Shown here: in pieces, positions 1 through 64,000 of the stretch
Position numbering within the stretch: the first letter of the stretch is position 1
Layout of the letters: the number at the start of each line of letters is the position of its first letter
Assembly: GCA_017537025.1 (NCBI GenBank)
Contig: JAFWCB010000008.1
Coordinates: forward strand, 636,022-700,021
Source of the DNA: Sediminibacterium sp.
GTDB taxonomy: Bacteria > Bacteroidota > Bacteroidia > Chitinophagales > Chitinophagaceae
DNA length: 64,000 bases
Reading direction: 5' to 3'
Made by a program: the position numbers and the translations under genes
The notes under the pieces: generated by a model
The model's database searches: none
What the model was told of the DNA's origin: nothing
Seen by the model: only the letters and a program-made list of their open reading frames with translations

Positions 1-1
1 G

Positions 2-1138
2 GAAGATTTTAAGAAAGCACAAGGAGCTGCTGAACCAGATATTCGTTCCGTTGAAGATCATGTGTTTGCACCTACAGCTATTAAAGAAGAAAAAGGACAA
101 AGAGTACCCAAAGGTGCTGAGAAAGTGATGATGGTAGATGCTGCCCTACATGCCATTGATGAAATTTTAGATGAATATCCTGAAGCCATATTATACGGAC
201 AAGATGTAGGAGGAAGGCTAGGGGGTGTTTTCCGGGAAGCGGCAACCCTGGCAGAAAAATATGGTGAGAACAGAGTGTTTAATACAGCCATTCAAGAGGC
301 TTATATAGTTGGATCTACTGTTGGCTTGAGCGCTATGGGTATGAAGCCGATCGTAGAAATCCAGTTTGCCGATTATATCTATCCCGGCTTAAATCAGTTG
401 GTTACCGAAGTAGCCAAATCTTGTTATTTATCTAACGGTAAGTTTCCCGTACAAATGGTATTGCGTGTACCTGTAGGTGCGTATGGGGGTGGGGGGCCAT
501 ATCATAGTGGCAGTATCGAAAGTACCTTATTATCTATCAAGGGTATTAAAGTAGTATATCCTTCCAATGCCGCAGACATGAAGGGTTTGATGAAAGCCGC
601 CTTCCTCGATCCTAATCCTGTTATTATGCTTGAGCATAAAGGATTGTACTGGAGTAAAGTGCCCGGTACCGATGATGCCAAAACCATCGAACCGGCAAAA
701 GATTATATATTGCCCCTAGGTAAAGCCAACGTAGTATTACAAACAGAAATGGAGCGGGTACGTAAGGGAGAAACTATTACAGTGGTTACTTATGGCATGG
801 GAGTATATTGGGCAAAAGCGGCTGCAGAGCGTTATCCCGGACAAGTAGAAATAGTAGACCTCCGATCTTTGTATCCATTAGATGAAGAAACCATCTTTAA
901 TTCGGTAAAGCGCCATGGTAAAGTATTAGTACTAACCGAAGAGCAACAAAATAATTCATTTGCCGAGGCTTTATCGCTTCGTATATCTAACGATTGCTAC
1001 CATTTTTTAGATGCCAAGGTTGAAGTAATGGGAGCTAAAAACCTGCCGGCTATTCCTATCAATGTGGCATTAGAAACCGCCATGCTCCCCACTGCCACCA
1101 AAGTGGCTGAACGCATCGGGAAATTGTTGGCGTATTAG
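2..1138 (+). CDS. 2-oxoacid dehydrogenase E1, beta part (5' truncated by window edge)
   Basis: This is the C-terminal part of a thiamine-diphosphate-dependent E1 component of a 2-oxoacid dehydrogenase (pyruvate or branched-chain type). The frame is open from base 2, so the gene starts before the window; the GTG at 62 is internal. The visible protein has the transketolase-type pyrimidine-binding domain (AIQEAYIVGSTVGLSAMG, FADYIYPGLNQLV) and the C-terminal transketolase domain (VTYGMGVYWAKAAAERYPG, EEQQNNSFAEALS). The residues before the beta domain look like a linker, so this is probably an alpha-beta fusion like the full-length paralogue at 19074-21464. The substrate cannot be told from sequence. 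A tRNA locus follows 43 bases after the stop. Confidence 0.9.
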   Translation, partial: EDFKKAQGAAEPDIRSVEDHVFAPTAIKEEKGQRVPKGAEKVMMVDAALHAIDEILDEYPEAILYGQDVGGRLGGVFREAATLAEKYGENRVFNTAIQEAYIVGSTVGLSAMGMKPIVEIQFADYIYPGLNQLVTEVAKSCYLSNGKFPVQMVLRVPVGAYGGGGPYHSGSIESTLLSIKGIKVVYPSNAADMKGLMKAAFLDPNPVIMLEHKGLYWSKVPGTDDAKTIEPAKDYILPLGKANVVLQTEMERVRKGETITVVTYGMGVYWAKAAAERYPGQVEIVDLRSLYPLDEETIFNSVKRHGKVLVLTEEQQNNSFAEALSLRISNDCYHFLDAKVEVMGAKNLPAIPINVALETAMLPTATKVAERIGKLLAY

Positions 1139-1163
1139 GCTTTTCCCATTCATCCAAACCACC

Positions 1164-1171
1164 TATATTTG
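1164..1171 (+). promoter_or_regulatory. Bacteroidota-type -7 element of the tRNA-Met locus
   Basis: TATATTTG matches the Bacteroidota consensus TAnnTTTG exactly and ends 10 bases before the first tRNA-like copy at 1182. A transcript started here would contain both degenerate copies, the intact tRNA and the terminator at 1410. No convincing -33 TTG was identified, so the call rests on the -7 match and its position. Confidence 0.5.
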
Positions 1172-1181
1172 CACCCCAATT

Positions 1182-1253
1182 GGCGAGGTAGCTCAGTTGG
1201 TTAGAGCACAGGATTCATAACCGCCTAAGGCGGACTGGGTTCAAGACATATTT
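1182..1253 (+). pseudogene. Degenerate tRNA-Met copy 1 (5' half intact, 3' half replaced)
   Basis: The first 41 bases equal the intact tRNA at 1326, including the D arm and the CAT anticodon. The variable region and T arm are then replaced by a short palindrome (CCGCC TAA GGCGG), followed by a T-loop-like GGGTTCAAG and then ACATATTT instead of the 3' acceptor strand. No acceptor stem can form, so this should not be an aminoacylatable tRNA. The unit is 72 bases and is repeated directly downstream. Confidence 0.75.
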
Positions 1254-1325
1254 GGCGAGGTAGCTCAGTTGGTTAGAGCACAGGATTCATATCCGCCTAA
1301 GGCGGACTGGGTTCAAGACATATTT
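1254..1325 (+). pseudogene. Degenerate tRNA-Met copy 2
   Basis: A second 72-base unit, identical to the one at 1182 except that CATAACC becomes CATATCC just after the anticodon. It carries the same CCGCCTAAGGCGG hairpin and truncated T arm and abuts the intact tRNA gene at 1326. Near-identity suggests recent tandem duplication; an assembly artefact cannot be excluded from sequence alone. Confidence 0.75.
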
Positions 1326-1399
1326 GGCGAGGTAGCTCAGTTGGTTAGAGCACAGGATTCATAACCCTGAGGTCTCGGGTTCAAGTCCCGATCTCGCTA
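1326..1399 (+). tRNA. tRNA-Met (anticodon CAT)
   Basis: A full cloverleaf can be drawn: acceptor GGCGAGG with UCUCGCU (two G-U pairs), D arm GCTC/GAGC, anticodon CAT at 1360-1362 in loop TTCATAA, and T arm with loop GTTCAAG. Discriminator A is at 1399. CCA is not encoded: C follows, then ATG. The anticodon stem has an A-C mismatch next to the loop. CAT could also denote a lysidine-modified tRNA-Ile, but the body looks like elongator Met. The 3' 45 bases are repeated at 14111-14155. Confidence 0.9.
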
Positions 1400-1400
1400 C
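1356..1400 (+). repeat. Left 45-bp direct repeat (putative attachment site inside tRNA-Met)
   Basis: This is the tRNA 3' half from the anticodon stem to the base after the discriminator. It is identical base for base to 14111-14155 (46 bases if the following A is counted). Tyrosine recombinases commonly use the 3' half of tRNA genes as attachment sites and leave this arrangement: an intact tRNA on the promoter side and a 3' fragment at the far end. Confidence 0.7.
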
Positions 1401-1409
1401 ATGAAAATC

Positions 1410-1441
1410 AAGGACTTACGTTAAATCGTGAGTCCTTTTTT
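1410..1441 (+). terminator. Rho-independent terminator after tRNA-Met
   Basis: AAGGACTTACG (1410-1420) pairs with CGTGAGTCCTT (1427-1437) around loop TTAAAT, with one T-G wobble, followed by a run of T. It would end the tRNA transcript. It belongs to the island side of the left repeat and differs in sequence from the terminator behind the right repeat. Confidence 0.75.
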
Positions 1442-1615
1442 GTGTGAGGAAAAAGGCATTTTATATTGAAACCCTTGTTATTATTGGATTTGATTGCGTG
1501 AGGAAGAGAAATATATTATTCTTTGTTTAATCGAAAAACGTCCAATTTTAGTAAGAAGCGATCCTTTTTATTTGACATAAAATTTCTATTCAACATCTAA
1601 AACATAAAATCTGAA

Positions 1616-1651
1616 TTATAAAAAAATTAAACTTTATAATTTTTTTTATAA
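1616..1651 (+). promoter_or_regulatory. AT-only inverted repeat in the hydrogenase promoter region
   Basis: TTATAAAAAAATT (1616-1628) is mirrored by AATTTTTTTTATAA (1638-1651) around a 9-base centre, 34 bases before the small-subunit ATG. The 244 bases from the tRNA terminator to that gene hold no ORF. AATATTTG at about 1653-1660 matches TAnnTTTG at 7 of 8 positions and could be the -7 element. Part of the symmetry may simply reflect A/T tracts. Confidence 0.35.
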
Positions 1652-1685
1652 AATATTTGCTAAATTCAACTTCAAATTAAACATT

Positions 1686-2642
1686 ATGGCAAATGTACTA
1701 TGGCTTCAAGGAGGTGCTTGCAGTGGGAACACAATGTCCTTTTTGAATGCACAAGAACCAACTGTTGTGGAATTGATTGTCGATTTTGGCATTAATATTC
1801 TATGGCATCCTACGGTGGGTTTGGAGCTGGGTGACCAGGTGGGTAATCTCATGAAAAAGTGTATAAGTGGCGAAACACCTTTGGACATTTTTGTTTTTGA
1901 GGGATCAATTATTGAGGGCCCTCATGGGACAGGCACAATGAACTACTTTGCTGAGCGACCAATGAAAGATTGGGTTCGTGAACTGGCAGGAGTAGCACAG
2001 TTTGTCGTAGCTGTCGGAGATTGCGCTACTTATGGTGGAATTCCGGCAGTCGATCCAAATCCAAGTGAGTCCACAGGTATGCAGTTTTTGAAAAAGAACA
2101 AAGGTGGGTTTTTGGGTGCAAACTTTGTTGCAAAATCAGGCCTTCCTGTTATCAATATTCCAGGTTGTCCATGTCACCCTGATTGGGTTTCTCAAATTTT
2201 AGTTGCAATTGCTACAGGAAGAGCTGGTGATATTTTGATAGATGAATATCATCGTCCTAAAACATTCTTCTCAACTTATGTGCAATCTGGTTGTACAAAA
2301 GTGAATGGCTTTGCAAATAAAATCGAAGGTGGCTTTGGAAAGAAAGGTGGATGTTTATTCTATGAGGTAGGCTGTAGAGGACCAATGACTAAAGCTAGTT
2401 GTAATAATATATTATGGAATCGTTGGTCTTCTAAAACAAGAGCTAATCACCCATGTTTAGGTTGTACTGAACCAGGATTCCCTCACCATGATTTAAAGCC
2501 AGGTTCAGTATTTAATACCATGAAATATTTGGGTGTATTTCCAAAGGAAGTTCCTGATGGAGACTCAAAATTGGGTTATTACGTAAAAGCTGGTGTTGAA
2601 AAAGTATTTTCCAACAGCAAAGTGGGGTCTTATTCAAAATAA
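1686..2642 (+). CDS. hupS: Group 2a-like uptake [NiFe] hydrogenase small subunit
   Basis: Iron-sulfur subunit that carries electrons away from the NiFe site. At 318 residues with no Tat signal and no C-terminal membrane anchor, it fits cytosolic group 2 enzymes, and the MANVLWLQGGACSGNT start is typical of cyanobacterial and actinobacterial HupS. Proximal-cluster positions are C12, C113 (GDCATYGG) and C161 (PGCPCHPDW); the usual fourth Cys is Asn15. Distal-site residues are C203, C223 and C230, with Gln200 where the usual His would fall. Medial-site residues are C239, C257 and C260 (HPCLGCTEPGFP). It is first in the cluster, 26 bases before the large subunit. Subgroup assignment is by eye. 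Confidence 0.95.
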   Translation: MANVLWLQGGACSGNTMSFLNAQEPTVVELIVDFGINILWHPTVGLELGDQVGNLMKKCISGETPLDIFVFEGSIIEGPHGTGTMNYFAERPMKDWVRELAGVAQFVVAVGDCATYGGIPAVDPNPSESTGMQFLKKNKGGFLGANFVAKSGLPVINIPGCPCHPDWVSQILVAIATGRAGDILIDEYHRPKTFFSTYVQSGCTKVNGFANKIEGGFGKKGGCLFYEVGCRGPMTKASCNNILWNRWSSKTRANHPCLGCTEPGFPHHDLKPGSVFNTMKYLGVFPKEVPDGDSKLGYYVKAGVEKVFSNSKVGSYSK

Positions 2643-2668
2643 ACTTACAACCTTAAAAAAATCATCAA

Positions 2669-4264
2669 ATGAGTGCATCTGAAAAAATTATGAACATTTC
2701 TCCTGTAGGTCGCGTTGAAGGCGATTTAGATGTTCGAGTATATATCGAAAATAATAGGGTTGTTCGTGCCCATACTCAAGCTGCAATGTTTAGAGGCTTT
2801 GAAAAAATCATGCAAGGAAAAGACTATCAATCTGGATTGATTGTCACACCTCGTATTTGTGGTATTTGTGGAGGATCACATCTTTATTGTGCATCTTCAG
2901 CATTAGATACTGCAATGCAAACAACTTTGCCTTCAAATGCTCTATTATTAAGAGCAATTGGACAAATTACTGAAACCATTCAAAGTATACCAAGATGGTT
3001 TTATGCTATTTTTGCAACTGATTTATGTAACAAAAAATTTGCTCATCATCCTTCTTATCAAGAAGTATGCAGACGTTGGGCAGCCTATGCAGGTAAACAT
3101 TTTCAAATTGGTGTTACTGCATCAGGTAGACCAGTGGAAGTTTATGCTCTGTTTGGTGGTCAGTGGCCTCATTCTTCATACATGGTTCCAGGTGGTGTAA
3201 TGTGTTCCCCAACACTTTCTGATATAACTAGAGCATATTCTATTTTGAATCAATTTAGGAATGATTGGTTAGAGCCAATATTTCTTGGATGCTCTGTTGA
3301 ACGATACATGCAAATTAAAACATGGGATGATTTACTAGCTTGGGTTGACGAGAAAGAAAGTCACAAGAATTCTGATATGGGTTTCTTCATTAAAGTTGCT
3401 CAAGAATTTGGATTAGATACTTTCGGACAAGGTGTTGGTAAGTATATGGCTTTTGGTACTTATATACACAAAGATCTTTGGAACCAACCAAAAATTGAAA
3501 CAAGAAATAATGCATTGATTTCTCCTTCTGGTTTTTGGGATGGATTTAATTTCCATGAATTAGATCATTTAAAGGTTACTGAACACGTGAAACACAGCTG
3601 GTATGAGGATTATCCTGCAGCACATCCTTGGGATGAGCCAATGCCAAATCCTCTAAAATCTACCAATCTACACCATACAGATTTTGATGGTAAATATTCA
3701 TGGGCTAAAGCACCTAGATACGATGATCATGCAGTAGAAGTTGGTCCATTAGCTAGAGTAATCATGGCTGGTAATCCAAATAATAAATCACACCAAATCC
3801 AAGATCCACTTTTCTTGGATATTATGAAAGTTAAAGGACCGTCTGTGTTTACTCGTACTTTAGCACGTTTACATGAAGAGGCAAAACTATTTAGTTTAGT
3901 GCATGAATGGCTTGGACAAATCAACCTTAATGATGAATTTTACATCAAGCCAACTCAAAGAGATGGACGTGGTTGGGGTGCAACCGAGGCTGCACGTGGT
4001 GCATTAGCACATTGGGTTGAAATTGAAGATGGTAAAATCAAAAATTATCAAGTAATGGCTCCAACAACTTGGAATGTTGGCCCAAATGATGAAAAAGGAA
4101 GAGCAGGAGCAATTGAAGCTGCATTAACTGGAATTGAGATCGCTGATCCAAATGATCCGGTAGAGGTTGGACTTGTTGCACGTTCATTTGACTCATGTCT
4201 AGTATGTACTGTTCATGCATTAGATAAAAATGGTAAGGACTTAACTAAGTTCAGAATTAATTAG
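2669..4264 (+). CDS. hupL: Group 2a-like [NiFe] hydrogenase large (catalytic) subunit
   Basis: Catalytic subunit that holds the NiFe(CN)2CO site and oxidises H2. The N-terminal L1 motif RICGICGGSH places C64 and C67. The C-terminal L2 motif FDSCLVCTVH places C510, C513 and H516, so all four Ni-ligand cysteines are present. Fifteen residues follow H516, the usual length of the tail removed by the maturation protease after Ni insertion; the protease gene is next. The length (531) and the IQSIPRWFYAIFATDL region resemble cyanobacterial HupL. No signal or anchor is present. Confidence 0.95.
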   Translation: MSASEKIMNISPVGRVEGDLDVRVYIENNRVVRAHTQAAMFRGFEKIMQGKDYQSGLIVTPRICGICGGSHLYCASSALDTAMQTTLPSNALLLRAIGQITETIQSIPRWFYAIFATDLCNKKFAHHPSYQEVCRRWAAYAGKHFQIGVTASGRPVEVYALFGGQWPHSSYMVPGGVMCSPTLSDITRAYSILNQFRNDWLEPIFLGCSVERYMQIKTWDDLLAWVDEKESHKNSDMGFFIKVAQEFGLDTFGQGVGKYMAFGTYIHKDLWNQPKIETRNNALISPSGFWDGFNFHELDHLKVTEHVKHSWYEDYPAAHPWDEPMPNPLKSTNLHHTDFDGKYSWAKAPRYDDHAVEVGPLARVIMAGNPNNKSHQIQDPLFLDIMKVKGPSVFTRTLARLHEEAKLFSLVHEWLGQINLNDEFYIKPTQRDGRGWGATEAARGALAHWVEIEDGKIKNYQVMAPTTWNVGPNDEKGRAGAIEAALTGIEIADPNDPVEVGLVARSFDSCLVCTVHALDKNGKDLTKFRIN

Positions 4265-4282
4265 ATATTAGTCAGAAATTAA

Positions 4283-4317
4283 ATTAAGTATGGGTTACAT
4301 CCCATACTTAATTTTTT
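4283..4317 (+). terminator. Hairpin with T-run between structural and maturation genes
   Basis: ATTAAGTATGGG (4283-4294) pairs perfectly with CCCATACTTAAT (4301-4312) around TTACAT, and the right arm runs into T residues. This is a strong intrinsic terminator or 3' processing stem between the large subunit and the protease gene, and could make structural transcripts exceed maturation transcripts. A second, mutually exclusive 9-bp pairing, ATGGGTTAC (4290-4298) with GTAACCCAT (4318-4326), overlaps it. Confidence 0.7.
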
Positions 4318-4347
4318 GTAACCCATAAGAAGTTGATCAATTAAAAC

Positions 4348-4833
4348 GTGAAAATGAAATGTGCAATACTTGGTTTTGGAAACCCTGTACGAGGCGATGA
4401 TGCTGTAGGTTGCCAAGTTATAGAAAAACTCCACGAAAAGTTCAATAATGAAAAAGATCATATCGGTTTATTTGATATGGGTACAAATGGATTTGAAATT
4501 TTATTTACACTTTCAGGATACAATAAAATTATAGTTGTTGATGCAGTCCTTGATAATCAAAATAAAATTGGTCAAATATACAAAGTTCCTGCAGAAGAAG
4601 TTTTGATGGCTCCTGAAGAAGATCCTCTTCTTTTTTTACACGGAATGAAATGGAATCAGGGGTTAAGCTATGCAAAAAAAATTATGGGTGATTCCTATCC
4701 AACTGATGTGGATGCTTATTTAATAAGTATTTCTAATATTAGTTTCATTGAAGCAATGCAGCCAGAGGTTGAAAAAGCAAGGGATGAAGTTATTGAGTTA
4801 ATTTTTAAAGAGGTAGTATCGTGGTTGAATTAA
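4348..4833 (+). CDS. hupD: Hydrogenase maturation endopeptidase (HyaD/HybD/HupD family)
   Basis: Processing protease that cleaves the C-terminal tail of the large subunit once nickel is in place. The 161-residue length is normal. LGFGNPVRGDDAVG near the N-terminus supplies the first metal-sensing acidic residue (D18, where HybD has Glu). D65 in VVDAV and H98 in FLHGMKW match the other two Ni-contact positions of HybD. The stop overlaps the next start by 13 bases, so translation may be coupled. It follows the 4283-4326 hairpin region. Confidence 0.93.
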   Translation: MKMKCAILGFGNPVRGDDAVGCQVIEKLHEKFNNEKDHIGLFDMGTNGFEILFTLSGYNKIIVVDAVLDNQNKIGQIYKVPAEEVLMAPEEDPLLFLHGMKWNQGLSYAKKIMGDSYPTDVDAYLISISNISFIEAMQPEVEKARDEVIELIFKEVVSWLN

Positions 4834-5132
4834 TTAATCATTACTTGCATATTGACGAATCCGTTTTCTCAAATTGTCTGAATAGTTCAGAAAATGTTTT
4901 GTATGTTTATTATCCAAGAGAATGCAAACTTTTAATTACACCTGTAAGCAATGAATTTTTTAAGAATATCCATAAATGTAACGGTACATTTTTAAAACAG
5001 AAAAATACAAAGGGCGTTCGGGTCTTTCAAATTGCTAACATATTACTTGATAACGAAATTTCTTTAGTAGACAGATCATTGTCATATGAAGCTGATGCTC
5101 TTACATCAATTTTAACCGTTAAGTTTAATTGA
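4821..5132 (+). CDS. Hypothetical protein of hydrogenase cluster (103 aa)
   Basis: I do not recognise the family. The frame begins at a GTG overlapping the protease end and stops one base before the next ATG, so it is clearly operonic. The predicted protein is soluble, with no signal peptide or membrane segment. It looks beta-rich, with three Cys (in SNCLN, RECKL, HKCNG) too scattered for an obvious iron-sulfur motif. Its place between protease and hyp genes suggests a role in assembly or electron transfer, which is inference. A dedicated redox partner is otherwise missing from the cluster. Confidence 0.75.
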   Translation: MVELINHYLHIDESVFSNCLNSSENVLYVYYPRECKLLITPVSNEFFKNIHKCNGTFLKQKNTKGVRVFQIANILLDNEISLVDRSLSYEADALTSILTVKFN

Positions 5133-5133
5133 T

Positions 5134-6588
5134 ATGAAAATAAATATTGAGGAAAATAACAGTTTTTTAAAATCTAAATTAATTGGAATTAATTTTGAGG
5201 AAGTGGACAATGATTTTTGTGATGTAAAAATCACGCCACTTGGGTTATCAATATTTCCTGATTGGAATCTAAGAAGAGTTCCTTTTATCTATTCTGATAG
5301 AATAGATGTAAAGTATTGGTCAGAAGTGTGTAAGATCATAGATGGAGCATTAGCTAGCGATGAAGAGTTACTTAAAAATTATCCATTGATTAATCGTATT
5401 TCACAATGTGTACAAACAGTATTTGATGACGGGGTATTATATACAAATATATTTGAAGATATTATTCCACAAACACAATTTGAGGAATATGCAATACAAC
5501 ACAATAAAGCGGTTTTACTTCACTTTAATTATAGCAAATTAAATACTGATATTGAGGAAATAAATGAGCAATTTAAGCACGCAGCTTATTTAGCACCAGA
5601 TGCTTATTGGATGTCTTTTACCCATTATCTCAATTTTGTTTTTTTACTTGATCATGATAGGATAGATGAAGCATATGATCTTGTTATGAAAATCGAAAGG
5701 AGAATCGATATAAATTCAGTAAGATCAATAGTGCTACTTACCATATTGAAGTATTTATCATTACAAGAAGATGTATCAAATTATCAAAGTATGGTACTAC
5801 AAATTGCCGATTTATTAACTAGTATGAAAGATTTACCTGAATGTCAAATAGATGGTTTAATTGCACTTTCTCAGTTTCAAGAAACACAACAAAATATAAA
5901 TGAAGCTGTTGCAAGTTTCGAAAAAGCTCTTTCTATTGCTAAATCAAGCAATTCAAAACAACTTTCATATATCTATGCTTCATTAGGTGATCTTCAGTTG
6001 AAGGCTGCACAATTTGGCGATATTTCTCAATATAGTTTTGCCCAACACTCATATCAGCAGGCATTAAAAACAATTCTCAGAGAAAACGATGCTCAACGAT
6101 ATGGACTATGTCAAATGAATCTTGGTATCATATACGCAGAAATGCCAATACGTGACGTTAAAAGACATGTATATGCTGGCCTTGCTCAAACAGCATTTAC
6201 AGAAGCAATGCAAGTTTTTAATAAGTTTGATGATCCATATCAATATGCTATGGTGTGTACAAACTTTGCAAATGCAATGCTAAGATTGCTCCCTGATATT
6301 GATAAAGAAAGATTTGATAAAATAAGTTTTTATTTGTTTGAGGCTTTGAATATCAGAAAATCAAATCAATTCCCAGAAGAGCGAGCAATTACAATTTGTA
6401 CTCTTTTAAACTTGTATTTCCATCGGATAGAAACAGCTGAGGAAATAGACTATCAATGGCTTAATGAGATGAAGCTTATGTCAGATGAAATTATTTCACT
6501 TACTTCAAATACATTTCTAGTTGACAATGCACATAATGCTATTAAGTTCGTTGATAATACAAAATCACAATTAAGTAGTAATGCATGA
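5134..6588 (+). CDS. TPR-like repeat protein of hydrogenase cluster
   Basis: A 484-residue soluble protein rich in helical repeats. Tetratricopeptide-like units are visible from about residue 240 (EAVASFEKALSIAKSSN, SYIYASLGDLQL, YSFAQHSYQQALKTI, AQTAFTEAMQVFNKF, FYLFEALNIRKS). The N-terminal 150 residues are less regular. TPR arrays usually act as protein-protein scaffolds, so this may hold a maturation intermediate or attach the enzyme to a partner. It starts one base after the preceding gene, and its last codons overlap hypA by 8 bases. Confidence 0.8.
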   Translation: MKINIEENNSFLKSKLIGINFEEVDNDFCDVKITPLGLSIFPDWNLRRVPFIYSDRIDVKYWSEVCKIIDGALASDEELLKNYPLINRISQCVQTVFDDGVLYTNIFEDIIPQTQFEEYAIQHNKAVLLHFNYSKLNTDIEEINEQFKHAAYLAPDAYWMSFTHYLNFVFLLDHDRIDEAYDLVMKIERRIDINSVRSIVLLTILKYLSLQEDVSNYQSMVLQIADLLTSMKDLPECQIDGLIALSQFQETQQNINEAVASFEKALSIAKSSNSKQLSYIYASLGDLQLKAAQFGDISQYSFAQHSYQQALKTILRENDAQRYGLCQMNLGIIYAEMPIRDVKRHVYAGLAQTAFTEAMQVFNKFDDPYQYAMVCTNFANAMLRLLPDIDKERFDKISFYLFEALNIRKSNQFPEERAITICTLLNLYFHRIETAEEIDYQWLNEMKLMSDEIISLTSNTFLVDNAHNAIKFVDNTKSQLSSNA

Positions 6589-6943
6589 GATGTCAATCAT
6601 ACAACAAGTAGTTAATTCACTAAACAGTGAACTAAGTGCAGAAGAAAAATATCAAGTAAGTAATATAATTTTGCATTTGGGTGAATTGAGTAATGTACAA
6701 CCTATTTTACTAGAAAATGCATTCAAGGCCTACCAAGAGGCGTCTGCTGATTATGTACACACACGGTTAACAGTTTTACAAATTCCTGTGGTCATTCATT
6801 GTGATCAATGTGGTGAAGATTCACGAGTAAAGCAATATGTTTTTAAGTGCAATAATTGTGGAAAGCCTTCAACTAACCTTATAAGTGGTGAGGAGTTGCT
6901 CATACACAAAATAGAATTTTTTGATCCTTTTAAACTTCAATAA
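6581..6943 (+). CDS. hypA: Hydrogenase nickel incorporation protein HypA
   Basis: Nickel metallochaperone working with HypB to load Ni into the large-subunit precursor. The MHEMSI start provides the Ni-binding His2. The zinc site is C74 and C77 (CDQC) with C90 and C93 (CNNC), the usual two CxxC pairs. The 120-residue length is typical. It overlaps the TPR gene by 8 bases and lies 6 bases before hypB, as expected for co-translated partners. Confidence 0.95.
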   Translation: MHEMSIIQQVVNSLNSELSAEEKYQVSNIILHLGELSNVQPILLENAFKAYQEASADYVHTRLTVLQIPVVIHCDQCGEDSRVKQYVFKCNNCGKPSTNLISGEELLIHKIEFFDPFKLQ

Positions 6944-6949
6944 AAAAAT

Positions 6950-7663
6950 ATGATACAGTTATCTCAACAACGAACATCAAAAAATAAGCGTGGGACAATT
7001 AATTGTGATAATACTACTAGGCACTTGTTACAAGCAAATGATTTTGTAGCAGAAGCAATAAGAAATAAAATGCTTCAATCTAAAACACTTGTAATTAATA
7101 TTGTTTCTTCTGCAGGAAGTGGTAAAACAACATTAATGATAGAAACAGGAAAAAGACTCAAAGAAAAATATTCAATTAAGGTCCTCGTTGGGGATCTTGA
7201 AACTGAACGCGATGCTGATAGAATAAAAGCAGCTGGTGTTGATGCACTTCAAATTGTCACAGGTGGCATTTGTCATTTAGAAGCACAAATGGTATGGCAA
7301 GCAATGGAGACAATGGATCTTACTGGAACCGATTTACTTTTTATCGAAAATGTTGGTAATTTAGTTTGTCCAGCTTCTTTTGATTTGGGGGAAGATTATA
7401 GAGTTACACTTATTGCAAGTACAGAAGGAGACGATAAGCCCAAAAAATATCCAAGAATGTTTTTAACCTCAGAACTGATGATTGTTTCGAAGGCCGATTT
7501 ACTTCCTTATGTCCCTTTTTCGGTTGAAGAAGTTACGAAAGATGCTAGAGATATTAATCATGAATTAGAAGTTATTACAATTTCCTCAATAAAAGGAGAT
7601 GGAATTGAAGAATGGTGTCAATGGTTAGAAGAAAGAATTGCACTAAAAAGACAGATTGTTTGA
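6950..7663 (+). CDS. hypB: Hydrogenase/urease nickel incorporation GTPase HypB
   Basis: GTPase that drives nickel delivery together with HypA. The G1 P-loop SSAGSGKTT is at about residues 53-61, followed by GDLETERDADR. The metal-binding residues of the G domain are seen in GGICHL (C108, H109) and ENVGNLVC (C140). The His-rich nickel-storage stretch and the N-terminal CxxCGC motif of some HypB proteins are absent, so storage may depend on the permease at the end of the cluster. Length is 237 residues. Confidence 0.95.
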   Translation: MIQLSQQRTSKNKRGTINCDNTTRHLLQANDFVAEAIRNKMLQSKTLVINIVSSAGSGKTTLMIETGKRLKEKYSIKVLVGDLETERDADRIKAAGVDALQIVTGGICHLEAQMVWQAMETMDLTGTDLLFIENVGNLVCPASFDLGEDYRVTLIASTEGDDKPKKYPRMFLTSELMIVSKADLLPYVPFSVEEVTKDARDINHELEVITISSIKGDGIEEWCQWLEERIALKRQIV

Positions 7664-7666
7664 TAG

Positions 7667-9919
7667 ATGGTTAAAACATGGTCAATAGTAGTTGAAGGTT
7701 TGGTCCAAGGTGTTGGATTCAGACCTCATTTACTTAAAAAATCAATGTTAAATAATATTCCTATTGAAATAGGAAATACTGCAAAAGGTGTTGAAGTTAT
7801 TCTCAATGCAGATACAGAAATTTCTGCTAATGAATACATGCATATCTTGACTGTCGACTTGCCAGCAAAAGTTAGAATTGAAAAGTGGGCTATTTTTAAA
7901 AGTGAGAATCGTTTAATATATAACAGTAAGATTATTTATCCTCAGTATGAGGTAAATAATCTTTTCATAACGCCTGATTTCTCCTGGTGTAGCTCTTGCA
8001 AAAAAGAATTTGATGATTTTTCTAATGTGAGGCATGACTTTTCATTTATTAATTGTACCCAATGTGGTCCTCGATATAGTGTTATGAAAAAACTACCTTT
8101 TGAAAGAGAGAACACTACCCATGAAATAGAAATGTGTGTGAGTTGTTCACAAGAGTATAGTGATCTTAACAATTCTCGAGCACTTTCACAATTGAATTCA
8201 TGTAAGAACTGTTTTCCTTCCTCTCATTTGTATTTTGATAATGAGAATAAAATTGTTAAGGAACAATTAGCAAAGCTATCTTTACATATTACTAATGGTA
8301 AAGTAGTTGCTGTTCAAGGTATTGCTGGTTTTCTTTTGCTTCTAGATTATAAGAACAATCAAGCTATAACATATTTGAGAGAAAAGAAAAATCGTCCAAA
8401 AAAGCCATTTGCAATAATGTTTGCTACAATTGAACAAATCAAGAATAATTTTGAGTGTAGTGATATTGAAATAAAATTATTGAGTGATACTTCAGCACCA
8501 ATAGTATTACTATCTCCAAAAATGAAATTCAAAGAAAGGGTTTCATTAGAAAATATTTCTGGACCTTCTCAATTGGTTGGTGTTATGCTTGCACCATCTG
8601 CCTATTTATATCAATTATGTATTTCAAATGACGGTGGTTTAATTGCTACAAGTGCTAATAATCAAGGCTTGCCGCTTTCTTATTCAATGCCAACTGCTAA
8701 TCATTTATTGAGTTCAATTGCTGTTGAAGCTTGGTATTTTGATAGAGAAATCTTTTTCCCTCAAGATGATTCTGTAACAATGGTAACACCACTTAATCAA
8801 TTACCAATAGTAATTAGAAGATCTAGAGGTTTATCACCAAGTTTAACAAAAGTGAAGAATTACTATTCTACCCAAATAGTTTTAGCGCTAGGAGCCGAAA
8901 TAAAATCTACATTTACATTGGCATTTGAGAGTCAGATTTTGGTTTCACCATATCAAGGAAATATTGCAAACTTAGATAATTTTGAACGGTTTTCTGAGAA
9001 TATTAATAAGCAATTAACACTGTGTTCTGTAAAACCAGATGTTATTTTAATTGATCGCCACCCTTTGTTCCAGCATAACGAGTTTGTTGATTCATTTAAA
9101 CATGGTTCTCTTTTGGTAAAATCAGTACAACATCATGAGGCTCATGCTTGTGCTATTTTAGGGGAATCACATCTGTTTGAAAGTGATGGTAAGGTAATGT
9201 GTATAATTATGGATGGAATGGGTTTTGAGGATGAACAATTTATTAGAGGTGCTGCATGTTATATCTATGAAAAGGGACGACTTATCGAATTGGAGAAATT
9301 TCCAACTTTCCGTTATCTCTTTAATGATAAAATGTCTTTTGAACCTCAGCTTTCTTTAGTTAGCATTATGGATGGAGAAGTTTTTGATGGAATGAAATTT
9401 ACTTTTGAAGAATCCTATTTACACAATATTCAAACTTTAAAAGCACGTCAACCATTGACTAATAGTATAGGAAGGGTATTTGACGCATTTGCTGCTTTAA
9501 TAGGATTTGATTCAGTAAATAGTTTTGAAGGCGAGGCTGTGATTTGGCTAGACCAATTTGCAAGAAAAGGACTACTAGAGTATGGTTATGAAGGGCCATC
9601 TTATCAGTGGAATCGTTTATCTTGGAGAGATCTGTTCAGAAGATGTTGGATTGATATACAAAATGGGCTTTCTCCTTCAACAATTGTATATAGTTTTATT
9701 AATACTATTGCAATCGATGTTGTAAACAACGTTTTGGATCAAAAAATAAAACATCTAGCAGTGAGTGGAGGTGTATTTCAGAATGCTGTATTGGTTGATT
9801 TGATTCAGTCACATTGTCAAAGTAATAGTATTTGTTTACATCTACACCAAGAACTTTCACCCAATGATGAAAATATAAGTTTTGGACAATATATGCACTA
9901 TCTTCATATAACCTCATAA
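7667..9919 (+). CDS. hypF: Carbamoyltransferase HypF
   Basis: Makes the carbamoyl group that becomes the cyanide ligands of the active-site iron. Domains run in order: acylphosphatase with GLVQGVGFRP (residues 11-20); two zinc-finger units with CxxC pairs at 108/111, 130/133, 157/160 and 179/182; a YrdC-like domain from about residue 200 (KNRPKKPFAIMF); and a Kae1-like transferase domain with QHHEAHACAI. At 750 residues it is full length. The second finger deviates from the common HAQPxxCPxCG pattern but keeps its Cys. Three bases separate it from hypB. Confidence 0.95.
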   Translation: MVKTWSIVVEGLVQGVGFRPHLLKKSMLNNIPIEIGNTAKGVEVILNADTEISANEYMHILTVDLPAKVRIEKWAIFKSENRLIYNSKIIYPQYEVNNLFITPDFSWCSSCKKEFDDFSNVRHDFSFINCTQCGPRYSVMKKLPFERENTTHEIEMCVSCSQEYSDLNNSRALSQLNSCKNCFPSSHLYFDNENKIVKEQLAKLSLHITNGKVVAVQGIAGFLLLLDYKNNQAITYLREKKNRPKKPFAIMFATIEQIKNNFECSDIEIKLLSDTSAPIVLLSPKMKFKERVSLENISGPSQLVGVMLAPSAYLYQLCISNDGGLIATSANNQGLPLSYSMPTANHLLSSIAVEAWYFDREIFFPQDDSVTMVTPLNQLPIVIRRSRGLSPSLTKVKNYYSTQIVLALGAEIKSTFTLAFESQILVSPYQGNIANLDNFERFSENINKQLTLCSVKPDVILIDRHPLFQHNEFVDSFKHGSLLVKSVQHHEAHACAILGESHLFESDGKVMCIIMDGMGFEDEQFIRGAACYIYEKGRLIELEKFPTFRYLFNDKMSFEPQLSLVSIMDGEVFDGMKFTFEESYLHNIQTLKARQPLTNSIGRVFDAFAALIGFDSVNSFEGEAVIWLDQFARKGLLEYGYEGPSYQWNRLSWRDLFRRCWIDIQNGLSPSTIVYSFINTIAIDVVNNVLDQKIKHLAVSGGVFQNAVLVDLIQSHCQSNSICLHLHQELSPNDENISFGQYMHYLHITS

Positions 9920-9929
9920 ATAAATAATT

Positions 9930-10178
9930 ATGTGTTTAGCAATTCCTGGTAAAGTTGAAAGTATAGAATTTATGTATGATAATTCAGTAAGAATGGCCAA
10001 AGTATCATTTGGTGGAATTATAAAACAGGCGAGTCTTGAAATGCTTCCTCAAGCAGAGGTTGGTGACTATGTACTCGTGCATGTTGGTGTTGCCATTAGT
10101 AGAGTTGATGAAGAAGAAGCACAGAAAGTATTTGAATATTTAAGAGAGGCAGGTGAATTAGATGAATTAAATCATTAA
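9930..10178 (+). CDS. hypC: Hydrogenase assembly chaperone HypC
   Basis: Small chaperone that passes the Fe(CN)2CO unit from the HypD complex to the large subunit. The MCLAIPGKV start gives the essential Cys2 after Met removal, and the length (82) is standard. The stop is two bases before the hypD start. A single hypC-type gene in the cluster fits a single hydrogenase. Confidence 0.95.
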   Translation: MCLAIPGKVESIEFMYDNSVRMAKVSFGGIIKQASLEMLPQAEVGDYVLVHVGVAISRVDEEEAQKVFEYLREAGELDELNH

Positions 10179-10180
10179 AC

Positions 10181-11272
10181 ATGAAATACGTAACTGAGTA
10201 TAGAGACGCAGATATAGTTCATAGTTATCTGGCTTGTATAAAGTCAATTGTAACAAAGCCTTGGACTATTATGGAAGTATGTGGAGGACAAACACATAGT
10301 CTTGTTAAACATGGTTTGTTAGATATATTACCACCTGAGATTACTATAGTACATGGCCCTGGTTGTCCAGTTTGTGTAACACCACAGTCCTTAATAAATC
10401 AAGCTGTAAGCCTTTCTATTGATCATAAAGTTATTTTATGTTCGTTCGGTGATATGCTTCGTGTACCTGGATCTAAGATGAGTTTGTTGGAAGCAAAGGC
10501 AAGAGGAGCAGATGTTCGAATTTTATATTCTCCACTTGAGGCTGTAGAGATAGCGAAAAAATTTCCAGATAAACAGGTTGTTTTCTTTGCTGTAGGATTT
10601 GAAACTACAGCCCCAGCAAATGCTTTGTCTGTATTGCATGCATATCGCGCAGGTCTTAAAAATTATTCTATTCTAACTGCGCATGTATTAGTTCCTCCTG
10701 CTATTAGGGCTATTATGGATGACCCACATACAAGAGTAAATGGATTTCTTGCTGCAGGTCATGTTTGTACAATCATGGGAAATAGCGAATATTATCCAAT
10801 TGCTGAAGAGTATAAAATTCCATTAGTGGTTACAGGATTTGAACCTGTAGATTTAATGCAAGGATTGTATCTAACCATACAGCAATTAGAGGAAGGAAAA
10901 TTTGAGGTAATCAATCAGTATAGTAGAGTTGTAAAAGAGGAAGGTAATCCAGAAGCAAGAGCAGTCATCAACAAAGTGTTTGAGGTTTCCCATCGAAATT
11001 GGAGAGGGATAGGAGTGATTCCGCGAAGTGGATATGCACTTAGAGAAGAGTTTGCTTTGTATGATGCTGAAAAAAAATTTGGTTTTTTATCTCAAGATCA
11101 AGAAAATGTAAATGGTTGTATTGCAGGATCAATATTAAAAGGCTTAAAAAAGCCTAAAGATTGTCCTCATTTTAATAAAACATGTACACCTCTAAACCCA
11201 TTGGGAGCACCAATGGTTTCTACAGAAGGTGCATGTGCTGCTTATTATCATTTTTCTGGAATAATAGAATAA
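10181..11272 (+). CDS. hypD: Hydrogenase maturation factor HypD
   Basis: Iron-sulfur scaffold on which the Fe(CN)2CO unit is built with HypC and HypE. Key motifs are present: MEVCGGQTHS (C34), HGPGCPVCV (C62, C65), GFETTAPANA, and a Cys-rich C-terminal region (CPHFNKTC, STEGACAAYY) for the 4Fe-4S cluster. The length of 363 is typical. The order hypC-hypD-hypE is the classic one. Confidence 0.96.
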   Translation: MKYVTEYRDADIVHSYLACIKSIVTKPWTIMEVCGGQTHSLVKHGLLDILPPEITIVHGPGCPVCVTPQSLINQAVSLSIDHKVILCSFGDMLRVPGSKMSLLEAKARGADVRILYSPLEAVEIAKKFPDKQVVFFAVGFETTAPANALSVLHAYRAGLKNYSILTAHVLVPPAIRAIMDDPHTRVNGFLAAGHVCTIMGNSEYYPIAEEYKIPLVVTGFEPVDLMQGLYLTIQQLEEGKFEVINQYSRVVKEEGNPEARAVINKVFEVSHRNWRGIGVIPRSGYALREEFALYDAEKKFGFLSQDQENVNGCIAGSILKGLKKPKDCPHFNKTCTPLNPLGAPMVSTEGACAAYYHFSGIIE

Positions 11273-11281
11273 AATTAAATT

Positions 11282-12319
11282 ATGCATTTACAATGTCCGA
11301 TTCCAAAAACAGATTTTGATGTCATAACCTTAGGTCATGGTAGTGGTGGTCAACTTACATCTCGATTACTTGATACTTTTGTTATTAATCAACTTTCAAA
11401 TCCAGAATTAGAAAAACGTCTTGATGGAGCAATACTTCAACTGGATGGGAATTTAGCTTTTTCAACTGATAGCTATGTTGTTTCTCCTATATTTTTTCCT
11501 GGAGGTAATATAGGTGATTTGGCAATTAATGGAACAGTAAATGATTTAGCTATGTGCGGTGCTTTACCCAAATACCTATCTCTTTCGTTTATTATTGAAG
11601 AAGGTTTACCTGTAAGTGAATTTTGGGAAGTTATCCAATCTATAAAGCAAGCTGCATCAAAAGCGAATATTTCTATTGTAACAGGAGATACTAAGGTTGT
11701 TGAGAAGGGGAAGGGAGATAAATTATTTATCAATACATCTGGTATAGGCAGATTACATCCAAAGGCTCAAATTGATGTAAACAGGGTATCTGCTGGAGAT
11801 GTAATAATTGTAAGTAATAAAATTGCACATCATGGTATGGCTATAATGAGTGTAAGGGAGGGATTGATATTTGAAAGTAACATACTCACAGACAGCAAAC
11901 CATTGGCCCATGTATGTATGTCATGTTTAGATAAATTTGGAGATAGTATTAAATTATTTCGGGATCCAACAAGAGGTGGTGTTGCAACTACCCTTACTGA
12001 AATTGCTGAATCGTGTGGGAAAGGGATTTTTATTCAAGAAAAAAATATCAGTTTGGATCCTTCGGTAGAAGGAGCTTGTGAGATGCTAGGTCTGGATCCT
12101 TTATATGTTGCAAATGAGGGAGTTTTTATTGTAATTGTAGATGCTTTAAAGGCAAATGAGTTTTTGGAATTTTTGAGTCAGAAGGAAGAAACATCTTTTG
12201 CATTTAAACTTGGAGAAGTAACTGATTCTTATGAAGGGAAAGTGATTTTAGAATCAAAAATGAAAGGTAAAAGAGTGTTGACTAAATTAATAGGCGATCA
12301 ACTTCCAAGAATTTGTTGA
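11282..12319 (+). CDS. hypE: Hydrogenase maturation factor HypE
   Basis: Dehydrates the carbamoyl group, received on its C-terminal Cys from HypF, to thiocyanate and hands cyanide to HypD. The C-terminus ends in LPRIC, the signature with the reactive terminal Cys345. AIRS/PurM-like ATP-binding elements are seen (LGHGSGGQLT, FSTDSYVV, DPTRGGVATTL). The length of 345 is normal. The stop overlaps the NHL gene by 7 bases, tying that gene to the operon. Confidence 0.96.
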   Translation: MHLQCPIPKTDFDVITLGHGSGGQLTSRLLDTFVINQLSNPELEKRLDGAILQLDGNLAFSTDSYVVSPIFFPGGNIGDLAINGTVNDLAMCGALPKYLSLSFIIEEGLPVSEFWEVIQSIKQAASKANISIVTGDTKVVEKGKGDKLFINTSGIGRLHPKAQIDVNRVSAGDVIIVSNKIAHHGMAIMSVREGLIFESNILTDSKPLAHVCMSCLDKFGDSIKLFRDPTRGGVATTLTEIAESCGKGIFIQEKNISLDPSVEGACEMLGLDPLYVANEGVFIVIVDALKANEFLEFLSQKEETSFAFKLGEVTDSYEGKVILESKMKGKRVLTKLIGDQLPRIC

Positions 12320-13362
12320 TGTTAAAAAATCCTGAACATATATTTTTAGGAAGTGATCAATCTCCCTTCCTTGCACCTAGAGGAATTTGTGTACATAATA
12401 ATTGTCTACTTGTATCCGATACTGCTCAAAATAGAATATTTATTTGGAAAAATATTCCAACTACAAGTTATGCTGAACCTGATATTATTTTAGGTAATCA
12501 AGAAGCAGATGTTTCTGAAATGAATTTTAAATATCCAAGTGGCATTTGGACAAATGGAGACAAGTTAGTAGTTGCTGATGCTTGGAACCATCGCGTTTTA
12601 ATTTGGCATAAATTCCCGACAACTAATCATACACTACCTGATGTAGTAGTAGGTCAGTTAGATTTTAATTCAGATTTACCTAATCAATTGGGAGTTAATA
12701 ATCCTCCAAGTTCATCTAGTTTATATTGGCCATATGGTGTTTATAGCGATGGAGTATCATTGTGGATTGCAGATACTGGTAATAGAAGAATATTATTTTA
12801 TAAAAATATACCTTTGCATAATGGTAGTTCAGCAGATGAAGTAATTGGGCAAGATAATATGGAATCAAGGGATTTGAATCCAAATTTTTCAACATGGCCA
12901 TATTCAATAAAATTAGATGTAAATGGAGGTATGATTGTTACTGATACCCAATATTTTCGAGTTTTATATTGGAAGTCTTGGAAAAATGCTATAAAAGGCG
13001 AACCAAATGCGATATGGGGTCAACAAGATTTAGAATCAAATGGACAAAATCGGCATTACTTAAAGCCTACTGCTTATTCACTAAGTTGGAATTATGATGC
13101 ATTAATACATGAGAAACATAAGTTGGTCTTCATTGCAGATACCGGAAACAGTAGAATATTGAGTTATCCTTTTGACTTAAATTATGGTGAATCTGCAACA
13201 ACTATTTATGGACAAAAAGATTTTGATTCTATTGGAGAAAATAAAGAAAGTATAATGGGACTTGATGGACATTTATATTGGCCATTTAGCATTGCAGTTG
13301 ATGACGAAAGATTGTTTGTATGTGAAACAGGCAATAATCGTATATTTATATACAAAATATAA
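12313..13362 (+). CDS. NHL-repeat beta-propeller protein of hydrogenase cluster
   Basis: A 349-residue protein with six recognisable NHL-type blades, each ending in a variant of DTGNxRIxxY/W: DTAQNRIFIW, DAWNHRVLIW, DTGNRRILFY, DTQYFRVLYW, DTGNSRILSY, ETGNNRIFIY. Between blades a second repeat, GQxDxxS, recurs five times. There is no signal peptide, so it is probably cytosolic with the hydrogenase. Beta-propellers bind proteins or ligands, so a scaffold or partner role is likely but unproven. The ATG overlaps the hypE end; the nickel-permease gene follows after two bases. Confidence 0.85.
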   Translation: MLMLKNPEHIFLGSDQSPFLAPRGICVHNNCLLVSDTAQNRIFIWKNIPTTSYAEPDIILGNQEADVSEMNFKYPSGIWTNGDKLVVADAWNHRVLIWHKFPTTNHTLPDVVVGQLDFNSDLPNQLGVNNPPSSSSLYWPYGVYSDGVSLWIADTGNRRILFYKNIPLHNGSSADEVIGQDNMESRDLNPNFSTWPYSIKLDVNGGMIVTDTQYFRVLYWKSWKNAIKGEPNAIWGQQDLESNGQNRHYLKPTAYSLSWNYDALIHEKHKLVFIADTGNSRILSYPFDLNYGESATTIYGQKDFDSIGENKESIMGLDGHLYWPFSIAVDDERLFVCETGNNRIFIYKI

Positions 13363-13364
13363 TC

Positions 13365-13976
13365 ATGCAAGATCTGATTTTATTTATAATCGCATTTTCA
13401 GTTGGATTTGTTCATACTTTTGAAGCAGATCATTTAGCGGCAGTCACAAATTTAGTAACGCGCAATATTGGATTTTCAGTTACTGCAAAAGATGGATTTT
13501 ACTGGGGTATTGGACATTCTGCAACGATTTGGTTCATAGGTTTGGTTATCTTAGTTTTCAAATATAATATTTCTAATACTTCTTTTTCTAAACTAGAAAG
13601 TATTGTTGGTTTAATGTTAATAGTGCTGGGTGTAGTTAGAATGATTCATTTTAAAAAAGGGCATCAACATACTAAATTTAGTTCGCCAAAGTTGGCATTT
13701 GGAGTTGGTGTGGTGCATGGATTAGCTGGAAGTGGTGCAGTAGTTGCCGCTGCAGTAACAAAAACCTCTAATATTAGCTCAGGATTAATCTATTTGTTAT
13801 TGTTTGGTTTAGGAAGCATAGTTGGGATGTTTTCTGTCTCTGCAGGATTGAGTTGGATGCTTCAAAAACTCAATTTCAAAATTACAACTCTAGTAACCCT
13901 TTTTACTTTTTTTTCTTCACTAATTTGTATTGTTTACGGCAGCGTAATTATTTATAATTCTTTGTTTACAATTTAA
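13365..13976 (+). CDS. Nickel/cobalt permease-like membrane protein
   Basis: A 203-residue inner-membrane protein with about six hydrophobic segments. The first helix contains HTFEADHLAAV, which fits the HX4DH nickel-binding signature of NiCoT/NicO/UreH-type permeases. GIGHSATIWFIG in the second helix and GVVHGLAGSGAV further on are also typical. Nickel import for the HypA/HypB route is the natural role, and it is the last gene of the cluster. Specificity for Ni over Co is inferred from context only. Confidence 0.85.
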   Translation: MQDLILFIIAFSVGFVHTFEADHLAAVTNLVTRNIGFSVTAKDGFYWGIGHSATIWFIGLVILVFKYNISNTSFSKLESIVGLMLIVLGVVRMIHFKKGHQHTKFSSPKLAFGVGVVHGLAGSGAVVAAAVTKTSNISSGLIYLLLFGLGSIVGMFSVSAGLSWMLQKLNFKITTLVTLFTFFSSLICIVYGSVIIYNSLFTI

Positions 13977-14110
13977 TCTGAGTTATATAAAATAATAACA
14001 TTTTCCCTTGCGTGAGGTACATCTCACAAAAAATGTTCACTTATACACTAATTCAATCTAAAGTGAACATTTTATATACTGATTATCAATAGGTTAATCT
14101 ATTCAAGATA
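13977..14110. other. Right end of island: hairpin-bearing non-coding segment
   Basis: No ORF. Two inverted repeats stand out: GTGAG GTACAT CTCAC at about 14011-14026, and a perfect 13-base repeat AAAATGTTCACTT (14030-14042) / AAGTGAACATTTT (14061-14073) with an 18-base spacer. The second could end the hydrogenase transcript or be a protein-binding site near the recombination end. It lies 38 bases from the right direct repeat. Confidence 0.5.
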
Positions 14111-14155
14111 GATTCATAACCCTGAGGTCTCGGGTTCAAGTCCCGATCTCGCTAC
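14111..14155 (+). repeat. Right 45-bp direct repeat: displaced tRNA-Met 3' half
   Basis: Identical to 1356-1400. The 5' half of a tRNA is absent here (ATTCAAGATA precedes it), so this is not a gene. It is followed directly by a tRNA-style terminator, as if it were the original 3' end of the locus before the insertion. It is read as the second attachment site of the hydrogenase island. Confidence 0.75.
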
Positions 14156-14186
14156 AAAGCCCCGATAGTATCGTCGGGGCTTTTTT
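14156..14186 (+). terminator. Rho-independent terminator behind the displaced tRNA 3' half
   Basis: AAAGCCCCGA (14156-14165) pairs with TCGGGGCTTT (14174-14183), followed by a T-run. It probably terminated the tRNA-Met transcript before the island arrived and now follows the orphan 3' fragment. Confidence 0.8.
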
Positions 14187-14211
14187 ATTGAGATTATCGG
14201 TAATTTCACAC

Positions 14212-14505
14212 ATGCATCCGTACATCATCAACGCATCTGTTCAAATCGTTCCCATTGGTACTAAAAAACATCCTTACGTTTGGGTAGATGAAGCAATCAG
14301 CATTATTCAGCAATCCGGGTTAAAGTATACCGTTGGGGCTTTTGGTACCGATATTGAAGGCAGTTATAAAGAAGTAATGAAACTCATTGAAGATATAAAT
14401 GAGTATTTGTATCAACAAGCTTGCGAAGAATGGATAGTAAATTGTCAAATTCAGTTTAGAGCAGGATCCGATATTACCATTGAGGAAAAAACCAACAAAT
14501 ATTAG
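14212..14505 (+). CDS. Thiamine-binding / MTH1187-YkoF family protein
   Basis: A 97-residue soluble protein of the MTH1187/YkoF-like (DUF77) family, small ferredoxin-like folds that bind thiamine or related ligands. Family features are ASVQIVPIG near the start, AISIIQQSGLKYTVGAFGT and EGSYKEVMKLIEDINE. The ATG at 14212 was chosen because the frame upstream runs into the terminator. In the putative pre-island order it would have been the neighbour of tRNA-Met and the E1 gene, whose cofactor is thiamine diphosphate; that link is suggestive only. Confidence 0.75.
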   Translation: MHPYIINASVQIVPIGTKKHPYVWVDEAISIIQQSGLKYTVGAFGTDIEGSYKEVMKLIEDINEYLYQQACEEWIVNCQIQFRAGSDITIEEKTNKY

Positions 14506-14556
14506 CTTCCTTGTTGGGGGCTTCTATCGCAGTATACAATATTTAAAACTAAAAAT

Positions 14557-14748
14557 ATGCAAACCCCAATCATCACAAATCCAAACAAAGCATTATGGGA
14601 AAAGGGCGACTTCACCCGCATTGCGCAGACTATGCGTGAAAGTGTCGAAGCGCTTATTACCAAACTTGGTATTACAAGTGATATGAAAATTCTTGACCTT
14701 AGTTGTGGTGATGGAACTACTGCAGGAATTAATTTCGCTATTCAGTAG
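14557..14748 (+). pseudogene. Truncated SAM-dependent methyltransferase
   Basis: The 63-residue frame matches the beginning of a class I methyltransferase: an N-terminal helix region (NKALWEKGDFTRIAQTMRES), then SAM-binding motif I MKILDLSCGDGTTA. The reading then changes to GINFAIQ and stops, so the rest of the Rossmann domain (normally about 200 residues) is missing. The 120 bases that follow contain no continuation in any frame that I can see. A 3' deletion is the likely cause. Confidence 0.7.
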
Positions 14749-14870
14749 TCAGCATAAAAGCACGGATTTAGACAAGACCGAGATTCCTGCAACTTACCTG
14801 CGCGTAACAGTCACTTGTTGAATGGATATAAAACAAGTAGCTAATGTAGTAACCCTAATCATTTTCTATC

Positions 14871-15224
14871 ATGCAATTCCAATCACTCGAACCCTTTGTT
14901 CCTTCAGGTGCAGATATTGAAAAATCTAAACAACTATTTCTGGAGTTAGGCTTTACTATTAATTGGGATGTAGGAGATTATATCGGCTTTCAAAAAGATG
15001 AATGCCGATTTATTCTGCAAAAGTTTGACAATAAAGCTTTTGCTGAAAATTTTATGATCAGTGTTAAGCTCGATGATATCCAGGCTTTTTTAAAAAGCAT
15101 TAAAGAGAAAAAATTAGAAGAAAAATTTGGTATAAAAATCGGAAACATTACCCGGCAATCATACGGGCAAGAACTTAATCTGATAGACTTGGCCGGTGTG
15201 TGCTGGCATTTTGTGGAACAATAA
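14871..15224 (+). CDS. VOC (glyoxalase/bleomycin resistance) superfamily protein
   Basis: A 117-residue single-unit VOC protein: FVPSGADIEKSKQLFLELGF at the start, a strand with FQKDECRFILQK, and NLIDLAGVCWHFVEQ at the end. These proteins form beta-alpha-beta-beta-beta metal-binding sites and work as dimers. The substrate is unknown. It converges with the minus-strand gene at 15242. Confidence 0.75.
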   Translation: MQFQSLEPFVPSGADIEKSKQLFLELGFTINWDVGDYIGFQKDECRFILQKFDNKAFAENFMISVKLDDIQAFLKSIKEKKLEEKFGIKIGNITRQSYGQELNLIDLAGVCWHFVEQ

Positions 15225-15241
15225 AAAATTGTTGCTGATTA

Positions 15242-16678
15242 TCACAAACAATCGTATCTCGATCTTCTTGCTTTTTCCTTAAATGGGTGCACTTGAATAA
15301 GTAAATATGCCCCTCCATTAATCATAGGATCTTTGGTTAAGAATAATTTATAATCATGAATCCCCATGATTAAAGGTCCGGCTTTAAAGGCGCCTCCTAT
15401 CCATAATTGTCCCTGTGTGTTATATTGTATGGGCATATACAAACCCCAAGTACGGGTTTCCCAACGAGGCGTTAGGGTAAGTAAACTCAACTCGCGTACA
15501 TTCATGGTTTTACCGTAACTGCTGCTGTACAAGTTTAAACTGGCCTGGGCATTAATAAAAAAATGATTTCCCAAATCATGATCAGCATTGATCACAAGCC
15601 TGGTAGGAATACGCATTTTAAAGCTGGCAGGTAAAGCGGTGGTTGTATCAAATAATGTGGCTAAAGAATCACGCAATCCCTTAGCATCGGCAATGCCTTG
15701 TAACTTTTTTGAAATCTGCCAGTCTTCCAATATTGTCTTAGGATTACCAAAATTGAGGGTGTATTCGCTGGTCTTAAATTTCGCAAAACCAATATCCATG
15801 ATACTGATACCAAGCTTCCAGCTATATTGTCTGGGTTCATTCTCTTCTCCATTATACTCATCTTTAAACCAAATAAATTCCGCACCTATGCTCAATCCCA
15901 GCGCGGTTGGACCGTTCTTCAGAAATTGTTTTAGATTACCGCTGGTAGTATAATAAGGACTCCAGCTATCGTAGTTGGCAGAATACGCGTAAGCTCCGGT
16001 ACCATCGGTTATTTTATATGCGGTATCAAAAGGACGAACCGATTCTACATAGCTCAATCTATTCACGGAGGCATATGCGCCGGATATACCTTTCATGATT
16101 TGAAGAGTGGCGCCTACATTAATTTTACGAAGCGGTGTTTCAAAAAGGGTTCTGCCATAATTCAGGTCGAACTCCAGCCATCCTGCATGGCGGCTATTGA
16201 AATCGATGAAATTATTGCTTCTATTGGCTTTTAAAAATTGATGAAAACTGGTGATAGTATCGCTGTATCCAAAAGCATTTGTTTTAAAATGGTTTAGGGT
16301 TCTAGCCCTGATACCAAAGCCGATAACCGTTTTTTTATTGATCTTGTACATGCTGTTTAATAAGCCAACATCTATGGTGGCATGTAAACTGCGGTTATGG
16401 GTACCGGGTATTAAAGTGACTTCTGTTTTTGAAGCAGATGGGAACTTGAAGTTGTTCAAATAAATAGCATTGGTAATGATACCTAAGTTAAAATTAAAAA
16501 GAGTGATATCCCAAGGATGCCGGGAGTTCACGTTTGCGGCCGGATTGTTGAATATGGCAGGTGCGCCGGCGTAATCAGAGCCATGTAAGGCAAAATATTG
16601 TTGAGCCTTAGTAGTTAGTTGGAAACTGATTGCAACTAATAGAATCGACAGGCATTTGAAGAGGGGGTAAATACGCAC
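15242..16678 (-). CDS. DUF5723-like outer-membrane beta-barrel protein
   Basis: A 478-residue protein with a clear signal peptide (hydrophobic LSILLVAISFQL, cleavage after TTKA). Alternating aromatic strands throughout (WDITLFNFNLGIITN, GWLEFDLNYGRTLF, WGLYMPIQYNTQGQLWIGG) suggest an outer-membrane barrel of the kind found in Bacteroidota (DUF5723-like). No partner gene is adjacent. The function is unknown; the family name is a recognition by eye. Confidence 0.65.
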   Translation of the reverse strand: MRIYPLFKCLSILLVAISFQLTTKAQQYFALHGSDYAGAPAIFNNPAANVNSRHPWDITLFNFNLGIITNAIYLNNFKFPSASKTEVTLIPGTHNRSLHATIDVGLLNSMYKINKKTVIGFGIRARTLNHFKTNAFGYSDTITSFHQFLKANRSNNFIDFNSRHAGWLEFDLNYGRTLFETPLRKINVGATLQIMKGISGAYASVNRLSYVESVRPFDTAYKITDGTGAYAYSANYDSWSPYYTTSGNLKQFLKNGPTALGLSIGAEFIWFKDEYNGEENEPRQYSWKLGISIMDIGFAKFKTSEYTLNFGNPKTILEDWQISKKLQGIADAKGLRDSLATLFDTTTALPASFKMRIPTRLVINADHDLGNHFFINAQASLNLYSSSYGKTMNVRELSLLTLTPRWETRTWGLYMPIQYNTQGQLWIGGAFKAGPLIMGIHDYKLFLTKDPMINGGAYLLIQVHPFKEKARRSRYDCL

Positions 16679-16729
16679 CCATAGATAACGAAATACCTGC
16701 TTTTTTATTCGGTTTAAAGGTCAATTTCT

Positions 16730-16762
16730 AAAAAAAATCCCCGCGTAGAAACGAGGGGATTT
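16730..16762 (-). terminator. Minus-strand intrinsic terminator
   Basis: AAATCCCC (16735-16742) and GGGGATTT (16755-16762) form a stem. On the minus strand it is followed by a long T-run (A-run on plus from about 16730). It would end transcripts from the aminotransferase gene about 180 bases upstream on that strand. The 265-base gap that contains it is otherwise AT-rich and without ORFs, with an imperfect inverted repeat near 16897-16942. Confidence 0.6.
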
Positions 16763-16943
16763 ACGATTGCTTGCCATTATAGAGAGTCTTCAAATTCAAT
16801 TGATAATGTGAAGATAACGACAAAAATAATATAAAATATATTTTTTTATAATTTTAACAAAAAACAGGTTTTTGCTTCAACAAAATGAATTTTCGGTTAA
16901 ATTTATTCATATTAAATTATTTATAATATAATATGAATTTAAC

Positions 16944-18137
16944 TTATTTTCTCCCCGGATATACTTTGATGGCGACAGCTAAACAGTCCATCGCCTTCGC
17001 TAAGTCGTTGCTATTCAATACATAAGCTAATCTTACCTCTTGTTTTCCCAGCCCTTCCGTTCCATAAAAACCGGTAGCAGGGGCTAACATTACGGTTTGA
17101 CCCTCAAAACTAAATTCTTCTAATAACCACTGACAAAAACGATCTGCATCATCAATCGGTAATCTTGCCATAGCATAAAAAGCACCTCCCGGGTTGGGAC
17201 AAAATACCCCTTCCATTTGGTTTAAACGGCTAACGATCAGATCACGGCGACTCTTATATTCTGCCTTTGTAGTATCAAAATAATCAGCCGGTAAATCTAC
17301 CGCTGCCTCACCGGCAATTTGAGCAAAACCGGGTGGACTTAACCTTGCCTGAGCGAATTTCATGGCGGCATCCAATACTTGCTGATTCTTCGTTACAAAT
17401 GCCCCAATTCTACCTCCGCATGCGCTATAGCGTTTACTGATCGTGTCCATTATAATCACATGATCATCTACACCGGTTAAATGCATCGCACTGGTTTGAT
17501 GTCCCTCATAACAAAACTCTCTATAAGCTTCATCGGAGAATAAATAGAGATTATGCTTTATGATCAATGCCTTTAACTGCTCCATCTCTTCTTTGCTATA
17601 TAAATAACCGGTAGGATTATTGGGGTTACATATCACAATTGCTTTGGTGCGTGGTGTGATCTTTTTCTCCATCTCGCTAATGGGAGGTAGTGCAAAACCA
17701 TTTTCTATAAAAGAGGTTACGGGCACTACTTTTACGCCGGCAGCAACGGCAAACCCATTGTAGTTAGCATAAAAAGGTTCCGGAATAATTACTTCATCAC
17801 CTGCATCCAAACAACTCATAAAACCAAAAGCAATGGCTTCACTACCTCCGGTAGTAACAATGATTTGATTAGCATTTACATTGATACCAACCGAAGCATA
17901 ATACTGCACCAATTTTTTACGATAACTTTCATTACCCGCACTATGGCTGTATTCCAGTACTTTAAAATTGCTTTGTCGCACGGCATCTAACACCATTTTA
18001 GGTGTTTCAATATCAGGCTGACCAATATTCAGGTGATACACTGTAATCCCTTTTTTCTTCGCCGCTTCAGCAAAAGGAACCAGTTTACGAATAGGAGAAG
18101 CAGGCATGGCTTGGCCACGCGTAGATATCGTTAGCAT
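16944..18137 (-). CDS. PLP-dependent class I/II aminotransferase
   Basis: A fold-type I aminotransferase of 397 residues, aspartate aminotransferase-like. NPNNPTG is at 171-177, the PLP-ring Asp in SDEAYR at 202, the Schiff-base Lys235 in ISKRYSACGGR, and a substrate Arg region near the C-terminus (GLGKQEVRLAYVL). The amino-acid specificity cannot be assigned; aspartate or broad specificity is plausible. It lies 11 bases downstream of the DUF1573 gene on the same strand. Confidence 0.9.
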   Translation of the reverse strand: MLTISTRGQAMPASPIRKLVPFAEAAKKKGITVYHLNIGQPDIETPKMVLDAVRQSNFKVLEYSHSAGNESYRKKLVQYYASVGINVNANQIIVTTGGSEAIAFGFMSCLDAGDEVIIPEPFYANYNGFAVAAGVKVVPVTSFIENGFALPPISEMEKKITPRTKAIVICNPNNPTGYLYSKEEMEQLKALIIKHNLYLFSDEAYREFCYEGHQTSAMHLTGVDDHVIIMDTISKRYSACGGRIGAFVTKNQQVLDAAMKFAQARLSPPGFAQIAGEAAVDLPADYFDTTKAEYKSRRDLIVSRLNQMEGVFCPNPGGAFYAMARLPIDDADRFCQWLLEEFSFEGQTVMLAPATGFYGTEGLGKQEVRLAYVLNSNDLAKAMDCLAVAIKVYPGRK

Positions 18138-18148
18138 AGATATGTCTA

Positions 18149-18529
18149 TTAATGTTTTCCTTTGGGGTCTATCACTTCGCCCTCAATAGTTAAGGTGTAA
18201 GGCTGTGTAGAATGAGCAAATTTCACATCCACTTTTTTCTTAAAAGCGCCCAAAGTAGCGGCATTATAAGTTACTTGAATGGTTCCTTTTTTTCCTGCAG
18301 GAGTTGGAGCCAAAGAATAAACAGGCTTGGTGCATCCGCATTCCGCATTGGCAAATTCAACAACTATAGGCTTGGTAGATTGATTGGTATAAGTGAAAGT
18401 ATACGTAGCCGGTACGTTCAAATTCACTTTGCCAAAACCATGGCTTAATTCTTTAAAAGCTACATCTTTCTGTGCTATTACCTGCACACTGCAAAAACAA
18501 ATCAACGCAAGAGTAATCAATGATTTCAT
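18149..18529 (-). CDS. DUF1573 domain protein
   Basis: A secreted protein of 126 residues with a signal peptide (LITLALICFCSVQVIA). The DUF1573 core is evident: LSHGFGKVNLNVPATYTFTYTN, then NAECGCTKP with paired Cys, then an Ig-like strand pattern. DUF1573 proteins are common in Bacteroidota, and their role is unclear. It lies directly downstream of a paralogue at 18535, a tandem duplication. Confidence 0.85.
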   Translation of the reverse strand: MKSLITLALICFCSVQVIAQKDVAFKELSHGFGKVNLNVPATYTFTYTNQSTKPIVVEFANAECGCTKPVYSLAPTPAGKKGTIQVTYNAATLGAFKKKVDVKFAHSTQPYTLTIEGEVIDPKGKH

Positions 18530-18534
18530 ACTAA

Positions 18535-18930
18535 TTATTTACTTTTATTATTCTTAGTTTCTTGAACTCCTTCTCCTGTAAAACTAACCTGTTTTGTAAT
18601 GCCTCCCGATAAAAATATATCGGTATAACGAACAAACCGACCCAAAACCGATCCATCAAATCGAATGGTAATTTGGATGGATTGTCCGGGACCAAATACT
18701 TGATTAGGAACAAAACTCGGCGTAGTGCAGCCACAGCCCGCTTTTACATTCTTGAGCGTTAAACTATCAGTACCTGTATTGGTGAGCGTTACTATATATT
18801 CTACGGGTTTGCCGTAGGTAATTTTGCCGAATTCATACTTCTCATTCTGAATCGTCAATGGATCTTTAGTTTGAGAACAAGCAACTGTTGTTACAATCGC
18901 CATCAAAAGGGTAAAAAATAAACTCTTCAT
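18535..18930 (-). CDS. DUF1573 domain lipoprotein
   Basis: Paralogue of the neighbour at 18149, 131 residues. The N-terminus ends in a lipobox-like TTVACSQ, so it is probably a lipoprotein while its sister is soluble. The shared core includes YEFGKITYGKPVEYIVTLTN and VKAGCGCTTPSF. The two genes are 5 bases apart. The function is unknown. Confidence 0.85.
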   Translation of the reverse strand: MKSLFFTLLMAIVTTVACSQTKDPLTIQNEKYEFGKITYGKPVEYIVTLTNTGTDSLTLKNVKAGCGCTTPSFVPNQVFGPGQSIQITIRFDGSVLGRFVRYTDIFLSGGITKQVSFTGEGVQETKNNKSK

Positions 18931-19073
18931 ACCACGAATTTACGGCTCAAAATTAGCATTTTGATTGATAAACGTTTATCTTCAAATAAAAACAGCAATT
19001 TTAACTTTTGGCGGGAAGCCGGGGATAAACTAATTATTGTTAGTCTTTGCCTTCCTACCATTATTTTTGCCGT

Positions 19074-21464
19074 ATGGAATCTGCTAGCTCAATTCAACTT
19101 AAAGACGATATGCTTTCATTCGAAGGTTTTAGATCAACTGTTTTAGAGGATTACCGTACTGCAGTAGTGAGTAGGGAAGTGAGTTTATTAGGAAGGAGGG
19201 AAGTGCTTACGGGGAAAGCTAAGTTTGGGATTTTCGGGGATGGTAAGGAAGTTGCGCAATTAGCCATGGCTAAATTTTTTGAACCCGGCGATTTTCGGAG
19301 CGGCTATTATCGCGATCAAACCTTTATGTTCGCCAGTGGGTTGGCCAGCGTGGAGCAGTTTTTTGCACAGCTCTATGCCGATCCGGATGTGAAGAATGAT
19401 CCTTTTAGTGCCGGCAGACAAATGAATGCACATTTCGCAACACGTTTTGTAGATGATAATGGAAATTGGTTGGATCTGGCGAATCGTAAAAATATTTCTT
19501 CAGACATGGCGCCTACTGCCGCTCAAATGCCGCGAGCATTGGGTTTGGCCTGGGCTTCAAAATTATTTCGTTATAATCAGGGTCTCAAGCAATTCGATCA
19601 TCTGAGTCATAACGGAAATGAAGTTTGCTTTTGTACTATTGGCGACGCCAGTACCAGTGAGGGGCATTTTTGGGAAACCATCAACGCAGCCGGCGTGTTA
19701 CAAATACCACTGGCAGTTTTTGTATGGGATGATGGGTATGGCATTTCCGTACCTAAAAATTTTCAAACTACCAAAGGCTCTATCTCCGATGCATTACGCG
19801 GGTTTGAGAAAATGGACAATACCAATGGTATCCGTATTTACAAACTGAAAGCATGGGATTATGCCGGTATGTGTCAGGTTTTTGAAGAAGGAATACAGCG
19901 TGTGCGTGAAACACATGTACCTGTTTTATTTCATGTGGAAGAAGTTACGCAACCACAGGGGCATTCTACCAGCGGTAGCCACGAACGCTATAAAACAGCA
20001 GATCGTTTAGCCTGGGAAAAAGAATGGGATTGTATCAAGAAAATGCGTGAATGGATGATAGAGAATGGTCTTTCCAGTGAAGAGGAATTAAATGATATTG
20101 ATGCTGCTGCAAAAGAATATGTGCGTGCGAGTAGATTGAAAGCCTGGGAGAAATATGTAGCTCCCATAAAAGAGACGGCCGACAATGCAGCTACGCTCAT
20201 TCGCCAAATGATGGTGAATGATATGGACAAGTACAATGCTTTACAGCAAATAGCTAATGAGTTGCAAAATAATAAGGAGCCACAACGCAGAGATGTGCTG
20301 CGCTTATTGAATATAGCTATTGAAACAGCACCGGATTCTCCTTCAGCAGAAGATCTCAGCTATTATTATAAAGAATTATTAGCAGCTAACCGTGCTTTAT
20401 ATAATACCCATTTACACGATCAAACACCCAAAAGTGCTTTATTAGTGAATGAAGTAAAGCCGTTGATTTCTTTTGATGCCCCATTGGTAAATGGGTATGA
20501 AGTATTGAATAAATATTTCGATGCGCTCTTTGCGCAGAATCCGAAAGTATTTGCTTTTGGAGAAGATGTTGGGCATATTGGAGATGTGAATCAGGGCTTT
20601 GCAGGCTTACAGGAGAAATATGGAAAAGATAGGATTTCAGATACGGGTATTCGGGAACTAACTATTGTAGGGCAGGCACTGGGCTTGGCTTTGCGCGGAT
20701 TACGACCAATCGCTGAAATTCAATACCTTGATTATTTGTTATATGGATTGCAAGTGTTGAGCGACGATGTAGCCACCACCCATTTCCGTACAAAAGGCCA
20801 GCAGAGTTGTCCGCTTATTATTCGCACACGCGGCCACCGTTTAGAAGGTATCTGGCATAGCGGATCGCCCATGGGTATGATTATTAACTCGCTGCGCGGC
20901 ATGTATGTATGTGTGCCCCGTAATATGGTTCAAGCTGCAGGTATGTATAATACCTTATTAGCGAGCAACGATCCGGCTATTGTTATTGAATGTTTAAATG
21001 GTTATCGATTAAAAGAAAAATTACCGGCTAACTTATTAGAATATACTGTTCCATTGGGTATTCCGGAAATATTGAAAGAGGGAGATGATCTAACGATTGT
21101 TTCCTATGGTTCTACTTTACGTATTGTACAGGATGCTGCTGAGCGTTTAGCAAAAGAAAATATTCATTGTGAAGTGATTGATGTACAAACTCTATTACCT
21201 TTCGATAACCATCATAGTATTTTACAATCATTGAAAAAAACGAATCGTATTTTATTTGTGGATGAAGATGTACCCGGCGGTGCTGCCGCATATATGTACA
21301 ATCAAGTAATTGAAGTACAAAAAGCATTTCAATGGTTAGATGTTAGTCCACGTACACTTACCGCCCAGGCACATCGCCCAAGTTTCGGCAGTGATGGAGA
21401 TTATTTCAGTAAGCCTAATGCAGAAGATATAATAACTGTTGTGAGAGAGATGATGATGGAATAA
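19074..21464 (+). CDS. 2-oxoacid dehydrogenase E1, alpha-beta fusion
   Basis: A 796-residue thiamine-diphosphate enzyme. The N-terminal half is the E1 alpha module (GRQMNAHFATRF; TPP site GDASTSEGHFWETINAAG with VWDDGYGISVP). The C-terminal half is the E1 beta module (FGEDVGHIGDVNQGFAGL, ELTIVGQALGLALRGL, VSYGSTLRIVQDAAERL). Single-chain E1 is usual in Bacteroidota. The ATG at 19074 was preferred to an upstream TTG; TATTTTTG at 19062-19069 matches the -7 consensus, which implies a very short leader or use of the ATG at 19110. Pyruvate versus branched-chain substrate is unresolved. Confidence 0.9.
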   Translation: MESASSIQLKDDMLSFEGFRSTVLEDYRTAVVSREVSLLGRREVLTGKAKFGIFGDGKEVAQLAMAKFFEPGDFRSGYYRDQTFMFASGLASVEQFFAQLYADPDVKNDPFSAGRQMNAHFATRFVDDNGNWLDLANRKNISSDMAPTAAQMPRALGLAWASKLFRYNQGLKQFDHLSHNGNEVCFCTIGDASTSEGHFWETINAAGVLQIPLAVFVWDDGYGISVPKNFQTTKGSISDALRGFEKMDNTNGIRIYKLKAWDYAGMCQVFEEGIQRVRETHVPVLFHVEEVTQPQGHSTSGSHERYKTADRLAWEKEWDCIKKMREWMIENGLSSEEELNDIDAAAKEYVRASRLKAWEKYVAPIKETADNAATLIRQMMVNDMDKYNALQQIANELQNNKEPQRRDVLRLLNIAIETAPDSPSAEDLSYYYKELLAANRALYNTHLHDQTPKSALLVNEVKPLISFDAPLVNGYEVLNKYFDALFAQNPKVFAFGEDVGHIGDVNQGFAGLQEKYGKDRISDTGIRELTIVGQALGLALRGLRPIAEIQYLDYLLYGLQVLSDDVATTHFRTKGQQSCPLIIRTRGHRLEGIWHSGSPMGMIINSLRGMYVCVPRNMVQAAGMYNTLLASNDPAIVIECLNGYRLKEKLPANLLEYTVPLGIPEILKEGDDLTIVSYGSTLRIVQDAAERLAKENIHCEVIDVQTLLPFDNHHSILQSLKKTNRILFVDEDVPGGAAAYMYNQVIEVQKAFQWLDVSPRTLTAQAHRPSFGSDGDYFSKPNAEDIITVVREMMME

Positions 21465-21820
21465 TTATAGTCATTAGTCAATGCCTGCCCCGCGCCATGG
21501 GGGGGGTCTATTGTCTTTCTTTATATAATCCCGCTTCTTTAAGTCGTGCAAGCTTAAGCTTATGTGATGCTGAGTTCCGAACCCCGGAGGGGTTGAATAA
21601 TTCTAGAAGAATGTGTAGGGTAAAAGGTCAAGGGTGGGATGTTTGAGAACGACTACGAAGGGGTTGAATAATAATAAAAAGTATAATGCATTGGCGCAAC
21701 GACAATACGAAATGTATAACGCCGTAAGGCTTGCTGGGACTGGATTGGTGGTTTGGAGATGAGGAAATGGTTGCGTATTTTTAAGTGCTGGGTGTTATTT
21801 TATATTAGCAAAATATTGTC
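21465..21820. other. Intergenic repeat-rich segment at start of defence island
   Basis: No gene is supported in these 356 bases. GGGGTTGAATAAT occurs twice (21589-21601 and 21660-21672), the first joined to a CCCCGGAGGGG palindrome at 21582-21592. The rest looks like degraded intergenic repeat sequence. It marks the change from housekeeping genes to the defence block. Confidence 0.4.
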
Positions 21821-22669
21821 ATGGCAACTTTATATGAATATTATTTAAAAGATTTTTCAAGATTATTATCAACTCATTTAGATTGGACACTTAATAATCC
21901 AGATGATGGGAATATGAATGTGACAGTAAAGGTTCATTTAGACTTTGATTCAAATATTTTTTTTCTTTCATTCTTTTTACCAAGGGTTACCAATGAGATT
22001 TCGATTTTTAATTTTTTAATTTCAAAATTACAAGACGCCATTAAATTAAAAGACAATGTACTTGTAAAAACTAAATTGCCCGGTGAAATGGAAATTAGTT
22101 CATCTGAATTAAAATTTTCGGGACGAATTTTCTTTTATTATGAGGGTAATGTCAATAAAACTGAATTTTTAAAATTGCAATCAGGATTAAAAACGCAAGG
22201 ACTTTTTTTACACTTTAGAGATATTGATTTTGCAAAGACAAGAAGTAAAACTGAAAGTCCATTAGCTTTTATTTCACATGATAGCCGTGACAAAGATTCG
22301 ATAGCTACTCCTATTGCAAATGAACTTCAAAGCAGAATACTTCCAATATGGTATGATGAATATTCATTAAAGCTTGGAGATAGCTTACGAGAATCAATAG
22401 AAAAAGGCCTTAAAGAATGTAAAAAATGTATTCTAATATTATCAAAAAATTTTCTAAATAACTCTGGTTGGACAAAAACAGAATTCAACACCATTTTCAC
22501 ACGAGAAATTATTGAAACAAAAAATCTTGTACTACCAATTTGGGTTGACGTAGATAAAAACGACATTTATAATTATTCACCAATCCTTCTCGACAGAGTT
22601 GGAATACAATGGTCAAAAGGCATTGATGTTGTTGTCAACAAAATTCAACATGCTCTGATTACAGAATAA
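21821..22669 (+). CDS. TIR-domain protein with unassigned N-terminal domain
   Basis: The C-terminal half (from about residue 147) is a bacterial TIR domain: AFISHDSRDKD, WYDEYSLKLGDSLRESIEKG, CILILSKNFLNN, and SGWTKTEF with the catalytic-type Glu221 in a WxxxE arrangement like that of NAD-cleaving TIRs. The N-terminal ~145 residues, with beta strands and FFLSFFLPRV, match nothing I recognise and may be the sensor. TIR proteins in defence islands typically deplete NAD upon phage infection. It is a lone gene before a type I R-M operon; AT-rich base use suggests transfer. Confidence 0.85.
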   Translation: MATLYEYYLKDFSRLLSTHLDWTLNNPDDGNMNVTVKVHLDFDSNIFFLSFFLPRVTNEISIFNFLISKLQDAIKLKDNVLVKTKLPGEMEISSSELKFSGRIFFYYEGNVNKTEFLKLQSGLKTQGLFLHFRDIDFAKTRSKTESPLAFISHDSRDKDSIATPIANELQSRILPIWYDEYSLKLGDSLRESIEKGLKECKKCILILSKNFLNNSGWTKTEFNTIFTREIIETKNLVLPIWVDVDKNDIYNYSPILLDRVGIQWSKGIDVVVNKIQHALITE

Positions 22670-23252
22670 AACGAATGCCCAACAATAGTATTTGCAAAAT
22701 CGAGGCTGGAGATTGTAATCAGCAGTTACGGGATGCAAGCATCAGTCCCGAACTTTCGGGATTCGGAGCTTAACGTTCATTTTTCAGTTTTAGTTCTTAA
22801 CTTCAACAATATTTTTTTCAAATGGACATTTGTACAGAGCTGGACAGACCATGAATTCCCTAGCTTCGCAAATACTTGAACGTTAAATGTAACCCGATTG
22901 AAACATTCTGCACATATACAATCACAAAGGACTTTACTGCCAAACCCCACTATTTTTTTGCACATTACAAGGCTCGCAAAGCCGACACAAAAGCAAATTT
23001 TACAAAGATCTAAAAATTTCGACGCATTACCCTCCCACCCTAGCCGACGGAATAATTATCAATTACATCAATATATTCTGAGCTGAAGAACAACCATCAA
23101 CAACCTATAATCAGACACCTTAAAGCCAAACTGTAGCTACTTATTGTAATGACATTGCTAATATTGGGGGCGGACACATTTAAAAGCATAAACCGGTAAT
23201 AGGTTCGTAACCCATTAATATTCGTATTTTTATCCCTCATATATTTGACCTA
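22670..23252. other. Non-coding segment between TIR and hsdR
   Basis: No gene is supported. TCCCGAA CT TTCGGGA (22746-22761) is a perfect 7-bp hairpin that may end the TIR transcript. A minus-strand frame at 22777-22965 is Cys-rich but has no recognisable fold and sits in degraded-looking sequence. The last 100 bases must contain the hsdR promoter, which I could not identify. Confidence 0.4.
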
Positions 23253-25658
23253 ATGGCAGACCCGATTATTCACATACTCGACCACGACAGCGAAGCAGAC
23301 ACCTGCCGGAAATTTGTATTGCCCAAACTCAAAGATGAAAGCGGTTGGACAGATGAGCAGATAATAGAGCAAAGACCATTTACAGACGGTAAGATAATTG
23401 TAATAGGCAGGATTGGACGTAGAAAGAAAGCAAAAAAGGCTGACTACCTACTTCGCTATTCACAAAACTATTTGATAGCAGTTGTTGAAGCAAAGAAACA
23501 TTACAAGACCGCAGCCGACGGTATGCAACAAGCAAAAGACTATGCTCAAATTTTAGGACTGAAATTTTGCTATGCAACAAACGGTAAAGAAATTTTGGAA
23601 TTCAATTTCATTACAGGACTTGAAACTAAAATCGAAAAGTTTCCAACTGCACAAGAGTTATGGAATAGACTGAACATAATTGAACCCGTTAAGCGGGAAA
23701 TTCAGGAAACACTTTTAAAACCATTTGCCGTAACTCCGGGCAAAGAAATTCGATACTACCAGCAAATAGCAATAAACAGAGCAGTTAAACATATTCTTGA
23801 AGGAAATAGAAAAGGTTTGCTCACCCTTGCGACAGGAACAGGTAAAACAACAGTAGCTTTTCAAATCATTCATAAACTTTGGAATAACCGTTGGAATACA
23901 AAAGGGGAACACCGCAGACCAAAAGTTTTATTCCTTGCTGATAGAAGCGTTTTAGTAACTGACCCACATGCAAAAGACTTTGCTTTATTCGGTGATGCAA
24001 GATGCTTAGTACCTGAAGAAGGTTTGCCAAGCAGCAGAGAGATTTATTTTTCTACTTATCAATCATTAGCAGAAGATAAAAGTAAAGTTGGAGCATTCAG
24101 AAATTTACCAAGAGATTTCTTTGACCTTATTGTAATTGACGAGTGCCATCGGGGAAGTTCTTCTGATGATAGCAACTGGCGAATAATATTGGAATACTTC
24201 AATACTTCAGTTCAATTAGGTTTGACTGCAACACCTTTACGAGCTGACAACAAAGACACTTATGCTTATTTTGGCAATCCGCTCTATACATACAGCTTAC
24301 GTCAGGGAATTGAAGATGGATTTTTAGCACCATATATTGTTCATCGTGTAGTTACAGATGCAGATGCAACAGGATGGCGGCCACATGATGGCCAAGTTGA
24401 TTCAACAGGCCAAGTAATTCCAGATGGAGTTTACACTACTCCCGACTTTGAAAATTCACTATCTCTTTTACCAAGAACGAAAGCAGTTGCAAAACATCTG
24501 CATCAGTTCATGCTTAAAAATGGAAGATTTGATAAGACAATTGTTTTTTGTGTTGACCAGGAACATGCAGACCAGTTTCGAAGAGAGATAAGCAATTTGA
24601 ATTCTGACCTTGTACGTCAGTATTCTGATTTTGCAGTTCGTATTGTTTCAGAAGAAGGAGACATCGGTAAAGGGCATTTGAGTAAGTTCATGGATATTGA
24701 TGAACCGATACCTGTTGTTGTAACCACTTCACGGCTTATGAGTACAGGTGTAGATGTGCCTACATGCAAGAATATTGTTTTGTTCCGTATGGTAAATTCA
24801 ATGACAGAGTTTAAACAGATTATTGGCAGAGGGACAAGAGTTAGAGATGACAAACAAAAACTTTTCTTTACAATACTTGACTATACTGGAAGTGCCACAA
24901 GAAATTTTGCTGACCCTGATTTTGATGGCGACCCACCACTTATCACACAAGAAGAGATTGACGAAAATGGACAAACCGTTGAAGGAACTTATCAGGAATT
25001 TCCAGAGCCACAGCAAGAGGAAGATGATGACTTTGAAGATTTCAATGGGAACATTCAAGATGATGGAGGCGACACAGGTGGCAGAAGAAAATATTATGTT
25101 ACCGAGGGTGAAATGGGAATAGCTGCGGAAACTATTCAAATCATTGACCCGGTTAGCGGAAGGTTGATTACAGTTCAACTTTCACAATATGCCAAAGAAA
25201 AGATTTCTACCATGTTCACCAATGCAAATGATTTTCGCAGCCATTGGAATAATCTTGAAGAAAGAAAACAAATACTTGAGCAGCTAGAAAACAACGGAAT
25301 TTCAATTGAGCAACTCATGGAAATTACAAAGCAAAAAGAAGCCGACCCGTTTGACTTGCTTTGTTTTGTTGCTTACGACCTAAAACCAAAAACAAGAAAA
25401 CAGAGAGCAGAACTCTTGAAGAAAAACAAGCATGATTTCTTTTCGCTTTACAGCGAAAAGGCACAACACATTTTGCAGATGATATTGGAGAAGTATGTTG
25501 ACTTTGGTTTGAATCAAATCCGACCCGACATTATTTCTGTTGACCCTTTCACACAGGAGGGCAACACGATTGAAATTGTAAATGAGTTTGGCGGCATGGA
25601 CAATTACAAGAAGGCAATCGAAGAATTACAAAAATTACTTTACGCTGAAGCAGCATAA
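23253..25658 (+). CDS. hsdR: Type I restriction enzyme R subunit
   Basis: Translocase and nuclease subunit of a type I restriction system, of the EcoEI-like class, 801 residues. The N-terminal nuclease motif is D64 ... E79-A-K81. The SF2 helicase core follows: LATGTGKTT Walker A near residue 193, DECHRGSS near 298, LTATPLR, and QIIGRGTRVRDD motif VI. An acidic stretch (EEDDDFEDF) comes before the C-terminal domain, which probably contacts the methylase. It lies 8 bases upstream of the M-S fusion. Confidence 0.95.
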   Translation: MADPIIHILDHDSEADTCRKFVLPKLKDESGWTDEQIIEQRPFTDGKIIVIGRIGRRKKAKKADYLLRYSQNYLIAVVEAKKHYKTAADGMQQAKDYAQILGLKFCYATNGKEILEFNFITGLETKIEKFPTAQELWNRLNIIEPVKREIQETLLKPFAVTPGKEIRYYQQIAINRAVKHILEGNRKGLLTLATGTGKTTVAFQIIHKLWNNRWNTKGEHRRPKVLFLADRSVLVTDPHAKDFALFGDARCLVPEEGLPSSREIYFSTYQSLAEDKSKVGAFRNLPRDFFDLIVIDECHRGSSSDDSNWRIILEYFNTSVQLGLTATPLRADNKDTYAYFGNPLYTYSLRQGIEDGFLAPYIVHRVVTDADATGWRPHDGQVDSTGQVIPDGVYTTPDFENSLSLLPRTKAVAKHLHQFMLKNGRFDKTIVFCVDQEHADQFRREISNLNSDLVRQYSDFAVRIVSEEGDIGKGHLSKFMDIDEPIPVVVTTSRLMSTGVDVPTCKNIVLFRMVNSMTEFKQIIGRGTRVRDDKQKLFFTILDYTGSATRNFADPDFDGDPPLITQEEIDENGQTVEGTYQEFPEPQQEEDDDFEDFNGNIQDDGGDTGGRRKYYVTEGEMGIAAETIQIIDPVSGRLITVQLSQYAKEKISTMFTNANDFRSHWNNLEERKQILEQLENNGISIEQLMEITKQKEADPFDLLCFVAYDLKPKTRKQRAELLKKNKHDFFSLYSEKAQHILQMILEKYVDFGLNQIRPDIISVDPFTQEGNTIEIVNEFGGMDNYKKAIEELQKLLYAEAA

Positions 25659-25666
25659 AATTTAAA

Positions 25667-27808
25667 ATGGCAAAGAGGAAAAAAGATAAAGTAGTTAAGC
25701 AGGAAACAACAGCACAGCGACTTTCGGGCATAATCAAAAGTTGCCGAAAGATTATGCGTAAAGACAAAGGCATGAATGGTGATGCTGACCGTTTGCCAAT
25801 GCTGACTTGGATAATGTTTCTAAAATTTTTGGACGACAACGAAAATCTTCAACAGACAAACGCAGAGTTGGAAGGAAAGAAATACAAACCTGCTATTGCT
25901 AGTCCATATCGTTGGCGTGATTGGGCAAAAGACAAAAATCTAACTGGTGATGATTTACTTGCTTTCATCAACAACGAAAAAGTAAAACTCACTGACGGAA
26001 AGGAACGCACAGGATTGTTTTACTACTTGCGTGGACTGCAAAGCGAAAATGGAACAGAACGCAAAGATGTGATTGCAACAGTTTTTAAAGGAGTTACAAA
26101 CCGAATGATTAACGGTTATTTGTTGCGTGATGTGGTAAATAAGATTGACGAAATACATTTCACTAACAACGAGGAGATAAACACACTTTCTCACTTGTAT
26201 GAAAGCATACTCAAAGAAATGCGTGATGCAAGCGGTGATGCAGGTGAGTTCTACACACCACGACCAGTTGTAAAGTTCATGGTTGAAATACTTGACCCGA
26301 AAATTGGTGAAACAGTTCTTGACCCTGCAAGCGGAACTGGAGGATTTTTGGTTGAAGCTTTTGACTATTTGAAGAAACAGGCAAAGACAGTTGAACAGCG
26401 AAAACTTTTGCAACGCAATTCAATTATCGGAGGCGAACCAAAGTCGCTTCCCTACTTACTTTGTCAAATGAATCTTCTTTTGCATGGCTTGGAATACCCG
26501 AACATTGACAGCGGTAACAGTTTGCGTTTTCCATTGCGTGATATTGGCGACAGAGAACGGGTAGATATTGTATTAACTAATCCGCCATTCGGTGGAGAAG
26601 AGGAAAGAGGCATCCTCAACAATTTTCCTGATGATAAAAAAACAGCCGAAACCGCTTTGCTTTTTCTTCAACTCATCATGCGAAAACTCAAACGCAAAAA
26701 ACCAAACGAGCAAGGAGGTAGAGCTGCAGTTGTTGTCCCTGATGGCATTCTTTCAGGCGATGGAGTTTGTGCAAGAATCAAAAAAGAACTTTTAGAAAAT
26801 TTCAATTTGCACACGATTGTAAAATTGCAAGAGGGAGTTTTTCATCCATACACAGGTATTCCTTGTAACTTACTTTTCTTTGAGCATGGCAAACCAACAA
26901 GCAAAGTTTGGTATTATGAAGTGCCAATGCCAGCCGATAGAAAAAGTTATTCAAAGACAAGACCGTTAAGCATCTCAGAATTCATTCCTGTTTCGCAATG
27001 GTGGAGCAAAAGAAAAGTGTCAGACATTTCTTGGTTTGTTGATGTAGATGAAATCGTAAATAGAAATTACAATCTTGATATAAAAAATCCATCAAAGAAA
27101 CTTGAAGATTTTTCTGTTACAGTTGCAGATAAAGTCAAGAAGGAATTAGATGTTTTCAAAACAACTTTCTCCGCTACTGACAAACTGCTTTCAAAGGGAT
27201 ATTGGAAATCTTTGAATCAAATAAATCCTTCTGAATTTAACGAAATTATTTTGGGAAATGTATTGAAGGAGAAACTAAACTACGAGACATTGATTCCGAC
27301 AAAAGCATACAACATACTTGGTTGTTCGCTTGCGGGCAGAGGACCATTTTTGAGAGAGACAAAACTTGGACAAGAAATTAGCGGAAAGGAATTAAATAAA
27401 GTTTCAAAAGGAAATTTCCTTTACAGTCGATTATTTGCCTGGAAAGGTGCATTTGGAATTATTGCAGATGAATTTGACGGCTACTACTGCTCAAACGAAT
27501 TTCCAGTTTATGAAGTTGACGAGACACAAGTATTAGCAGAATATTTGAGTTTGTATTTCACAAGACCATTTGTTTGGAGTGAAGTTGAGAAGTTCTGCAA
27601 AGGCACAACCAAAGCAAGCCGAAACAGATTCAAGGAAGAGTTTTTACTTGCAATGAAAATTCGTGTTCCGAAAGTTGAACGGCAAAAGGAAATTTTAAAA
27701 GCAGTTTCAGAATTGAACAAAACTGTTTCTCAAATAAATGAGTTTGCAAGTAGTTTGAGTGAAATACCTTTGAATGTTTTGGCGAATCTTTATCAGGGAG
27801 AGTTATAG
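25667..27808 (+). CDS. Type I methylase fused to a single-TRD specificity domain (HsdM-HsdS)
   Basis: Residues 1-480 form an N6-adenine methylase: an HsdM N-terminal helical domain, GEFYTPRPVV (193-202), SAM motif DPASGTGGF (219-227) and catalytic NPPF (305-308). From about residue 500 the chain becomes one HsdS target-recognition domain plus coiled coil (GNFLYSRLFAWKGAFGII, GTTKASRNRFKEEFL, VPKVERQKEILKAVSELNK). Ordinary HsdS has two such domains and is a separate gene; none is nearby. Two fused chains would be expected to pair and read a symmetric bipartite site. Confidence 0.9.
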   Translation: MAKRKKDKVVKQETTAQRLSGIIKSCRKIMRKDKGMNGDADRLPMLTWIMFLKFLDDNENLQQTNAELEGKKYKPAIASPYRWRDWAKDKNLTGDDLLAFINNEKVKLTDGKERTGLFYYLRGLQSENGTERKDVIATVFKGVTNRMINGYLLRDVVNKIDEIHFTNNEEINTLSHLYESILKEMRDASGDAGEFYTPRPVVKFMVEILDPKIGETVLDPASGTGGFLVEAFDYLKKQAKTVEQRKLLQRNSIIGGEPKSLPYLLCQMNLLLHGLEYPNIDSGNSLRFPLRDIGDRERVDIVLTNPPFGGEEERGILNNFPDDKKTAETALLFLQLIMRKLKRKKPNEQGGRAAVVVPDGILSGDGVCARIKKELLENFNLHTIVKLQEGVFHPYTGIPCNLLFFEHGKPTSKVWYYEVPMPADRKSYSKTRPLSISEFIPVSQWWSKRKVSDISWFVDVDEIVNRNYNLDIKNPSKKLEDFSVTVADKVKKELDVFKTTFSATDKLLSKGYWKSLNQINPSEFNEIILGNVLKEKLNYETLIPTKAYNILGCSLAGRGPFLRETKLGQEISGKELNKVSKGNFLYSRLFAWKGAFGIIADEFDGYYCSNEFPVYEVDETQVLAEYLSLYFTRPFVWSEVEKFCKGTTKASRNRFKEEFLLAMKIRVPKVERQKEILKAVSELNKTVSQINEFASSLSEIPLNVLANLYQGEL

Positions 27809-27811
27809 AAT

Positions 27812-27898
27812 ATGAAACCAAAACTATTTACAGCCATATTATTATTAATCAGTGCATATTCGCCGCTGTTTGTGATATTGGCTGTAAAGGAAAATTAA
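27812..27898 (+). CDS. Small hydrophobic ORF (28 aa)
   Basis: The ATG follows the hsdM-S stop by 3 bases. The product begins MKPKLFTAILLLISAYSPLF and is mostly one membrane-type helix ending VKEN. It may be a real small membrane peptide of the defence operon or the N-terminal stub of a larger membrane protein whose remainder is lost. It was found by reading the 139-base gap. No ribosome-binding site is apparent. Confidence 0.35.
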   Translation: MKPKLFTAILLLISAYSPLFVILAVKEN

Positions 27899-27947
27899 TT
27901 TACAGAGTAGAAATGCTACCTTTGAAGTATCAGATGACGATAAAAAT

Positions 27948-29180
27948 ATGCCAAAAAATACAGACGAACTAGAAAAACAATTAGAACTTTTATCACTAGG
28001 TTCAGGAGTTGAAGACGAGGTTGAGGAATTCCAACCTTTCGACCCTGAGAAAATTTCTATTGATACAAAACCAGTAATGATGGATACTTTACTTCGTAGA
28101 TTGGAGCAAGGTTCAATTATTCTTAATCCAGATTTTCAGCGTAATGAAGTTTGGACAATGGATAAGAAGTGTAAACTAATTGAATCGCTTATGCTGAAAA
28201 TTCCTCTGCCAATGTTTTATGTTTCAGCTGACGAAAAGGCAAACTATTATGTTGTAGATGGATTGCAGCGATTGAGCACACTTCGTGATTTTATTTTAGG
28301 GCAGAAGTTTTTGAAAACAAAAGAAGAAAGGTTCAAAGGCGAAGGATTTAAGTTAGAGGATTTAGAATTTTGGGGTGATTCTTACGATGGATTAAATTTT
28401 AATGCACTCCCTACCAATATAAAAAACAGAATTTTAGAAACGGGTTTTACCTTTACTATTATAAACCCTGGCACTCCCGAAGAGGTAAAGCGAAATATTT
28501 TCAAACGTATTAACACAGGCGGTGAACCATTGACACCACAAGAAATCCGTCATGCACTTTATATTGGTCAGTCAACGAAATTATTACTTAAACTCTCGCA
28601 GACTGAAGAATTTTTGGAAGCAACTGGACGTTCTGTAAAATCAAATCGAATGATGGACAGAGAGCTTATTTTACGTTGCCTAGCTTTCAATGTTCGGTCT
28701 TATGAAAATTATCCAAAGAACAATGATATGGATGCATTCCTTAGTGATACAATGCGCATCATCAATGTTATGCCTTCACTCAATGGTAAAGAGGGAGCAA
28801 AAGTATTTAAAGAGGGGGTAACGAGAGAGCAGGTTTTAATTAAAGATATTGATATTTTGGAAGAAAGATTTTTGCTAGCAATGGAGAGGGCAAAAGAAAT
28901 TTTTGAAGAGCATGCTTTTAGAAAAAGTTATCCGGGAAAACGCAGAACACCAATTAATAAAGGGTTATTTGAAGTATGGGCTAATCTTTTAGGTCAAATA
29001 TCTGAAAAAGAGTTCGGGAGATTGGTGCAGAATAAAGATGCCTTTATTGAGGAGCATTCCGAGTTATTGGATGACGATATGTTTATATATTACATTTCAA
29101 GGGACAGTTTAAAATTCTTTTCAGTTAAAGAGCGCTATGAAAAATTGCTAAGGTTGTTAAATAAATACACAAATGATTAG
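27948..29180 (+). CDS. DUF262 (ParB/Srx-fold) domain protein
   Basis: A 410-residue protein. The N-terminal DUF262 domain shows SIILNPDFQRNEVWTMDKK and VVDGLQRLSTL, a variant of the DGQQR motif that binds NTP or nucleic acid in ParB-like and GmrS proteins. FKRINTGGEPLTPQEIRHAL is also typical. The HNH/DUF1524 nuclease half of GmrSD is absent. The acidic N-terminus (EVEEFQPFDPE) is unassigned. Its stop overlaps the ATPase start by 8 bases, so the two are probably translated as partners. Confidence 0.85.
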   Translation: MPKNTDELEKQLELLSLGSGVEDEVEEFQPFDPEKISIDTKPVMMDTLLRRLEQGSIILNPDFQRNEVWTMDKKCKLIESLMLKIPLPMFYVSADEKANYYVVDGLQRLSTLRDFILGQKFLKTKEERFKGEGFKLEDLEFWGDSYDGLNFNALPTNIKNRILETGFTFTIINPGTPEEVKRNIFKRINTGGEPLTPQEIRHALYIGQSTKLLLKLSQTEEFLEATGRSVKSNRMMDRELILRCLAFNVRSYENYPKNNDMDAFLSDTMRIINVMPSLNGKEGAKVFKEGVTREQVLIKDIDILEERFLLAMERAKEIFEEHAFRKSYPGKRRTPINKGLFEVWANLLGQISEKEFGRLVQNKDAFIEEHSELLDDDMFIYYISRDSLKFFSVKERYEKLLRLLNKYTND

Positions 29181-30195
29181 TGAAGTATCTCTTATAGGAT
29201 TTAAATCATTTTTGAATCGCAAGTTAAAATTGGGTCAACTAACCGTTCTCACTGGATTAAATAGCAGTGGGAAAAGCTCAATAATTCAGGCTCTTCTTAT
29301 TCTTGAAAAGGCAAAGCGTAATGAAAATAGCATTTTGCTTGATGGGCATGGTTCGGTTGAAGAAATAAGAAACACATATCATAACAAAGAAATTCAGTTG
29401 GGGGTTACTGATGAATTTGGCTTGGAGTTTACAACTGACATTGCCATAGGAAATATAGAAGGTCAAACTTATGCTTGCAAAAACAGAGAAGAATTTAAGT
29501 ATCCCGAAATCATTTACATTTCGGCAAATAGATTTGGACCAAAAACATCTGTTCCGATTTATAATGACAGTTTCAAGAGAAACAGAATTGGAGCAAACGG
29601 AGAAAATCTGTTTCAGTTTATCAAATCGTTTGAAGACAAAACAATTGATGAAAGATTGAAGCACCCGAAATCAGAAGGGGAAACTTTAGAATATAACATC
29701 AGAGGTTGGATGAGTGTTATTTCTCCCAATGTTAAATTCAGATACGAAATAGATAAGAACAGTGATACTTCCTATTCCATGTTCAACGAGCATAGAGCAA
29801 CCAATGTTGGCTTTGGTTTGAGCTATTCTCTTTCGGTAATTGCATCTCTACTTATTGGAACATTAATCCCAAACAGTTTGGTGCTAATTGAAAATCCTGA
29901 AGCTCATCTGCATCCTAAAGGGCAAACTGAAATTGCTAACCTTATTTCGCTTTGTGCAATGGTAGGGACGCAAGTAATAATTGAAACTCACAGCGACCAT
30001 ATTTTTGATGGAATTAGAATCGCTGCAAAAAATTCAAATGGTTTTGCGAAGAATGTTCAAATACACTGGTTTGAACTAAACGACAAACAAAACTCCGAGG
30101 TTGCTTCACCAGAACTGAATGATGATGGAAGATTAAACAAGTGGCCCAAAGGATTATTTGACGAGTTTGAAATCAATGCCTCTAAACTTCTGTAA
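29173..30195 (+). CDS. AAA/ABC-type ATPase, DUF3696-like
   Basis: A 340-residue SMC/RecF-type ATPase without long coiled coils. Walker A is GLNSSGKSSIIQALL near residues 28-42; Walker B with D-loop is LIENPEAHLHPKGQ; then IIETHSDHIFDGIRIA, as in OLD-family and DUF3696 ATPases. NVGFGLSYSLSVIASLL fits the signature region. No TOPRIM nuclease follows, so the effector must be elsewhere, perhaps in the next gene 8 bases downstream. Confidence 0.88.
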   Translation: MISEVSLIGFKSFLNRKLKLGQLTVLTGLNSSGKSSIIQALLILEKAKRNENSILLDGHGSVEEIRNTYHNKEIQLGVTDEFGLEFTTDIAIGNIEGQTYACKNREEFKYPEIIYISANRFGPKTSVPIYNDSFKRNRIGANGENLFQFIKSFEDKTIDERLKHPKSEGETLEYNIRGWMSVISPNVKFRYEIDKNSDTSYSMFNEHRATNVGFGLSYSLSVIASLLIGTLIPNSLVLIENPEAHLHPKGQTEIANLISLCAMVGTQVIIETHSDHIFDGIRIAAKNSNGFAKNVQIHWFELNDKQNSEVASPELNDDGRLNKWPKGLFDEFEINASKLL

Positions 30196-30203
30196 TTAAG
30201 TTT

Positions 30204-31118
30204 ATGTTTCATTTTTGCTTCAACGACAGCATTCCGAAAGACGGAACTAATGATGGACTGGTAAAACATTTATCAGTTACACTTATTCATTACGACAAAA
30301 TCAAAAGGCGTTTTCCTACATCTGTGAATGGAATCATTACCGACCGATTACCTGAGAAAGTTTATCTGAATACTTCTGAATTTTCCTTGAGTGATTGCAT
30401 CGAGCATTTAGATAGAGAATTGAAAATAATTGCTTGTGCAAATTTCGGTAAGTATCCTGTAGATGATTATTACAATCAATTTGATATTGACAGCTTGCTA
30501 GCAAATGAATACACGATTACAGTAAATAAAATTGAGCATGATGCAACTAATGCAAAGATTGTTCAGGAGAATGGAGGTATACTTTTCACACTCCCAATTC
30601 ATAAGGAATTAGAAAACAACACTCTTGTAATTAGCGGCAAAGAAAAGCAAACTTGCGATGCAATAAATCAATATGGTTCTGACACAAACACTAATTTCAT
30701 TTCTGATTACATCCAAGACGACATTGTAAAAAGGGCAGCCGGTTTTGATAAATTAATTGCTTTTGTTGGCGCTTGTAAGTATGATGCAAGATTTAAATCT
30801 GATTTTGACAACCTAACTTTTGCAACACAGAAAAAACTTTTAAGTCATGTTCACCAATCAATAGAACGGAAAGCCGAAACAAGATTTTATCCTGATGATA
30901 AAAAAATAAAAGATGTAACTCCACATAATGAAAAATCAATTAAGGTTTTTGAATTAAGAGTTTTTGAACCTGTTGCAGTCAGAATGTATTTCTACGAGAC
31001 TCCAAAGAAAATTTATTTCGGCTGCATAAATGGGAAACCAAAAAAGAAAGTTCAAGACAACGATATTTTGAACGCTGCTTCAATAATCAAAGAACTTATT
31101 ATATTGGATAAGAGTTAA
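30204..31118 (+). CDS. Unknown defence-operon protein with RelE-like C-terminus
   Basis: A 304-residue soluble protein with no family I recognise over residues 1-210. The last ~90 residues (SHVHQSIERKAETRFYPDDK, IKVFELRVFEPVAVRMYFYE, KIYFGCINGKPKKK) resemble RelE/HigB-type toxins: a basic surface, a strand with R before the hairpin, and a lysine-rich loop. It follows the ATPase by 8 bases. A role as effector controlled by the DUF262-ATPase pair is inference. Structure prediction would quickly confirm or deny the RelE fold. Confidence 0.6.
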   Translation: MFHFCFNDSIPKDGTNDGLVKHLSVTLIHYDKIKRRFPTSVNGIITDRLPEKVYLNTSEFSLSDCIEHLDRELKIIACANFGKYPVDDYYNQFDIDSLLANEYTITVNKIEHDATNAKIVQENGGILFTLPIHKELENNTLVISGKEKQTCDAINQYGSDTNTNFISDYIQDDIVKRAAGFDKLIAFVGACKYDARFKSDFDNLTFATQKKLLSHVHQSIERKAETRFYPDDKKIKDVTPHNEKSIKVFELRVFEPVAVRMYFYETPKKIYFGCINGKPKKKVQDNDILNAASIIKELIILDKS

Positions 31119-31121
31119 AAA

Positions 31122-31301
31122 ATGATAAAAGAAGAAATCAACGCACAAAAAGCATACATATTTGCAATTCTCACAAGCCAACGCACAGACCGAAGCTTAG
31201 GCAAAGAACTTGCAAAGTCAATGCAGGAAAAAATTATATTTAAAAAATTTCCTTACTCTTCAAAAAATAAAAAACGCCACACACAACCCGACAGACAGTG
31301 A
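31122..31301 (+). CDS. Small hypothetical ORF ending defence operon (59 aa)
   Basis: The ATG lies 3 bases after the preceding stop. The product starts MIKEEINAQKAYIFAILTSQ, is helical for about 38 residues and then becomes a basic tail (KKFPYSSKNKKRHTQPDRQ) that looks non-native. This may be the 5' part of a longer gene cut off by repeat sequence. It is not recognised. Confidence 0.4.
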   Translation: MIKEEINAQKAYIFAILTSQRTDRSLGKELAKSMQEKIIFKKFPYSSKNKKRHTQPDRQ

Positions 31302-31853
31302 CACGAAAACTCAATACTGGCAATGGTTTACAAATACGACCGGACAGAATACCAGCCGGTAACAACGTGTTGCCTCAATTGGCGATAACCCCGACAAGTC
31401 GGGGCAGGCTGTGCAAAATTGAAGCAGAGTGCTACTATCAAGCTTTTATGCTGGGTAACAGTGTAGTGCTCCGGAATCGCCAACTGTTGCAACACGCAAA
31501 ACGTTGTGTAATGCAATGACTGCGCTATCAGGAAAAGATATAATCAAGTTTTTGAAGGTCAACATTCAATTGTTGGTCGACAATACTTATGGACTTGGAT
31601 ATTGAGCATCAACAACTTTAAAAGATGAGACTTTTACCTTCTGTTATTTTTCTTTATCCAGCTACAATAGCTACCACCAACCTCTAAGGATTTACACGAT
31701 TTAGACTTTCATAATGGAGCTTTAACTTTTGATATTTAACTTTTAAATTCACATACAAATATCTAAATACGATGTTGTAGAATTACATTAGCTGGTACAA
31801 TAATTTGAACCCCTTCATGAAGCCACTTCGACTCCTTTTTTAGAAAAACTTGT
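31302..31853. other. Degraded intergenic segment with hairpins
   Basis: About 550 bases without an intact gene. CCCCGAC AA GTCGGGG (31389-31404) is a perfect hairpin. ACAACGTGTTGC near 31363 is mirrored imperfectly by GCAACACGCAAAACGTTGT near 31490-31508, which could bound a small non-autonomous element. A hicA-like remnant (31516) lies inside. Frames across 31298-31519 cover these repeats and are not believed. Confidence 0.4.
31516..31680 (+). pseudogene. hicA-like toxin remnant (frameshifted)
   Basis: Starting from the ATG, MTALSGKDIIKFLK matches the beginning of HicA (YcfA) mRNA-interferase toxins, whose consensus opens with SGK(D/E)hhK.L. The frame then fails within about 15 codons. In another frame the continuation HSIVGRQ recalls the HicA strand that precedes the catalytic His, which is missing. 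No hicB follows. The call rests on short matches and the downstream limit is approximate. Confidence 0.35.
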
Positions 31854-31875
31854 AGTATATACAAAAAGTATATAC
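31854..31875 (+). promoter_or_regulatory. Operator-like direct repeats upstream of RHH-MazF pair
   Basis: AGTATATAC occurs twice, at 31854-31862 and 31867-31875, 13 bases apart. Each contains the palindrome GTATATAC, the pattern expected for cooperative binding of ribbon-helix-helix antitoxin dimers. The repeats end 22 bases before the antitoxin ATG, so autorepression by the toxin-antitoxin complex is the likely function. Confidence 0.6.
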
Positions 31876-31897
31876 TTTTATAAAAAATATAGTTTCT

Positions 31898-32128
31898 ATG
31901 AAAACTTTATCATTAAAACTCGATGATACCACATTCGATGAAGCCGAAGAAATAATTACAAAGCTTAACGTAGCAAGAAACAGATACATAAACGAAGCGG
32001 TTAGTGTTTACAACCGATATAATAAAAGAAAAATGCTTAAGAGTAAGCTTCTAAAGGAATCGAAACTTACAATGACTGATTCATTACAAATTCTTCATGA
32101 ATTTGAAAAGCTTATAGATGAAAATTAA
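31898..32128 (+). CDS. Ribbon-helix-helix antitoxin
   Basis: A 76-residue protein that opens with KTLSLKLDDTTFDEAEEII, a beta strand and helix of RHH DNA-binding antitoxins, followed by NVARNRYINEAV. The C-terminal helical tail would wrap the toxin. It overlaps the MazF gene by 11 bases. It probably represses its own promoter at the paired GTATATAC sites. Confidence 0.8.
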   Translation: MKTLSLKLDDTTFDEAEEIITKLNVARNRYINEAVSVYNRYNKRKMLKSKLLKESKLTMTDSLQILHEFEKLIDEN

Positions 32129-32453
32129 GCAATATGAGATCTGGCTTGCCGATTTGGACCCGAGTAGAGGAACAGAGCCGGGTAAAACGAGACCGGTTGT
32201 AATTATACAGACAGACCTGTTAAACACGCATCATTTATCTACGCTGATTTGTCCAATAACTTCAAATGTTCAACCTGAAATTGAAATTCTAAGAGTCCAA
32301 CTAAAGAAAAATCAACTTGATAAGCCAAGTGATATTTTGGTAGATCAAATTAGAGCCATTGATAACAACAGACTTATTCAAAAAATTGGTAAGCTTAATG
32401 AGGAGCAAATTGTCAAATTGAGAAATAATATCTCGATCGTGTTAGATTTATAA
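32118..32453 (+). CDS. MazF/PemK-family mRNA interferase toxin
   Basis: A 111-residue toxin with the family hallmarks: QYEIWLADLDPSRGTEPGKTRPVVII at the start (the Arg/Gly loop and core strand), LICPITSN, and VDQIRAIDNNRL near the C-terminus. It cleaves mRNA when freed from the antitoxin encoded just upstream. It closes the defence block. Confidence 0.92.
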   Translation: MKIKQYEIWLADLDPSRGTEPGKTRPVVIIQTDLLNTHHLSTLICPITSNVQPEIEILRVQLKKNQLDKPSDILVDQIRAIDNNRLIQKIGKLNEEQIVKLRNNISIVLDL

Positions 32454-32495
32454 GCGCTGCAATTGGGGTATAACGGCCTACAACCCCCAAATCCT

Positions 32496-32909
32496 CTACA
32501 TAAACCTATCCCTCAATTCCTCAGTTGGTACCCAGCATTCTTCTTTTTTTCCAAACCATTGATATCTGTTTTTCGCGATATAATCGTACACTAAGTTTCT
32601 GATGAATGGAGGTACAATAATAAAGGCGTACAACAAATTATAGGGGAAGGAGAGTTGTTTAGCAATTCGTAAGGCAGCAGTAGATCGGTAATAAACTTTT
32701 CCTTCTTCTACCAAAATAACAGAGTTGAAAGAAGTAGAAGCTGCGGCAAAATCTTGGAGGATGCTTTTAGCAATATCACTTTGCAAAGAGGCAAATTTGA
32801 ATTTTTGTTCCGAATCGTGTTTAATCACAAACTGAACAGAGCTGCTACACAGGTTACATACACCATCGAAGAGAATGATAGGGTGTTGATATGTAGCGAG
32901 TTTACTCAT
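32496..32909 (-). CDS. DCC-family thiol-disulfide oxidoreductase (DUF393)
   Basis: A 137-residue thioredoxin-like protein with the DCC signature LFDGVCNLC (CxxC) near the N-terminus and STAALRIAKQL. The start at 32909 (MSKLATYQ) was chosen because the upstream in-frame residues are encoded by the CAATCTN repeat. The substrate is unknown. Confidence 0.8.
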   Translation of the reverse strand: MSKLATYQHPIILFDGVCNLCSSSVQFVIKHDSEQKFKFASLQSDIAKSILQDFAAASTSFNSVILVEEGKVYYRSTAALRIAKQLSFPYNLLYAFIIVPPFIRNLVYDYIAKNRYQWFGKKEECWVPTEELRDRFM

Positions 32910-32910
32910 A

Positions 32911-32997
32911 TAATTTTCAATCTTCAATCTACAATCTTCAATCTACAATCTGAGTATTTCCAGATTCCAGTCTCCGGTCTTTGGTCTCCGGTCTACT
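32911..32997. repeat. Short tandem intergenic repeats (CAATCTN and GGTCTCC types)
   Basis: CAATCT units recur with spacing near 7 bases (AATCTTCAATCTACAATC...), followed by repeated CCGGTCT/TGGTCTCC units. The GTCTCCGGTCT unit is also seen at about 44681-44691. The tract fills the gap between the DCC gene and yebC and reaches into the DCC 5' region. Confidence 0.6.
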
Positions 32998-33718
32998 ATC
33001 CCATATTATGAAACACCTTATTCACATCTTCATCCTGCTCTAACTTTTCAATAAGCTTGGATACTTCTTCTGCCTGCTCATCGGTAACAGGAACGGTGGT
33101 GGTAGGTATCCATTCAAGCTCAGCGCTTAGCGGTGTCAAATTTTTATCTTCTAAGGCTTTTTGTAGTTTACCAAAATCTACAAAGGCGCAACGTAAAACG
33201 AGTAAAGAATTTCCTTGATCATCGCTACTTTCGCCTAACTCTTCTAAGCCAAAATCTATCAATTCCAATTCTAATTCTTCGGGATCAATGCCTTCGGGTT
33301 TTAATTTAAAAACCCCCATTTTCTTAAACTGAAAACTAACACTACCACTGGTTCCCATAGCGCCGTTGCCTTTATTAAAATAGCTTTTAATATTGGCTAC
33401 AGTTCTTACATGGTTATCAGTAGCTGTTTCAATTAGGAGGGCAACACCATGAGGAGCATATCCTTCGTATAAAATTTCTTCATAGTTGCTGGTATCTTTA
33501 CCCATGGCTCTTTTAATAGCCGCTTCCACTCTATCTTTTGGCATACCCACACTACGCGCATTTTGAAAACATCTTCTTAATGCGGGATTAGTGGCAGGAT
33601 CCGGACCACTTGCTTTAACAGCAATCACTATTTCTTTTCCAATCCGGGTAAACTGCTTCGCCATTCTATCCCAGCGCGCAAACATCGTAGCTTTTCGTAC
33701 TTCAAATATTCTTCCCAT
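32996..33718 (-). CDS. YebC/PmpR family regulatory / translation factor
   Basis: A 240-residue member of the highly conserved YebC family. Diagnostic regions are [53 protein letters not shown] and [10 protein letters not shown]. Members bind DNA as regulators or relieve ribosome stalling at proline-rich stretches. It is present in single copy here, and the gene context is not informative. Confidence 0.93.
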
Positions 33719-33825
33719 TTCTATCTACTAAATTTTTTAATTTTCATTATTAAGGCATTCTATCACCTATAACCTATAACCTATTGCGTAAAATTACTGC
33801 ATATTCTTCTTGCCCCCAAGTCAAT

Positions 33826-33853
33826 AAAAAACCCGCTACCATGGTAACGGGCT
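33826..33853 (-). terminator. Intrinsic terminator of the amino acid permease
   Basis: On the minus strand AGCCCGTTACC and GGTAGCGGG form a stem (plus 33832-33851, one mismatch), followed by TTTTTT. It lies about 22 bases downstream of the permease stop. Confidence 0.75.
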
Positions 33854-33874
33854 CTTAGTAGAATTATATATCAG

Positions 33875-35446
33875 TTATTTTAAAGCACTTCTATTCTTAG
33901 AATATGTGAAGTAAACAACTAAGCCAATAGCCATCCATCCAAAAGCTACTTTTAATGTTTGTTGATCTAATGCAACGATCATACCTAAACAAATAACAGC
34001 ACCTAAAATGGGTACTAAAGGAACTAATGGTGTTTTGAATGGTCGCTCCATTTCGGGCGATTTTATGCGTAAGATCCAAACCCCGATACTCACTAATACG
34101 AAGGCAAATAATGTTCCGAAAGAAGTTAAATCACCTGCTACACTACCCGGTATAAAAGCGGCAAATAAGCCAACGAAAATGAATAATATCCAGTTGGCTT
34201 TATAAGGTGTTTTAAATTTAGGATGTAAGTCGCCAAAAGCTTTCGGAATCAATCCATCATTACTCATCGTATAGAAAATACGACTTTGTCCCATTAACAT
34301 CACCAATATTACAGAGGAGAAACCGGCAAGGATGGCTACCGTTACACTGGTACCTAACCATTCATACCCTTTCATATAGGTTTGAATAGCATACGCTACA
34401 GAAGCTTCTTTACCTGCTGTTTTAAATTCGGTATAGTTCGCAACTCCTGTTAGTACATGTCCGAATAAAATGTACAATATGGTACATACCACTAAAGAGC
34501 CCAAGATACCGATGGGCATATCTCTTTTAGGATTTTTGGCTTCCTGAGCGGCAGTACTTACGGCATCAAAACCAATGAAGGCAAAGAATACAATGGCAGC
34601 GCCACCGATTACACCACCCCATCCCCATTTAAAGAACCCTTCATGTCCAACAGTGCCTTCGGGAATCAAGTAAGGGGTATGATTTTGTGGGTTGATGAAT
34701 TTCCAGCCAAAACCGATGAAAAGCAATACAATGGCCACTTTTACAAATACGATGATCATATTTACAAAAGCTGATTCCTGCGATCCCTTTATTAACAAAA
34801 GCGTTAATAGCAATAAGATGATAAGGGCAGGGGCATTTACAATACCGCTGGTAATAGACACTAAGCCGGTTAGGTTAGCGGGTAAAGCCTTGTACTGGTC
34901 GGCACTTAATAAAAGAATACCATGCTTAACAGATTTAGCAGCAACAGGCAACACAGCCGTAATTTGATTTACGGCATCACCGGTTACCTGGTATAATTTC
35001 TCAAAGGGGGAATGGCACCATTGATAGGGTATGGTTCCGCCCAATAAATTATTTAAATATTCGCTCCATGCGATAGACACCGTAGCAGCACCCAATGCAT
35101 ATTCCATAATTAGGGCCCATCCAATGATCCAGGCAACCAATTCACCCATGGTTACATAAGAGTATGCATACGCACTACCTGCAATGGGTATCATGGCAGC
35201 GAATTCAGCATAACATAAACCTGCGAATGCGCAACCAATAGCAGCCACAATAAAGGAAATAGTAACAGCCGGACCAGCCGCTTCGGCAGAAGCAGCAGCT
35301 GTTCTTACAAATAATCCGGCACCAATAATAGCACCGATACCGAGTGCCACAAGATTACCGGCTCCGAGGGTTCTTTTTAATCCCTTTTCAGAATCACCGG
35401 CTTGAGACAACATTACCGAAAGCGATTTCTTTCTAAATAAACTCAT
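33875..35446 (-). CDS. APC-family amino acid permease
   Basis: A 523-residue integral membrane protein with about 12 to 14 hydrophobic segments. The first helix GAGNLVALGIGAIIGAGLFV carries the APC substrate-binding GxG signature, and FFAFIGFDAVSTAAQEAKNP is typical of the cationic amino acid transporter (CAT) branch. It imports amino acids by proton coupling or exchange. It is divergent from the symporter at 35582 with 135 bases between. Confidence 0.92.
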   Translation of the reverse strand: MSLFRKKSLSVMLSQAGDSEKGLKRTLGAGNLVALGIGAIIGAGLFVRTAAASAEAAGPAVTISFIVAAIGCAFAGLCYAEFAAMIPIAGSAYAYSYVTMGELVAWIIGWALIMEYALGAATVSIAWSEYLNNLLGGTIPYQWCHSPFEKLYQVTGDAVNQITAVLPVAAKSVKHGILLLSADQYKALPANLTGLVSITSGIVNAPALIILLLLTLLLIKGSQESAFVNMIIVFVKVAIVLLFIGFGWKFINPQNHTPYLIPEGTVGHEGFFKWGWGGVIGGAAIVFFAFIGFDAVSTAAQEAKNPKRDMPIGILGSLVVCTILYILFGHVLTGVANYTEFKTAGKEASVAYAIQTYMKGYEWLGTSVTVAILAGFSSVILVMLMGQSRIFYTMSNDGLIPKAFGDLHPKFKTPYKANWILFIFVGLFAAFIPGSVAGDLTSFGTLFAFVLVSIGVWILRIKSPEMERPFKTPLVPLVPILGAVICLGMIVALDQQTLKVAFGWMAIGLVVYFTYSKNRSALK

Positions 35447-35581
35447 AATTTGTTAATTGGGTTCTTTGAAGAATGTTGGGCAAAATAATCATAATATCGC
35501 TTTCTACCACCAAAACTTACACAAATCTATCCTATAGGCTATTCCAATTATTGGGTTATATTGCCGCCAAATTAGTTGCCG

Positions 35582-36829
35582 ATGAAGAATAAGCTAACGA
35601 TCTCCATCATAATTGCAATGTTTTTGGGCATTGTAGCCGGGTATATTGTACATGAAACGGCTTCGCCCGAATCAATCGGCACATTTGCCAAAAGCATTAA
35701 ATTGCTGGGTACCATATTTATCCGGTTGGTAAAAACCATTATCGCCCCGCTTGTATTTACTACGCTGGTTGTAGGTATTGCTAAATTGGGTGATTTGAAA
35801 ACAGTTGGACGTGTAGGCGGAAAAGCCATGCTTTGGTTTATCAGTGCATCCTTAGTGAGTTTGCTTATAGGTATGATATTGGTAAACTTTTTTAAACCCG
35901 GCTCTTATATTGATTTGTCTCATGCAGATAATGCCGGATTAAAAGACCTGATGGGTAAAACAACGGAATTTTCTTTGCAAAAATTTATCGAGCATGTAGT
36001 GCCATCCAGTGCTTTTGATGCCTTAGCTACCAATGAAATTTTACAGATCGTAGTGTTCTCTATTTTCTTCGGTGTAGCGGCCGCCAATTTGGGTGAATAT
36101 TCTAAACCTGTTATTAAAGCTTTAGATGTAGTAGCCCATATTATTTTAAAAATCGTAGGGTATGTAATGAATTTTGCACCTTTTGGAGTATTTGGTACAC
36201 TGGCTGCCGTGGTTGCTGAAAAGGGTTTGGGTATTTTTAATTTCTACTTTATTTACTTTGGCTATTTCGTAATGGGGATTGCCATACTATGGATCCTTCT
36301 TTCAACAGCAGGATTTCTCATCTTAGGTAAAAGAATGAGAAGTTTATTTCAGCATATTGCAAACCCTTTATTGGTAGCGTTCAGCACAACGAGTAGCGAA
36401 GCCGTATTCCCTAAATTAACAGAAGAGTTAGAACGCTTTGGTTGTAAAAATAAAATTGTTTCTTTTATACTTCCCTTGGGTTATTCTTTCAATTTAGATG
36501 GAAGTATGATGTACATGACTTTTGCTAGTTTAGCTATTGCGCAAGCCTATGGTATTCATATGCCCATTGGAGAGCAACTTACCATGTTATTGGTTTTAAT
36601 GCTCACCAGTAAAGGTATTGCAGGTGTTCCAAGAGCATCATTGATAATTGTACTAGCAACCTGTGCGATGTTTAAAATTCCACCGGAAGGGGTTGCCCTC
36701 ATTTTACCGATCGATCATTTCTGTGATATGTTCCGTACCGGTACTAATGTATTGGGGAATGCTTTAGCCACTAGTGTAGTGAGTAAATGGGAAGGTGAAT
36801 TAAATGAACCTGCAGCCACCGCTGCTTAA
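35582..36829 (+). CDS. Dicarboxylate/amino acid:cation symporter (DAACS family)
   Basis: A 415-residue Na+/H+-coupled importer of glutamate, aspartate or C4-dicarboxylates. Family motifs are the HP1 serine-rich loop AFSTTSSEAVFPKL, NLDGSMMYM in TM7, and TSKGIAGVPRAS in HP2. The ATG at 35582 was preferred over a TTG two codons upstream. It is followed after 9 bases by a DedA gene. Confidence 0.92.
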   Translation: MKNKLTISIIIAMFLGIVAGYIVHETASPESIGTFAKSIKLLGTIFIRLVKTIIAPLVFTTLVVGIAKLGDLKTVGRVGGKAMLWFISASLVSLLIGMILVNFFKPGSYIDLSHADNAGLKDLMGKTTEFSLQKFIEHVVPSSAFDALATNEILQIVVFSIFFGVAAANLGEYSKPVIKALDVVAHIILKIVGYVMNFAPFGVFGTLAAVVAEKGLGIFNFYFIYFGYFVMGIAILWILLSTAGFLILGKRMRSLFQHIANPLLVAFSTTSSEAVFPKLTEELERFGCKNKIVSFILPLGYSFNLDGSMMYMTFASLAIAQAYGIHMPIGEQLTMLLVLMLTSKGIAGVPRASLIIVLATCAMFKIPPEGVALILPIDHFCDMFRTGTNVLGNALATSVVSKWEGELNEPAATAA

Positions 36830-36838
36830 AGAAATAGT

Positions 36839-37564
36839 ATGTTAGCGATATTACTCGATTTTCATTGGACACAATTATTACAACCTCAGTTCTATGTTGA
36901 GAACGGAGGTTTGTGGCTAATACTCTTTGTGATTTTTGCAGAAACAGGATTATTTGCCGGCTTCTTCTTACCGGGCGATTCCCTGCTTTTTGTAGCAGGT
37001 ATTTTTGCACACACCATTGGTGAAGGTGCTACTGTAGCACCCGGCTTATCACATGAATTTTTGAAATTGATAGGCTTAGGTGCCATACAAAATGAGTGGC
37101 TCGATTTATTAGTATTGATTGCATTAGTAAGTGTAGCAGGAATTATAGGAAATACAGTGGGGTATACATTTGGGAGAAGAATTGGTCCGGCTATGTACCA
37201 ATGGAAAGATAACCTGTTATTCAAACAAAGATATTTACAACAGGCGCACGACTTTTATGAACAACATGGAGGCGGTGCCATTATTATTGCTCGTTTTTTG
37301 CCCATTGTAAGAACTTTCGCTCCTATTGTAGCCGGTATTGTTGCGATGGATCAAAAAAAATTCAGCTTCTATAATATTGTTGGCTGTATTGCCTGGGTGA
37401 GTACCATGATATTAGCCGGACATTTTTTGCAGAAATGGATTCTCTCTGAATTCGGGTTTGACTTAAAAAAGCATCTTGAAGTAATTGTGCTTGGGATTGT
37501 ATTAGTAACTACCGCACCTGTAATTTTTAAGTTAGTGTTTGGAAAGAAGAAAAAAAGTGTTTAG
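36839..37564 (+). CDS. DedA family membrane protein
   Basis: A 241-residue protein of the DedA/SNARE-associated family, now known as lipid flippases or scramblases. It shows FAETGLFAGFFLPGDSLLF and ARFLPIVRTFAPIVAG, with the conserved acidic residue and the R-x3-R pattern. There are five or so hydrophobic segments and a basic C-terminus. Its lysine-rich end runs into an AGTGNNT repeat before the next gene. Confidence 0.9.
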   Translation: MLAILLDFHWTQLLQPQFYVENGGLWLILFVIFAETGLFAGFFLPGDSLLFVAGIFAHTIGEGATVAPGLSHEFLKLIGLGAIQNEWLDLLVLIALVSVAGIIGNTVGYTFGRRIGPAMYQWKDNLLFKQRYLQQAHDFYEQHGGGAIIIARFLPIVRTFAPIVAGIVAMDQKKFSFYNIVGCIAWVSTMILAGHFLQKWILSEFGFDLKKHLEVIVLGIVLVTTAPVIFKLVFGKKKKSV

Positions 37565-37586
37565 TGAATAGTGTATAGTGAGTAGT
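37561..37586 (+). repeat. AGTGNNT short tandem repeat
   Basis: TTAGTGAATAGTGTATAGTGAGTAGT joins the dedA stop to the start of the MFS gene. It supplies the GTG start codon and first residues of the MFS protein, so the true start of that gene is uncertain. Confidence 0.6.
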
Positions 37587-38804
37587 ACTAAAACATATAG
37601 CATATTCTCTCTCCCGGTAATTGTGGGTGCGCTTGGTTTTTTTGTAGATGTATATGATCTTCTTTTATTTGGCATTATACGAAAACCTAGTTTAACCGAT
37701 CTAGGATTAACTCCCGACGAAGTATTACACCAGGGCGAATGGATTATTAGTATCCAAATGATTGGATTATTAGTAGGCGGTATTCTTTGGGGTATCATGG
37801 GGGATAAGAAAGGACGGCTAAGTGTTTTATTTGGTTCCATACTCATGTATTCATTGGCTAATATTGCCAATGGTTTTGTAAATACAGTACCTCAATATAC
37901 TTTGATGCGTTTCATAGCCGGTGTAGGATTAGCCGGAGAATTAGGCGCCAGTATAACCCTGGTAAGCGAGTTATTGCCAAAAGAAAAAAGAGGGATCGCC
38001 GCCTCTGTTATTGCCGGTTTTGGAATTGTGGGCGCTGTGATCGCATTTTTCTTAAAAGAAAATTTTCATTGGCGTACCTGTTATTTTATAGGCGGGGGCA
38101 TGGGACTATTATTATTGCTGTTACGCGTAAGTATTTTTGAAAGTGGTTTATATAATCAAGTAAAAACTCAAGCCGTTCAGAGAGGTAATTATATCATGCT
38201 CTTCAATAATAGAGAGCGTTTTATCCGCTATTTAAAATGTATTTTAATTGGTATACCTGCCTGGTACGTGATAGGAGTATTAGTTACGTTTTCAGATAAA
38301 TTTGGAGAAGCATTTGGTATTGAAGGTATAGACCCCGGTAAAGCTATTATGTATCAGTACACTGCTATTGCTTTCGGAGATATTACCACAGGATTATTAA
38401 GTAATTATTTAAAGAGTAGAAAAAAAGCATTGTTTATTTTTTATGGAATTACGGCTTTTTTCATATTGCTTTATTTTATTCAACCCTTCGGTACGGCTCA
38501 AGGCATGTATTGGATTTGCGCCGGTTTAGGTTTCGGCACCGGATTCTCGGTGGTATATATTACGATGAGTGCTGAACAGTTTGGTACAAATCTAAGAGCA
38601 ACAACGGCCATATCTGTTCCCAATATGGTGCGTGGTGCCTTACCTTTAATTATCTTGTTATTCAAATTATTAAGAGATATTACCGGAAGTTACGTAACGG
38701 GTGGATGGATTACAGGTGTAATATTGATGACAGTAGCCTTAATAGCTGCTTTTACTATTGAAGAAAGCTTTGGAAAGAACTTAGATTTTGTAGAAATAAA
38801 TTAA
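37578..38804 (+). CDS. MFS transporter (sugar/metabolite type), copy 1
   Basis: A 408-residue major facilitator with 12 predicted helices and the loop motif GDKKGRLSVLFGS between helices 2 and 3. RFIAGVGLAGELGASITLVSELLPKEKRG is characteristic of the sialate/aromatic-acid-like MFS branch. The start is a GTG inside a repeat. It is paralogous to the next gene along its whole length. The substrate is unknown. Confidence 0.88.
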   Translation: MSSTKTYSIFSLPVIVGALGFFVDVYDLLLFGIIRKPSLTDLGLTPDEVLHQGEWIISIQMIGLLVGGILWGIMGDKKGRLSVLFGSILMYSLANIANGFVNTVPQYTLMRFIAGVGLAGELGASITLVSELLPKEKRGIAASVIAGFGIVGAVIAFFLKENFHWRTCYFIGGGMGLLLLLLRVSIFESGLYNQVKTQAVQRGNYIMLFNNRERFIRYLKCILIGIPAWYVIGVLVTFSDKFGEAFGIEGIDPGKAIMYQYTAIAFGDITTGLLSNYLKSRKKALFIFYGITAFFILLYFIQPFGTAQGMYWICAGLGFGTGFSVVYITMSAEQFGTNLRATTAISVPNMVRGALPLIILLFKLLRDITGSYVTGGWITGVILMTVALIAAFTIEESFGKNLDFVEIN

Positions 38805-38813
38805 AGCGTTTAT

Positions 38814-40058
38814 ATGTCTCAAAAACAATATGGAATTATCTCTTTACCCGTTATTGTAGCAGCACTTGGCTATTTTGTAGATATCTACGATTTACTTTTA
38901 TTTACGATAGTTAGAGAGCCAAGTTTATTAGGTTTGGGAGTGGTATTAACAGATAAGGCTCAAGTACTTGCTGCCAGCACGCAAATTATCAATTGGCAAA
39001 TGGTAGGCTTACTTATAGGAGGAATTTTGTGGGGAACTATCGGCGATAAGAAGGGAAGACTAAGCGTATTATTTGGCTCTATTGCTTTGTATTCCATTGC
39101 CAATTTTGTTACCGGTTATGTACAAACCGTTGATCAATATGCCTGGGCTCGTTTTGTTGCAGGTGTTGGTTTAGCAGGAGAGTTAGGAGCGGGTATTACT
39201 TTAGTAAGTGAACTATTACCAAAAAATAAAAGAGGGGTGGGTACTTCTTTGGTTGCAGGCATTGGATTATTCGGGGCTGTATTTGCTTATTTCGTGTATA
39301 AAGCCACAGATGATTGGCGTTTATGTTATAAAATCGGCGGTGGTTTAGGTTTGTTTTTATTAGTACTAAGAATTTCTGTGGCTGAAAGCGGAATGTATCA
39401 AACAGCTAAAGAACATAAACATATTCAAAAAGGCAACTTCTTCATGTTTTTCAATAATGGCAAACGATTCAAAAAATATATATTGGCCATTTTGATCGGA
39501 TTACCTACCTGGTATGTGATTGGTATTTTAGTGAACCTAAGCAACCGTTTTGCAGGAGAAATTTATGGAGCAAATGCCATAGAAAGTGGCAGGGCTATTA
39601 TGTACGCATATACAGGTATTGCTTTTGGAGATATTCTCATTGGCTTAGTAAGTCAATATTTTAAGAGTAGGAAAAAAGCCTTACTTATTTTTTACAGCTT
39701 AACTGTAATAGGATTATTATTATTTTTCAGTAGCGTAAATGCTAACGATACGACCATGTATTGGATCTGCGGTATGCTTGGATTTAGTACCGGTTTTTGG
39801 GCCATATTTGTAACCATGGGTGCGGAACAGTTTGGTACTAATTTGCGGGCTACAGCAGCTACTACTGTCCCGAATATGGTGCGTGGGGCATTACCTTTAA
39901 TTAACCTGATGTTCCTTAACTTATTCCAAAAAAATTGGGGATGGAGTTTATACCAAAGTGGTGTAGTAACAGGTATTGTAGTAATTAGTATTACCCTGGT
40001 TGCTTTTTATTTTACAGAAGAAACTTTTCAAAAGGATTTGAATTATCTCGAGGAATAG
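38814..40058 (+). CDS. MFS transporter, copy 2
   Basis: A 414-residue paralogue of the preceding gene, 9 bases downstream. Shared blocks include ISLPVIVAALGYFVDIYDLL, GDKKGRLSVLFGS, GLAGELGAGITLVSELLPK, AEQFGTNLRATAATTVPNMV and FYLTEETF-like ends. A tandem duplication followed by divergence explains the pair. The substrate is unknown. Confidence 0.88.
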   Translation: MSQKQYGIISLPVIVAALGYFVDIYDLLLFTIVREPSLLGLGVVLTDKAQVLAASTQIINWQMVGLLIGGILWGTIGDKKGRLSVLFGSIALYSIANFVTGYVQTVDQYAWARFVAGVGLAGELGAGITLVSELLPKNKRGVGTSLVAGIGLFGAVFAYFVYKATDDWRLCYKIGGGLGLFLLVLRISVAESGMYQTAKEHKHIQKGNFFMFFNNGKRFKKYILAILIGLPTWYVIGILVNLSNRFAGEIYGANAIESGRAIMYAYTGIAFGDILIGLVSQYFKSRKKALLIFYSLTVIGLLLFFSSVNANDTTMYWICGMLGFSTGFWAIFVTMGAEQFGTNLRATAATTVPNMVRGALPLINLMFLNLFQKNWGWSLYQSGVVTGIVVISITLVAFYFTEETFQKDLNYLEE

Positions 40059-40061
40059 TCC

Positions 40062-40140
40062 GTAAGCGAGTCGGGGGAGTCAGTGAGCCGAGTCCGTAAG
40101 CTTGCTTACGGTCTTTCCTCTCGACTTTCCCTTGGACTTT
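40062..40140. repeat. GAGTCCG-type intergenic repeats with hairpin
   Basis: Imperfect units AGTCCGTAAGC, GAGTCGGGGGAGTCAGTGAGCC and a second AGTCCGTAAGC precede CCGTAAGC TT GCTTACGG (40094-40111), a perfect 8-bp stem. Similar GAGTCCG units appear inside the 3' end of deoC. Confidence 0.55.
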
Positions 40141-40161
40141 CTCATTGACTATATTTACATC

Positions 40162-41160
40162 ATGAAGTTTTTAGTTATAAGATTTTCCTCAATCGGCGAT
40201 ATTGTACTTGCTACCCCGGCAATCCGCTGTTTAAAACAACAGGTGCCGAATGCAGAAGTGCATTTCCTTACCAAAAAATCTTTTAAGGCTGTAACTGAAG
40301 CAAACCCCTACATCGATAAGTTTTTTTATTATGATGATAATTTGAGTGAGCTGATCGGGTATCTTAAAAAAGAAGGGTATCACTATATCATAGATCTTCA
40401 TAAAAACTTTCGAACAGCTATTATTAAATGGAGACTTGATGTGCCGGCACTTACTTTTGATAAAGAAAGCCGGCAAAAATTTTTACTTACAAAATTTGGT
40501 ATCAACCGAATGCGTGGCAGGCATATCAGCGATAGATGCGTAGATACTTTAAAGCCTTTGGGTGTAGTGAATGATGAACGTGGACTCGATTATTTCATTC
40601 CTGCTTCATCTAAAATATCTGATAGCGACCTGCCTATGTCGCATCGAGCCGGTTATATAGCTATTGTTATTGGGGCTTCTTATTTTACCAAAAAAATGCC
40701 TATTGCTAAGCTACAACAGTTATGTAGTGCTATTCAATTCCCCATCATTTTGGTAGGAGGTAAAGAAGATATAGTTGAAGGAGAAGCTATTGCTGTTGTA
40801 GATCCTATTCGGATATATAATGCCTGCGGAAAATTTTCCTTGAATGAATCTGCCGATATTATTCGATTAGCAAAAATGGTAATATCGCACGATACCGGGT
40901 TGCTTTATATAGCTTGTGCTTTAGGTAAAAAAACGATTGCCATTTGGGGTGGTACATCTCCTAAATTGGATGTAGAGCCCTACTACGGTAAGCAACAATT
41001 ATCTTTATTGGGAGATCATCCCTATCAAAATTTTGTAGTTCCCAATTTATCATGTCAACCTTGTTCTAATTATGGCACAAAAAAATGCCCCAAAGGGCAT
41101 TTTAAATGTATGCAAGAACAGGATATTGAAGCGATTGCTGAAACAGTGTTAAGACTATAG
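40162..41160 (+). CDS. Glycosyltransferase family 9 (heptosyltransferase-like)
   Basis: A 332-residue GT-B glycosyltransferase that probably acts in lipopolysaccharide core synthesis. MKFLVIRFSSIGDIVLATPA at the start and AKMVISHDTGLLYIACALGK near the C-terminus are diagnostic. The ATG at 40162 was chosen on this family start. The sugar donor is not determinable. Confidence 0.9.
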   Translation: MKFLVIRFSSIGDIVLATPAIRCLKQQVPNAEVHFLTKKSFKAVTEANPYIDKFFYYDDNLSELIGYLKKEGYHYIIDLHKNFRTAIIKWRLDVPALTFDKESRQKFLLTKFGINRMRGRHISDRCVDTLKPLGVVNDERGLDYFIPASSKISDSDLPMSHRAGYIAIVIGASYFTKKMPIAKLQQLCSAIQFPIILVGGKEDIVEGEAIAVVDPIRIYNACGKFSLNESADIIRLAKMVISHDTGLLYIACALGKKTIAIWGGTSPKLDVEPYYGKQQLSLLGDHPYQNFVVPNLSCQPCSNYGTKKCPKGHFKCMQEQDIEAIAETVLRL

Positions 41161-41234
41161 TATTTATACGTATATATACGTTTAAACAGCATTTGACAGT
41201 ATTTTTTATAGTAATTTTATATAAAATCCATACT

Positions 41235-41465
41235 ATGATAAAAGATACGCTAACTAAAACCACAATTCAAGCAATCAAAAAACTTCCAGACAATAAATTA
41301 GTGGAAGTTGCTGAATTCGTAGATTCTCTCTCCCAAAGATTAGAGGTAACAAACTTTTCTTTTGAATTAGCTAAATTATCATCAACTACAAAATCTTTTG
41401 ATTTTTTGAAAGATGAAGAAGAACTGTATAGTATAGCTGATTTAAAGGAAGTTTATAATGGATAA
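41235..41465 (+). CDS. DUF2281-like antitoxin
   Basis: A 76-residue protein with KLPDNKLVEVAEFVDSLSQ, the usual start of antitoxins paired with PemK/MazF toxins, and the C-terminal EEELYSIADLKEVYNG tail. The ATG at 41235 fits better than the upstream start. Its stop overlaps the truncated toxin by 8 bases, the classic toxin-antitoxin arrangement, so the antitoxin survives while the toxin is broken. Confidence 0.7.
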   Translation: MIKDTLTKTTIQAIKKLPDNKLVEVAEFVDSLSQRLEVTNFSFELAKLSSTTKSFDFLKDEEELYSIADLKEVYNG

Positions 41466-41532
41466 GGGTGATATTGTATTGGTAAACTTTCCTTTTACAG
41501 ATTTTACCTCTAATACCTCGGTTATAATTTAA
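41458..41532 (+). pseudogene. Truncated MazF/PemK toxin
   Basis: The frame reads MDKGDIVLVNFPFTDF, the first beta hairpin of MazF/PemK toxins, then stops after 24 residues where the family normally continues for about 90 more. The sequence changes abruptly after TCTAATACCTCG, which points to a deletion. Unlike the intact pair at 31898-32453, this locus cannot make a toxin. Confidence 0.7.
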
Positions 41533-41591
41533 ATTAAGAAACTATCAAGAAGAAAAATCACGCTAGTCGTTCTAAGTAAATACAAATATAA

Positions 41592-41618
41592 AAAGCCCCA
41601 AAGAATCGTTGGGGCTTT
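41592..41618. terminator. Bidirectional terminator 3' of mdh
   Basis: AAAGCCCCAA (41592-41601) and TTGGGGCTTT (41609-41618) form a perfect 10-bp stem with loop AGAATCG. T-runs lie on both sides, the longer one on the minus strand, which serves mdh 22 bases away. Confidence 0.8.
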
Positions 41619-41639
41619 GAGAATAATATATCCGTGAAA

Positions 41640-42569
41640 TTATAATGTCTTCAATACATCATTCATATTGCGAACGGCGTCGGCACTTTTATTGAAGGCA
41701 GCTTGCTCTTCGGCATTTAGCTTGAAATCAATAATTTTCTCCCAACCATTTTTACCGATAGTTACAGGTACGCCCAAACAAATATCTTTTTGACCGTATT
41801 CGCCATCCAAGCTAACACAACAAGTGAATAATTTTTTCTGATCACGTACAATGCTTTCTACTAAAGCAGCACCTGCAGCACCCGGAGCATACCAGGCAGA
41901 AGTACCAATTAACTTGGTGAGGGTAGCACCACCCACCATGGTATCGTTTACGATTTGTTGTTGTTGTTCAGCACTTAAAAAATCGGTTACGGGGGCACTA
42001 TTCCAGGTAGCATAACGTATCAACGGAATCATAGTGGTATCTCCATGTCCGCCTACTACTACTGCATTTAAATCTGCGGGACTACAACCTAAATGTTGAC
42101 TTAATTGGTATTTAAAGCGACTGCTATCGAGCGTACCACCCATACCAATAATCCGATTTTTGGGTAAACCTGTAGAAGTTAATGCTAAATAGGTCATCGT
42201 ATCCATCGGATTACTGATAACAATAATGATAGCATTAGGAGAATATTTTAAAATATTTTCACAAACGCCTTTTACGATTCCTGCATTGGTGCCTATTAGT
42301 TCTTCACGAGTCATTCCCGGTTTACGAGGAATACCGGAAGTAATAACTACTACATCGCTACCGGCAGTTTTACTGTAATCATTGGTACTGCCAACAATTT
42401 TAGTATCGAAGCCAAGCAATGCAGCAGTTTGCATCATATCTTGAGCTTTCCCTTCTGCCAAACCTTCTTTAATGTCGAGCAATACCAATTCGGTACATAA
42501 TTCTTTACGGGCAATATTATCGGCACAGGTTGCGCCTACGGCACCGGCACCAACTACAGTAACTTTCAT
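41640..42569 (-). CDS. mdh: Malate dehydrogenase
   Basis: NAD-dependent oxidation of malate to oxaloacetate in the TCA cycle, 309 residues, LDH-like MDH type. Nucleotide-binding GAGAVGATCADNIA starts at residue 7, Asp32 in LLDIKEG favours NAD, substrate-loop arginines are R82 and R88 (IPRKPGMTREEL), and the catalytic His175 is in GGHGDTTMIPL. It is monocistronic on the minus strand with its own terminator. Confidence 0.96.
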   Translation of the reverse strand: MKVTVVGAGAVGATCADNIARKELCTELVLLDIKEGLAEGKAQDMMQTAALLGFDTKIVGSTNDYSKTAGSDVVVITSGIPRKPGMTREELIGTNAGIVKGVCENILKYSPNAIIIVISNPMDTMTYLALTSTGLPKNRIIGMGGTLDSSRFKYQLSQHLGCSPADLNAVVVGGHGDTTMIPLIRYATWNSAPVTDFLSAEQQQQIVNDTMVGGATLTKLIGTSAWYAPGAAGAALVESIVRDQKKLFTCCVSLDGEYGQKDICLGVPVTIGKNGWEKIIDFKLNAEEQAAFNKSADAVRNMNDVLKTL

Positions 42570-42618
42570 ATGGAACTATTTAAATGATTTAATGACGGGG
42601 CAAAGGTAGGGGCTATAT

Positions 42619-43131
42619 TTATTTTTTTCGGATAAATTCAATCAATTCCGGGATTTCTACCCCCATATCCCAGGTTGTTAACAAATGCTGCTTTCTGTTA
42701 TATAAAGCTACAAAAGGAGTATAGCGAACCTGGTAGAAACTTGGGATAGCGTATTTAGGATCTCTTCCGATAATCATATTCGGGTAGAGATCCAACTTAT
42801 AGTGATGATAGAATTTTTTGATATCATTAAAATCGCGGTAGCTCACCCAAATAAAGAGCACATTTTTTAGAGAGTCGATATTGTTCACTATCTCTTTGGC
42901 TTCATGTTGGCAGTGGCCACAATCCGGACTAAAATAAATAATAGCGGTATAGTCGTACGGTTTTATATTCTTTTTTGTAAACCAAGTACTATCCATTTGT
43001 AAGATGCTAAACTCAGGAATAGTAGGATTTTTTTTATAGGGAGGAACCGTATCAATGGGGCTTTGCGCAAAAACATTGATTGATAAGAAAAGAAGAATAA
43101 TTAGTGAGATAACTGGTTTCATTATTGCCAA
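42619..43131 (-). CDS. Thioredoxin-like secreted protein
   Basis: A 170-residue protein with a signal peptide (ISLIILLFLSINVFA) and a thioredoxin fold carrying the redox motif FSPDCGHCQHEAKE (CxxC). cis-Pro is in YQVRYTPFVALY. It probably acts in periplasmic thiol redox as a TlpA/ResA-like protein. It overlaps the upstream amidohydrolase gene by 10 bases and so is co-translated with it. Confidence 0.85.
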   Translation of the reverse strand: MAIMKPVISLIILLFLSINVFAQSPIDTVPPYKKNPTIPEFSILQMDSTWFTKKNIKPYDYTAIIYFSPDCGHCQHEAKEIVNNIDSLKNVLFIWVSYRDFNDIKKFYHHYKLDLYPNMIIGRDPKYAIPSFYQVRYTPFVALYNRKQHLLTTWDMGVEIPELIEFIRKK

Positions 43132-44609
43132 TTTTTATATTTCCCATAAATGGGCTGTCCTGCAAAAGTATTAGCTACCGTCTTTCCATTTTTTAATGCA
43201 AATATCCCATTTACAATTACATATTCAACACCTTCTGAAAAAGCAGGCCCTGTTTCGAAAGTGCCCTTATCTGTAATTGTGGTTGGGTTGAAAACAGTAA
43301 TATCTGCATCAGCGCCAACTTGTAGTCGTCCTTTAGTTTTCATCATGGGCGAAATTTCCTCTAATCTTTTTGCAGGTAATAAAGTCATTTTTTCTATAGC
43401 ACTCATTAGCGTTAATACCTTTTCTTCTCTTACATATGAGCCCAATGTCCTTGCAAAAGTTCCGCTAGTTCTTGGGTGCGCTAACTTTGAGTAGGGCATA
43501 CCATCAGATGCAATTAATACTCCTGGTGCTTTAATACCTGTTTTTATCCACGCTGGCTTCATCATATGCATAATTACAACTCCCCCTTGGTTACGGTATT
43601 TTTCAAAACTTTCTTTAGTAAGTCGTTCCCCGGTAGCTTCCCATTGTAAATCTGCATAATTAATACCTAAGCGCTCTTGCCATCCATCATTAAACATAGC
43701 GCTTTGTAAAGTAGTAGATGCTGCTGTGTATGGATAGAGTTCGGTAGTGATTTCAAATCCTTTCTTTTGCGCAGTGGTAACCATTTCAAGCGCAAGATCA
43801 ATATTACCCGTGGCCATACTATTGATATGCACTAAATGGAGAGAACTGTTTGTAAGTATAGCATTGTTGATGGCTTCCTGTATAGAAATAATATCTGGAT
43901 TTCGAACATGTACAAATATGGGTGACTTTAATTCGCTTGCTGTTTGAAATATCCTATAAAATTCTAGGGGATTCGATTTAGGCAAATACCCAATAGGTGC
44001 TCCAATACCAATGGCACCTTCTAGTAATGAATTTTTTACATTAGCCGCAGTTTTCAATATTTCAGCATCGGTTAGTTTTTCTGTTGCTGCTGGAAGTACC
44101 GTATTTGTCATGGCTTCAATATCACTGATGCCTTCTTTTCGGTTCTTTTGCAGAAGAGAATTTGCATTATCTGTAAATTTCGAGATGGCTTTAAATCTTT
44201 CATAAGGCCAGTTTACACTTCCTCCATAATTAATGAGTGCTTTGTCTTTACGCGATAAATACCAGTCTTTTAAATTTTCAATACCCCATTCTAATTCAAG
44301 TGCTGTTGTTAAACCATCATGTAATTGGTACTCTTGCTCAATATTTGTGCGGCCATGAATATGTAAATCAATAAATCCGGGTGATACTACTAATCCGGAA
44401 ACATTAATTGTTTCTTTTCCTTTAATCGAGTTTGAAGAAATGACAGCAATTTTATTATTTCGAATGCCTACATTTCTTATCGCATCTAATTTTGTTTCTG
44501 GGTCTATTACACGTCCGCCGATTAGTACAATATCATATTCATTAGTTGATTGTGCATAAAGAGAGCAATTCAAAACAACAATGGAGAATAAAAAGTATAT
44601 TTTTTTCAT
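43122..44609 (-). CDS. Secreted amidohydrolase (D-aminoacylase-like)
   Basis: A 495-residue metal-dependent amidohydrolase with a signal peptide. The metal-binding HIHGRTNIEQ-type motif follows VVSPGFIDLH; further His residues are in FVHVRNPD and LVHINSMA, and the catalytic Asp is in IASDGMPY. It resembles N-acyl-D-amino-acid deacylases. The substrate is uncertain. Confidence 0.85.
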   Translation of the reverse strand: MKKIYFLFSIVVLNCSLYAQSTNEYDIVLIGGRVIDPETKLDAIRNVGIRNNKIAVISSNSIKGKETINVSGLVVSPGFIDLHIHGRTNIEQEYQLHDGLTTALELEWGIENLKDWYLSRKDKALINYGGSVNWPYERFKAISKFTDNANSLLQKNRKEGISDIEAMTNTVLPAATEKLTDAEILKTAANVKNSLLEGAIGIGAPIGYLPKSNPLEFYRIFQTASELKSPIFVHVRNPDIISIQEAINNAILTNSSLHLVHINSMATGNIDLALEMVTTAQKKGFEITTELYPYTAASTTLQSAMFNDGWQERLGINYADLQWEATGERLTKESFEKYRNQGGVVIMHMMKPAWIKTGIKAPGVLIASDGMPYSKLAHPRTSGTFARTLGSYVREEKVLTLMSAIEKMTLLPAKRLEEISPMMKTKGRLQVGADADITVFNPTTITDKGTFETGPAFSEGVEYVIVNGIFALKNGKTVANTFAGQPIYGKYKNWQ

Positions 44610-44642
44610 ACTAAGTATTTAAACGCAAAGTCGCGAAGACGC

Positions 44643-44690
44643 AAAGTTTTAACCACTACTCACTACCTACTAGTATCTACCGTCTCCGGT
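44643..44690. repeat. Composite intergenic repeat (CACTA and GTCTCCGG units)
   Basis: ACCACTACTCACTACCTACTAG is the reverse-orientation AGTGNNT type, followed by TACCGTCTCCGGTC as at 32970-32990. It leads directly into the CTGAGCCTGTCG hairpin at 44692. Confidence 0.5.
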
Positions 44691-44691
44691 C

Positions 44692-44715
44692 TGTCACCCT
44701 GAGCCTGTCGAAGGG
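44692..44715. repeat. REP-like hairpin element, copy A
   Basis: TGTCACCCTGAGCCTGTCGA then AGGG. CCCT and AGGG form the stem base. It runs into the 3' end of the minus-strand ABC ATPase and encodes its last residues (RPSTGSG). Compare copy B at 60164-60189. Confidence 0.65.
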
Positions 44716-45488
44716 CGGTTTCTCTCTGCTTCAATCATCCTCATCTCTTTAGCATCTTGCAAAAACTCAGAGGCGAAAATAAAATTATTGAGTAATTCAT
44801 CTTTACTGAAGATAATATCTTTATTAGAGCCTTCCCATTGCTTCCTTCCTTGATACAGGTATACGATATGATCGCCGATTTCCATCACACTATTCATATC
44901 GTGTGTAACCACAATGGTGGTAATATTATATTCCGTAGTGATCTCTTTAATAAGCTTATCAATTACCAAAGAAGTTTGCGGATCTAAACCAGAATTCGGC
45001 TCATCGCAAAATAAATACTTAGGATTAAGTACAATCGATCTGGCAATCCCTACTCTTTTTTTCATCCCTCCGCTAATTTCTGCCGGATATTTTTTATGGG
45101 CGTCAGTTAAATTAACCTTGGCTAATACTTCATTCACTCGCTTCTTTTTTTCTGATTGCGATATGCGCGTGAACATATCCAGCGGGAATAAAACATTCTG
45201 CTCAACAGTCATGGAATCAAACAGCGCATTTCCCTGAAAAAGCATACCAATTTGTTGACGTAATTGCTTTCTTTCATGCTCATCCATTAAAACCATATCC
45301 GCGCCATCATATAAGATATGACCGCTATCCGGGGCAAAAAGACCAACAATGCATTTAGTAAGTACGGTTTTGCCGCTACCACTGGTTCCTATAATTAAAT
45401 TACATTTCCCGGCTTCCATGGTAGCACTGATACCATCTAAAATGGTTTTGTCTCCAAATGTTTTTCTGATATCTGTAACTTGAATCAT
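44694..45488 (-). CDS. ABC transporter ATP-binding protein (MlaF-like)
   Basis: ATPase of a lipid-transport ABC system, about 264 residues. Walker A is GTSGSGKTVLTK, the signature is SGGMKKRVGIARSI and Walker B is YLFCDEPNSGLDP. The NSGLDP variant and overall sequence suit MlaF/Ttg2A. Its MlaE-like permease partner lies 15 kb away at 60204. The C-terminal RPSTGSG is encoded by a repeat and is not part of the family. MIQVTDIRKTF at 45488 was taken as the start. Confidence 0.88.
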   Translation of the reverse strand: MIQVTDIRKTFGDKTILDGISATMEAGKCNLIIGTSGSGKTVLTKCIVGLFAPDSGHILYDGADMVLMDEHERKQLRQQIGMLFQGNALFDSMTVEQNVLFPLDMFTRISQSEKKKRVNEVLAKVNLTDAHKKYPAEISGGMKKRVGIARSIVLNPKYLFCDEPNSGLDPQTSLVIDKLIKEITTEYNITTIVVTHDMNSVMEIGDHIVYLYQGRKQWEGSNKDIIFSKDELLNNFIFASEFLQDAKEMRMIEAERNRPSTGSG

Positions 45489-45505
45489 TGGATGCAAACT
45501 ACAAA

Positions 45506-46726
45506 TTAGTTTTCATCAACGATTACTTGATTTCTTAATAAATCTTCAAAAATATCTCGCTTGCGTATTAAATGGGGATTGCCATCTTTTATCATTACCT
45601 GAGCAGGTAATAGGCGAGAATTATAATTACTGCCCATTTCAAAACCATAGGCACCGGCATTACTGAAAACTAGTAAATCGCCTTCTCGCACTTCAGGTAA
45701 TAGCCTGTCTGTAGCGAAGGTATCCGTTTCACAAATATTCCCCGTAACCATATAATTTTTTCTAGGACCCTCAGGATTAGAAATATTTGTTATCTCATGA
45801 TAAGCATCATAAAACATGGGGCGAATTAAATGATTGAAACCACTATTAACACCGGCAATCAAGGTTTCCCCATTTTGTTTCAACACATTTACAGCTGTTA
45901 CAAAATATCCTGCAGCACTTACTAAAAATTTTCCGGGCTCAAACCAAACCTGTAATTTTTTTGGATATGATTGATGAAAATGATCAAAGGCCGCAGTTAC
46001 TTCTTGTCCCAGCTTAATCATATCAGTTCCTTCTTCTCCCTCTTTATAAGCCACTTTAAAGCCACCTCCTAAATCGAGATAGACCAACTCATCAAACCGA
46101 TTAGCAAGATCAAATAACACACTACTTCCCTTGATGAAAACATCTACATCTTTAATTTCACTACCGGTATGAATATGTAATCCTTGGATATGGATATTAT
46201 ATTTATTTTTTAACTGAATAATATCATCGATTTGTTCGATCGGGATACCGAATTTGCTTTTTGTATGTCCGGTAGAAATTTTCAGATTACCACCAGCCAT
46301 AATGTTGGGCCTTAACCGGAGTCCAACCGGGTAACTATGACCGTATTTTTCGCCAAACTTCTCCAAATTGGAAAGACTGTCTATATTAATATATACACCC
46401 AGTGAAACAGCTTCTTCAATTTCGCTAAAATGAATACCATTACTGGTGTATAAAATTTGTGATCCTTTAAAACCTGCTCTCAATGCCAATTTGGCTTCAT
46501 TGATAGAGCTACAATCTATATTAGCACCGATGCGGTGTAAATGTTTTAAAATATTGATATTCGTATTGGCCTTACAGGCATAGAAAAATTTAGCATCTGT
46601 ATGGGCAAACGCGTGAGTAAGTGTTTGATACTGTTTCGTAATGGTATCAGTATCATAAATATATAGTGGAGTTCCGTAAGTAGCTGCGAGAGATTGAATC
46701 TGTATGGGAGAAATCGATAATGCCAT
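45506..46726 (-). CDS. lysA: Diaminopimelate decarboxylase
   Basis: Last step of lysine synthesis: PLP-dependent decarboxylation of meso-diaminopimelate. 406 residues, fold type III: the PLP Lys is in FFYACKANTN near residue 52, the HIHTGSEI and YLDLGGGFKV phosphate-binding regions follow, and NICETDTFA carries the substrate-binding Cys-Glu pair. It lies 15 bases downstream of scpB on the minus strand. Confidence 0.94.
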   Translation of the reverse strand: MALSISPIQIQSLAATYGTPLYIYDTDTITKQYQTLTHAFAHTDAKFFYACKANTNINILKHLHRIGANIDCSSINEAKLALRAGFKGSQILYTSNGIHFSEIEEAVSLGVYINIDSLSNLEKFGEKYGHSYPVGLRLRPNIMAGGNLKISTGHTKSKFGIPIEQIDDIIQLKNKYNIHIQGLHIHTGSEIKDVDVFIKGSSVLFDLANRFDELVYLDLGGGFKVAYKEGEEGTDMIKLGQEVTAAFDHFHQSYPKKLQVWFEPGKFLVSAAGYFVTAVNVLKQNGETLIAGVNSGFNHLIRPMFYDAYHEITNISNPEGPRKNYMVTGNICETDTFATDRLLPEVREGDLLVFSNAGAYGFEMGSNYNSRLLPAQVMIKDGNPHLIRKRDIFEDLLRNQVIVDEN

Positions 46727-46741
46727 AGTGCTAAAGATACA

Positions 46742-47476
46742 TTAATCCTGTGGGGCATCTGTTTCGTTAGTATTGTCTGCTTCGTCTTTTTTTACGATCA
46801 ATTCACCTTCTTCATTCACGGTAATGTCGGATACATCACCCTCTACGCCATCAGCTTCTGCTAATGAATCGGCAACAGGCTGATCCGTGAAATCTTCGGG
46901 TTTAATGATGGTGCCTTCAACGATTTGCTCGGCTAATACCTCTTTAATTTTCGGTAAATCGGAAGCTGTATTAATGCCGAAATAATCCATAAATGTTTTG
47001 GAAGTAGCATAAACTAGTGGCTTGCCGGGCATCTGTTCATTTCTCCCGGAGATCAGGATCAATTCTTTCTCTAATAATTTTTGTATGCTATAATCGCTGT
47101 TCACACCGCGGATAGCTTCTATTTCTCCTTTAGTAATAGGCTGCTTGTAAGCGATGATTGCCAAAGTTTCTAAAGCTGCTGTAGATAATCGCTTCAAAAA
47201 TTTATCACCATTTAATTGAGCGATAGTTTTATGGAACTCTTTTTTTGTGAGGAATTGCCAACCACCTCCACTTTCGCGTACTTCAAAAGGATAAAATTCT
47301 GAACTGTATTTCTCCCGAATACCTTCCACCGCAGATTCAACCTGATCTAAAGAAATGCGCTCTTCCAAGAAGCCAAAGCTATTATTGATTAATTCAACAA
47401 TATCTAATGAAGTCAGTGGTTTTTCACTGGCGAATATGAGTACTTCAATATGAGGAATGATTTCGCTAAGTTCCAT
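46742..47476 (-). CDS. scpB: Segregation and condensation protein B
   Basis: Winged-helix partner of ScpA in the SMC condensin. LSEIIPHIEVLIFASEKPLT starts the protein; ALETLAIIAYKQPITKGEIEAIRGV and MPGKPLVYATSKTFMDYFG are diagnostic. The acidic C-terminal tail is common in Bacteroidota. The start at 47476 excludes 42 upstream in-frame residues that are encoded by AGTGNNT repeats. Confidence 0.92.
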   Translation of the reverse strand: MELSEIIPHIEVLIFASEKPLTSLDIVELINNSFGFLEERISLDQVESAVEGIREKYSSEFYPFEVRESGGGWQFLTKKEFHKTIAQLNGDKFLKRLSTAALETLAIIAYKQPITKGEIEAIRGVNSDYSIQKLLEKELILISGRNEQMPGKPLVYATSKTFMDYFGINTASDLPKIKEVLAEQIVEGTIIKPEDFTDQPVADSLAEADGVEGDVSDITVNEEGELIVKKDEADNTNETDAPQD

Positions 47477-47520
47477 TTGGTTTAGAGTCTTTTGGATGAA
47501 GGTAAAGAAGTTAGTGGATA

Positions 47521-47626
47521 TCAATAGTGCATAGTGTATAGTGCATAGTGTATAGTGCATAGTGCATAGTGCATAGTGGGTAGTGGGGGTTTTACTAGTC
47601 ACTTTGCACTAATCACTTACCACTAA
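47521..47626. repeat. AGTGNNT repeat tract (about 10 units) and inverted partner
   Basis: ATAGTGCATAGTGTATAGTG-type units recur with a 7-base period from 47525 to about 47587, followed by the opposite-strand form (CACTTTGCACTAATCACTTACC...). It sits between scpB and atpG and gives an open reading frame by chance. Confidence 0.75.
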
Positions 47627-47628
47627 CC

Positions 47629-48510
47629 TTATCCCTGCAACGCGGCCGCACCGCTTACAATCTCAGTAAGTTCAGTTGTAATAGCTGCTTGTCGAGCTCT
47701 ATTGTAACTGATCTTAAGCGATTTCAACAATTCATTCGCATTATCGCTGGCTTTATCCATCGCTGTCATACGGGCTCCATGTTCACTAGCATTACCATCG
47801 AGTACGGCCTTATATAATTGTGTATTTAAAATTTTAGGCATCAGCTCGGCAATCAATGCTTCTTTGGCAGGCTCAAAAATAAAATCAGATTTTTTCTTAT
47901 TGCTGGTATTGGCAACTTTGGGAATGGGTAGGAATGGCTCGGCTACAAAAACCTGTGTAGCTGCGTTTTTAAACTCACTATAAATAATTTCAACCGCATC
48001 AAATTCTTTATTTTCAAAAGCTTTCATAGCCGCTTGTGCAGCTGCCTGTACCGATTCGAAGTTTAAGTTCAGGTATAAGTCTTTATAAGTGGCATCAGTG
48101 TTGAAACCTGCACGGGTTAAGCCTTCCCAGCCTTTTTTACCAATATTCCAGATTACTACATTTCCTTTTTTAAACTGGGCTTCATATTTAGTGGCAACGG
48201 TGCTTTTAGCCAGTTTAATAAGATTAGCATTATAGCCACCGCATAATCCTCTATCACTTGTTACAACAATTAAAAGTACTTTCTCAACAACACGTGTTTC
48301 TGCCAAGGCAAGCGTCATACCGCCTTCGATGCTGCTTACAATATTGCTTAGCATTTCTTGCAGTTTTTTGGCGTAGGGGCGCATTTGGGTAATGGCATCT
48401 TGTGCACGGCGTAATTTAGCAGCACTCACCATTTTCATTGCTTTGGTAATTTGTTGGGTACTCTGTACGCTTTTAATTCGGTTTCTAACCTCTTTTAACT
48501 GTCCGGCCAT
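47629..48510 (-). CDS. atpG: ATP synthase gamma subunit
   Basis: Central stalk of F1-ATPase, 293 residues. N-terminal RNRIKSVQSTQQITKAMKMV and C-terminal SYNRARQAAITTELTEIVSG are the conserved coiled-coil ends, with VTSDRGLCGGYNANL between. The other atp genes are not adjacent, so the operon is split here. Confidence 0.95.
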   Translation of the reverse strand: MAGQLKEVRNRIKSVQSTQQITKAMKMVSAAKLRRAQDAITQMRPYAKKLQEMLSNIVSSIEGGMTLALAETRVVEKVLLIVVTSDRGLCGGYNANLIKLAKSTVATKYEAQFKKGNVVIWNIGKKGWEGLTRAGFNTDATYKDLYLNLNFESVQAAAQAAMKAFENKEFDAVEIIYSEFKNAATQVFVAEPFLPIPKVANTSNKKKSDFIFEPAKEALIAELMPKILNTQLYKAVLDGNASEHGARMTAMDKASDNANELLKSLKISYNRARQAAITTELTEIVSGAAALQG

Positions 48511-48577
48511 GGAATGATTTTATCGTTTCTGGGCTGCAAAAGTAGCTTTTCGGGCTAAATTTTCCAACTAAAAACCC

Positions 48578-49180
48578 TTATTTAAAGCGGTACACAAGTC
48601 CAACACCGGTAGAAGTGGGCATAATTTGTAGTTGAGTGGCTTCTTTCTCTAATAATTTGCCATTTCGGCGGTGATTTCCATATTGTACGATATCGAATAC
48701 TAATAAAAAAGCCCCTTGTAAAATGAGGCTACCCCCATAGCCATTGGCGCGGTCATTATTGAGCCGATCACCTCTTTCTCGGAGGTATAATCCGGTGGTG
48801 ATATAAGCCAAATCCAAGCCGGTATTGAGTAATAACAATTTTTCCGGTTTTTGCTGTGCTACTAGATTTTCTGCGAGTGTATATTTTTTGCCTATTTCTT
48901 TTTTAAGTTGAAATAGCCCATAGGTTGCAATTCCTGCGTTAAAAAGGTTCCAATAGGCGTTTCCTTCAAAAAAATACTTGTCGGCACCTTTGGCATTGGT
49001 AGCTGAAACCATTCCCTGAACCATATTTACCCCCGCCCAGGAGGCGAGTATGGTAAGATTGGTTTTATTTTTGATATATCGATCTGTAGCAATAGAGTCG
49101 CTCAGGCTTTGTTGAGCGTACACTTGTAAGGACATCACTAAGATGCAGAACAGAAATATGAGCCTTGTTTTTTTCTTCAT
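48578..49180 (-). CDS. Hypothetical membrane/exported protein (200 aa)
   Basis: It begins with a signal peptide (LIFLFCILVMSLQVYAQ). Three or four weakly hydrophobic segments follow (LTILASWAGVNMVQGMV, YWNLFNAGIATYGLF, LILQGAFLLVFDIV), so it may be an inner-membrane protein or a small barrel. I cannot assign a family with certainty. It is divergent from secA. Confidence 0.7.
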   Translation of the reverse strand: MKKKTRLIFLFCILVMSLQVYAQQSLSDSIATDRYIKNKTNLTILASWAGVNMVQGMVSATNAKGADKYFFEGNAYWNLFNAGIATYGLFQLKKEIGKKYTLAENLVAQQKPEKLLLLNTGLDLAYITTGLYLRERGDRLNNDRANGYGGSLILQGAFLLVFDIVQYGNHRRNGKLLEKEATQLQIMPTSTGVGLVYRFK

Positions 49181-49301
49181 AACATGTTCCCTTTCAAAAG
49201 CTTAACTTTGCCGCCTTTCTTGCAGCGTGCCAAATTGACGAAAAAAAAGAATTTGCACGTTGTTTGACTGTTAATTTTTTCAATATCAGTAGTAAAATTA
49301 T

Positions 49302-52300
49302 ATGTTGAAGTTTATTTCTAAGTTATTCGGGGGTAGTAAAAGTGAAAAAGATGTGCAGCAGTTAATGCCCATAGTTCAAAAAACGAATCAATTCTTTGAG
49401 CAATACCAGTCATTATCTAATGATGCGTTAAGAGCAAAAACGGCTGAGTTTAAGGCGCGTATCAAAGACCATTTAACAGCGATCGATGAAGCTATTGCAG
49501 CCAAGAAAGCAGATGCAGATGCTTTACCTGAAAATGAAATACATGCAAAAGATGCTATCTATCAGGAAGTAGATAAGCTAAAGAAAGATAGAGATAAAAA
49601 AATTGAAGAGGCTCTTGCTGCTATTCAGCCCGAAGCTTTTGCCGTAATAAAAGAAGCTGCCCGCAGATTTAAAGAGAATGCCGTGATTACAGCAACGGCT
49701 ACCCCCTTAGATAGGGAGTTAAGTGTAAAGAAAGACTATATCACGATTGTAGGAGATCAGGTTCAGTTTAAAAATAGTTGGACGGCAGCCGGTGGAACAG
49801 TTACCTGGAATATGGTGCATTATGATGTGCAGTTGATCGGTGGTAGCGTTTTGCATCAAGGTAAGATTGCGGAAATGGCTACTGGTGAAGGTAAAACCCT
49901 GGTATCTACTTTACCTGCTTACCTGAACGCCTTAGCGGGAGAGGGAGTGCATATTGTAACGGTAAATGACTATCTGGCTAAAAGGGATAGTGAATGGAAT
50001 GGTACTTTATTCGAATGGTTGGGGTTAACCGTAGATTGTATCGACAAACATGAACCCAACAGTGAAGCACGCAGAAAGGCTTATTTAGCCGATATTACCT
50101 ATGGTACGAATAATGAGTTTGGCTTTGATTATCTGAGAGATAATATGGTGCATAGTCCTGAGGAAATGGTGCAGCGAAAACACCATTTTGCTATGGTGGA
50201 TGAGGTAGATTCGGTATTGATTGATGATGCTCGTACGCCATTGATTATTTCCGGTCCGATTGGCTATCAAACAGGGGAGCAACAGTTTTTTGAATTAAAG
50301 CCTCGTATCGAAAAATTAGTAGACGCACAAAAAAGAGCGACCCAGCAATTTCTTACCGAAGCCAAGAAAAAAATTGCAGAAGGAAATGACGATCCAAAAG
50401 ACGGCGGATTAGCCTTATTTCGCGCACACAGGGGCTTACCCAAGAATAGTGCCTTGATCAAATTCCTCAGTGAACCAGGAATGCGTGTGAAATTGCAGAA
50501 AGCAGAAAACTATTACTTGGCCGACCAGCAGCGCGAAATGCCGAAAGCAGATGAAGAATTATATTTTTATATTGATGAGAAAAATAATTCAGTTGAATTA
50601 ACCGATAAGGGGATTCAATTGATTACCCGCTCCGGAGAAGATCCTAATTTCTTTATTCTCCCGGATATATCTATATCACTAGCAGCTGTAGATCAGGATA
50701 ACTCTTTATCAGCAGATCAAAAATTACATAAGAAAGAAGCGATTATAAATGAGTATTCCGTAAAAGCCGATCGTATTCATACCGTACAACAATTATTAAA
50801 AGCCTACACACTTTTTGATAAGGATGTTGAGTATGTAGTGTTAGATGGTGCCGTTAAAATTGTAGATGAACAAACAGGTCGTATTCTCGATGGAAGAAGA
50901 TACTCAGATGGATTGCATCAGGCTATTGAAGCGAAAGAGAATGTAAAAATTGAAGCGGCTACGCAAACCTATGCTACGGTTACATTACAGAACTATTTTA
51001 GAATGTACCATAAGCTAGCGGGTATGACGGGTACTGCGGAAACAGAAGCAGCAGAGTTATGGGATATTTATAAATTAGATGTGGTAAGTATCCCTACCAA
51101 TGTGCCTGCTATTAGAAAAGATGAACAGGATTTGATCTTTAAAACAAAGCGGGAAAAATTTGGTGCAGTAATAGATGAGATCGTTAAAATGCGTGAAGCC
51201 GGAAGGCCGGTACTTGTAGGTACTACCTCGGTAGAAGTGAGTGAGTTATTAAGCAGAATGCTTCGCCAAAAACAAATTCCTCATAATGTATTAAATGCTA
51301 AACAACATGCTCGCGAGGCGCAGATTGTTGCAGAAGCCGGTTTAGCCGGTGCTGTAACTATTGCAACAAATATGGCGGGTAGAGGTACGGATATTAAACT
51401 AGGACCGAATGTGAAAGAAGCCGGTGGGTTAGCTATTTTAGGAACAGAGCGTCATGAATCGCGCAGGGTAGATAGGCAGTTACGTGGACGAGCAGGACGA
51501 CAAGGTGATCCGGGTTCTTCTTTATTCTTTGTTTCTTTAGAAGACGATTTGATGCGCATGTTTGGTAGTGAACGTATTGCAAAAGTGATGGACTTCGCCG
51601 GCTATAAAGAAGGTGAAGTCATTCAGCATAGTATGATCACTAAATCTATTGAGCGTGCACAGCGCAAAGTAGAAGAAAATAATTTCGGTATCCGGAAGCG
51701 TTTGTTGGAGTACGATGATGTAATGAATAAGCAACGTACGGTTATTTATACTAAACGTAACCATGCTTTATTTGGGGAAAGATTAGCACTCGATTTAGAT
51801 AATGCTTTGTATGGTGTAGCTGAAGGGTTGGTAAGTTCTTTCAAAGAGCAGAACGATTATGAAGGGTTCCGCTTAGCAGTGATAGTGAATTTCGGTATTG
51901 ATTCTTCCATAACAGCGGATGAGCTGGCTAAAACAACTGAACAACAATTAGCGGAGAAACTATACAGTGAAGCTATTGCGAATTACGAGCGTAAGAAGCA
52001 AGAGTTGATGAAACAGGCTTTACCTGTATTTAAAAATATTCGCTTGCAACAAGGTAATCAAATTGATAATGTAATTGTTCCGTTTACCGATGGACGCCGT
52101 CAAATGCAGGTATTGGCGAATATGGAAAAAACGTTAAGATCGAATGGAGCTGAGTTAGTGAATGCCTTAGAACGCTCCATAACATTAGGGTTTATTGATG
52201 ATGCCTGGAAAGAGCATTTACGTGCCATGGACGATTTGAAGCAAAGTGTACAAACAGCTACCTATGAACAGAAAGATCCATTAGTGATCTACAAAGTAGA

Positions 52301-52604
52301 GGCTTTCGATTTATTCAAAAAAATGGACGCTGAAGTAAATAAAGATATTGTTCAGTTTTTATGTCATGCTACAATTCCTTTACAAGAAGGTGATGAATTA
52401 CAAGAAGGCCGTCAGGAAAAAACAGACATGAGTAAGATGAATATGAGTAAGCATGATGTAGATACTCCTCCTTCTGAAAATGATTATTACGATCCTACAC
52501 CGGTAAAACAACAACCTGTAACCGTAGCTCCAAAGATCGGCCGTAACGATCCTTGTCCATGCGGAAGTGGGAAGAAGTTTAAGGCTTGTCATGGGCGCGA
52601 GTGA
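49302..52604 (+). CDS. secA: Preprotein translocase ATPase SecA
   Basis: Motor that drives protein export through SecYEG. It has 1100 residues, longer than the E. coli protein because of insertions in the N-terminal and NBD regions usual in Bacteroidota. Motifs are MATGEGKTL Walker [46 protein letters not shown], and the zinc-binding C-terminus [14 protein letters not shown]. It is followed by a repeat tract. Confidence 0.97.
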
Positions 52605-52645
52605 TAGTGGGTAGTGGATAGTGGATAGTGTGTAGTGCATAGTAA
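52603..52645. repeat. AGTGNNT repeat tract after secA
   Basis: GATAGTGGGTAGTGGATAGTG-type units with a 7-base period begin at the secA stop codon. They face an opposite-orientation tract at 53087-53163, so the intervening small gene is bracketed by inverted repeats. Confidence 0.7.
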
Positions 52646-52724
52646 GATAAATACCGTGAAAATAGATTTGAGTTTAGGTACTTGTACTCAAGAAACTTCA
52701 CCTACTAATTATTTCTTTGCAATT

Positions 52725-53087
52725 ATGCAAAAACAAAGTATAGTAGGTCAGAAGTCATTCGATTTTTCAAAACGAATAATTTTATTTCACTTGTCTACAT
52801 TGAAAAAGTACCCCTCAATGTATCCGTTATCTACGCAATTGCTCAAATCAGGAACCTCAATCGGCGCCAATATTGAAGAAGGTCTTGCTGGGTATTCTGA
52901 TAGAGATCTAATGTCAAAATTTGGTATTGCATTAAAAGAGGCAAGAGAGGCCAAATATTGGCTAAGACTGTTTCGAGAAACATTAACTTTGAATGAGCAG
53001 GAAGTTAATGAATTGATATATCTAGTAACAGAGATAATTAAAATAGTCACAGCTATTCTTAAAACGATGAAACAAAGAGCAAAATAA
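52725..53087 (+). CDS. Four-helix bundle protein (S23/IVS-encoded family)
   Basis: A 120-residue four-helix bundle protein of the family first found in rRNA intervening sequences. SFDFSKRIILFHLSTLKK, PLSTQLLKSGTSIGANIEEGL and ALKEAREAKYWLRLFRETL are diagnostic. The function is unclear; relatives include the diversity-generating accessory protein Avd, but no reverse transcriptase is present. ATG 52725 was chosen for the family start. It is bracketed by repeats, suggesting mobility. Confidence 0.88.
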   Translation: MQKQSIVGQKSFDFSKRIILFHLSTLKKYPSMYPLSTQLLKSGTSIGANIEEGLAGYSDRDLMSKFGIALKEAREAKYWLRLFRETLTLNEQEVNELIYLVTEIIKIVTAILKTMKQRAK

Positions 53088-53163
53088 CACTACACGTCAT
53101 ACACTATGTACTACACACTAATCACTATACACTATCCACTACACACTACACACTACACACTAT
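53087..53163. repeat. CACTA repeat tract (reverse AGTGNNT)
   Basis: CTACACACTAATCACTATAC-type units with a 7-base period fill the gap between the four-helix bundle gene and deoC, ending at the deoC start codon. Confidence 0.7.
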
Positions 53164-53887
53164 GCACTCTATCATAGATCATACACTTCTCAAGCAAACA
53201 CTCCTATTACAGGAAGTAGAAAAACTCTGTCAAGAAGCTATGGAGTACGGTTTTTACTCAGTTTGTGTACCGCCAAATTTTGTAAAGAAAGCGAAAGAGT
53301 TTACTGCCGGGTCGGAGGTGAAAGTGGCTACTGTTATAGGCTTTCCTTTTGGGTATAGTGCGGTGGAAGCGAAATTGGCGGAGATTGTTTTGGCGATGGT
53401 AGATGGGGTAGATGAGCTTGATGTGGTAGCTAATATTAGTGCTATCAAAAATGGCGATTGGGTATATCTGGCAAATGAATTGAACCATATCATGCCGGTA
53501 ATAAAATCCAAAAACAAAATCATTAAAGTAATCATTGAGAGTGGGGTATTAACAGATGATGAGATCATTAAATGTTGCGAATTATATGGAGTAGCAGGAA
53601 TAGATTATCTAAAAACTTCTACCGGATATGCAGATAAGGGCGCTTCAATTGAAGCTGTAAAATTATTTCGGTTGCATTTACCGGAAGCAGTTCAAATTAA
53701 AGCTTCAGGTGGTATTCGGGACTATGCTTTCGCAAAAGCCTTGGTAGATGCCGGTGCTACAAGATTGGGATGCAGTGCCAGTGTGGCTATTGTAAGCCAG
53801 TCTGAGAGTCGGGAAGTCCGGGAGTCCGTGAGCCAGACTGAAAATGAAGTAGTGGACTTGCTTTCGAACTACAGATTGGTTACTTAG
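53162..53887 (+). CDS. deoC: Deoxyribose-phosphate aldolase
   Basis: Cleaves 2-deoxyribose-5-phosphate to glyceraldehyde-3-phosphate and acetaldehyde. IDHTLLKQTLL at the start, VCVPPNFVKKA, VIGFPFGYS, and the Schiff-base Lys in DYLKTSTGYADKGA; phosphate binding in KASGGIRDY. It has 241 residues; the last ~25 (SQSESREVRESVSQTENE) are encoded by GAGTCCG-type repeats and look like a recent extension of a core near 215. Confidence 0.93.
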   Translation: MHSIIDHTLLKQTLLLQEVEKLCQEAMEYGFYSVCVPPNFVKKAKEFTAGSEVKVATVIGFPFGYSAVEAKLAEIVLAMVDGVDELDVVANISAIKNGDWVYLANELNHIMPVIKSKNKIIKVIIESGVLTDDEIIKCCELYGVAGIDYLKTSTGYADKGASIEAVKLFRLHLPEAVQIKASGGIRDYAFAKALVDAGATRLGCSASVAIVSQSESREVRESVSQTENEVVDLLSNYRLVT

Positions 53888-53912
53888 TATTGAAATATGT
53901 AACTTTATAATT

Positions 53913-54329
53913 ATGAAATTTTTACTTTACATAATCTTTATTTTTCTTAGCCAATCTGTTTTATCTAATGATTCTATCATCGTAAAGAAAGATCCGAGAT
54001 TAGATATACTTACTGCTAAGCAAGCGCAGATCAATAAGCGTACGGCAATGATGACGAGTGGTGGACAGTACAAAGGCTTCCGCATTCAAGTAGTAAGTAC
54101 AACTAGCCGGGATAATGCCAATGCCATCAAAGCAGATTTATTGAATCGCTTTCCCGATCAAAAATCATACTTACTGTTTCAGGCGCCTAATTTTAAAGTG
54201 CGAATTGGTAATTTCTTAAAAAAAGAAGAAGCAGAAGCATATCGAAAAAAATTGAATCGCTATTTTCCGCAAGGCTTATATATTGTTGAAGATGCTATAG
54301 AATATACGCCGAAGGAGGAGGAGCTTTGA
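53913..54329 (+). CDS. SPOR-domain protein
   Basis: A 138-residue exported protein with a signal peptide (LLYIIFIFLSQSVLS). It has a C-terminal SPOR domain (GFRIQVVSTTSRDNANAIKAD, PNFKVRIGNFLKKEEAEAY), which binds peptidoglycan lacking stem peptides at division sites. The end EYTPKEEEL borders a repeat tract. Confidence 0.85.
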   Translation: MKFLLYIIFIFLSQSVLSNDSIIVKKDPRLDILTAKQAQINKRTAMMTSGGQYKGFRIQVVSTTSRDNANAIKADLLNRFPDQKSYLLFQAPNFKVRIGNFLKKEEAEAYRKKLNRYFPQGLYIVEDAIEYTPKEEEL

Positions 54330-54425
54330 AGTGAGTAGTGTACAGTGAGTAGTGTGTAGTGGTTAGTGTATATTTTCTTCTTTACTACCCACCATCCACT
54401 AACCACTATGCACTATACACTTACC
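54330..54425. repeat. Paired inverted AGTGNNT repeat tracts
   Basis: Forward AGTAGTGTACAGTG-type units (54332-54366) face reverse CACTAACCACTATG-type units (54395-54424). They could fold into a long imperfect hairpin between the SPOR gene and the amidohydrolase. Confidence 0.65.
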
Positions 54426-54457
54426 TTGCTTCAATAACTAGTTACCTAAATCAATTT

Positions 54458-55633
54458 ATGTTAGATCAAAAAATAAAATCATTAGCCAAACAATACGCAC
54501 CTGAACTTATTCAGGTAAGAAGATATTTACATACTCATCCTGAATTGAGTTATCAGGAATACGAAACAGCAAAATATGTTCAATCGAAACTTACCGAATT
54601 AGGTATTGCCTTTGAAGAGAAAGCTAATACGGGTATGCTGGCAGTTTTAAAGGGCAAGAATCCTGATAGTAGAGTTATTGCACTTCGTGCAGATATGGAT
54701 GCATTGCCTATTCAAGAAGAAAATGAAGTGCCATATAAGTCAGTAAATGCAGGGGTAATGCATGCTTGCGGCCATGATGTACATACAACTATTTTGTTAG
54801 GAGCCGCACGAATATTGAATGAAACCAAAGATGACTGGGAGGGTACTATCAAATTATTATTTCAACCCGGTGAAGAAAGAAACCCGGGCGGTGCCAGTTA
54901 TATGATTAGAGATGGGGTGCTCGATAATCCACGGCCTACCGGTATCGTTGGTTTGCATGTACATCCCGGATTAGATATCGGAAAACTTAGTTTTAGAAAA
55001 GGAAGGGTAATGGCTAGTGCCGATGAGATATATATTACGATTCGCAGTAAAGGCGGACATGCAGCTGCACCACAACTTACCGCAGATACAATTTTAATTG
55101 CATCTACATTAATTGTGAGTTTGCAACAAATTATTTCTAGAAATAATACACCTACCTCTCCCTCTGTATTGTCTATTTGTTCTTTTCAAGGTGGCAATAC
55201 TACCAATGTAATTCCGAGTGAAGTAAAATTGATGGGTACCTTTAGGGCAATGGATGAAGCCTGGCGTTTTAAAGCGCATGAACTTATTCGTAAGCAAGCA
55301 GTTGGGCTTGTAGAAAGTATGGGTGCAGAAATAGACCTACATATTGATATTGGTTACCCAACAGTAGATAATGATCCGGTTTTAACGGATGCGGCATGGA
55401 AGTTAGCGGATGATTATATGGGGAAAGAGAATGTATCTGAAACAGAATTGCGTATGGGTGCTGAGGATTTTGGATATTATACGCAAATAGTACCCGGTTG
55501 CTTTTTTAGATTAGGTGTTCGTAATGAAGCGGAGGGTATTATTCACCAAGTACATACACCAAAATTTGATATTGATGAAAATGCCATCGAAATCGGAGCC
55601 GGAATGATGGCATGGTTAGGGGTAAGTTTGTAA
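54458..55633 (+). CDS. M20D-family amidohydrolase
   Basis: A 391-residue zinc peptidase related to hippurate hydrolase and N-acyl-amino-acid deacetylases. Motifs are RRYLHTHPELSYQEYETA, the metal-binding HACGHDVHTT, FQPGEERNPGGA and MGAEDFGYYTQ. It has two domains, the second with the M20 dimerisation insert. The ATG at 54458 was chosen since upstream residues are repeat-encoded. The substrate is unknown. Confidence 0.92.
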   Translation: MLDQKIKSLAKQYAPELIQVRRYLHTHPELSYQEYETAKYVQSKLTELGIAFEEKANTGMLAVLKGKNPDSRVIALRADMDALPIQEENEVPYKSVNAGVMHACGHDVHTTILLGAARILNETKDDWEGTIKLLFQPGEERNPGGASYMIRDGVLDNPRPTGIVGLHVHPGLDIGKLSFRKGRVMASADEIYITIRSKGGHAAAPQLTADTILIASTLIVSLQQIISRNNTPTSPSVLSICSFQGGNTTNVIPSEVKLMGTFRAMDEAWRFKAHELIRKQAVGLVESMGAEIDLHIDIGYPTVDNDPVLTDAAWKLADDYMGKENVSETELRMGAEDFGYYTQIVPGCFFRLGVRNEAEGIIHQVHTPKFDIDENAIEIGAGMMAWLGVSL

Positions 55634-55640
55634 ACAATAT

Positions 55641-56105
55641 TTAATCCCCTTCCACTTCTATAAAGGTTATAAAAGAGTTTGTTTGCCTAACTAAGATTTT
55701 TAATTTGGTTATTTCTTCATCTTGTACTGGAGAATATATACTATTAAGATTACAGCCAAAATCAAATTCATTTAAATTATTTGAAATCACATAGTCAACA
55801 AAACCACCACCAAATTTTTTCCTTATCCTTGTTACTAGTGATATGCATTGTGCAGAAGTATAGTAAATTTCTGAGTTATCTTTAACCAGCCCTTCTTTTT
55901 TTAATATACTAAATATTGAGTCATTTGGTGAATAAATATCTGATACTTTAAATACGCCAAATTGCTTTTTGCCTGCAATATTTTTTGGGCTTAATAAATA
56001 TGCTAAAGCTTCGTTATTTTCTTCAACCTTTTTAAAGGTTCTGTTATCATAAAAGATAAAATAAAGAATCAAACAGATTGCAATAACAGTTAAAAGATAT
56101 TTCAT
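55641..56105 (-). CDS. Hypothetical membrane-anchored protein (154 aa)
   Basis: Starts MKYLLTVIAICLILYFIFYD, a single N-terminal membrane helix, followed by a soluble region with no recognised domain. It starts 4 bases after the stop of the lipoprotein gene, so the two form an operon. Base use is AT-rich and unlike the flanking M20 and malic enzyme genes. Confidence 0.7.
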   Translation of the reverse strand: MKYLLTVIAICLILYFIFYDNRTFKKVEENNEALAYLLSPKNIAGKKQFGVFKVSDIYSPNDSIFSILKKEGLVKDNSEIYYTSAQCISLVTRIRKKFGGGFVDYVISNNLNEFDFGCNLNSIYSPVQDEEITKLKILVRQTNSFITFIEVEGD

Positions 56106-56109
56106 TAGC

Positions 56110-57660
56110 TCAATTTGATGAGTGATTAATTGTACTATGTGCTTCTTTGATTTTTTGCTTTCGTTCTGCTGGTTTTTTACAAAATGCTTCTCTCGCTGCA
56201 TTATAAAGAGCAGATCCAGTTAAGCCACGGACTGTATGATTTGTTGGAAAAAAATTATCAATTATATGAGGTATATAGTCATAGTTTGGAGCATTGCTAG
56301 GTAAAGTAGCTCCGTTAGCTACAAAAAAATCTTTAACTGCTGTCTCAAGTGAAATATTACCATTTTTAATAGCATCTCCATATTGTTTATAAAAATGAAT
56401 CCCTGCAACGTTTGAAGGTATATCTTCATATGAAAAAGCAGACTCACTATTTTTTAAAAATTGAATAGCTTCACCATCCAATGTAGTTGAATAAGCTAGC
56501 CCAGGAAGATACTTTTCACTCAAGAAGGCTGTATAAAAAAAATGATGCATATCAATCCATCCTCGACTATAAGTATATAAATACCTATCAATTTTTTTCG
56601 AATTAGGGGCATCAATTATATTGTTATTTTGATCTCTAGCAAAAGACCTGTTTGCATCAAAATAATTTTTATGACTTTCTAGTTTTGCTTGAAAACTCAA
56701 GCTATAATAGTTAGGGACAGTAACTAATATTTTATTCATTTCTAAAATAATACTCGTTAAAGTGCCAAGCTGCCCCCATTTTGGTTCATAGACAGTGCTA
56801 GCGAGAGTTTCTAGAGGGTCTTCTTCAGTGCAATTACAGTTACAATCATATACAGGATCAACAGAAGGAGGATTTGGTGCCGCATATGAACTATTACTTG
56901 GTATTAAAGATTCATCCCACTGTATGTTTCCAAGAGCTGAGGGCGTAAAAATTATTGAGAGAGAACATTGTGTATTACTAATAGCTATACTCATATAGTC
57001 ATACGAAACATAATACCAGCATTCAAAACTAAATTGTACCCCATTTGATTTAGTAGCATCGTTACTTTTTAATGTTGCATTGCTAGATGTATTATTGACT
57101 TGATTAATTTTTTTCTCTAATGATTGAAAAATGCCTTCAAGAGAAACTTGTGTCAGCGTTTTAGCATCTCTATCTCCATAATATGGTAACTTAGTTTGTT
57201 TTGTTTTTCTATCAATAATTTTAAAATCGGCTTTGTTTATATCTTGTTGATAGGCAAGGATAATTGATTTGACTTTATTGGTACTATCGATAATTGGAGT
57301 GATAACGGTTTTTAATCCATTTTCATTTTTTAGTATCAATGAATAATTCCATTGAGCATAGCCGTATTTATCAACAATTTTGTTTATAAACTGCTTTTTT
57401 AAATCCTCCTCTTTTAAAAGGGTTAGAATTGTGTCAATTACATCATTTTTATTTATTGCAATTATGCTACTTGTATTATTAGATTGTATGAATCCTTCAG
57501 ATAAATCCGCATGTATTAATAAAGTTGATCGGGTAAAAAACCCTTTATTTTGGACATAAACTGAAGTTGTAATCTGAGTTTCTTTGCGGCAACTATTTAA
57601 GAAAATAGAAGAAGTAATAAATAAAAGTAAAATAGGTAAAATGTGGGTTTTTCTAGGCAT
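56110..57660 (-). CDS. Hypothetical lipoprotein (516 aa)
   Basis: A lipobox-like FLNSCRKE after a hydrophobic segment suggests an outer-membrane lipoprotein. No family was recognised. Middle residues hold a Cys-rich YDCNCNCTEEDP loop; the C-terminal half contains an aromatic-rich stretch (RGWIDMHHFFYTAFL) and ends with basic residues. It is co-directional with the short membrane protein at 55641. Confidence 0.7.
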   Translation of the reverse strand: MPRKTHILPILLLFITSSIFLNSCRKETQITTSVYVQNKGFFTRSTLLIHADLSEGFIQSNNTSSIIAINKNDVIDTILTLLKEEDLKKQFINKIVDKYGYAQWNYSLILKNENGLKTVITPIIDSTNKVKSIILAYQQDINKADFKIIDRKTKQTKLPYYGDRDAKTLTQVSLEGIFQSLEKKINQVNNTSSNATLKSNDATKSNGVQFSFECWYYVSYDYMSIAISNTQCSLSIIFTPSALGNIQWDESLIPSNSSYAAPNPPSVDPVYDCNCNCTEEDPLETLASTVYEPKWGQLGTLTSIILEMNKILVTVPNYYSLSFQAKLESHKNYFDANRSFARDQNNNIIDAPNSKKIDRYLYTYSRGWIDMHHFFYTAFLSEKYLPGLAYSTTLDGEAIQFLKNSESAFSYEDIPSNVAGIHFYKQYGDAIKNGNISLETAVKDFFVANGATLPSNAPNYDYIPHIIDNFFPTNHTVRGLTGSALYNAAREAFCKKPAERKQKIKEAHSTINHSSN

Positions 57661-57818
57661 AAATGATATTTTAATAAAATTAAAAATATTTTATTTTTTC
57701 AGTCCACTGTTGGTTAATTTAATTGAAATTTAATTTTGTATTGAATCCCACTTTTTTCCAAGTAGTTAAAAATCAACCATTTAAATCGTCTGCGATATAA
57801 TTTGTATTTTGCACCCCT

Positions 57819-60158
57819 ATGTCGAAGCAAAAGAACCTAAGGCGCGAACAAGCACTGGAATATCATGCTAATGGTCGGCCGGGAAAAATAGAAGTAGTTC
57901 CTACTAAAGAAGCTAAAACACAACGCGATTTATCGTTGGCATATAGTCCGGGTGTTGCTGAGCCTTGCAAAGAGATTCACAATAATATAGAAGATGTTTA
58001 TAAATATACAGCTAAAGGAAATTTAGTTGCTGTAATTAGTAATGGTACCGCTGTTTTAGGTTTGGGTGATATTGGTCCGGAAGCTAGTAAGCCTGTTATG
58101 GAAGGTAAGGGGGTACTGTTTAAGATTTTTGCAGACATTGATGTTTTTGATATTGAGATCAACGAAAAAGATCCGGAGAAATTTGTTCAAATTGTAAAAG
58201 CACTCGAGCCCACTTTCGGTGGTATTAATTTAGAAGATATTAAAGCACCGGAGTGTTTTTATATCGAACAACAGCTCAAAGAGCAAATGAATATTCCGGT
58301 CATGCACGATGATCAGCATGGTACTGCTATCATCAGCAGTGCTGCGTTACTCAATGCTTTGGAATTACAAAAGAAAAAAATTGAACGGGTTCGTTTTGTA
58401 GTGAATGGGGCAGGCGCCGCTGCCATGGCTTGTATACAATTATATGTTGCCCTTGGCGCGAAATACGAAAACTTTATTTTGTTTGATAAAGACGGAGTAC
58501 TACATGAAGGGCGAACTGATCTAGGCCCTATTCGTTCCAAGTTTGCTGTAAAGAAAAATGATTGGACATTAGCTAAAGCCATGAAAGATGCTGATGTTTT
58601 TTTAGGGTTGAGTGTGGGGAACGTAGTTACCCAGGATATGATAAAATCTATGGCAAAAAATCCTGTTGTTTTTGCTATGGCCAATCCCGATCCGGAAATC
58701 ACCTATGAAGATGCTATCGCAGTTCGCAAAGATATTATCATGGCTACCGGGCGTACTGATTATCCGAATCAGGTAAATAATGTGTTAGGTTTTCCATATA
58801 TATTCAGAGGTGCATTAGATGTGCGAGCGAAACAAATTAATGAAGCCATGAAACTGGCTGCTGTAAGAGCTTTGGCAGAATTAGCCAAAACAGCAGTACC
58901 CGATATTGTGAATATGGCCTATAATCAAAACAATATGGTTTTTGGGCCGGAATATATCATCCCAAAACCTGTTGATCCACGGTTGTTAGCAACAGTAGCC
59001 CCGGCAGTTGCAAAGGCGGCTATAGAAAGTGGCGTTGCACAAAAGCAAATTACCAATTGGGATGGATATGTTGTAGAACTCAATAAAAGATTAGGGTTAG
59101 ATAATCAGCTTATACGTGTTATTGGTAATAAAGCACGAAGAGATCCTAAGCGCCTTGTATTTGCTGAAGCTGATAATCAGAAAATATTAAAAGCTGCTAG
59201 TATTATTTATGATGAAGGTATTGCCTACCCTATTTTATTGGGTGAACCGGATAAGATAAATCGTATTGCCGAGAAGAATAATATCGATCTCACGGATATT
59301 CCAATTATTGATCCCCGCAGTGATGAAATGGAAGAGCGCCGAGAATTTTATGGCGAGCTTTTCTTTAAAAAGCGCCAGCGTAAAGGTTCTAACCATTATG
59401 AGAGTATTAAGATCATGAAAGATCGGAATCATTTTGGTTGTATGATGGTAGAAACAGGAGATGCAGATGCTATGTTGTCGGGGCTTACAAAAAATTATGC
59501 AGAAGCTATTCGTCCGGCTTTACAGATAATTGGAACAGAAGAAGGGGTGAAAAAAATTGCGGGCATGTATTTATTGCTCACTAAGAAAGGGCCTCTGTTT
59601 TTGGCGGATACCACGGTTAACTTCAACCCAACTGCTGAAGAACTGGCTGATATTACGATGATGGTGGCTAAAGAAGTACGTAACTTCAATTTAACCCCTC
59701 GTATAGCCATGCTAAGCTATAGTAACTTTGGAAGTAGCGATTCACCCGAAGCGCGATTAGTAGCCGAGGCAACGCGGATTTTAAAGCAAAGAAACCCTTC
59801 TTTGATTGTGGATGGTGAAATGCAAGGCATGTTGGCTTTTAATAAAGAAATATTAAGAGATAATTACCCTTTCAGTGAATTAGTTAATGAAGATGTTAAT
59901 GTTTTGATGTTTCCTAACTTAACTTCCGGTAATGTAACTTACAATCTATTAAAAGAAGTAGGTGGTGCCGATGCTATTGGTCCCATTTTATTAGGACTGA
60001 AAAAACCGGTTCACGTATTACAATTAGGAAGTACGGTAAGAAGTATTATTAATATGGCATTAGTTGCGGTTGTGGATGCGCAGTTGAAATCAAAAGTTGA
60101 TACTGCCGAAGTAGTGAAACGAAGTGCTTGGTGGAAAAGAAGGAAGGCGAGTAAGTAG
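57819..60158 (+). CDS. maeB: NADP-dependent malic enzyme with phosphotransacetylase-like domain
   Basis: Oxidative decarboxylation of malate to pyruvate. 779 residues: an N-terminal malic domain ([25 protein letters not shown]), an NAD(P)-binding domain ([16 protein letters not shown]), then from about residue 440 a PTA-like C-terminal domain ([33 protein letters not shown]) that is regulatory in MaeB. TATTTTG shortly upstream of the start may be the -7 element. Confidence 0.95.
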
Positions 60159-60163
60159 CATAA

Positions 60164-60189
60164 TGTCACGCTGAGCTTGTCGAAGCGTG
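60164..60189. repeat. REP-like hairpin element, copy B
   Basis: TGTCACGCTGAGCTTGTCGA then AGCGTG. CACGCT and AGCGTG form the stem. Compared with copy A (44692) the stem bases differ in a compensated way (G-C in place of C-G), which supports selection on the hairpin. It lies between maeB and the MlaE-like gene. Confidence 0.65.
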
Positions 60190-60203
60190 TAGAATATATA
60201 AAT

Positions 60204-60941
60204 ATGAATTTCTTTACGCATTTTGGAGCTTATTTGTTGATGCTTAAGGGCATGTTTACCAAGCCTGAGAACTGGCGCATGTATTGGAAAGAATTCATGC
60301 ATCAGTGTGTTGAAATTGGAATAGGAGCTTTACCCATTGTAGTCATCATTTCTTTATTTCTTGGAGCAGTAACTACCGTGCAAACGGCCTATCAATTAGT
60401 GAGTCCGTTGGTGCCTACATCTACCATTGCGCAAATTGTTCGCGATAGCATGATCTTAGAATTATCTCCCACTGTAGTGAGTATTGTATTAGCCGGTGTT
60501 GTTGGGAGTAAAATAGCCAGTGAATTGGGTAATATGCGTATCAGTGAACAAATTGATGCGTTGGAGATCATGGGTATTAATACTAAAAGTTATTTATTAC
60601 TTCCTAAAATATTGGGTGCCTTGGTTGTTATCCCTTGTTTAATTGTAATTTCTGCTGTTTTAGGTATTTGGGGAGGAAGAACAGCTGGTGATCTTGCAGG
60701 TATTTTACCAACAGATATTTTTGATGTGGGTTTGCGCCAGAACCTGAATATGTACAATATCAATTTTGCACTTTACAAAGCGTATACTTTCGCATTTATT
60801 GTAAGTAGTGTGCCTGCCTATTATGGCTATCATGTAAAAGGTGGCGCCTTGGAAATCGGAAGAGCAAGTACCAGTGCGGTAGTATTAAGTTGTATCTTGA
60901 TTTTGTTTGCTGATTATTTATTAGCAGCGCTATTACTCTAA
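60204..60941 (+). CDS. MlaE-like lipid ABC transporter permease
   Basis: A 245-residue inner-membrane permease of the MlaE/YrbE family, which moves phospholipids between membranes. Five or six hydrophobic helices; LSPTVVSIVLAGVVGSKIASELG and ISEQIDALEIMGI are diagnostic. The ATG at 60204 was preferred. The cognate ATPase-like gene is at 44694; no MCE-domain (MlaD) gene is nearby. Confidence 0.92.
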   Translation: MNFFTHFGAYLLMLKGMFTKPENWRMYWKEFMHQCVEIGIGALPIVVIISLFLGAVTTVQTAYQLVSPLVPTSTIAQIVRDSMILELSPTVVSIVLAGVVGSKIASELGNMRISEQIDALEIMGINTKSYLLLPKILGALVVIPCLIVISAVLGIWGGRTAGDLAGILPTDIFDVGLRQNLNMYNINFALYKAYTFAFIVSSVPAYYGYHVKGGALEIGRASTSAVVLSCILILFADYLLAALLL

Positions 60942-60950
60942 AATCATTTT

Positions 60951-61433
60951 ATGAATCCTCATTTTAACAGTTTTCAAAAAACAATCACGAACCCTATTCA
61001 ATTTGCTTTTTTTAAACTGGTAAAATTACCTGCTTCCTGGGTTGCCGGGTTACGGATAAAAACGATGGATGCCGAAACTGCTATCGTTACCGTGAAGCAT
61101 GGATGGATCAATCAGAACCCCTTTAAGTCGATGTATTTTGCCGTACAATCTATGGCTGCTGAAATGAGTACGGGTTTATTTGCAGTTGGACAAACCTATA
61201 AGCGAACACCTGCTGTAAGTATGTTGGTAGTGGGTATTGAAGGAAAATTTTTCAAAAAAGCAACCGGATTGATTTCATTTACCTGTAATGATGGTAAAAT
61301 GGTAGAAGAAGCTATCGAAAAAACAATAGTAACAAAAGAGGGTCAAACTGTAGTGTGCACTTCTGTGGGCACCAATGAAAATGGTGAGCGTGTTTCGGAG
61401 TTTACGCTTACCTGGAGTTTTAAAGCGAAATAA
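60951..61433 (+). CDS. DUF4442 hotdog-fold protein
   Basis: A 160-residue protein of the DUF4442 family with a hotdog thioesterase-like fold: VAGLRIKTMDAETAIVTVKH, NPFKSMYFAVQSMAAEMSTG. It is 9 bases after the permease gene and 8 before the beta-CASP gene, so the three may be co-transcribed. Thioesterase activity is not established. Confidence 0.8.
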   Translation: MNPHFNSFQKTITNPIQFAFFKLVKLPASWVAGLRIKTMDAETAIVTVKHGWINQNPFKSMYFAVQSMAAEMSTGLFAVGQTYKRTPAVSMLVVGIEGKFFKKATGLISFTCNDGKMVEEAIEKTIVTKEGQTVVCTSVGTNENGERVSEFTLTWSFKAK

Positions 61434-61441
61434 AAAATAGT

Positions 61442-62845
61442 ATGCATATCAGTTTTCATGGAGCAGCACAAACTGTTACCGGATCTAAGCACCTGTTGCA
61501 GTTAAAAAACGGGAAAAAAATATTACTCGACTGCGGGATGTTTCAAGGTATGGGTAAAGATACCCAAAGCCTTAATGAACATCTAGGTTTTGATGCGGCT
61601 ACAATCGATTGCCTGATACTTTCACATGCACATATCGATCATTCCGGACTCATTCCCAAACTGGTAAAAGAAGGATTTAGAGGATCTATTTATTGTACAC
61701 CTGCTACAAAAGAATTATCAGCTATTTTATTGGAGGATTCAGCAACAATTCAACGCGATGATACCAGGTTCATTAATAAAAGAAGAGCAAAACAAGGATT
61801 ACCGCCTTATGAGCCTTTATATGATTTAGAAGATGCAGCGTTGGCCATAACGCTTGTTAAATCTGTCAATTACGATAATTGGACACCTATATATCCGGAT
61901 GTGGAATTGCTGTTTACTGATGCCGGACATATTATTGGAAGTGCCGCCGTTCATCTTCGTATTAAAGAGGAAGGGAAGGAAACACGGTTAACATTTAGTG
62001 GTGATGTAGGAAGATATAATGATGCTATACTGAGATCTCCGGCCGTTTTTGATCAGGCAGATTATATTATTTTAGAGAGTACTTATGGAAATAAACTCCA
62101 TGATGAAGTGAATAGCATTGTGGATACCATGGAAAAATGGATTCAACATACATGTATTGATAAAAAAGGGAAATTGATTATTCCAGCCTTTAGTGTTGGT
62201 AGAACACAGGAGTTATTATATGCCTTAAATCAATTAGAATTAGAAAACCGATTACCTGCGGTACCTATTTATGTTGATAGTCCCTTAAGTAGAGAAGCAA
62301 CTGAATTATTAAAGAAGTTTCCGCAATATTTTAATAAACGAATTAGAAAAGTAATGGAAACCGATAGTGATCCTTTTGATTTTAAAGGATTGAAATTTAT
62401 AAAAACAGTTGATGAAAGTAAATACCTGAATGAATTACCGCAGCCTTGTGTAATCATATCGGCAAGTGGAATGGCTGATGCTGGTAGGATCAAGCACCAT
62501 ATCATGAATAATATCCATGATGCAAAAAATACGATACTGTTGGTTGGTTATTGCGAACCCCATTCATTAGGAGGCAGATTAATGAGTGGTGCGAAAGAAG
62601 TGAAAATATTTGGGGAGTTTTATAAAGTAGTGGCAGAAGTGGGACAAATGCGCAGCATGAGTGCTCATGGTGATTATGATGATCTATGTCAGTTTTTGGC
62701 TTGTCAGGATTCACAGGCTGTAAAAACACTTTTTTTAGTGCATGGAGAGCATGAAGTACAAATTGATTTTGCAGCCAGATTGAGGAGAAAGGGTTTTAAA
62801 GATGTGGTGATCCCGGCGATGCATGAAGAGTTTGCACTAAGTTAG
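61442..62845 (+). CDS. Metallo-beta-lactamase / beta-CASP RNA-processing-type hydrolase
   Basis: A 467-residue nuclease of the MBL-beta-CASP class, CPSF73/YSH1-like. The dinuclear zinc motif HAHIDHSG is near residue 61; ESTYGNKLHDE and the beta-CASP segment GRTQELLYALNQLE follow, with SMSAHGDYDDL (motif C) and LVHGEHEVQ near the end. It is likely an RNA endo/exonuclease. Confidence 0.93.
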   Translation: MHISFHGAAQTVTGSKHLLQLKNGKKILLDCGMFQGMGKDTQSLNEHLGFDAATIDCLILSHAHIDHSGLIPKLVKEGFRGSIYCTPATKELSAILLEDSATIQRDDTRFINKRRAKQGLPPYEPLYDLEDAALAITLVKSVNYDNWTPIYPDVELLFTDAGHIIGSAAVHLRIKEEGKETRLTFSGDVGRYNDAILRSPAVFDQADYIILESTYGNKLHDEVNSIVDTMEKWIQHTCIDKKGKLIIPAFSVGRTQELLYALNQLELENRLPAVPIYVDSPLSREATELLKKFPQYFNKRIRKVMETDSDPFDFKGLKFIKTVDESKYLNELPQPCVIISASGMADAGRIKHHIMNNIHDAKNTILLVGYCEPHSLGGRLMSGAKEVKIFGEFYKVVAEVGQMRSMSAHGDYDDLCQFLACQDSQAVKTLFLVHGEHEVQIDFAARLRRKGFKDVVIPAMHEEFALS

Positions 62846-62857
62846 GTGATAGCTAAA

Positions 62858-63232
62858 TCAAGGCGTTGCAAAAGGCTCATTAGTATTTGGGTCAGTTCCA
62901 AAGCGAAGTATATGTCCATCCGGGTCCTCAATCTGCATTTCATAGGCCCAGTGAAAATTGGTTGGTGGTAAATGAATTTTCACCCCTTGCTTAACAAGAT
63001 GCTTATGAAGGGCAAAAATATCACCATCGAAGCCCATCCATACCCAGGTTCCGGGTTGCCCTTGTTCACCCTTGGCTAAGTAAAAACCTGTTTTGTCTTT
63101 GTTAACACTGGTAAAATTTTCATCGCCCCAGTCGGCTTTAGTAAAACCGAGTATATCTACATAAAAAGACAGGCTTCTTGGCATATCCTCTACGTATAAA
63201 ATAGGCGTTATATTTTCCATTCGGTATTGCAT
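62858..63232 (-). CDS. VOC superfamily protein (glyoxalase-like)
   Basis: A 124-residue VOC protein: ITPILYVEDMPRSLSFYVDILGF, then FYLAKGEQGQPGTWVWMG and QIEDPDGHILRFG, the usual pattern with terminal metal ligands. The start at 63232 (MQYRMENI) or 63220 both suit. The substrate is unknown; sequences of this kind are also found in bleomycin-resistance-type proteins. Confidence 0.8.
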   Translation of the reverse strand: MQYRMENITPILYVEDMPRSLSFYVDILGFTKADWGDENFTSVNKDKTGFYLAKGEQGQPGTWVWMGFDGDIFALHKHLVKQGVKIHLPPTNFHWAYEMQIEDPDGHILRFGTDPNTNEPFATP

Positions 63233-63248
63233 GGGTTTAGTTTTTAGG

Positions 63249-64000
63249 TTATGCGTTTTTATTTCCTTCCAATTCCTCAATGGTTTTCTTTGCCTGTGCC
63301 AATCGTATTGCTTTGTTCTTCTCTACTAATTTATAAGTTGCCCAATGCTCTAACCTATGATGCAAAGGAATAATCAATGCTGCAATGGCCACTAAGCCTA
63401 ATAGCATTAAAATAGGAGAGTGATGTGTAATTCTTTCTAGAAATGGGTGTAAGAGTAAATTGATAAACTCAAATACCACCAATAATACCAATACACTTAA
63501 AAAACCTACCACTTTATGGCTTACTATGAAACTATTGCTTAACAAAAGGAAAATAATACTAGCAGACAATATACCAATGGCAATGAAAGCAAGTTGAATG
63601 TTGTGTTTACGATCTTCAGCTTGTTGCGAAAGTTCAGCTTGCCGTTTCTGCTCTATTTGATTTTGTTCGAATGTAATACTTGCAATAACTGAAGATTTAT
63701 CACGATTATATAAACTATCTTTAACTATATCATACAATCTGCGATAGTAATAGGCGCTGTCTATTTGGTGCAATGAGTAGAAAGATTCTGCCAGTAACTT
63801 CTGTGCATCCACAATGCCTTTTAAGTACTGCATTTTTATAGATACAATTAATGCGCATCTAGCATAAAATAGTGTTGAGTCATGCTCATTCAAGCCCACA
63901 CTGCTTTTGGCAAGACCCAAATATAAGTTAGCTATTAACCGTTGACTAAATCTTGAATTCCGATTTGTTTTATTTATCTTTCGGAAAGCTGATTGGAAAA
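63249..64000 (-). CDS. TPR-containing membrane protein (5' truncated by window edge)
   Basis: The frame stays open to base 64000, so the start lies outside. Visible TPR-like helices (LYLGLAKSSVGLNEHDSTLF, AQKLLAESFYSLHQIDSAYY) are followed by three membrane segments (QLAFIAIGILSASIIFLLL, VVGFLSVLVLLVVFEFI, LMLLGLVAIAALIIPL) and a basic helical tail. No kinase or DNA-binding domain follows. It resembles membrane TPR sensor proteins of Bacteroidota that lack an output domain. Confidence 0.7.
   Translation of the reverse strand, partial: FQSAFRKINKTNRNSRFSQRLIANLYLGLAKSSVGLNEHDSTLFYARCALIVSIKMQYLKGIVDAQKLLAESFYSLHQIDSAYYYRRLYDIVKDSLYNRDKSSVIASITFEQNQIEQKRQAELSQQAEDRKHNIQLAFIAIGILSASIIFLLLSNSFIVSHKVVGFLSVLVLLVVFEFINLLLHPFLERITHHSPILMLLGLVAIAALIIPLHHRLEHWATYKLVEKNKAIRLAQAKKTIEELEGNKNA

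Follow-up and report, generated by a model that had tools for sequence, protein, structure and literature searches.

The window is a 64,000-nucleotide stretch of a Sediminibacterium sp. contig in which 13 consecutive open reading frames (ORFs), most of them hydrogenase-related, lie between two copies of the 3' half of a tRNA-Met gene. The features of this island and its flanks are, in window coordinates:

62..1138, +, E1-type dehydrogenase, host gene (name taken from the first-pass annotation)
1180..1323, +, two tandem 72-nt truncated tRNA-Met copies, outside the island, absent from the first-pass annotation
1326..1400, +, intact tRNA-Met(cat) (ARAGORN)
1356..1401, +, left copy of 46-nt repeat (attL core)
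1401..1510, +, element left end, with terminator hairpin 1410-1437 and TGYGTGAGG motifs at 1441 and 1495
1686..2642, +, hydrogenase small subunit, Huc/group 2a-like (PDB 7uur/7utd E = 8e-143, 1.3e-142; next family 9e-35)
2669..4264, +, hydrogenase large subunit, Huc/group 2a-like (PDB 7uus/7utd E ~1e-186; next 2e-63)
4348..4833, +, hydrogenase maturation protease (TIGR00072 over cut-off)
4821..5132, +, 103-aa protein, no family match (tblastn match in 66/80 named loci)
5134..6588, +, 484-aa TPR-like protein (PF13424 under cut-off; tblastn match in 74/80 named loci)
6581..6943, +, HypA (TIGR00100 61.9 bits, under cut-off 88.1)
6950..7663, +, HypB (TIGR00073 over cut-off)
7667..9919, +, HypF (Pfam HypF domains)
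9930..10178, +, HypC (PF01455)
10181..11272, +, HypD (PF01924)
11282..12319, +, HypE, AIRS domains (PF00586, PF02769)
12313..13362, +, NHL-repeat protein (PF01436)
13365..13976, +, NicO-like nickel transporter (PF03824 26.8 bits, just under cut-off 27.7; TIGR00802 weak)
14009..14017, +, third TGYGTGAGG motif, right noncoding end
14086..14112, +, element right end, 27 nt before the core (6.5 bits, rank 37 of 127,948)
14111..14156, +, right copy of 46-nt repeat (attR core)
14157..14181, +, native tRNA-Met terminator of the host, AAAGCCCCGA type
14212..14505, +, thiamine-binding protein, right flank (TIGR00106, PF01910 over cut-off)

Tested for group 2a membership, both hydrogenase subunits were nearest to Huc among solved structures. 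The Huc group 2a [NiFe]-hydrogenase (PDB 7utd/7uus; PMC7784904) has in common with the island both subunits, an NHL-repeat partner and maturation genes, but no HucE-like Rieske protein is among the families detected here. The 103-aa and 484-aa proteins, judging from their tblastn matches, are kept in related hydrogenase clusters. Among the 13 ORFs, which were the reading frames scanned, no match to any recombinase family was found; NCBIfam covered nine of them and Pfam eight, each being scanned by at least one. The island thus lacks the recombinase of its own that would define an autonomous integrative element (ICE/IME), and has the form of a cis-mobilizable one, with att sites at both ends and no recombination or transfer genes, two of the 13 ORFs being without a clear family.

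The two repeat copies are identical over 46 nt and spaced 12,755 nt apart; 45 of these nucleotides are positions 31-75 of the intact tRNA-Met, the sole tRNA that ARAGORN finds in the window. The hairpins that follow them differ, 1410-1437 on the left and GCCCCGA..TCGGGGC directly after 14156 on the right. When the flanks are joined in silico they yield an intact tRNA-Met, and the alignment continues into the terminators of G262, G255 and G011, genomes of the genus in which a AAAGCCCCGA-type terminator stands 3' of an intact tRNA-Met. Because the joined flanks restore both the tRNA and the terminator type of these empty relatives, we read the repeat as an integration footprint, in which the 3' half of the intact tRNA-Met (1326..1400) would have been brought by the element and the right copy (14111..14156) would be the host's original 3' half. 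The chromosomal setting is conserved: tRNA-Met adjoins the E1-type dehydrogenase gene in 26 of 28 genus loci, our own included, and the remaining two are stretches without tRNA. As a background we scanned 29 ARAGORN tRNA records of the same genome (28 different genes, the window's tRNA not included), reaching ~15 kb downstream for most and 6.4 and 1.8 kb for two; self-copies of at least 17 nt occurred for four records, all at most 0.43 kb away. The first-pass annotation had described a direct repeat around thirteen hydrogenase-related genes with a different terminator after each copy, and had proposed to look for empty sites in relatives; the repeat proved exact, the terminators distinct and the empty sites real.

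The island differs in composition from its host, with 33.5% GC against 37.5% to its right and a GC3 of 0.21, compared with 0.31 for 36 ORFs of the host (P = 2e-6). Only three of the 147 genomes of the genus have a HupL match, and they are split between two distant clades; this distribution indicates that HupL was not inherited vertically. In the HupL tree two of the three group with Sediminibacterium sp. Gen4, in a clade distant from the window, which pairs only with L091 (support 100/99). The G311 assembly holds window positions 5434-17433 at 98.3% identity, including the right part of the island together with the right repeat; the hupSL stretch was not found in that assembly. A cluster lacking the right repeat in relatives, or one inherited with the species tree, had been named beforehand as grounds for rejecting integration; G311 retains the repeat, and HupL departs from the species tree. 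The first-pass annotation had further suggested that such integration explains the patchiness of group 2a enzymes across Bacteroidota, and this we cannot support: five of 80 named loci had a tRNA gene in the stretch examined, none of the 80 showed within those stretches a tRNA end duplicated over more than 13 nt, and one further locus, L115 (PAUP01000063.1), is a candidate, with a tRNA-Met 3' half ~0.38 kb before hupS.

The ends of the island recur elsewhere in the genus. At least 50 of 147 genomes have two or more matches to a query of tRNA plus element end, and in other species the tRNA 3' half with this end recurs every 0.4-9.5 kb; in the fetched contigs, picked for several matches each, neighbouring repeats share one orientation in 45 of 45 pairs. 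Thirteen cassette pairs are common to different genomes (79-98.6% identity). Measured cassettes span 0.42-9.5 kb, so that the 12.7-kb hydrogenase island exceeds all of them. Like the members of this tRNA-Met cassette family, it has as its core the 3' half of tRNA-Met, beginning in the anticodon loop. Over 108-109 nt its left end shows 84-89% identity to those of G289, G004, G034 and G316, and it takes rank 1 of 127,950 positions under a PWM built from other genomes. This match is partly ascertained, since the copies came from a BLAST search that used the end found in the window as its query. The query did not extend to the 27-nt right end; scored with a PWM of 25 distinct right ends from other genomes, this matches moderately, agreeing at 15 of 27 consensus positions by eye. 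All three marks of the family, core, left end and right end, are therefore present, the last in moderate form; a clean-copy kinase insert at the same tRNA in G274 is without the family right end (-19 bits). The TGYGTGAGG motifs are candidate arm-type sites. A 21-nt piece of the left end, used to look for a phage route, had no exact match in viral contigs.

Some of the relatives' elements with these ends carry a tyrosine recombinase. A 422-aa protein of this kind is the first gene after tRNA-Met in G260, G072 and G279, 82-84 nt from the tRNA, and is found also in the second cassette of G289. Residues R262, R263, K290, R369 and Y400, which we take to be catalytic, are invariant in six of six sequences. 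The family matches a PHROG integrase (E = 3.6e-19) but scores 24.9 with Pfam, under the cut-off of 27.1; its best models are XerD and XerA (35.6 and 32 bits, far under cut-offs), no PDB chain matches its profile at E 0.01, and the integron integrase model TIGR02249 does not match at E 0.001. In the window's own assembly (94.7% complete) there are two PF00589 matches, both Xer-like, and the family recombinase was not found.

Given the shared ends, the relatives' recombinase and a genome with only two Xer-like proteins, we consider it highly likely that the hydrogenase genes form an integrative cassette that is non-autonomous, of the cis-mobilizable type, and belongs to this tRNA-Met-specific family. 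The family would use as attachment site the 3' half of elongator tRNA-Met, beginning in the anticodon loop, and its left end would bear the terminator and TGYGTGAGG motifs. A tyrosine recombinase (400-422 aa) of autonomous family members most likely integrated the cassette, in circular form, at the tRNA; the 3' half that the cassette carried would have rebuilt the gene, displacing the host 3' half to 14111, and the same process in relatives would have stacked cassettes one way downstream of tRNA-Met. The family recombinase would thus act on the hydrogenase cassette, which most likely moved in trans, presumably passed between cells and may still be mobile. No circular form or excision of the cassette was seen. 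Earlier claims of site-specific integration into tRNA-Met, of a hydrogenase kit as sole cargo with no integrase inside, and of a gain in one step are borne out by the empty sites, the recurring non-tRNA ends, the recombinase in same-ended elements and the NCBIfam and Pfam scans of the 13 ORFs.

In G060, G017, G258 and G255, ORFs with strong PF00589 matches follow tRNA-Met at a distance of 0.65-2.0 kb, and a pair of overlapping ORFs that G031 has behind its thiamine-binding gene resembles, by eye, a broken integrase; one of these different integrases could have inserted the island, but this is unlikely, as the first four regions contain no second copy of any tRNA-Met part and the island's non-tRNA left end matches elements carrying the 400-422-aa recombinase. 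G031 also shares with the window a tract of ~2.9 kb that lies to the left of the tRNA and reaches into it, at 97-100% identity per bin with most bins beyond it at 80-90%, showing that homologous exchange does happen at this locus. That ordinary recombination between tRNA-Met copies, by single crossover of a circle or natural transformation, created the island with no site-specific enzyme is nevertheless very improbable in view of the single orientation of the arrays, the conservation of ends outside the tRNA sequence and the recombinase genes that elements carry.

The truncated copies at 1180-1323, in which the palindrome CCGCCTAAGGCGG replaces the 3' anticodon arm, are scars of the type left by the GIY-YIG endonuclease cassettes found at split tRNA copies in this order, and are not part of the island. 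With two such scars just upstream and a GIY-YIG cassette at the same tRNA in G031, insertion by these cassettes deserves mention, but we judge it extremely unlikely and dropped it because the non-tRNA ends of the array repeats match the island: its ends are those of the recombinase family, its right copy is without the palindrome, and the NCBIfam and Pfam scans of its 13 ORFs showed no GIY-YIG family. We give almost no credence to a cluster ancestral to the genus and lost in most species, with the repeat a by-product; the window and G311 do have the island in common, but the HupL tree, with matches in so few genomes and the window's single partner, contradicts it.

The cargo of the other cassettes, sampled rather than censused by comparing 37 cassette and 10 recombinase-element proteins with Pfam (three further proteins were host genes beside the tRNA), includes a gene cluster for N2O reductase and a pump of the DabA type; a search of 10 cassette proteins with the PADLOC defence models gave no match. 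A second nosZ cassette, in G069, was rejected, its 672-aa ORF being a peptidase M13. It is conceivable, at slightly less than even chances, that the genus keeps an integron-like bank of complete bioenergetic modules as same-ended cassettes, all inserted in trans at tRNA-Met by one recombinase, giving one-step gain and loss of respiratory ability. The proposed bank would comprise modules for H2 oxidation, N2O reduction, a DabA-type inorganic carbon pump and outer-membrane uptake systems.

The cassette shows concretely by what vehicle a freshwater bacterium could gain H2 oxidation in one step, and it belongs to a family whose arrays also hold an N2O-reductase cluster and a carbon-uptake pump between repeats. 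It becomes possible to test whether patchy energy traits of freshwater Bacteroidota reflect the movement of cassettes at a single tRNA gene, and, with the family recombinase, core and both ends now named, an attP x attB assay is feasible. A literature search, limited in coverage and largely title-level, found no report of cassette arrays of this kind in Bacteroidota.

The nearest published analogue that we found appears to be the ssrA islands of Dehalococcoides. The vcrABC/ssrA islands (PMC3146451) bring respiratory cargo to an RNA gene, with repeats of its 3' end and islands in tandem, a conserved motif just before the repeat and an integration module beside attL; 15 islands are without that module, and the authors suggest that they may be cis-mobilizable elements. 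The genus cassettes share the respiratory cargo, the RNA-gene 3'-end repeats, the tandem arrangement, the motif before the repeat, the integration module beside attL and the module-less members. Cis-mobilizable elements and accretion, as named in the same paper, likewise involve att-bounded, recombinase-less elements near recombinase-bearing ones, mobilisation here being putative. The Dehalococcoides islands insert at tmRNA, with a repeat of 20 bp and a serine recombinase that is CcrB-like (PMC3146451). The system here differs in its target, tRNA-Met, in a repeat of ~45 nt, in having a tyrosine recombinase, in the terminator within its left end and in its host phylum, Bacteroidota. Tycheposons occur in Prochlorococcus; those of Methylophilaceae combine a tyrosine recombinase, tRNA targets including tRNA-Met and metabolic cargo (PMC10872708). 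Only the recombinase-bearing relatives resemble tycheposons in pairing a tyrosine recombinase with a tRNA target, and, unlike tycheposons, the system here has many small cassettes with a common non-tRNA end. Integrons likewise line up exchangeable cassettes in a single orientation behind an anchor site. The cassettes here differ from theirs in being often multi-gene, in their tRNA core and in a recombinase outside the IntI model TIGR02249.

The first-pass annotation had reported an exact duplication of the 3' half of tRNA-Met around hydrogenase genes, and the duplication holds, with an extent of 46 nt. The features of the window are:

1180-1323, two tandem 72-nt truncated tRNA-Met copies immediately before the intact tRNA
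1326-1400, tRNA-Met(cat), the sole tRNA in the window (ARAGORN)
1356-1401, left repeat copy, the 3' part of that tRNA
Between the copies (the island), 13 ORFs, including both hydrogenase subunits, maturation protease, HypA, HypB, HypF, HypC, HypD, HypE, NHL-repeat protein and NicO-like transporter
14111-14156, right repeat copy, exact and standing alone, then AAAGCCCCGA..TCGGGGC, a terminator

A family was found for 11 of the 13 ORFs, with the HypA and NicO-like matches below family cut-offs; a 103-aa protein and a TPR-like 484-aa protein were recognised by position in the cluster only. Among solved structures the subunits are nearest Huc (E ~1e-186 and ~1e-142; next 2e-63 and 9e-35), which fits a group 2a hydrogenase. 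The gene order is the most frequent one among 80 named group-2a-like loci, several of which have cluster halves inverted or moved.

Relatives hold the empty site that the annotation had suggested seeking. A search of 81 genus genomes found a pdhB-like gene (E <= 1e-100) in 28, and tRNA-Met adjoins it in 26 of these loci, the remaining two being stretches without a visible tRNA; in genomes G262, G255 and G011 the intact tRNA-Met is followed by a terminator of the AAAGCCCCGA kind, as after the window's right copy. Joining the island flanks in silico restores an intact tRNA-Met, and the joined tRNA and terminator align unbroken to joined position 334 in G262, 330 in G255, 329 in G011, 331 in G066 and 337 in G261; alignment of the unjoined window to these relatives goes no further than 301, where the tRNA ends. 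A match over the tRNA is to be expected regardless; what is informative is the match over the terminator. On the left side of the tRNA, the window's two truncated copies, absent from the relatives, break the alignment. Because the joined flanks run on into the relatives' terminators, we infer that the 3' half at the right copy is native to the host and that the left terminator arrived with the island.

The same tRNA has other occupants: G031 has a GIY-YIG cassette, G073 a palindromic remnant, and G274 a histidine-kinase insert of 1.3 kb accompanied by a clean 42-nt copy. The right end of this insert falls outside the cassette family described below (-19 bits by position weight matrix). G256 and G036 have the island's own left end there; no HupL (large subunit) was seen, and the contigs end at that point. 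Between species of the genus the tRNA-Met T-arm is strongly divergent and the 5' half nearly constant, as if 3' halves had been swapped (L171-L198). Over ~2.9 kb, from -1500 to inside tRNA-Met (L076 end to window ~1385, against L044), the window's own genome equals G031 at 97-100% per bin, most bins beyond being 80-90% identical; the tract reads as an exchange that ends in tRNA-Met.

Units bounded by this tRNA half are stacked in tandem in the genus. With window 1356-1510 as query, 106 of 147 genus genomes had a match, at least 50 had two or more, at least 33 three or more and at least 17 five or more; these counts are lower bounds, as a rule five candidates being scored per genome, and a lone tRNA gives one match. 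Among 38 array or recombinase stretches, the array contigs having been picked for several such matches, 28 carry at least one repeat copy at E < 1e-3, and 20 of these, from 15 genomes, have neighbouring copies, in the same orientation in 45 of 45 pairs and spaced 420 to 9,531 nt apart (median 2,428). The repeat has three parts: a right end of 27 nt, then the tRNA core TTCATAACCC...CTAC, then a left end, which contains a terminator and often also TGCGTGAGG motifs, one to three in number. Thirteen pairs of cassettes, the two members of each lying in different genomes, can be aligned across 40% or more of the shorter member at 79-98.6% identity. Cargo is varied. A G289 cassette (L312 386-9916), whose left boundary is a partial repeat copy only (E = 7.5e-6), carries an N2O-reductase cluster with NosZ (TIGR04246, 929 bits, cut-off 625), which we take to be clade II, together with cytochrome c, NosL, NosD, an ABC ATPase and a Crp-like regulator. 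A G263 cassette (L319 5174-14057) carries a DabA-type pump protein, a DabB-like Proton_antipo_M protein and a sulfate-permease-type protein; others scanned contain TonB-receptor sets, a SusD-like pair, an ABC transporter or a DinB protein.

Position weight matrices built from 37 array copies in other genomes (25 distinct right ends, 9 distinct left ends) score the island's left end at 37.6 bits, rank 1 of 127,950 window positions (runner-up 11.1), and its right end, the 27 nt before the right core, at 6.5 bits, rank 37 of 127,948; the copies were gathered using the window's left end as query, and the right end lay outside that query. For host sequence after the right copy the value is -31. The left end matches two G289 ends at 92/109 and 97/109, G004 at 93/109, G034 at 92/108 and G316 at 91/108, and short-type ends in L303, L315 and L316 at 64-68%. 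The motif TGYGTGAGG, first read from the island ends themselves and then counted, occurs three times in 64 kb (0.3 expected), every time in the island's noncoding ends. Judged from its ends, the island belongs to the tRNA-Met cassette family of the genus, and the proposed integration into tRNA-Met is borne out by the rejoined flanks and the family ends alike.

PF00589 matches were traced in 20 genomes. In G260, G072 and G279 a 422-aa protein is encoded by the gene that directly follows tRNA-Met, at a distance of 82-84 nt and in convergent orientation; a 400-aa recombinase lies in the second cassette of G289. The G260 element spans ~9.4 kb from tRNA-Met to the next full repeat, with one partial repeat inside. 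Residues R262, R263, K290, R369 and Y400 are invariant in all six aligned recombinases, two of which (L354, L362) do not adjoin a repeat. The recombinase matches a PHROG integrase (3.6e-19) and scores 24.9 bits against PF00589 (cut-off 27.1). Since the only PF00589 proteins of the window's own genome are two Xer matches, one above the XerD cut-off and the other best matching XerC below cut-off, the island probably relies on a recombinase acting in trans, or on one that has been lost. Separately, a 189-aa tyrosine recombinase of catalytic-domain size occurs near tRNA-Ser, -Cys and -Pro (L355 7000-7635, L356 6154-6790, L358, L361), adjoining the terminator half of the repeat in L355 and L356.

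HupL was found (E <= 1e-100) in 3 of 147 genus genomes. That of G295 (contig position 53,356) is identical to HupL of Sediminibacterium sp. Gen4 (JACBFI010000013.1). G311 has window 5434-17433 at 98.3% and an identical left end, with hupSL (both subunit genes) not found in the assembly; its sequence in L304 1-125 leaves the window ~50 nt before hupS, then the contig ends. In an 84-row HupL tree, midpoint-rooted for drawing only, the window's only partner is L091 (100/99), from a contig assigned to Alphaproteobacteria. HupL of the two remaining genus members falls in a group (100/100) with Gen4 and further rows, of which two bear the label Chitinophagaceae. Contigs L091, L106 and L115, labelled Alphaproteobacteria, Rickettsiales and Cytophagaceae, have HupL that groups with other taxa, and these labels are possibly binning errors. 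Composition, which the annotation had proposed comparing, differs: GC is 33.5% in the island, 37.5% on the right side and 44% over 1.4 kb on the left side, and GC3 is 0.21 versus 0.31 in 36 host ORFs (P = 2e-6).

Among the 80 named loci we found no duplicated tRNA end except a 13-nt match in L111, and an intact tRNA lies within the stretch in five. The repeat model gave one significant case, L115 (E = 2e-7), with a tRNA-Met 3' half and terminator-like hairpin ~0.38 kb before hupS, no intact tRNA, and the other end off the stretch. L134 (E = 0.75) was rejected, being an intact tRNA-Val. Upstream of 94 hupS starts, a scan for the T-arm yielded three matches (window, L115, tRNA-Val), against 6 of 800 random stretches. 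On this evidence tRNA-Met cassettes do not account in general for the patchy occurrence of group 2a enzymes, and the explanation offered for Bacteroidota is unsupported, with L115 the one further candidate among the named loci.

Small GIY-YIG genes adjoin many kinds of tRNA order-wide (L046-L075, L077-L090; for example L078 2433-3164, L080 2756-3560), and frequently form tandem cassettes of ~330-540 nt, closed by a broken copy of the adjoining tRNA and often accompanied by a GC palindrome. A tRNA lies within 600 nt of the gene in 25 of 30 kept loci versus 5 of 1600 random points in hydrogenase loci, and a literature search for GIY-YIG genes at tRNA copies found no relevant account. The window's own genome has such genes behind tRNA-Ser(gga) and tRNA-Lys (L077 1076-1596; L201); behind Thr(ggt), Ser(tga) and Leu(caa) it carries short copies of the tRNA 3' part. 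At G115 tRNA-Glu (L090 2261-7664), GIY-YIG copies enclose ~4.3 kb containing two large ORFs, and another tRNA piece follows. The window's truncated copies, in which the palindrome CCGCCTAAGGCGG replaces the 3' anticodon arm, are a scar of the same kind as those near GIY-YIG cassettes.

We conclude that the hydrogenase island is a cassette that targets a tRNA, lacks an integrase and belongs to a tandem array system. The nearest published analogue in design found here is the Dehalococcoides ssrA islands (PMC3146451), which differ in having another target and a serine recombinase. Tycheposons (PMC10872708) have recombinase type and tRNA target in common with the cassette family.
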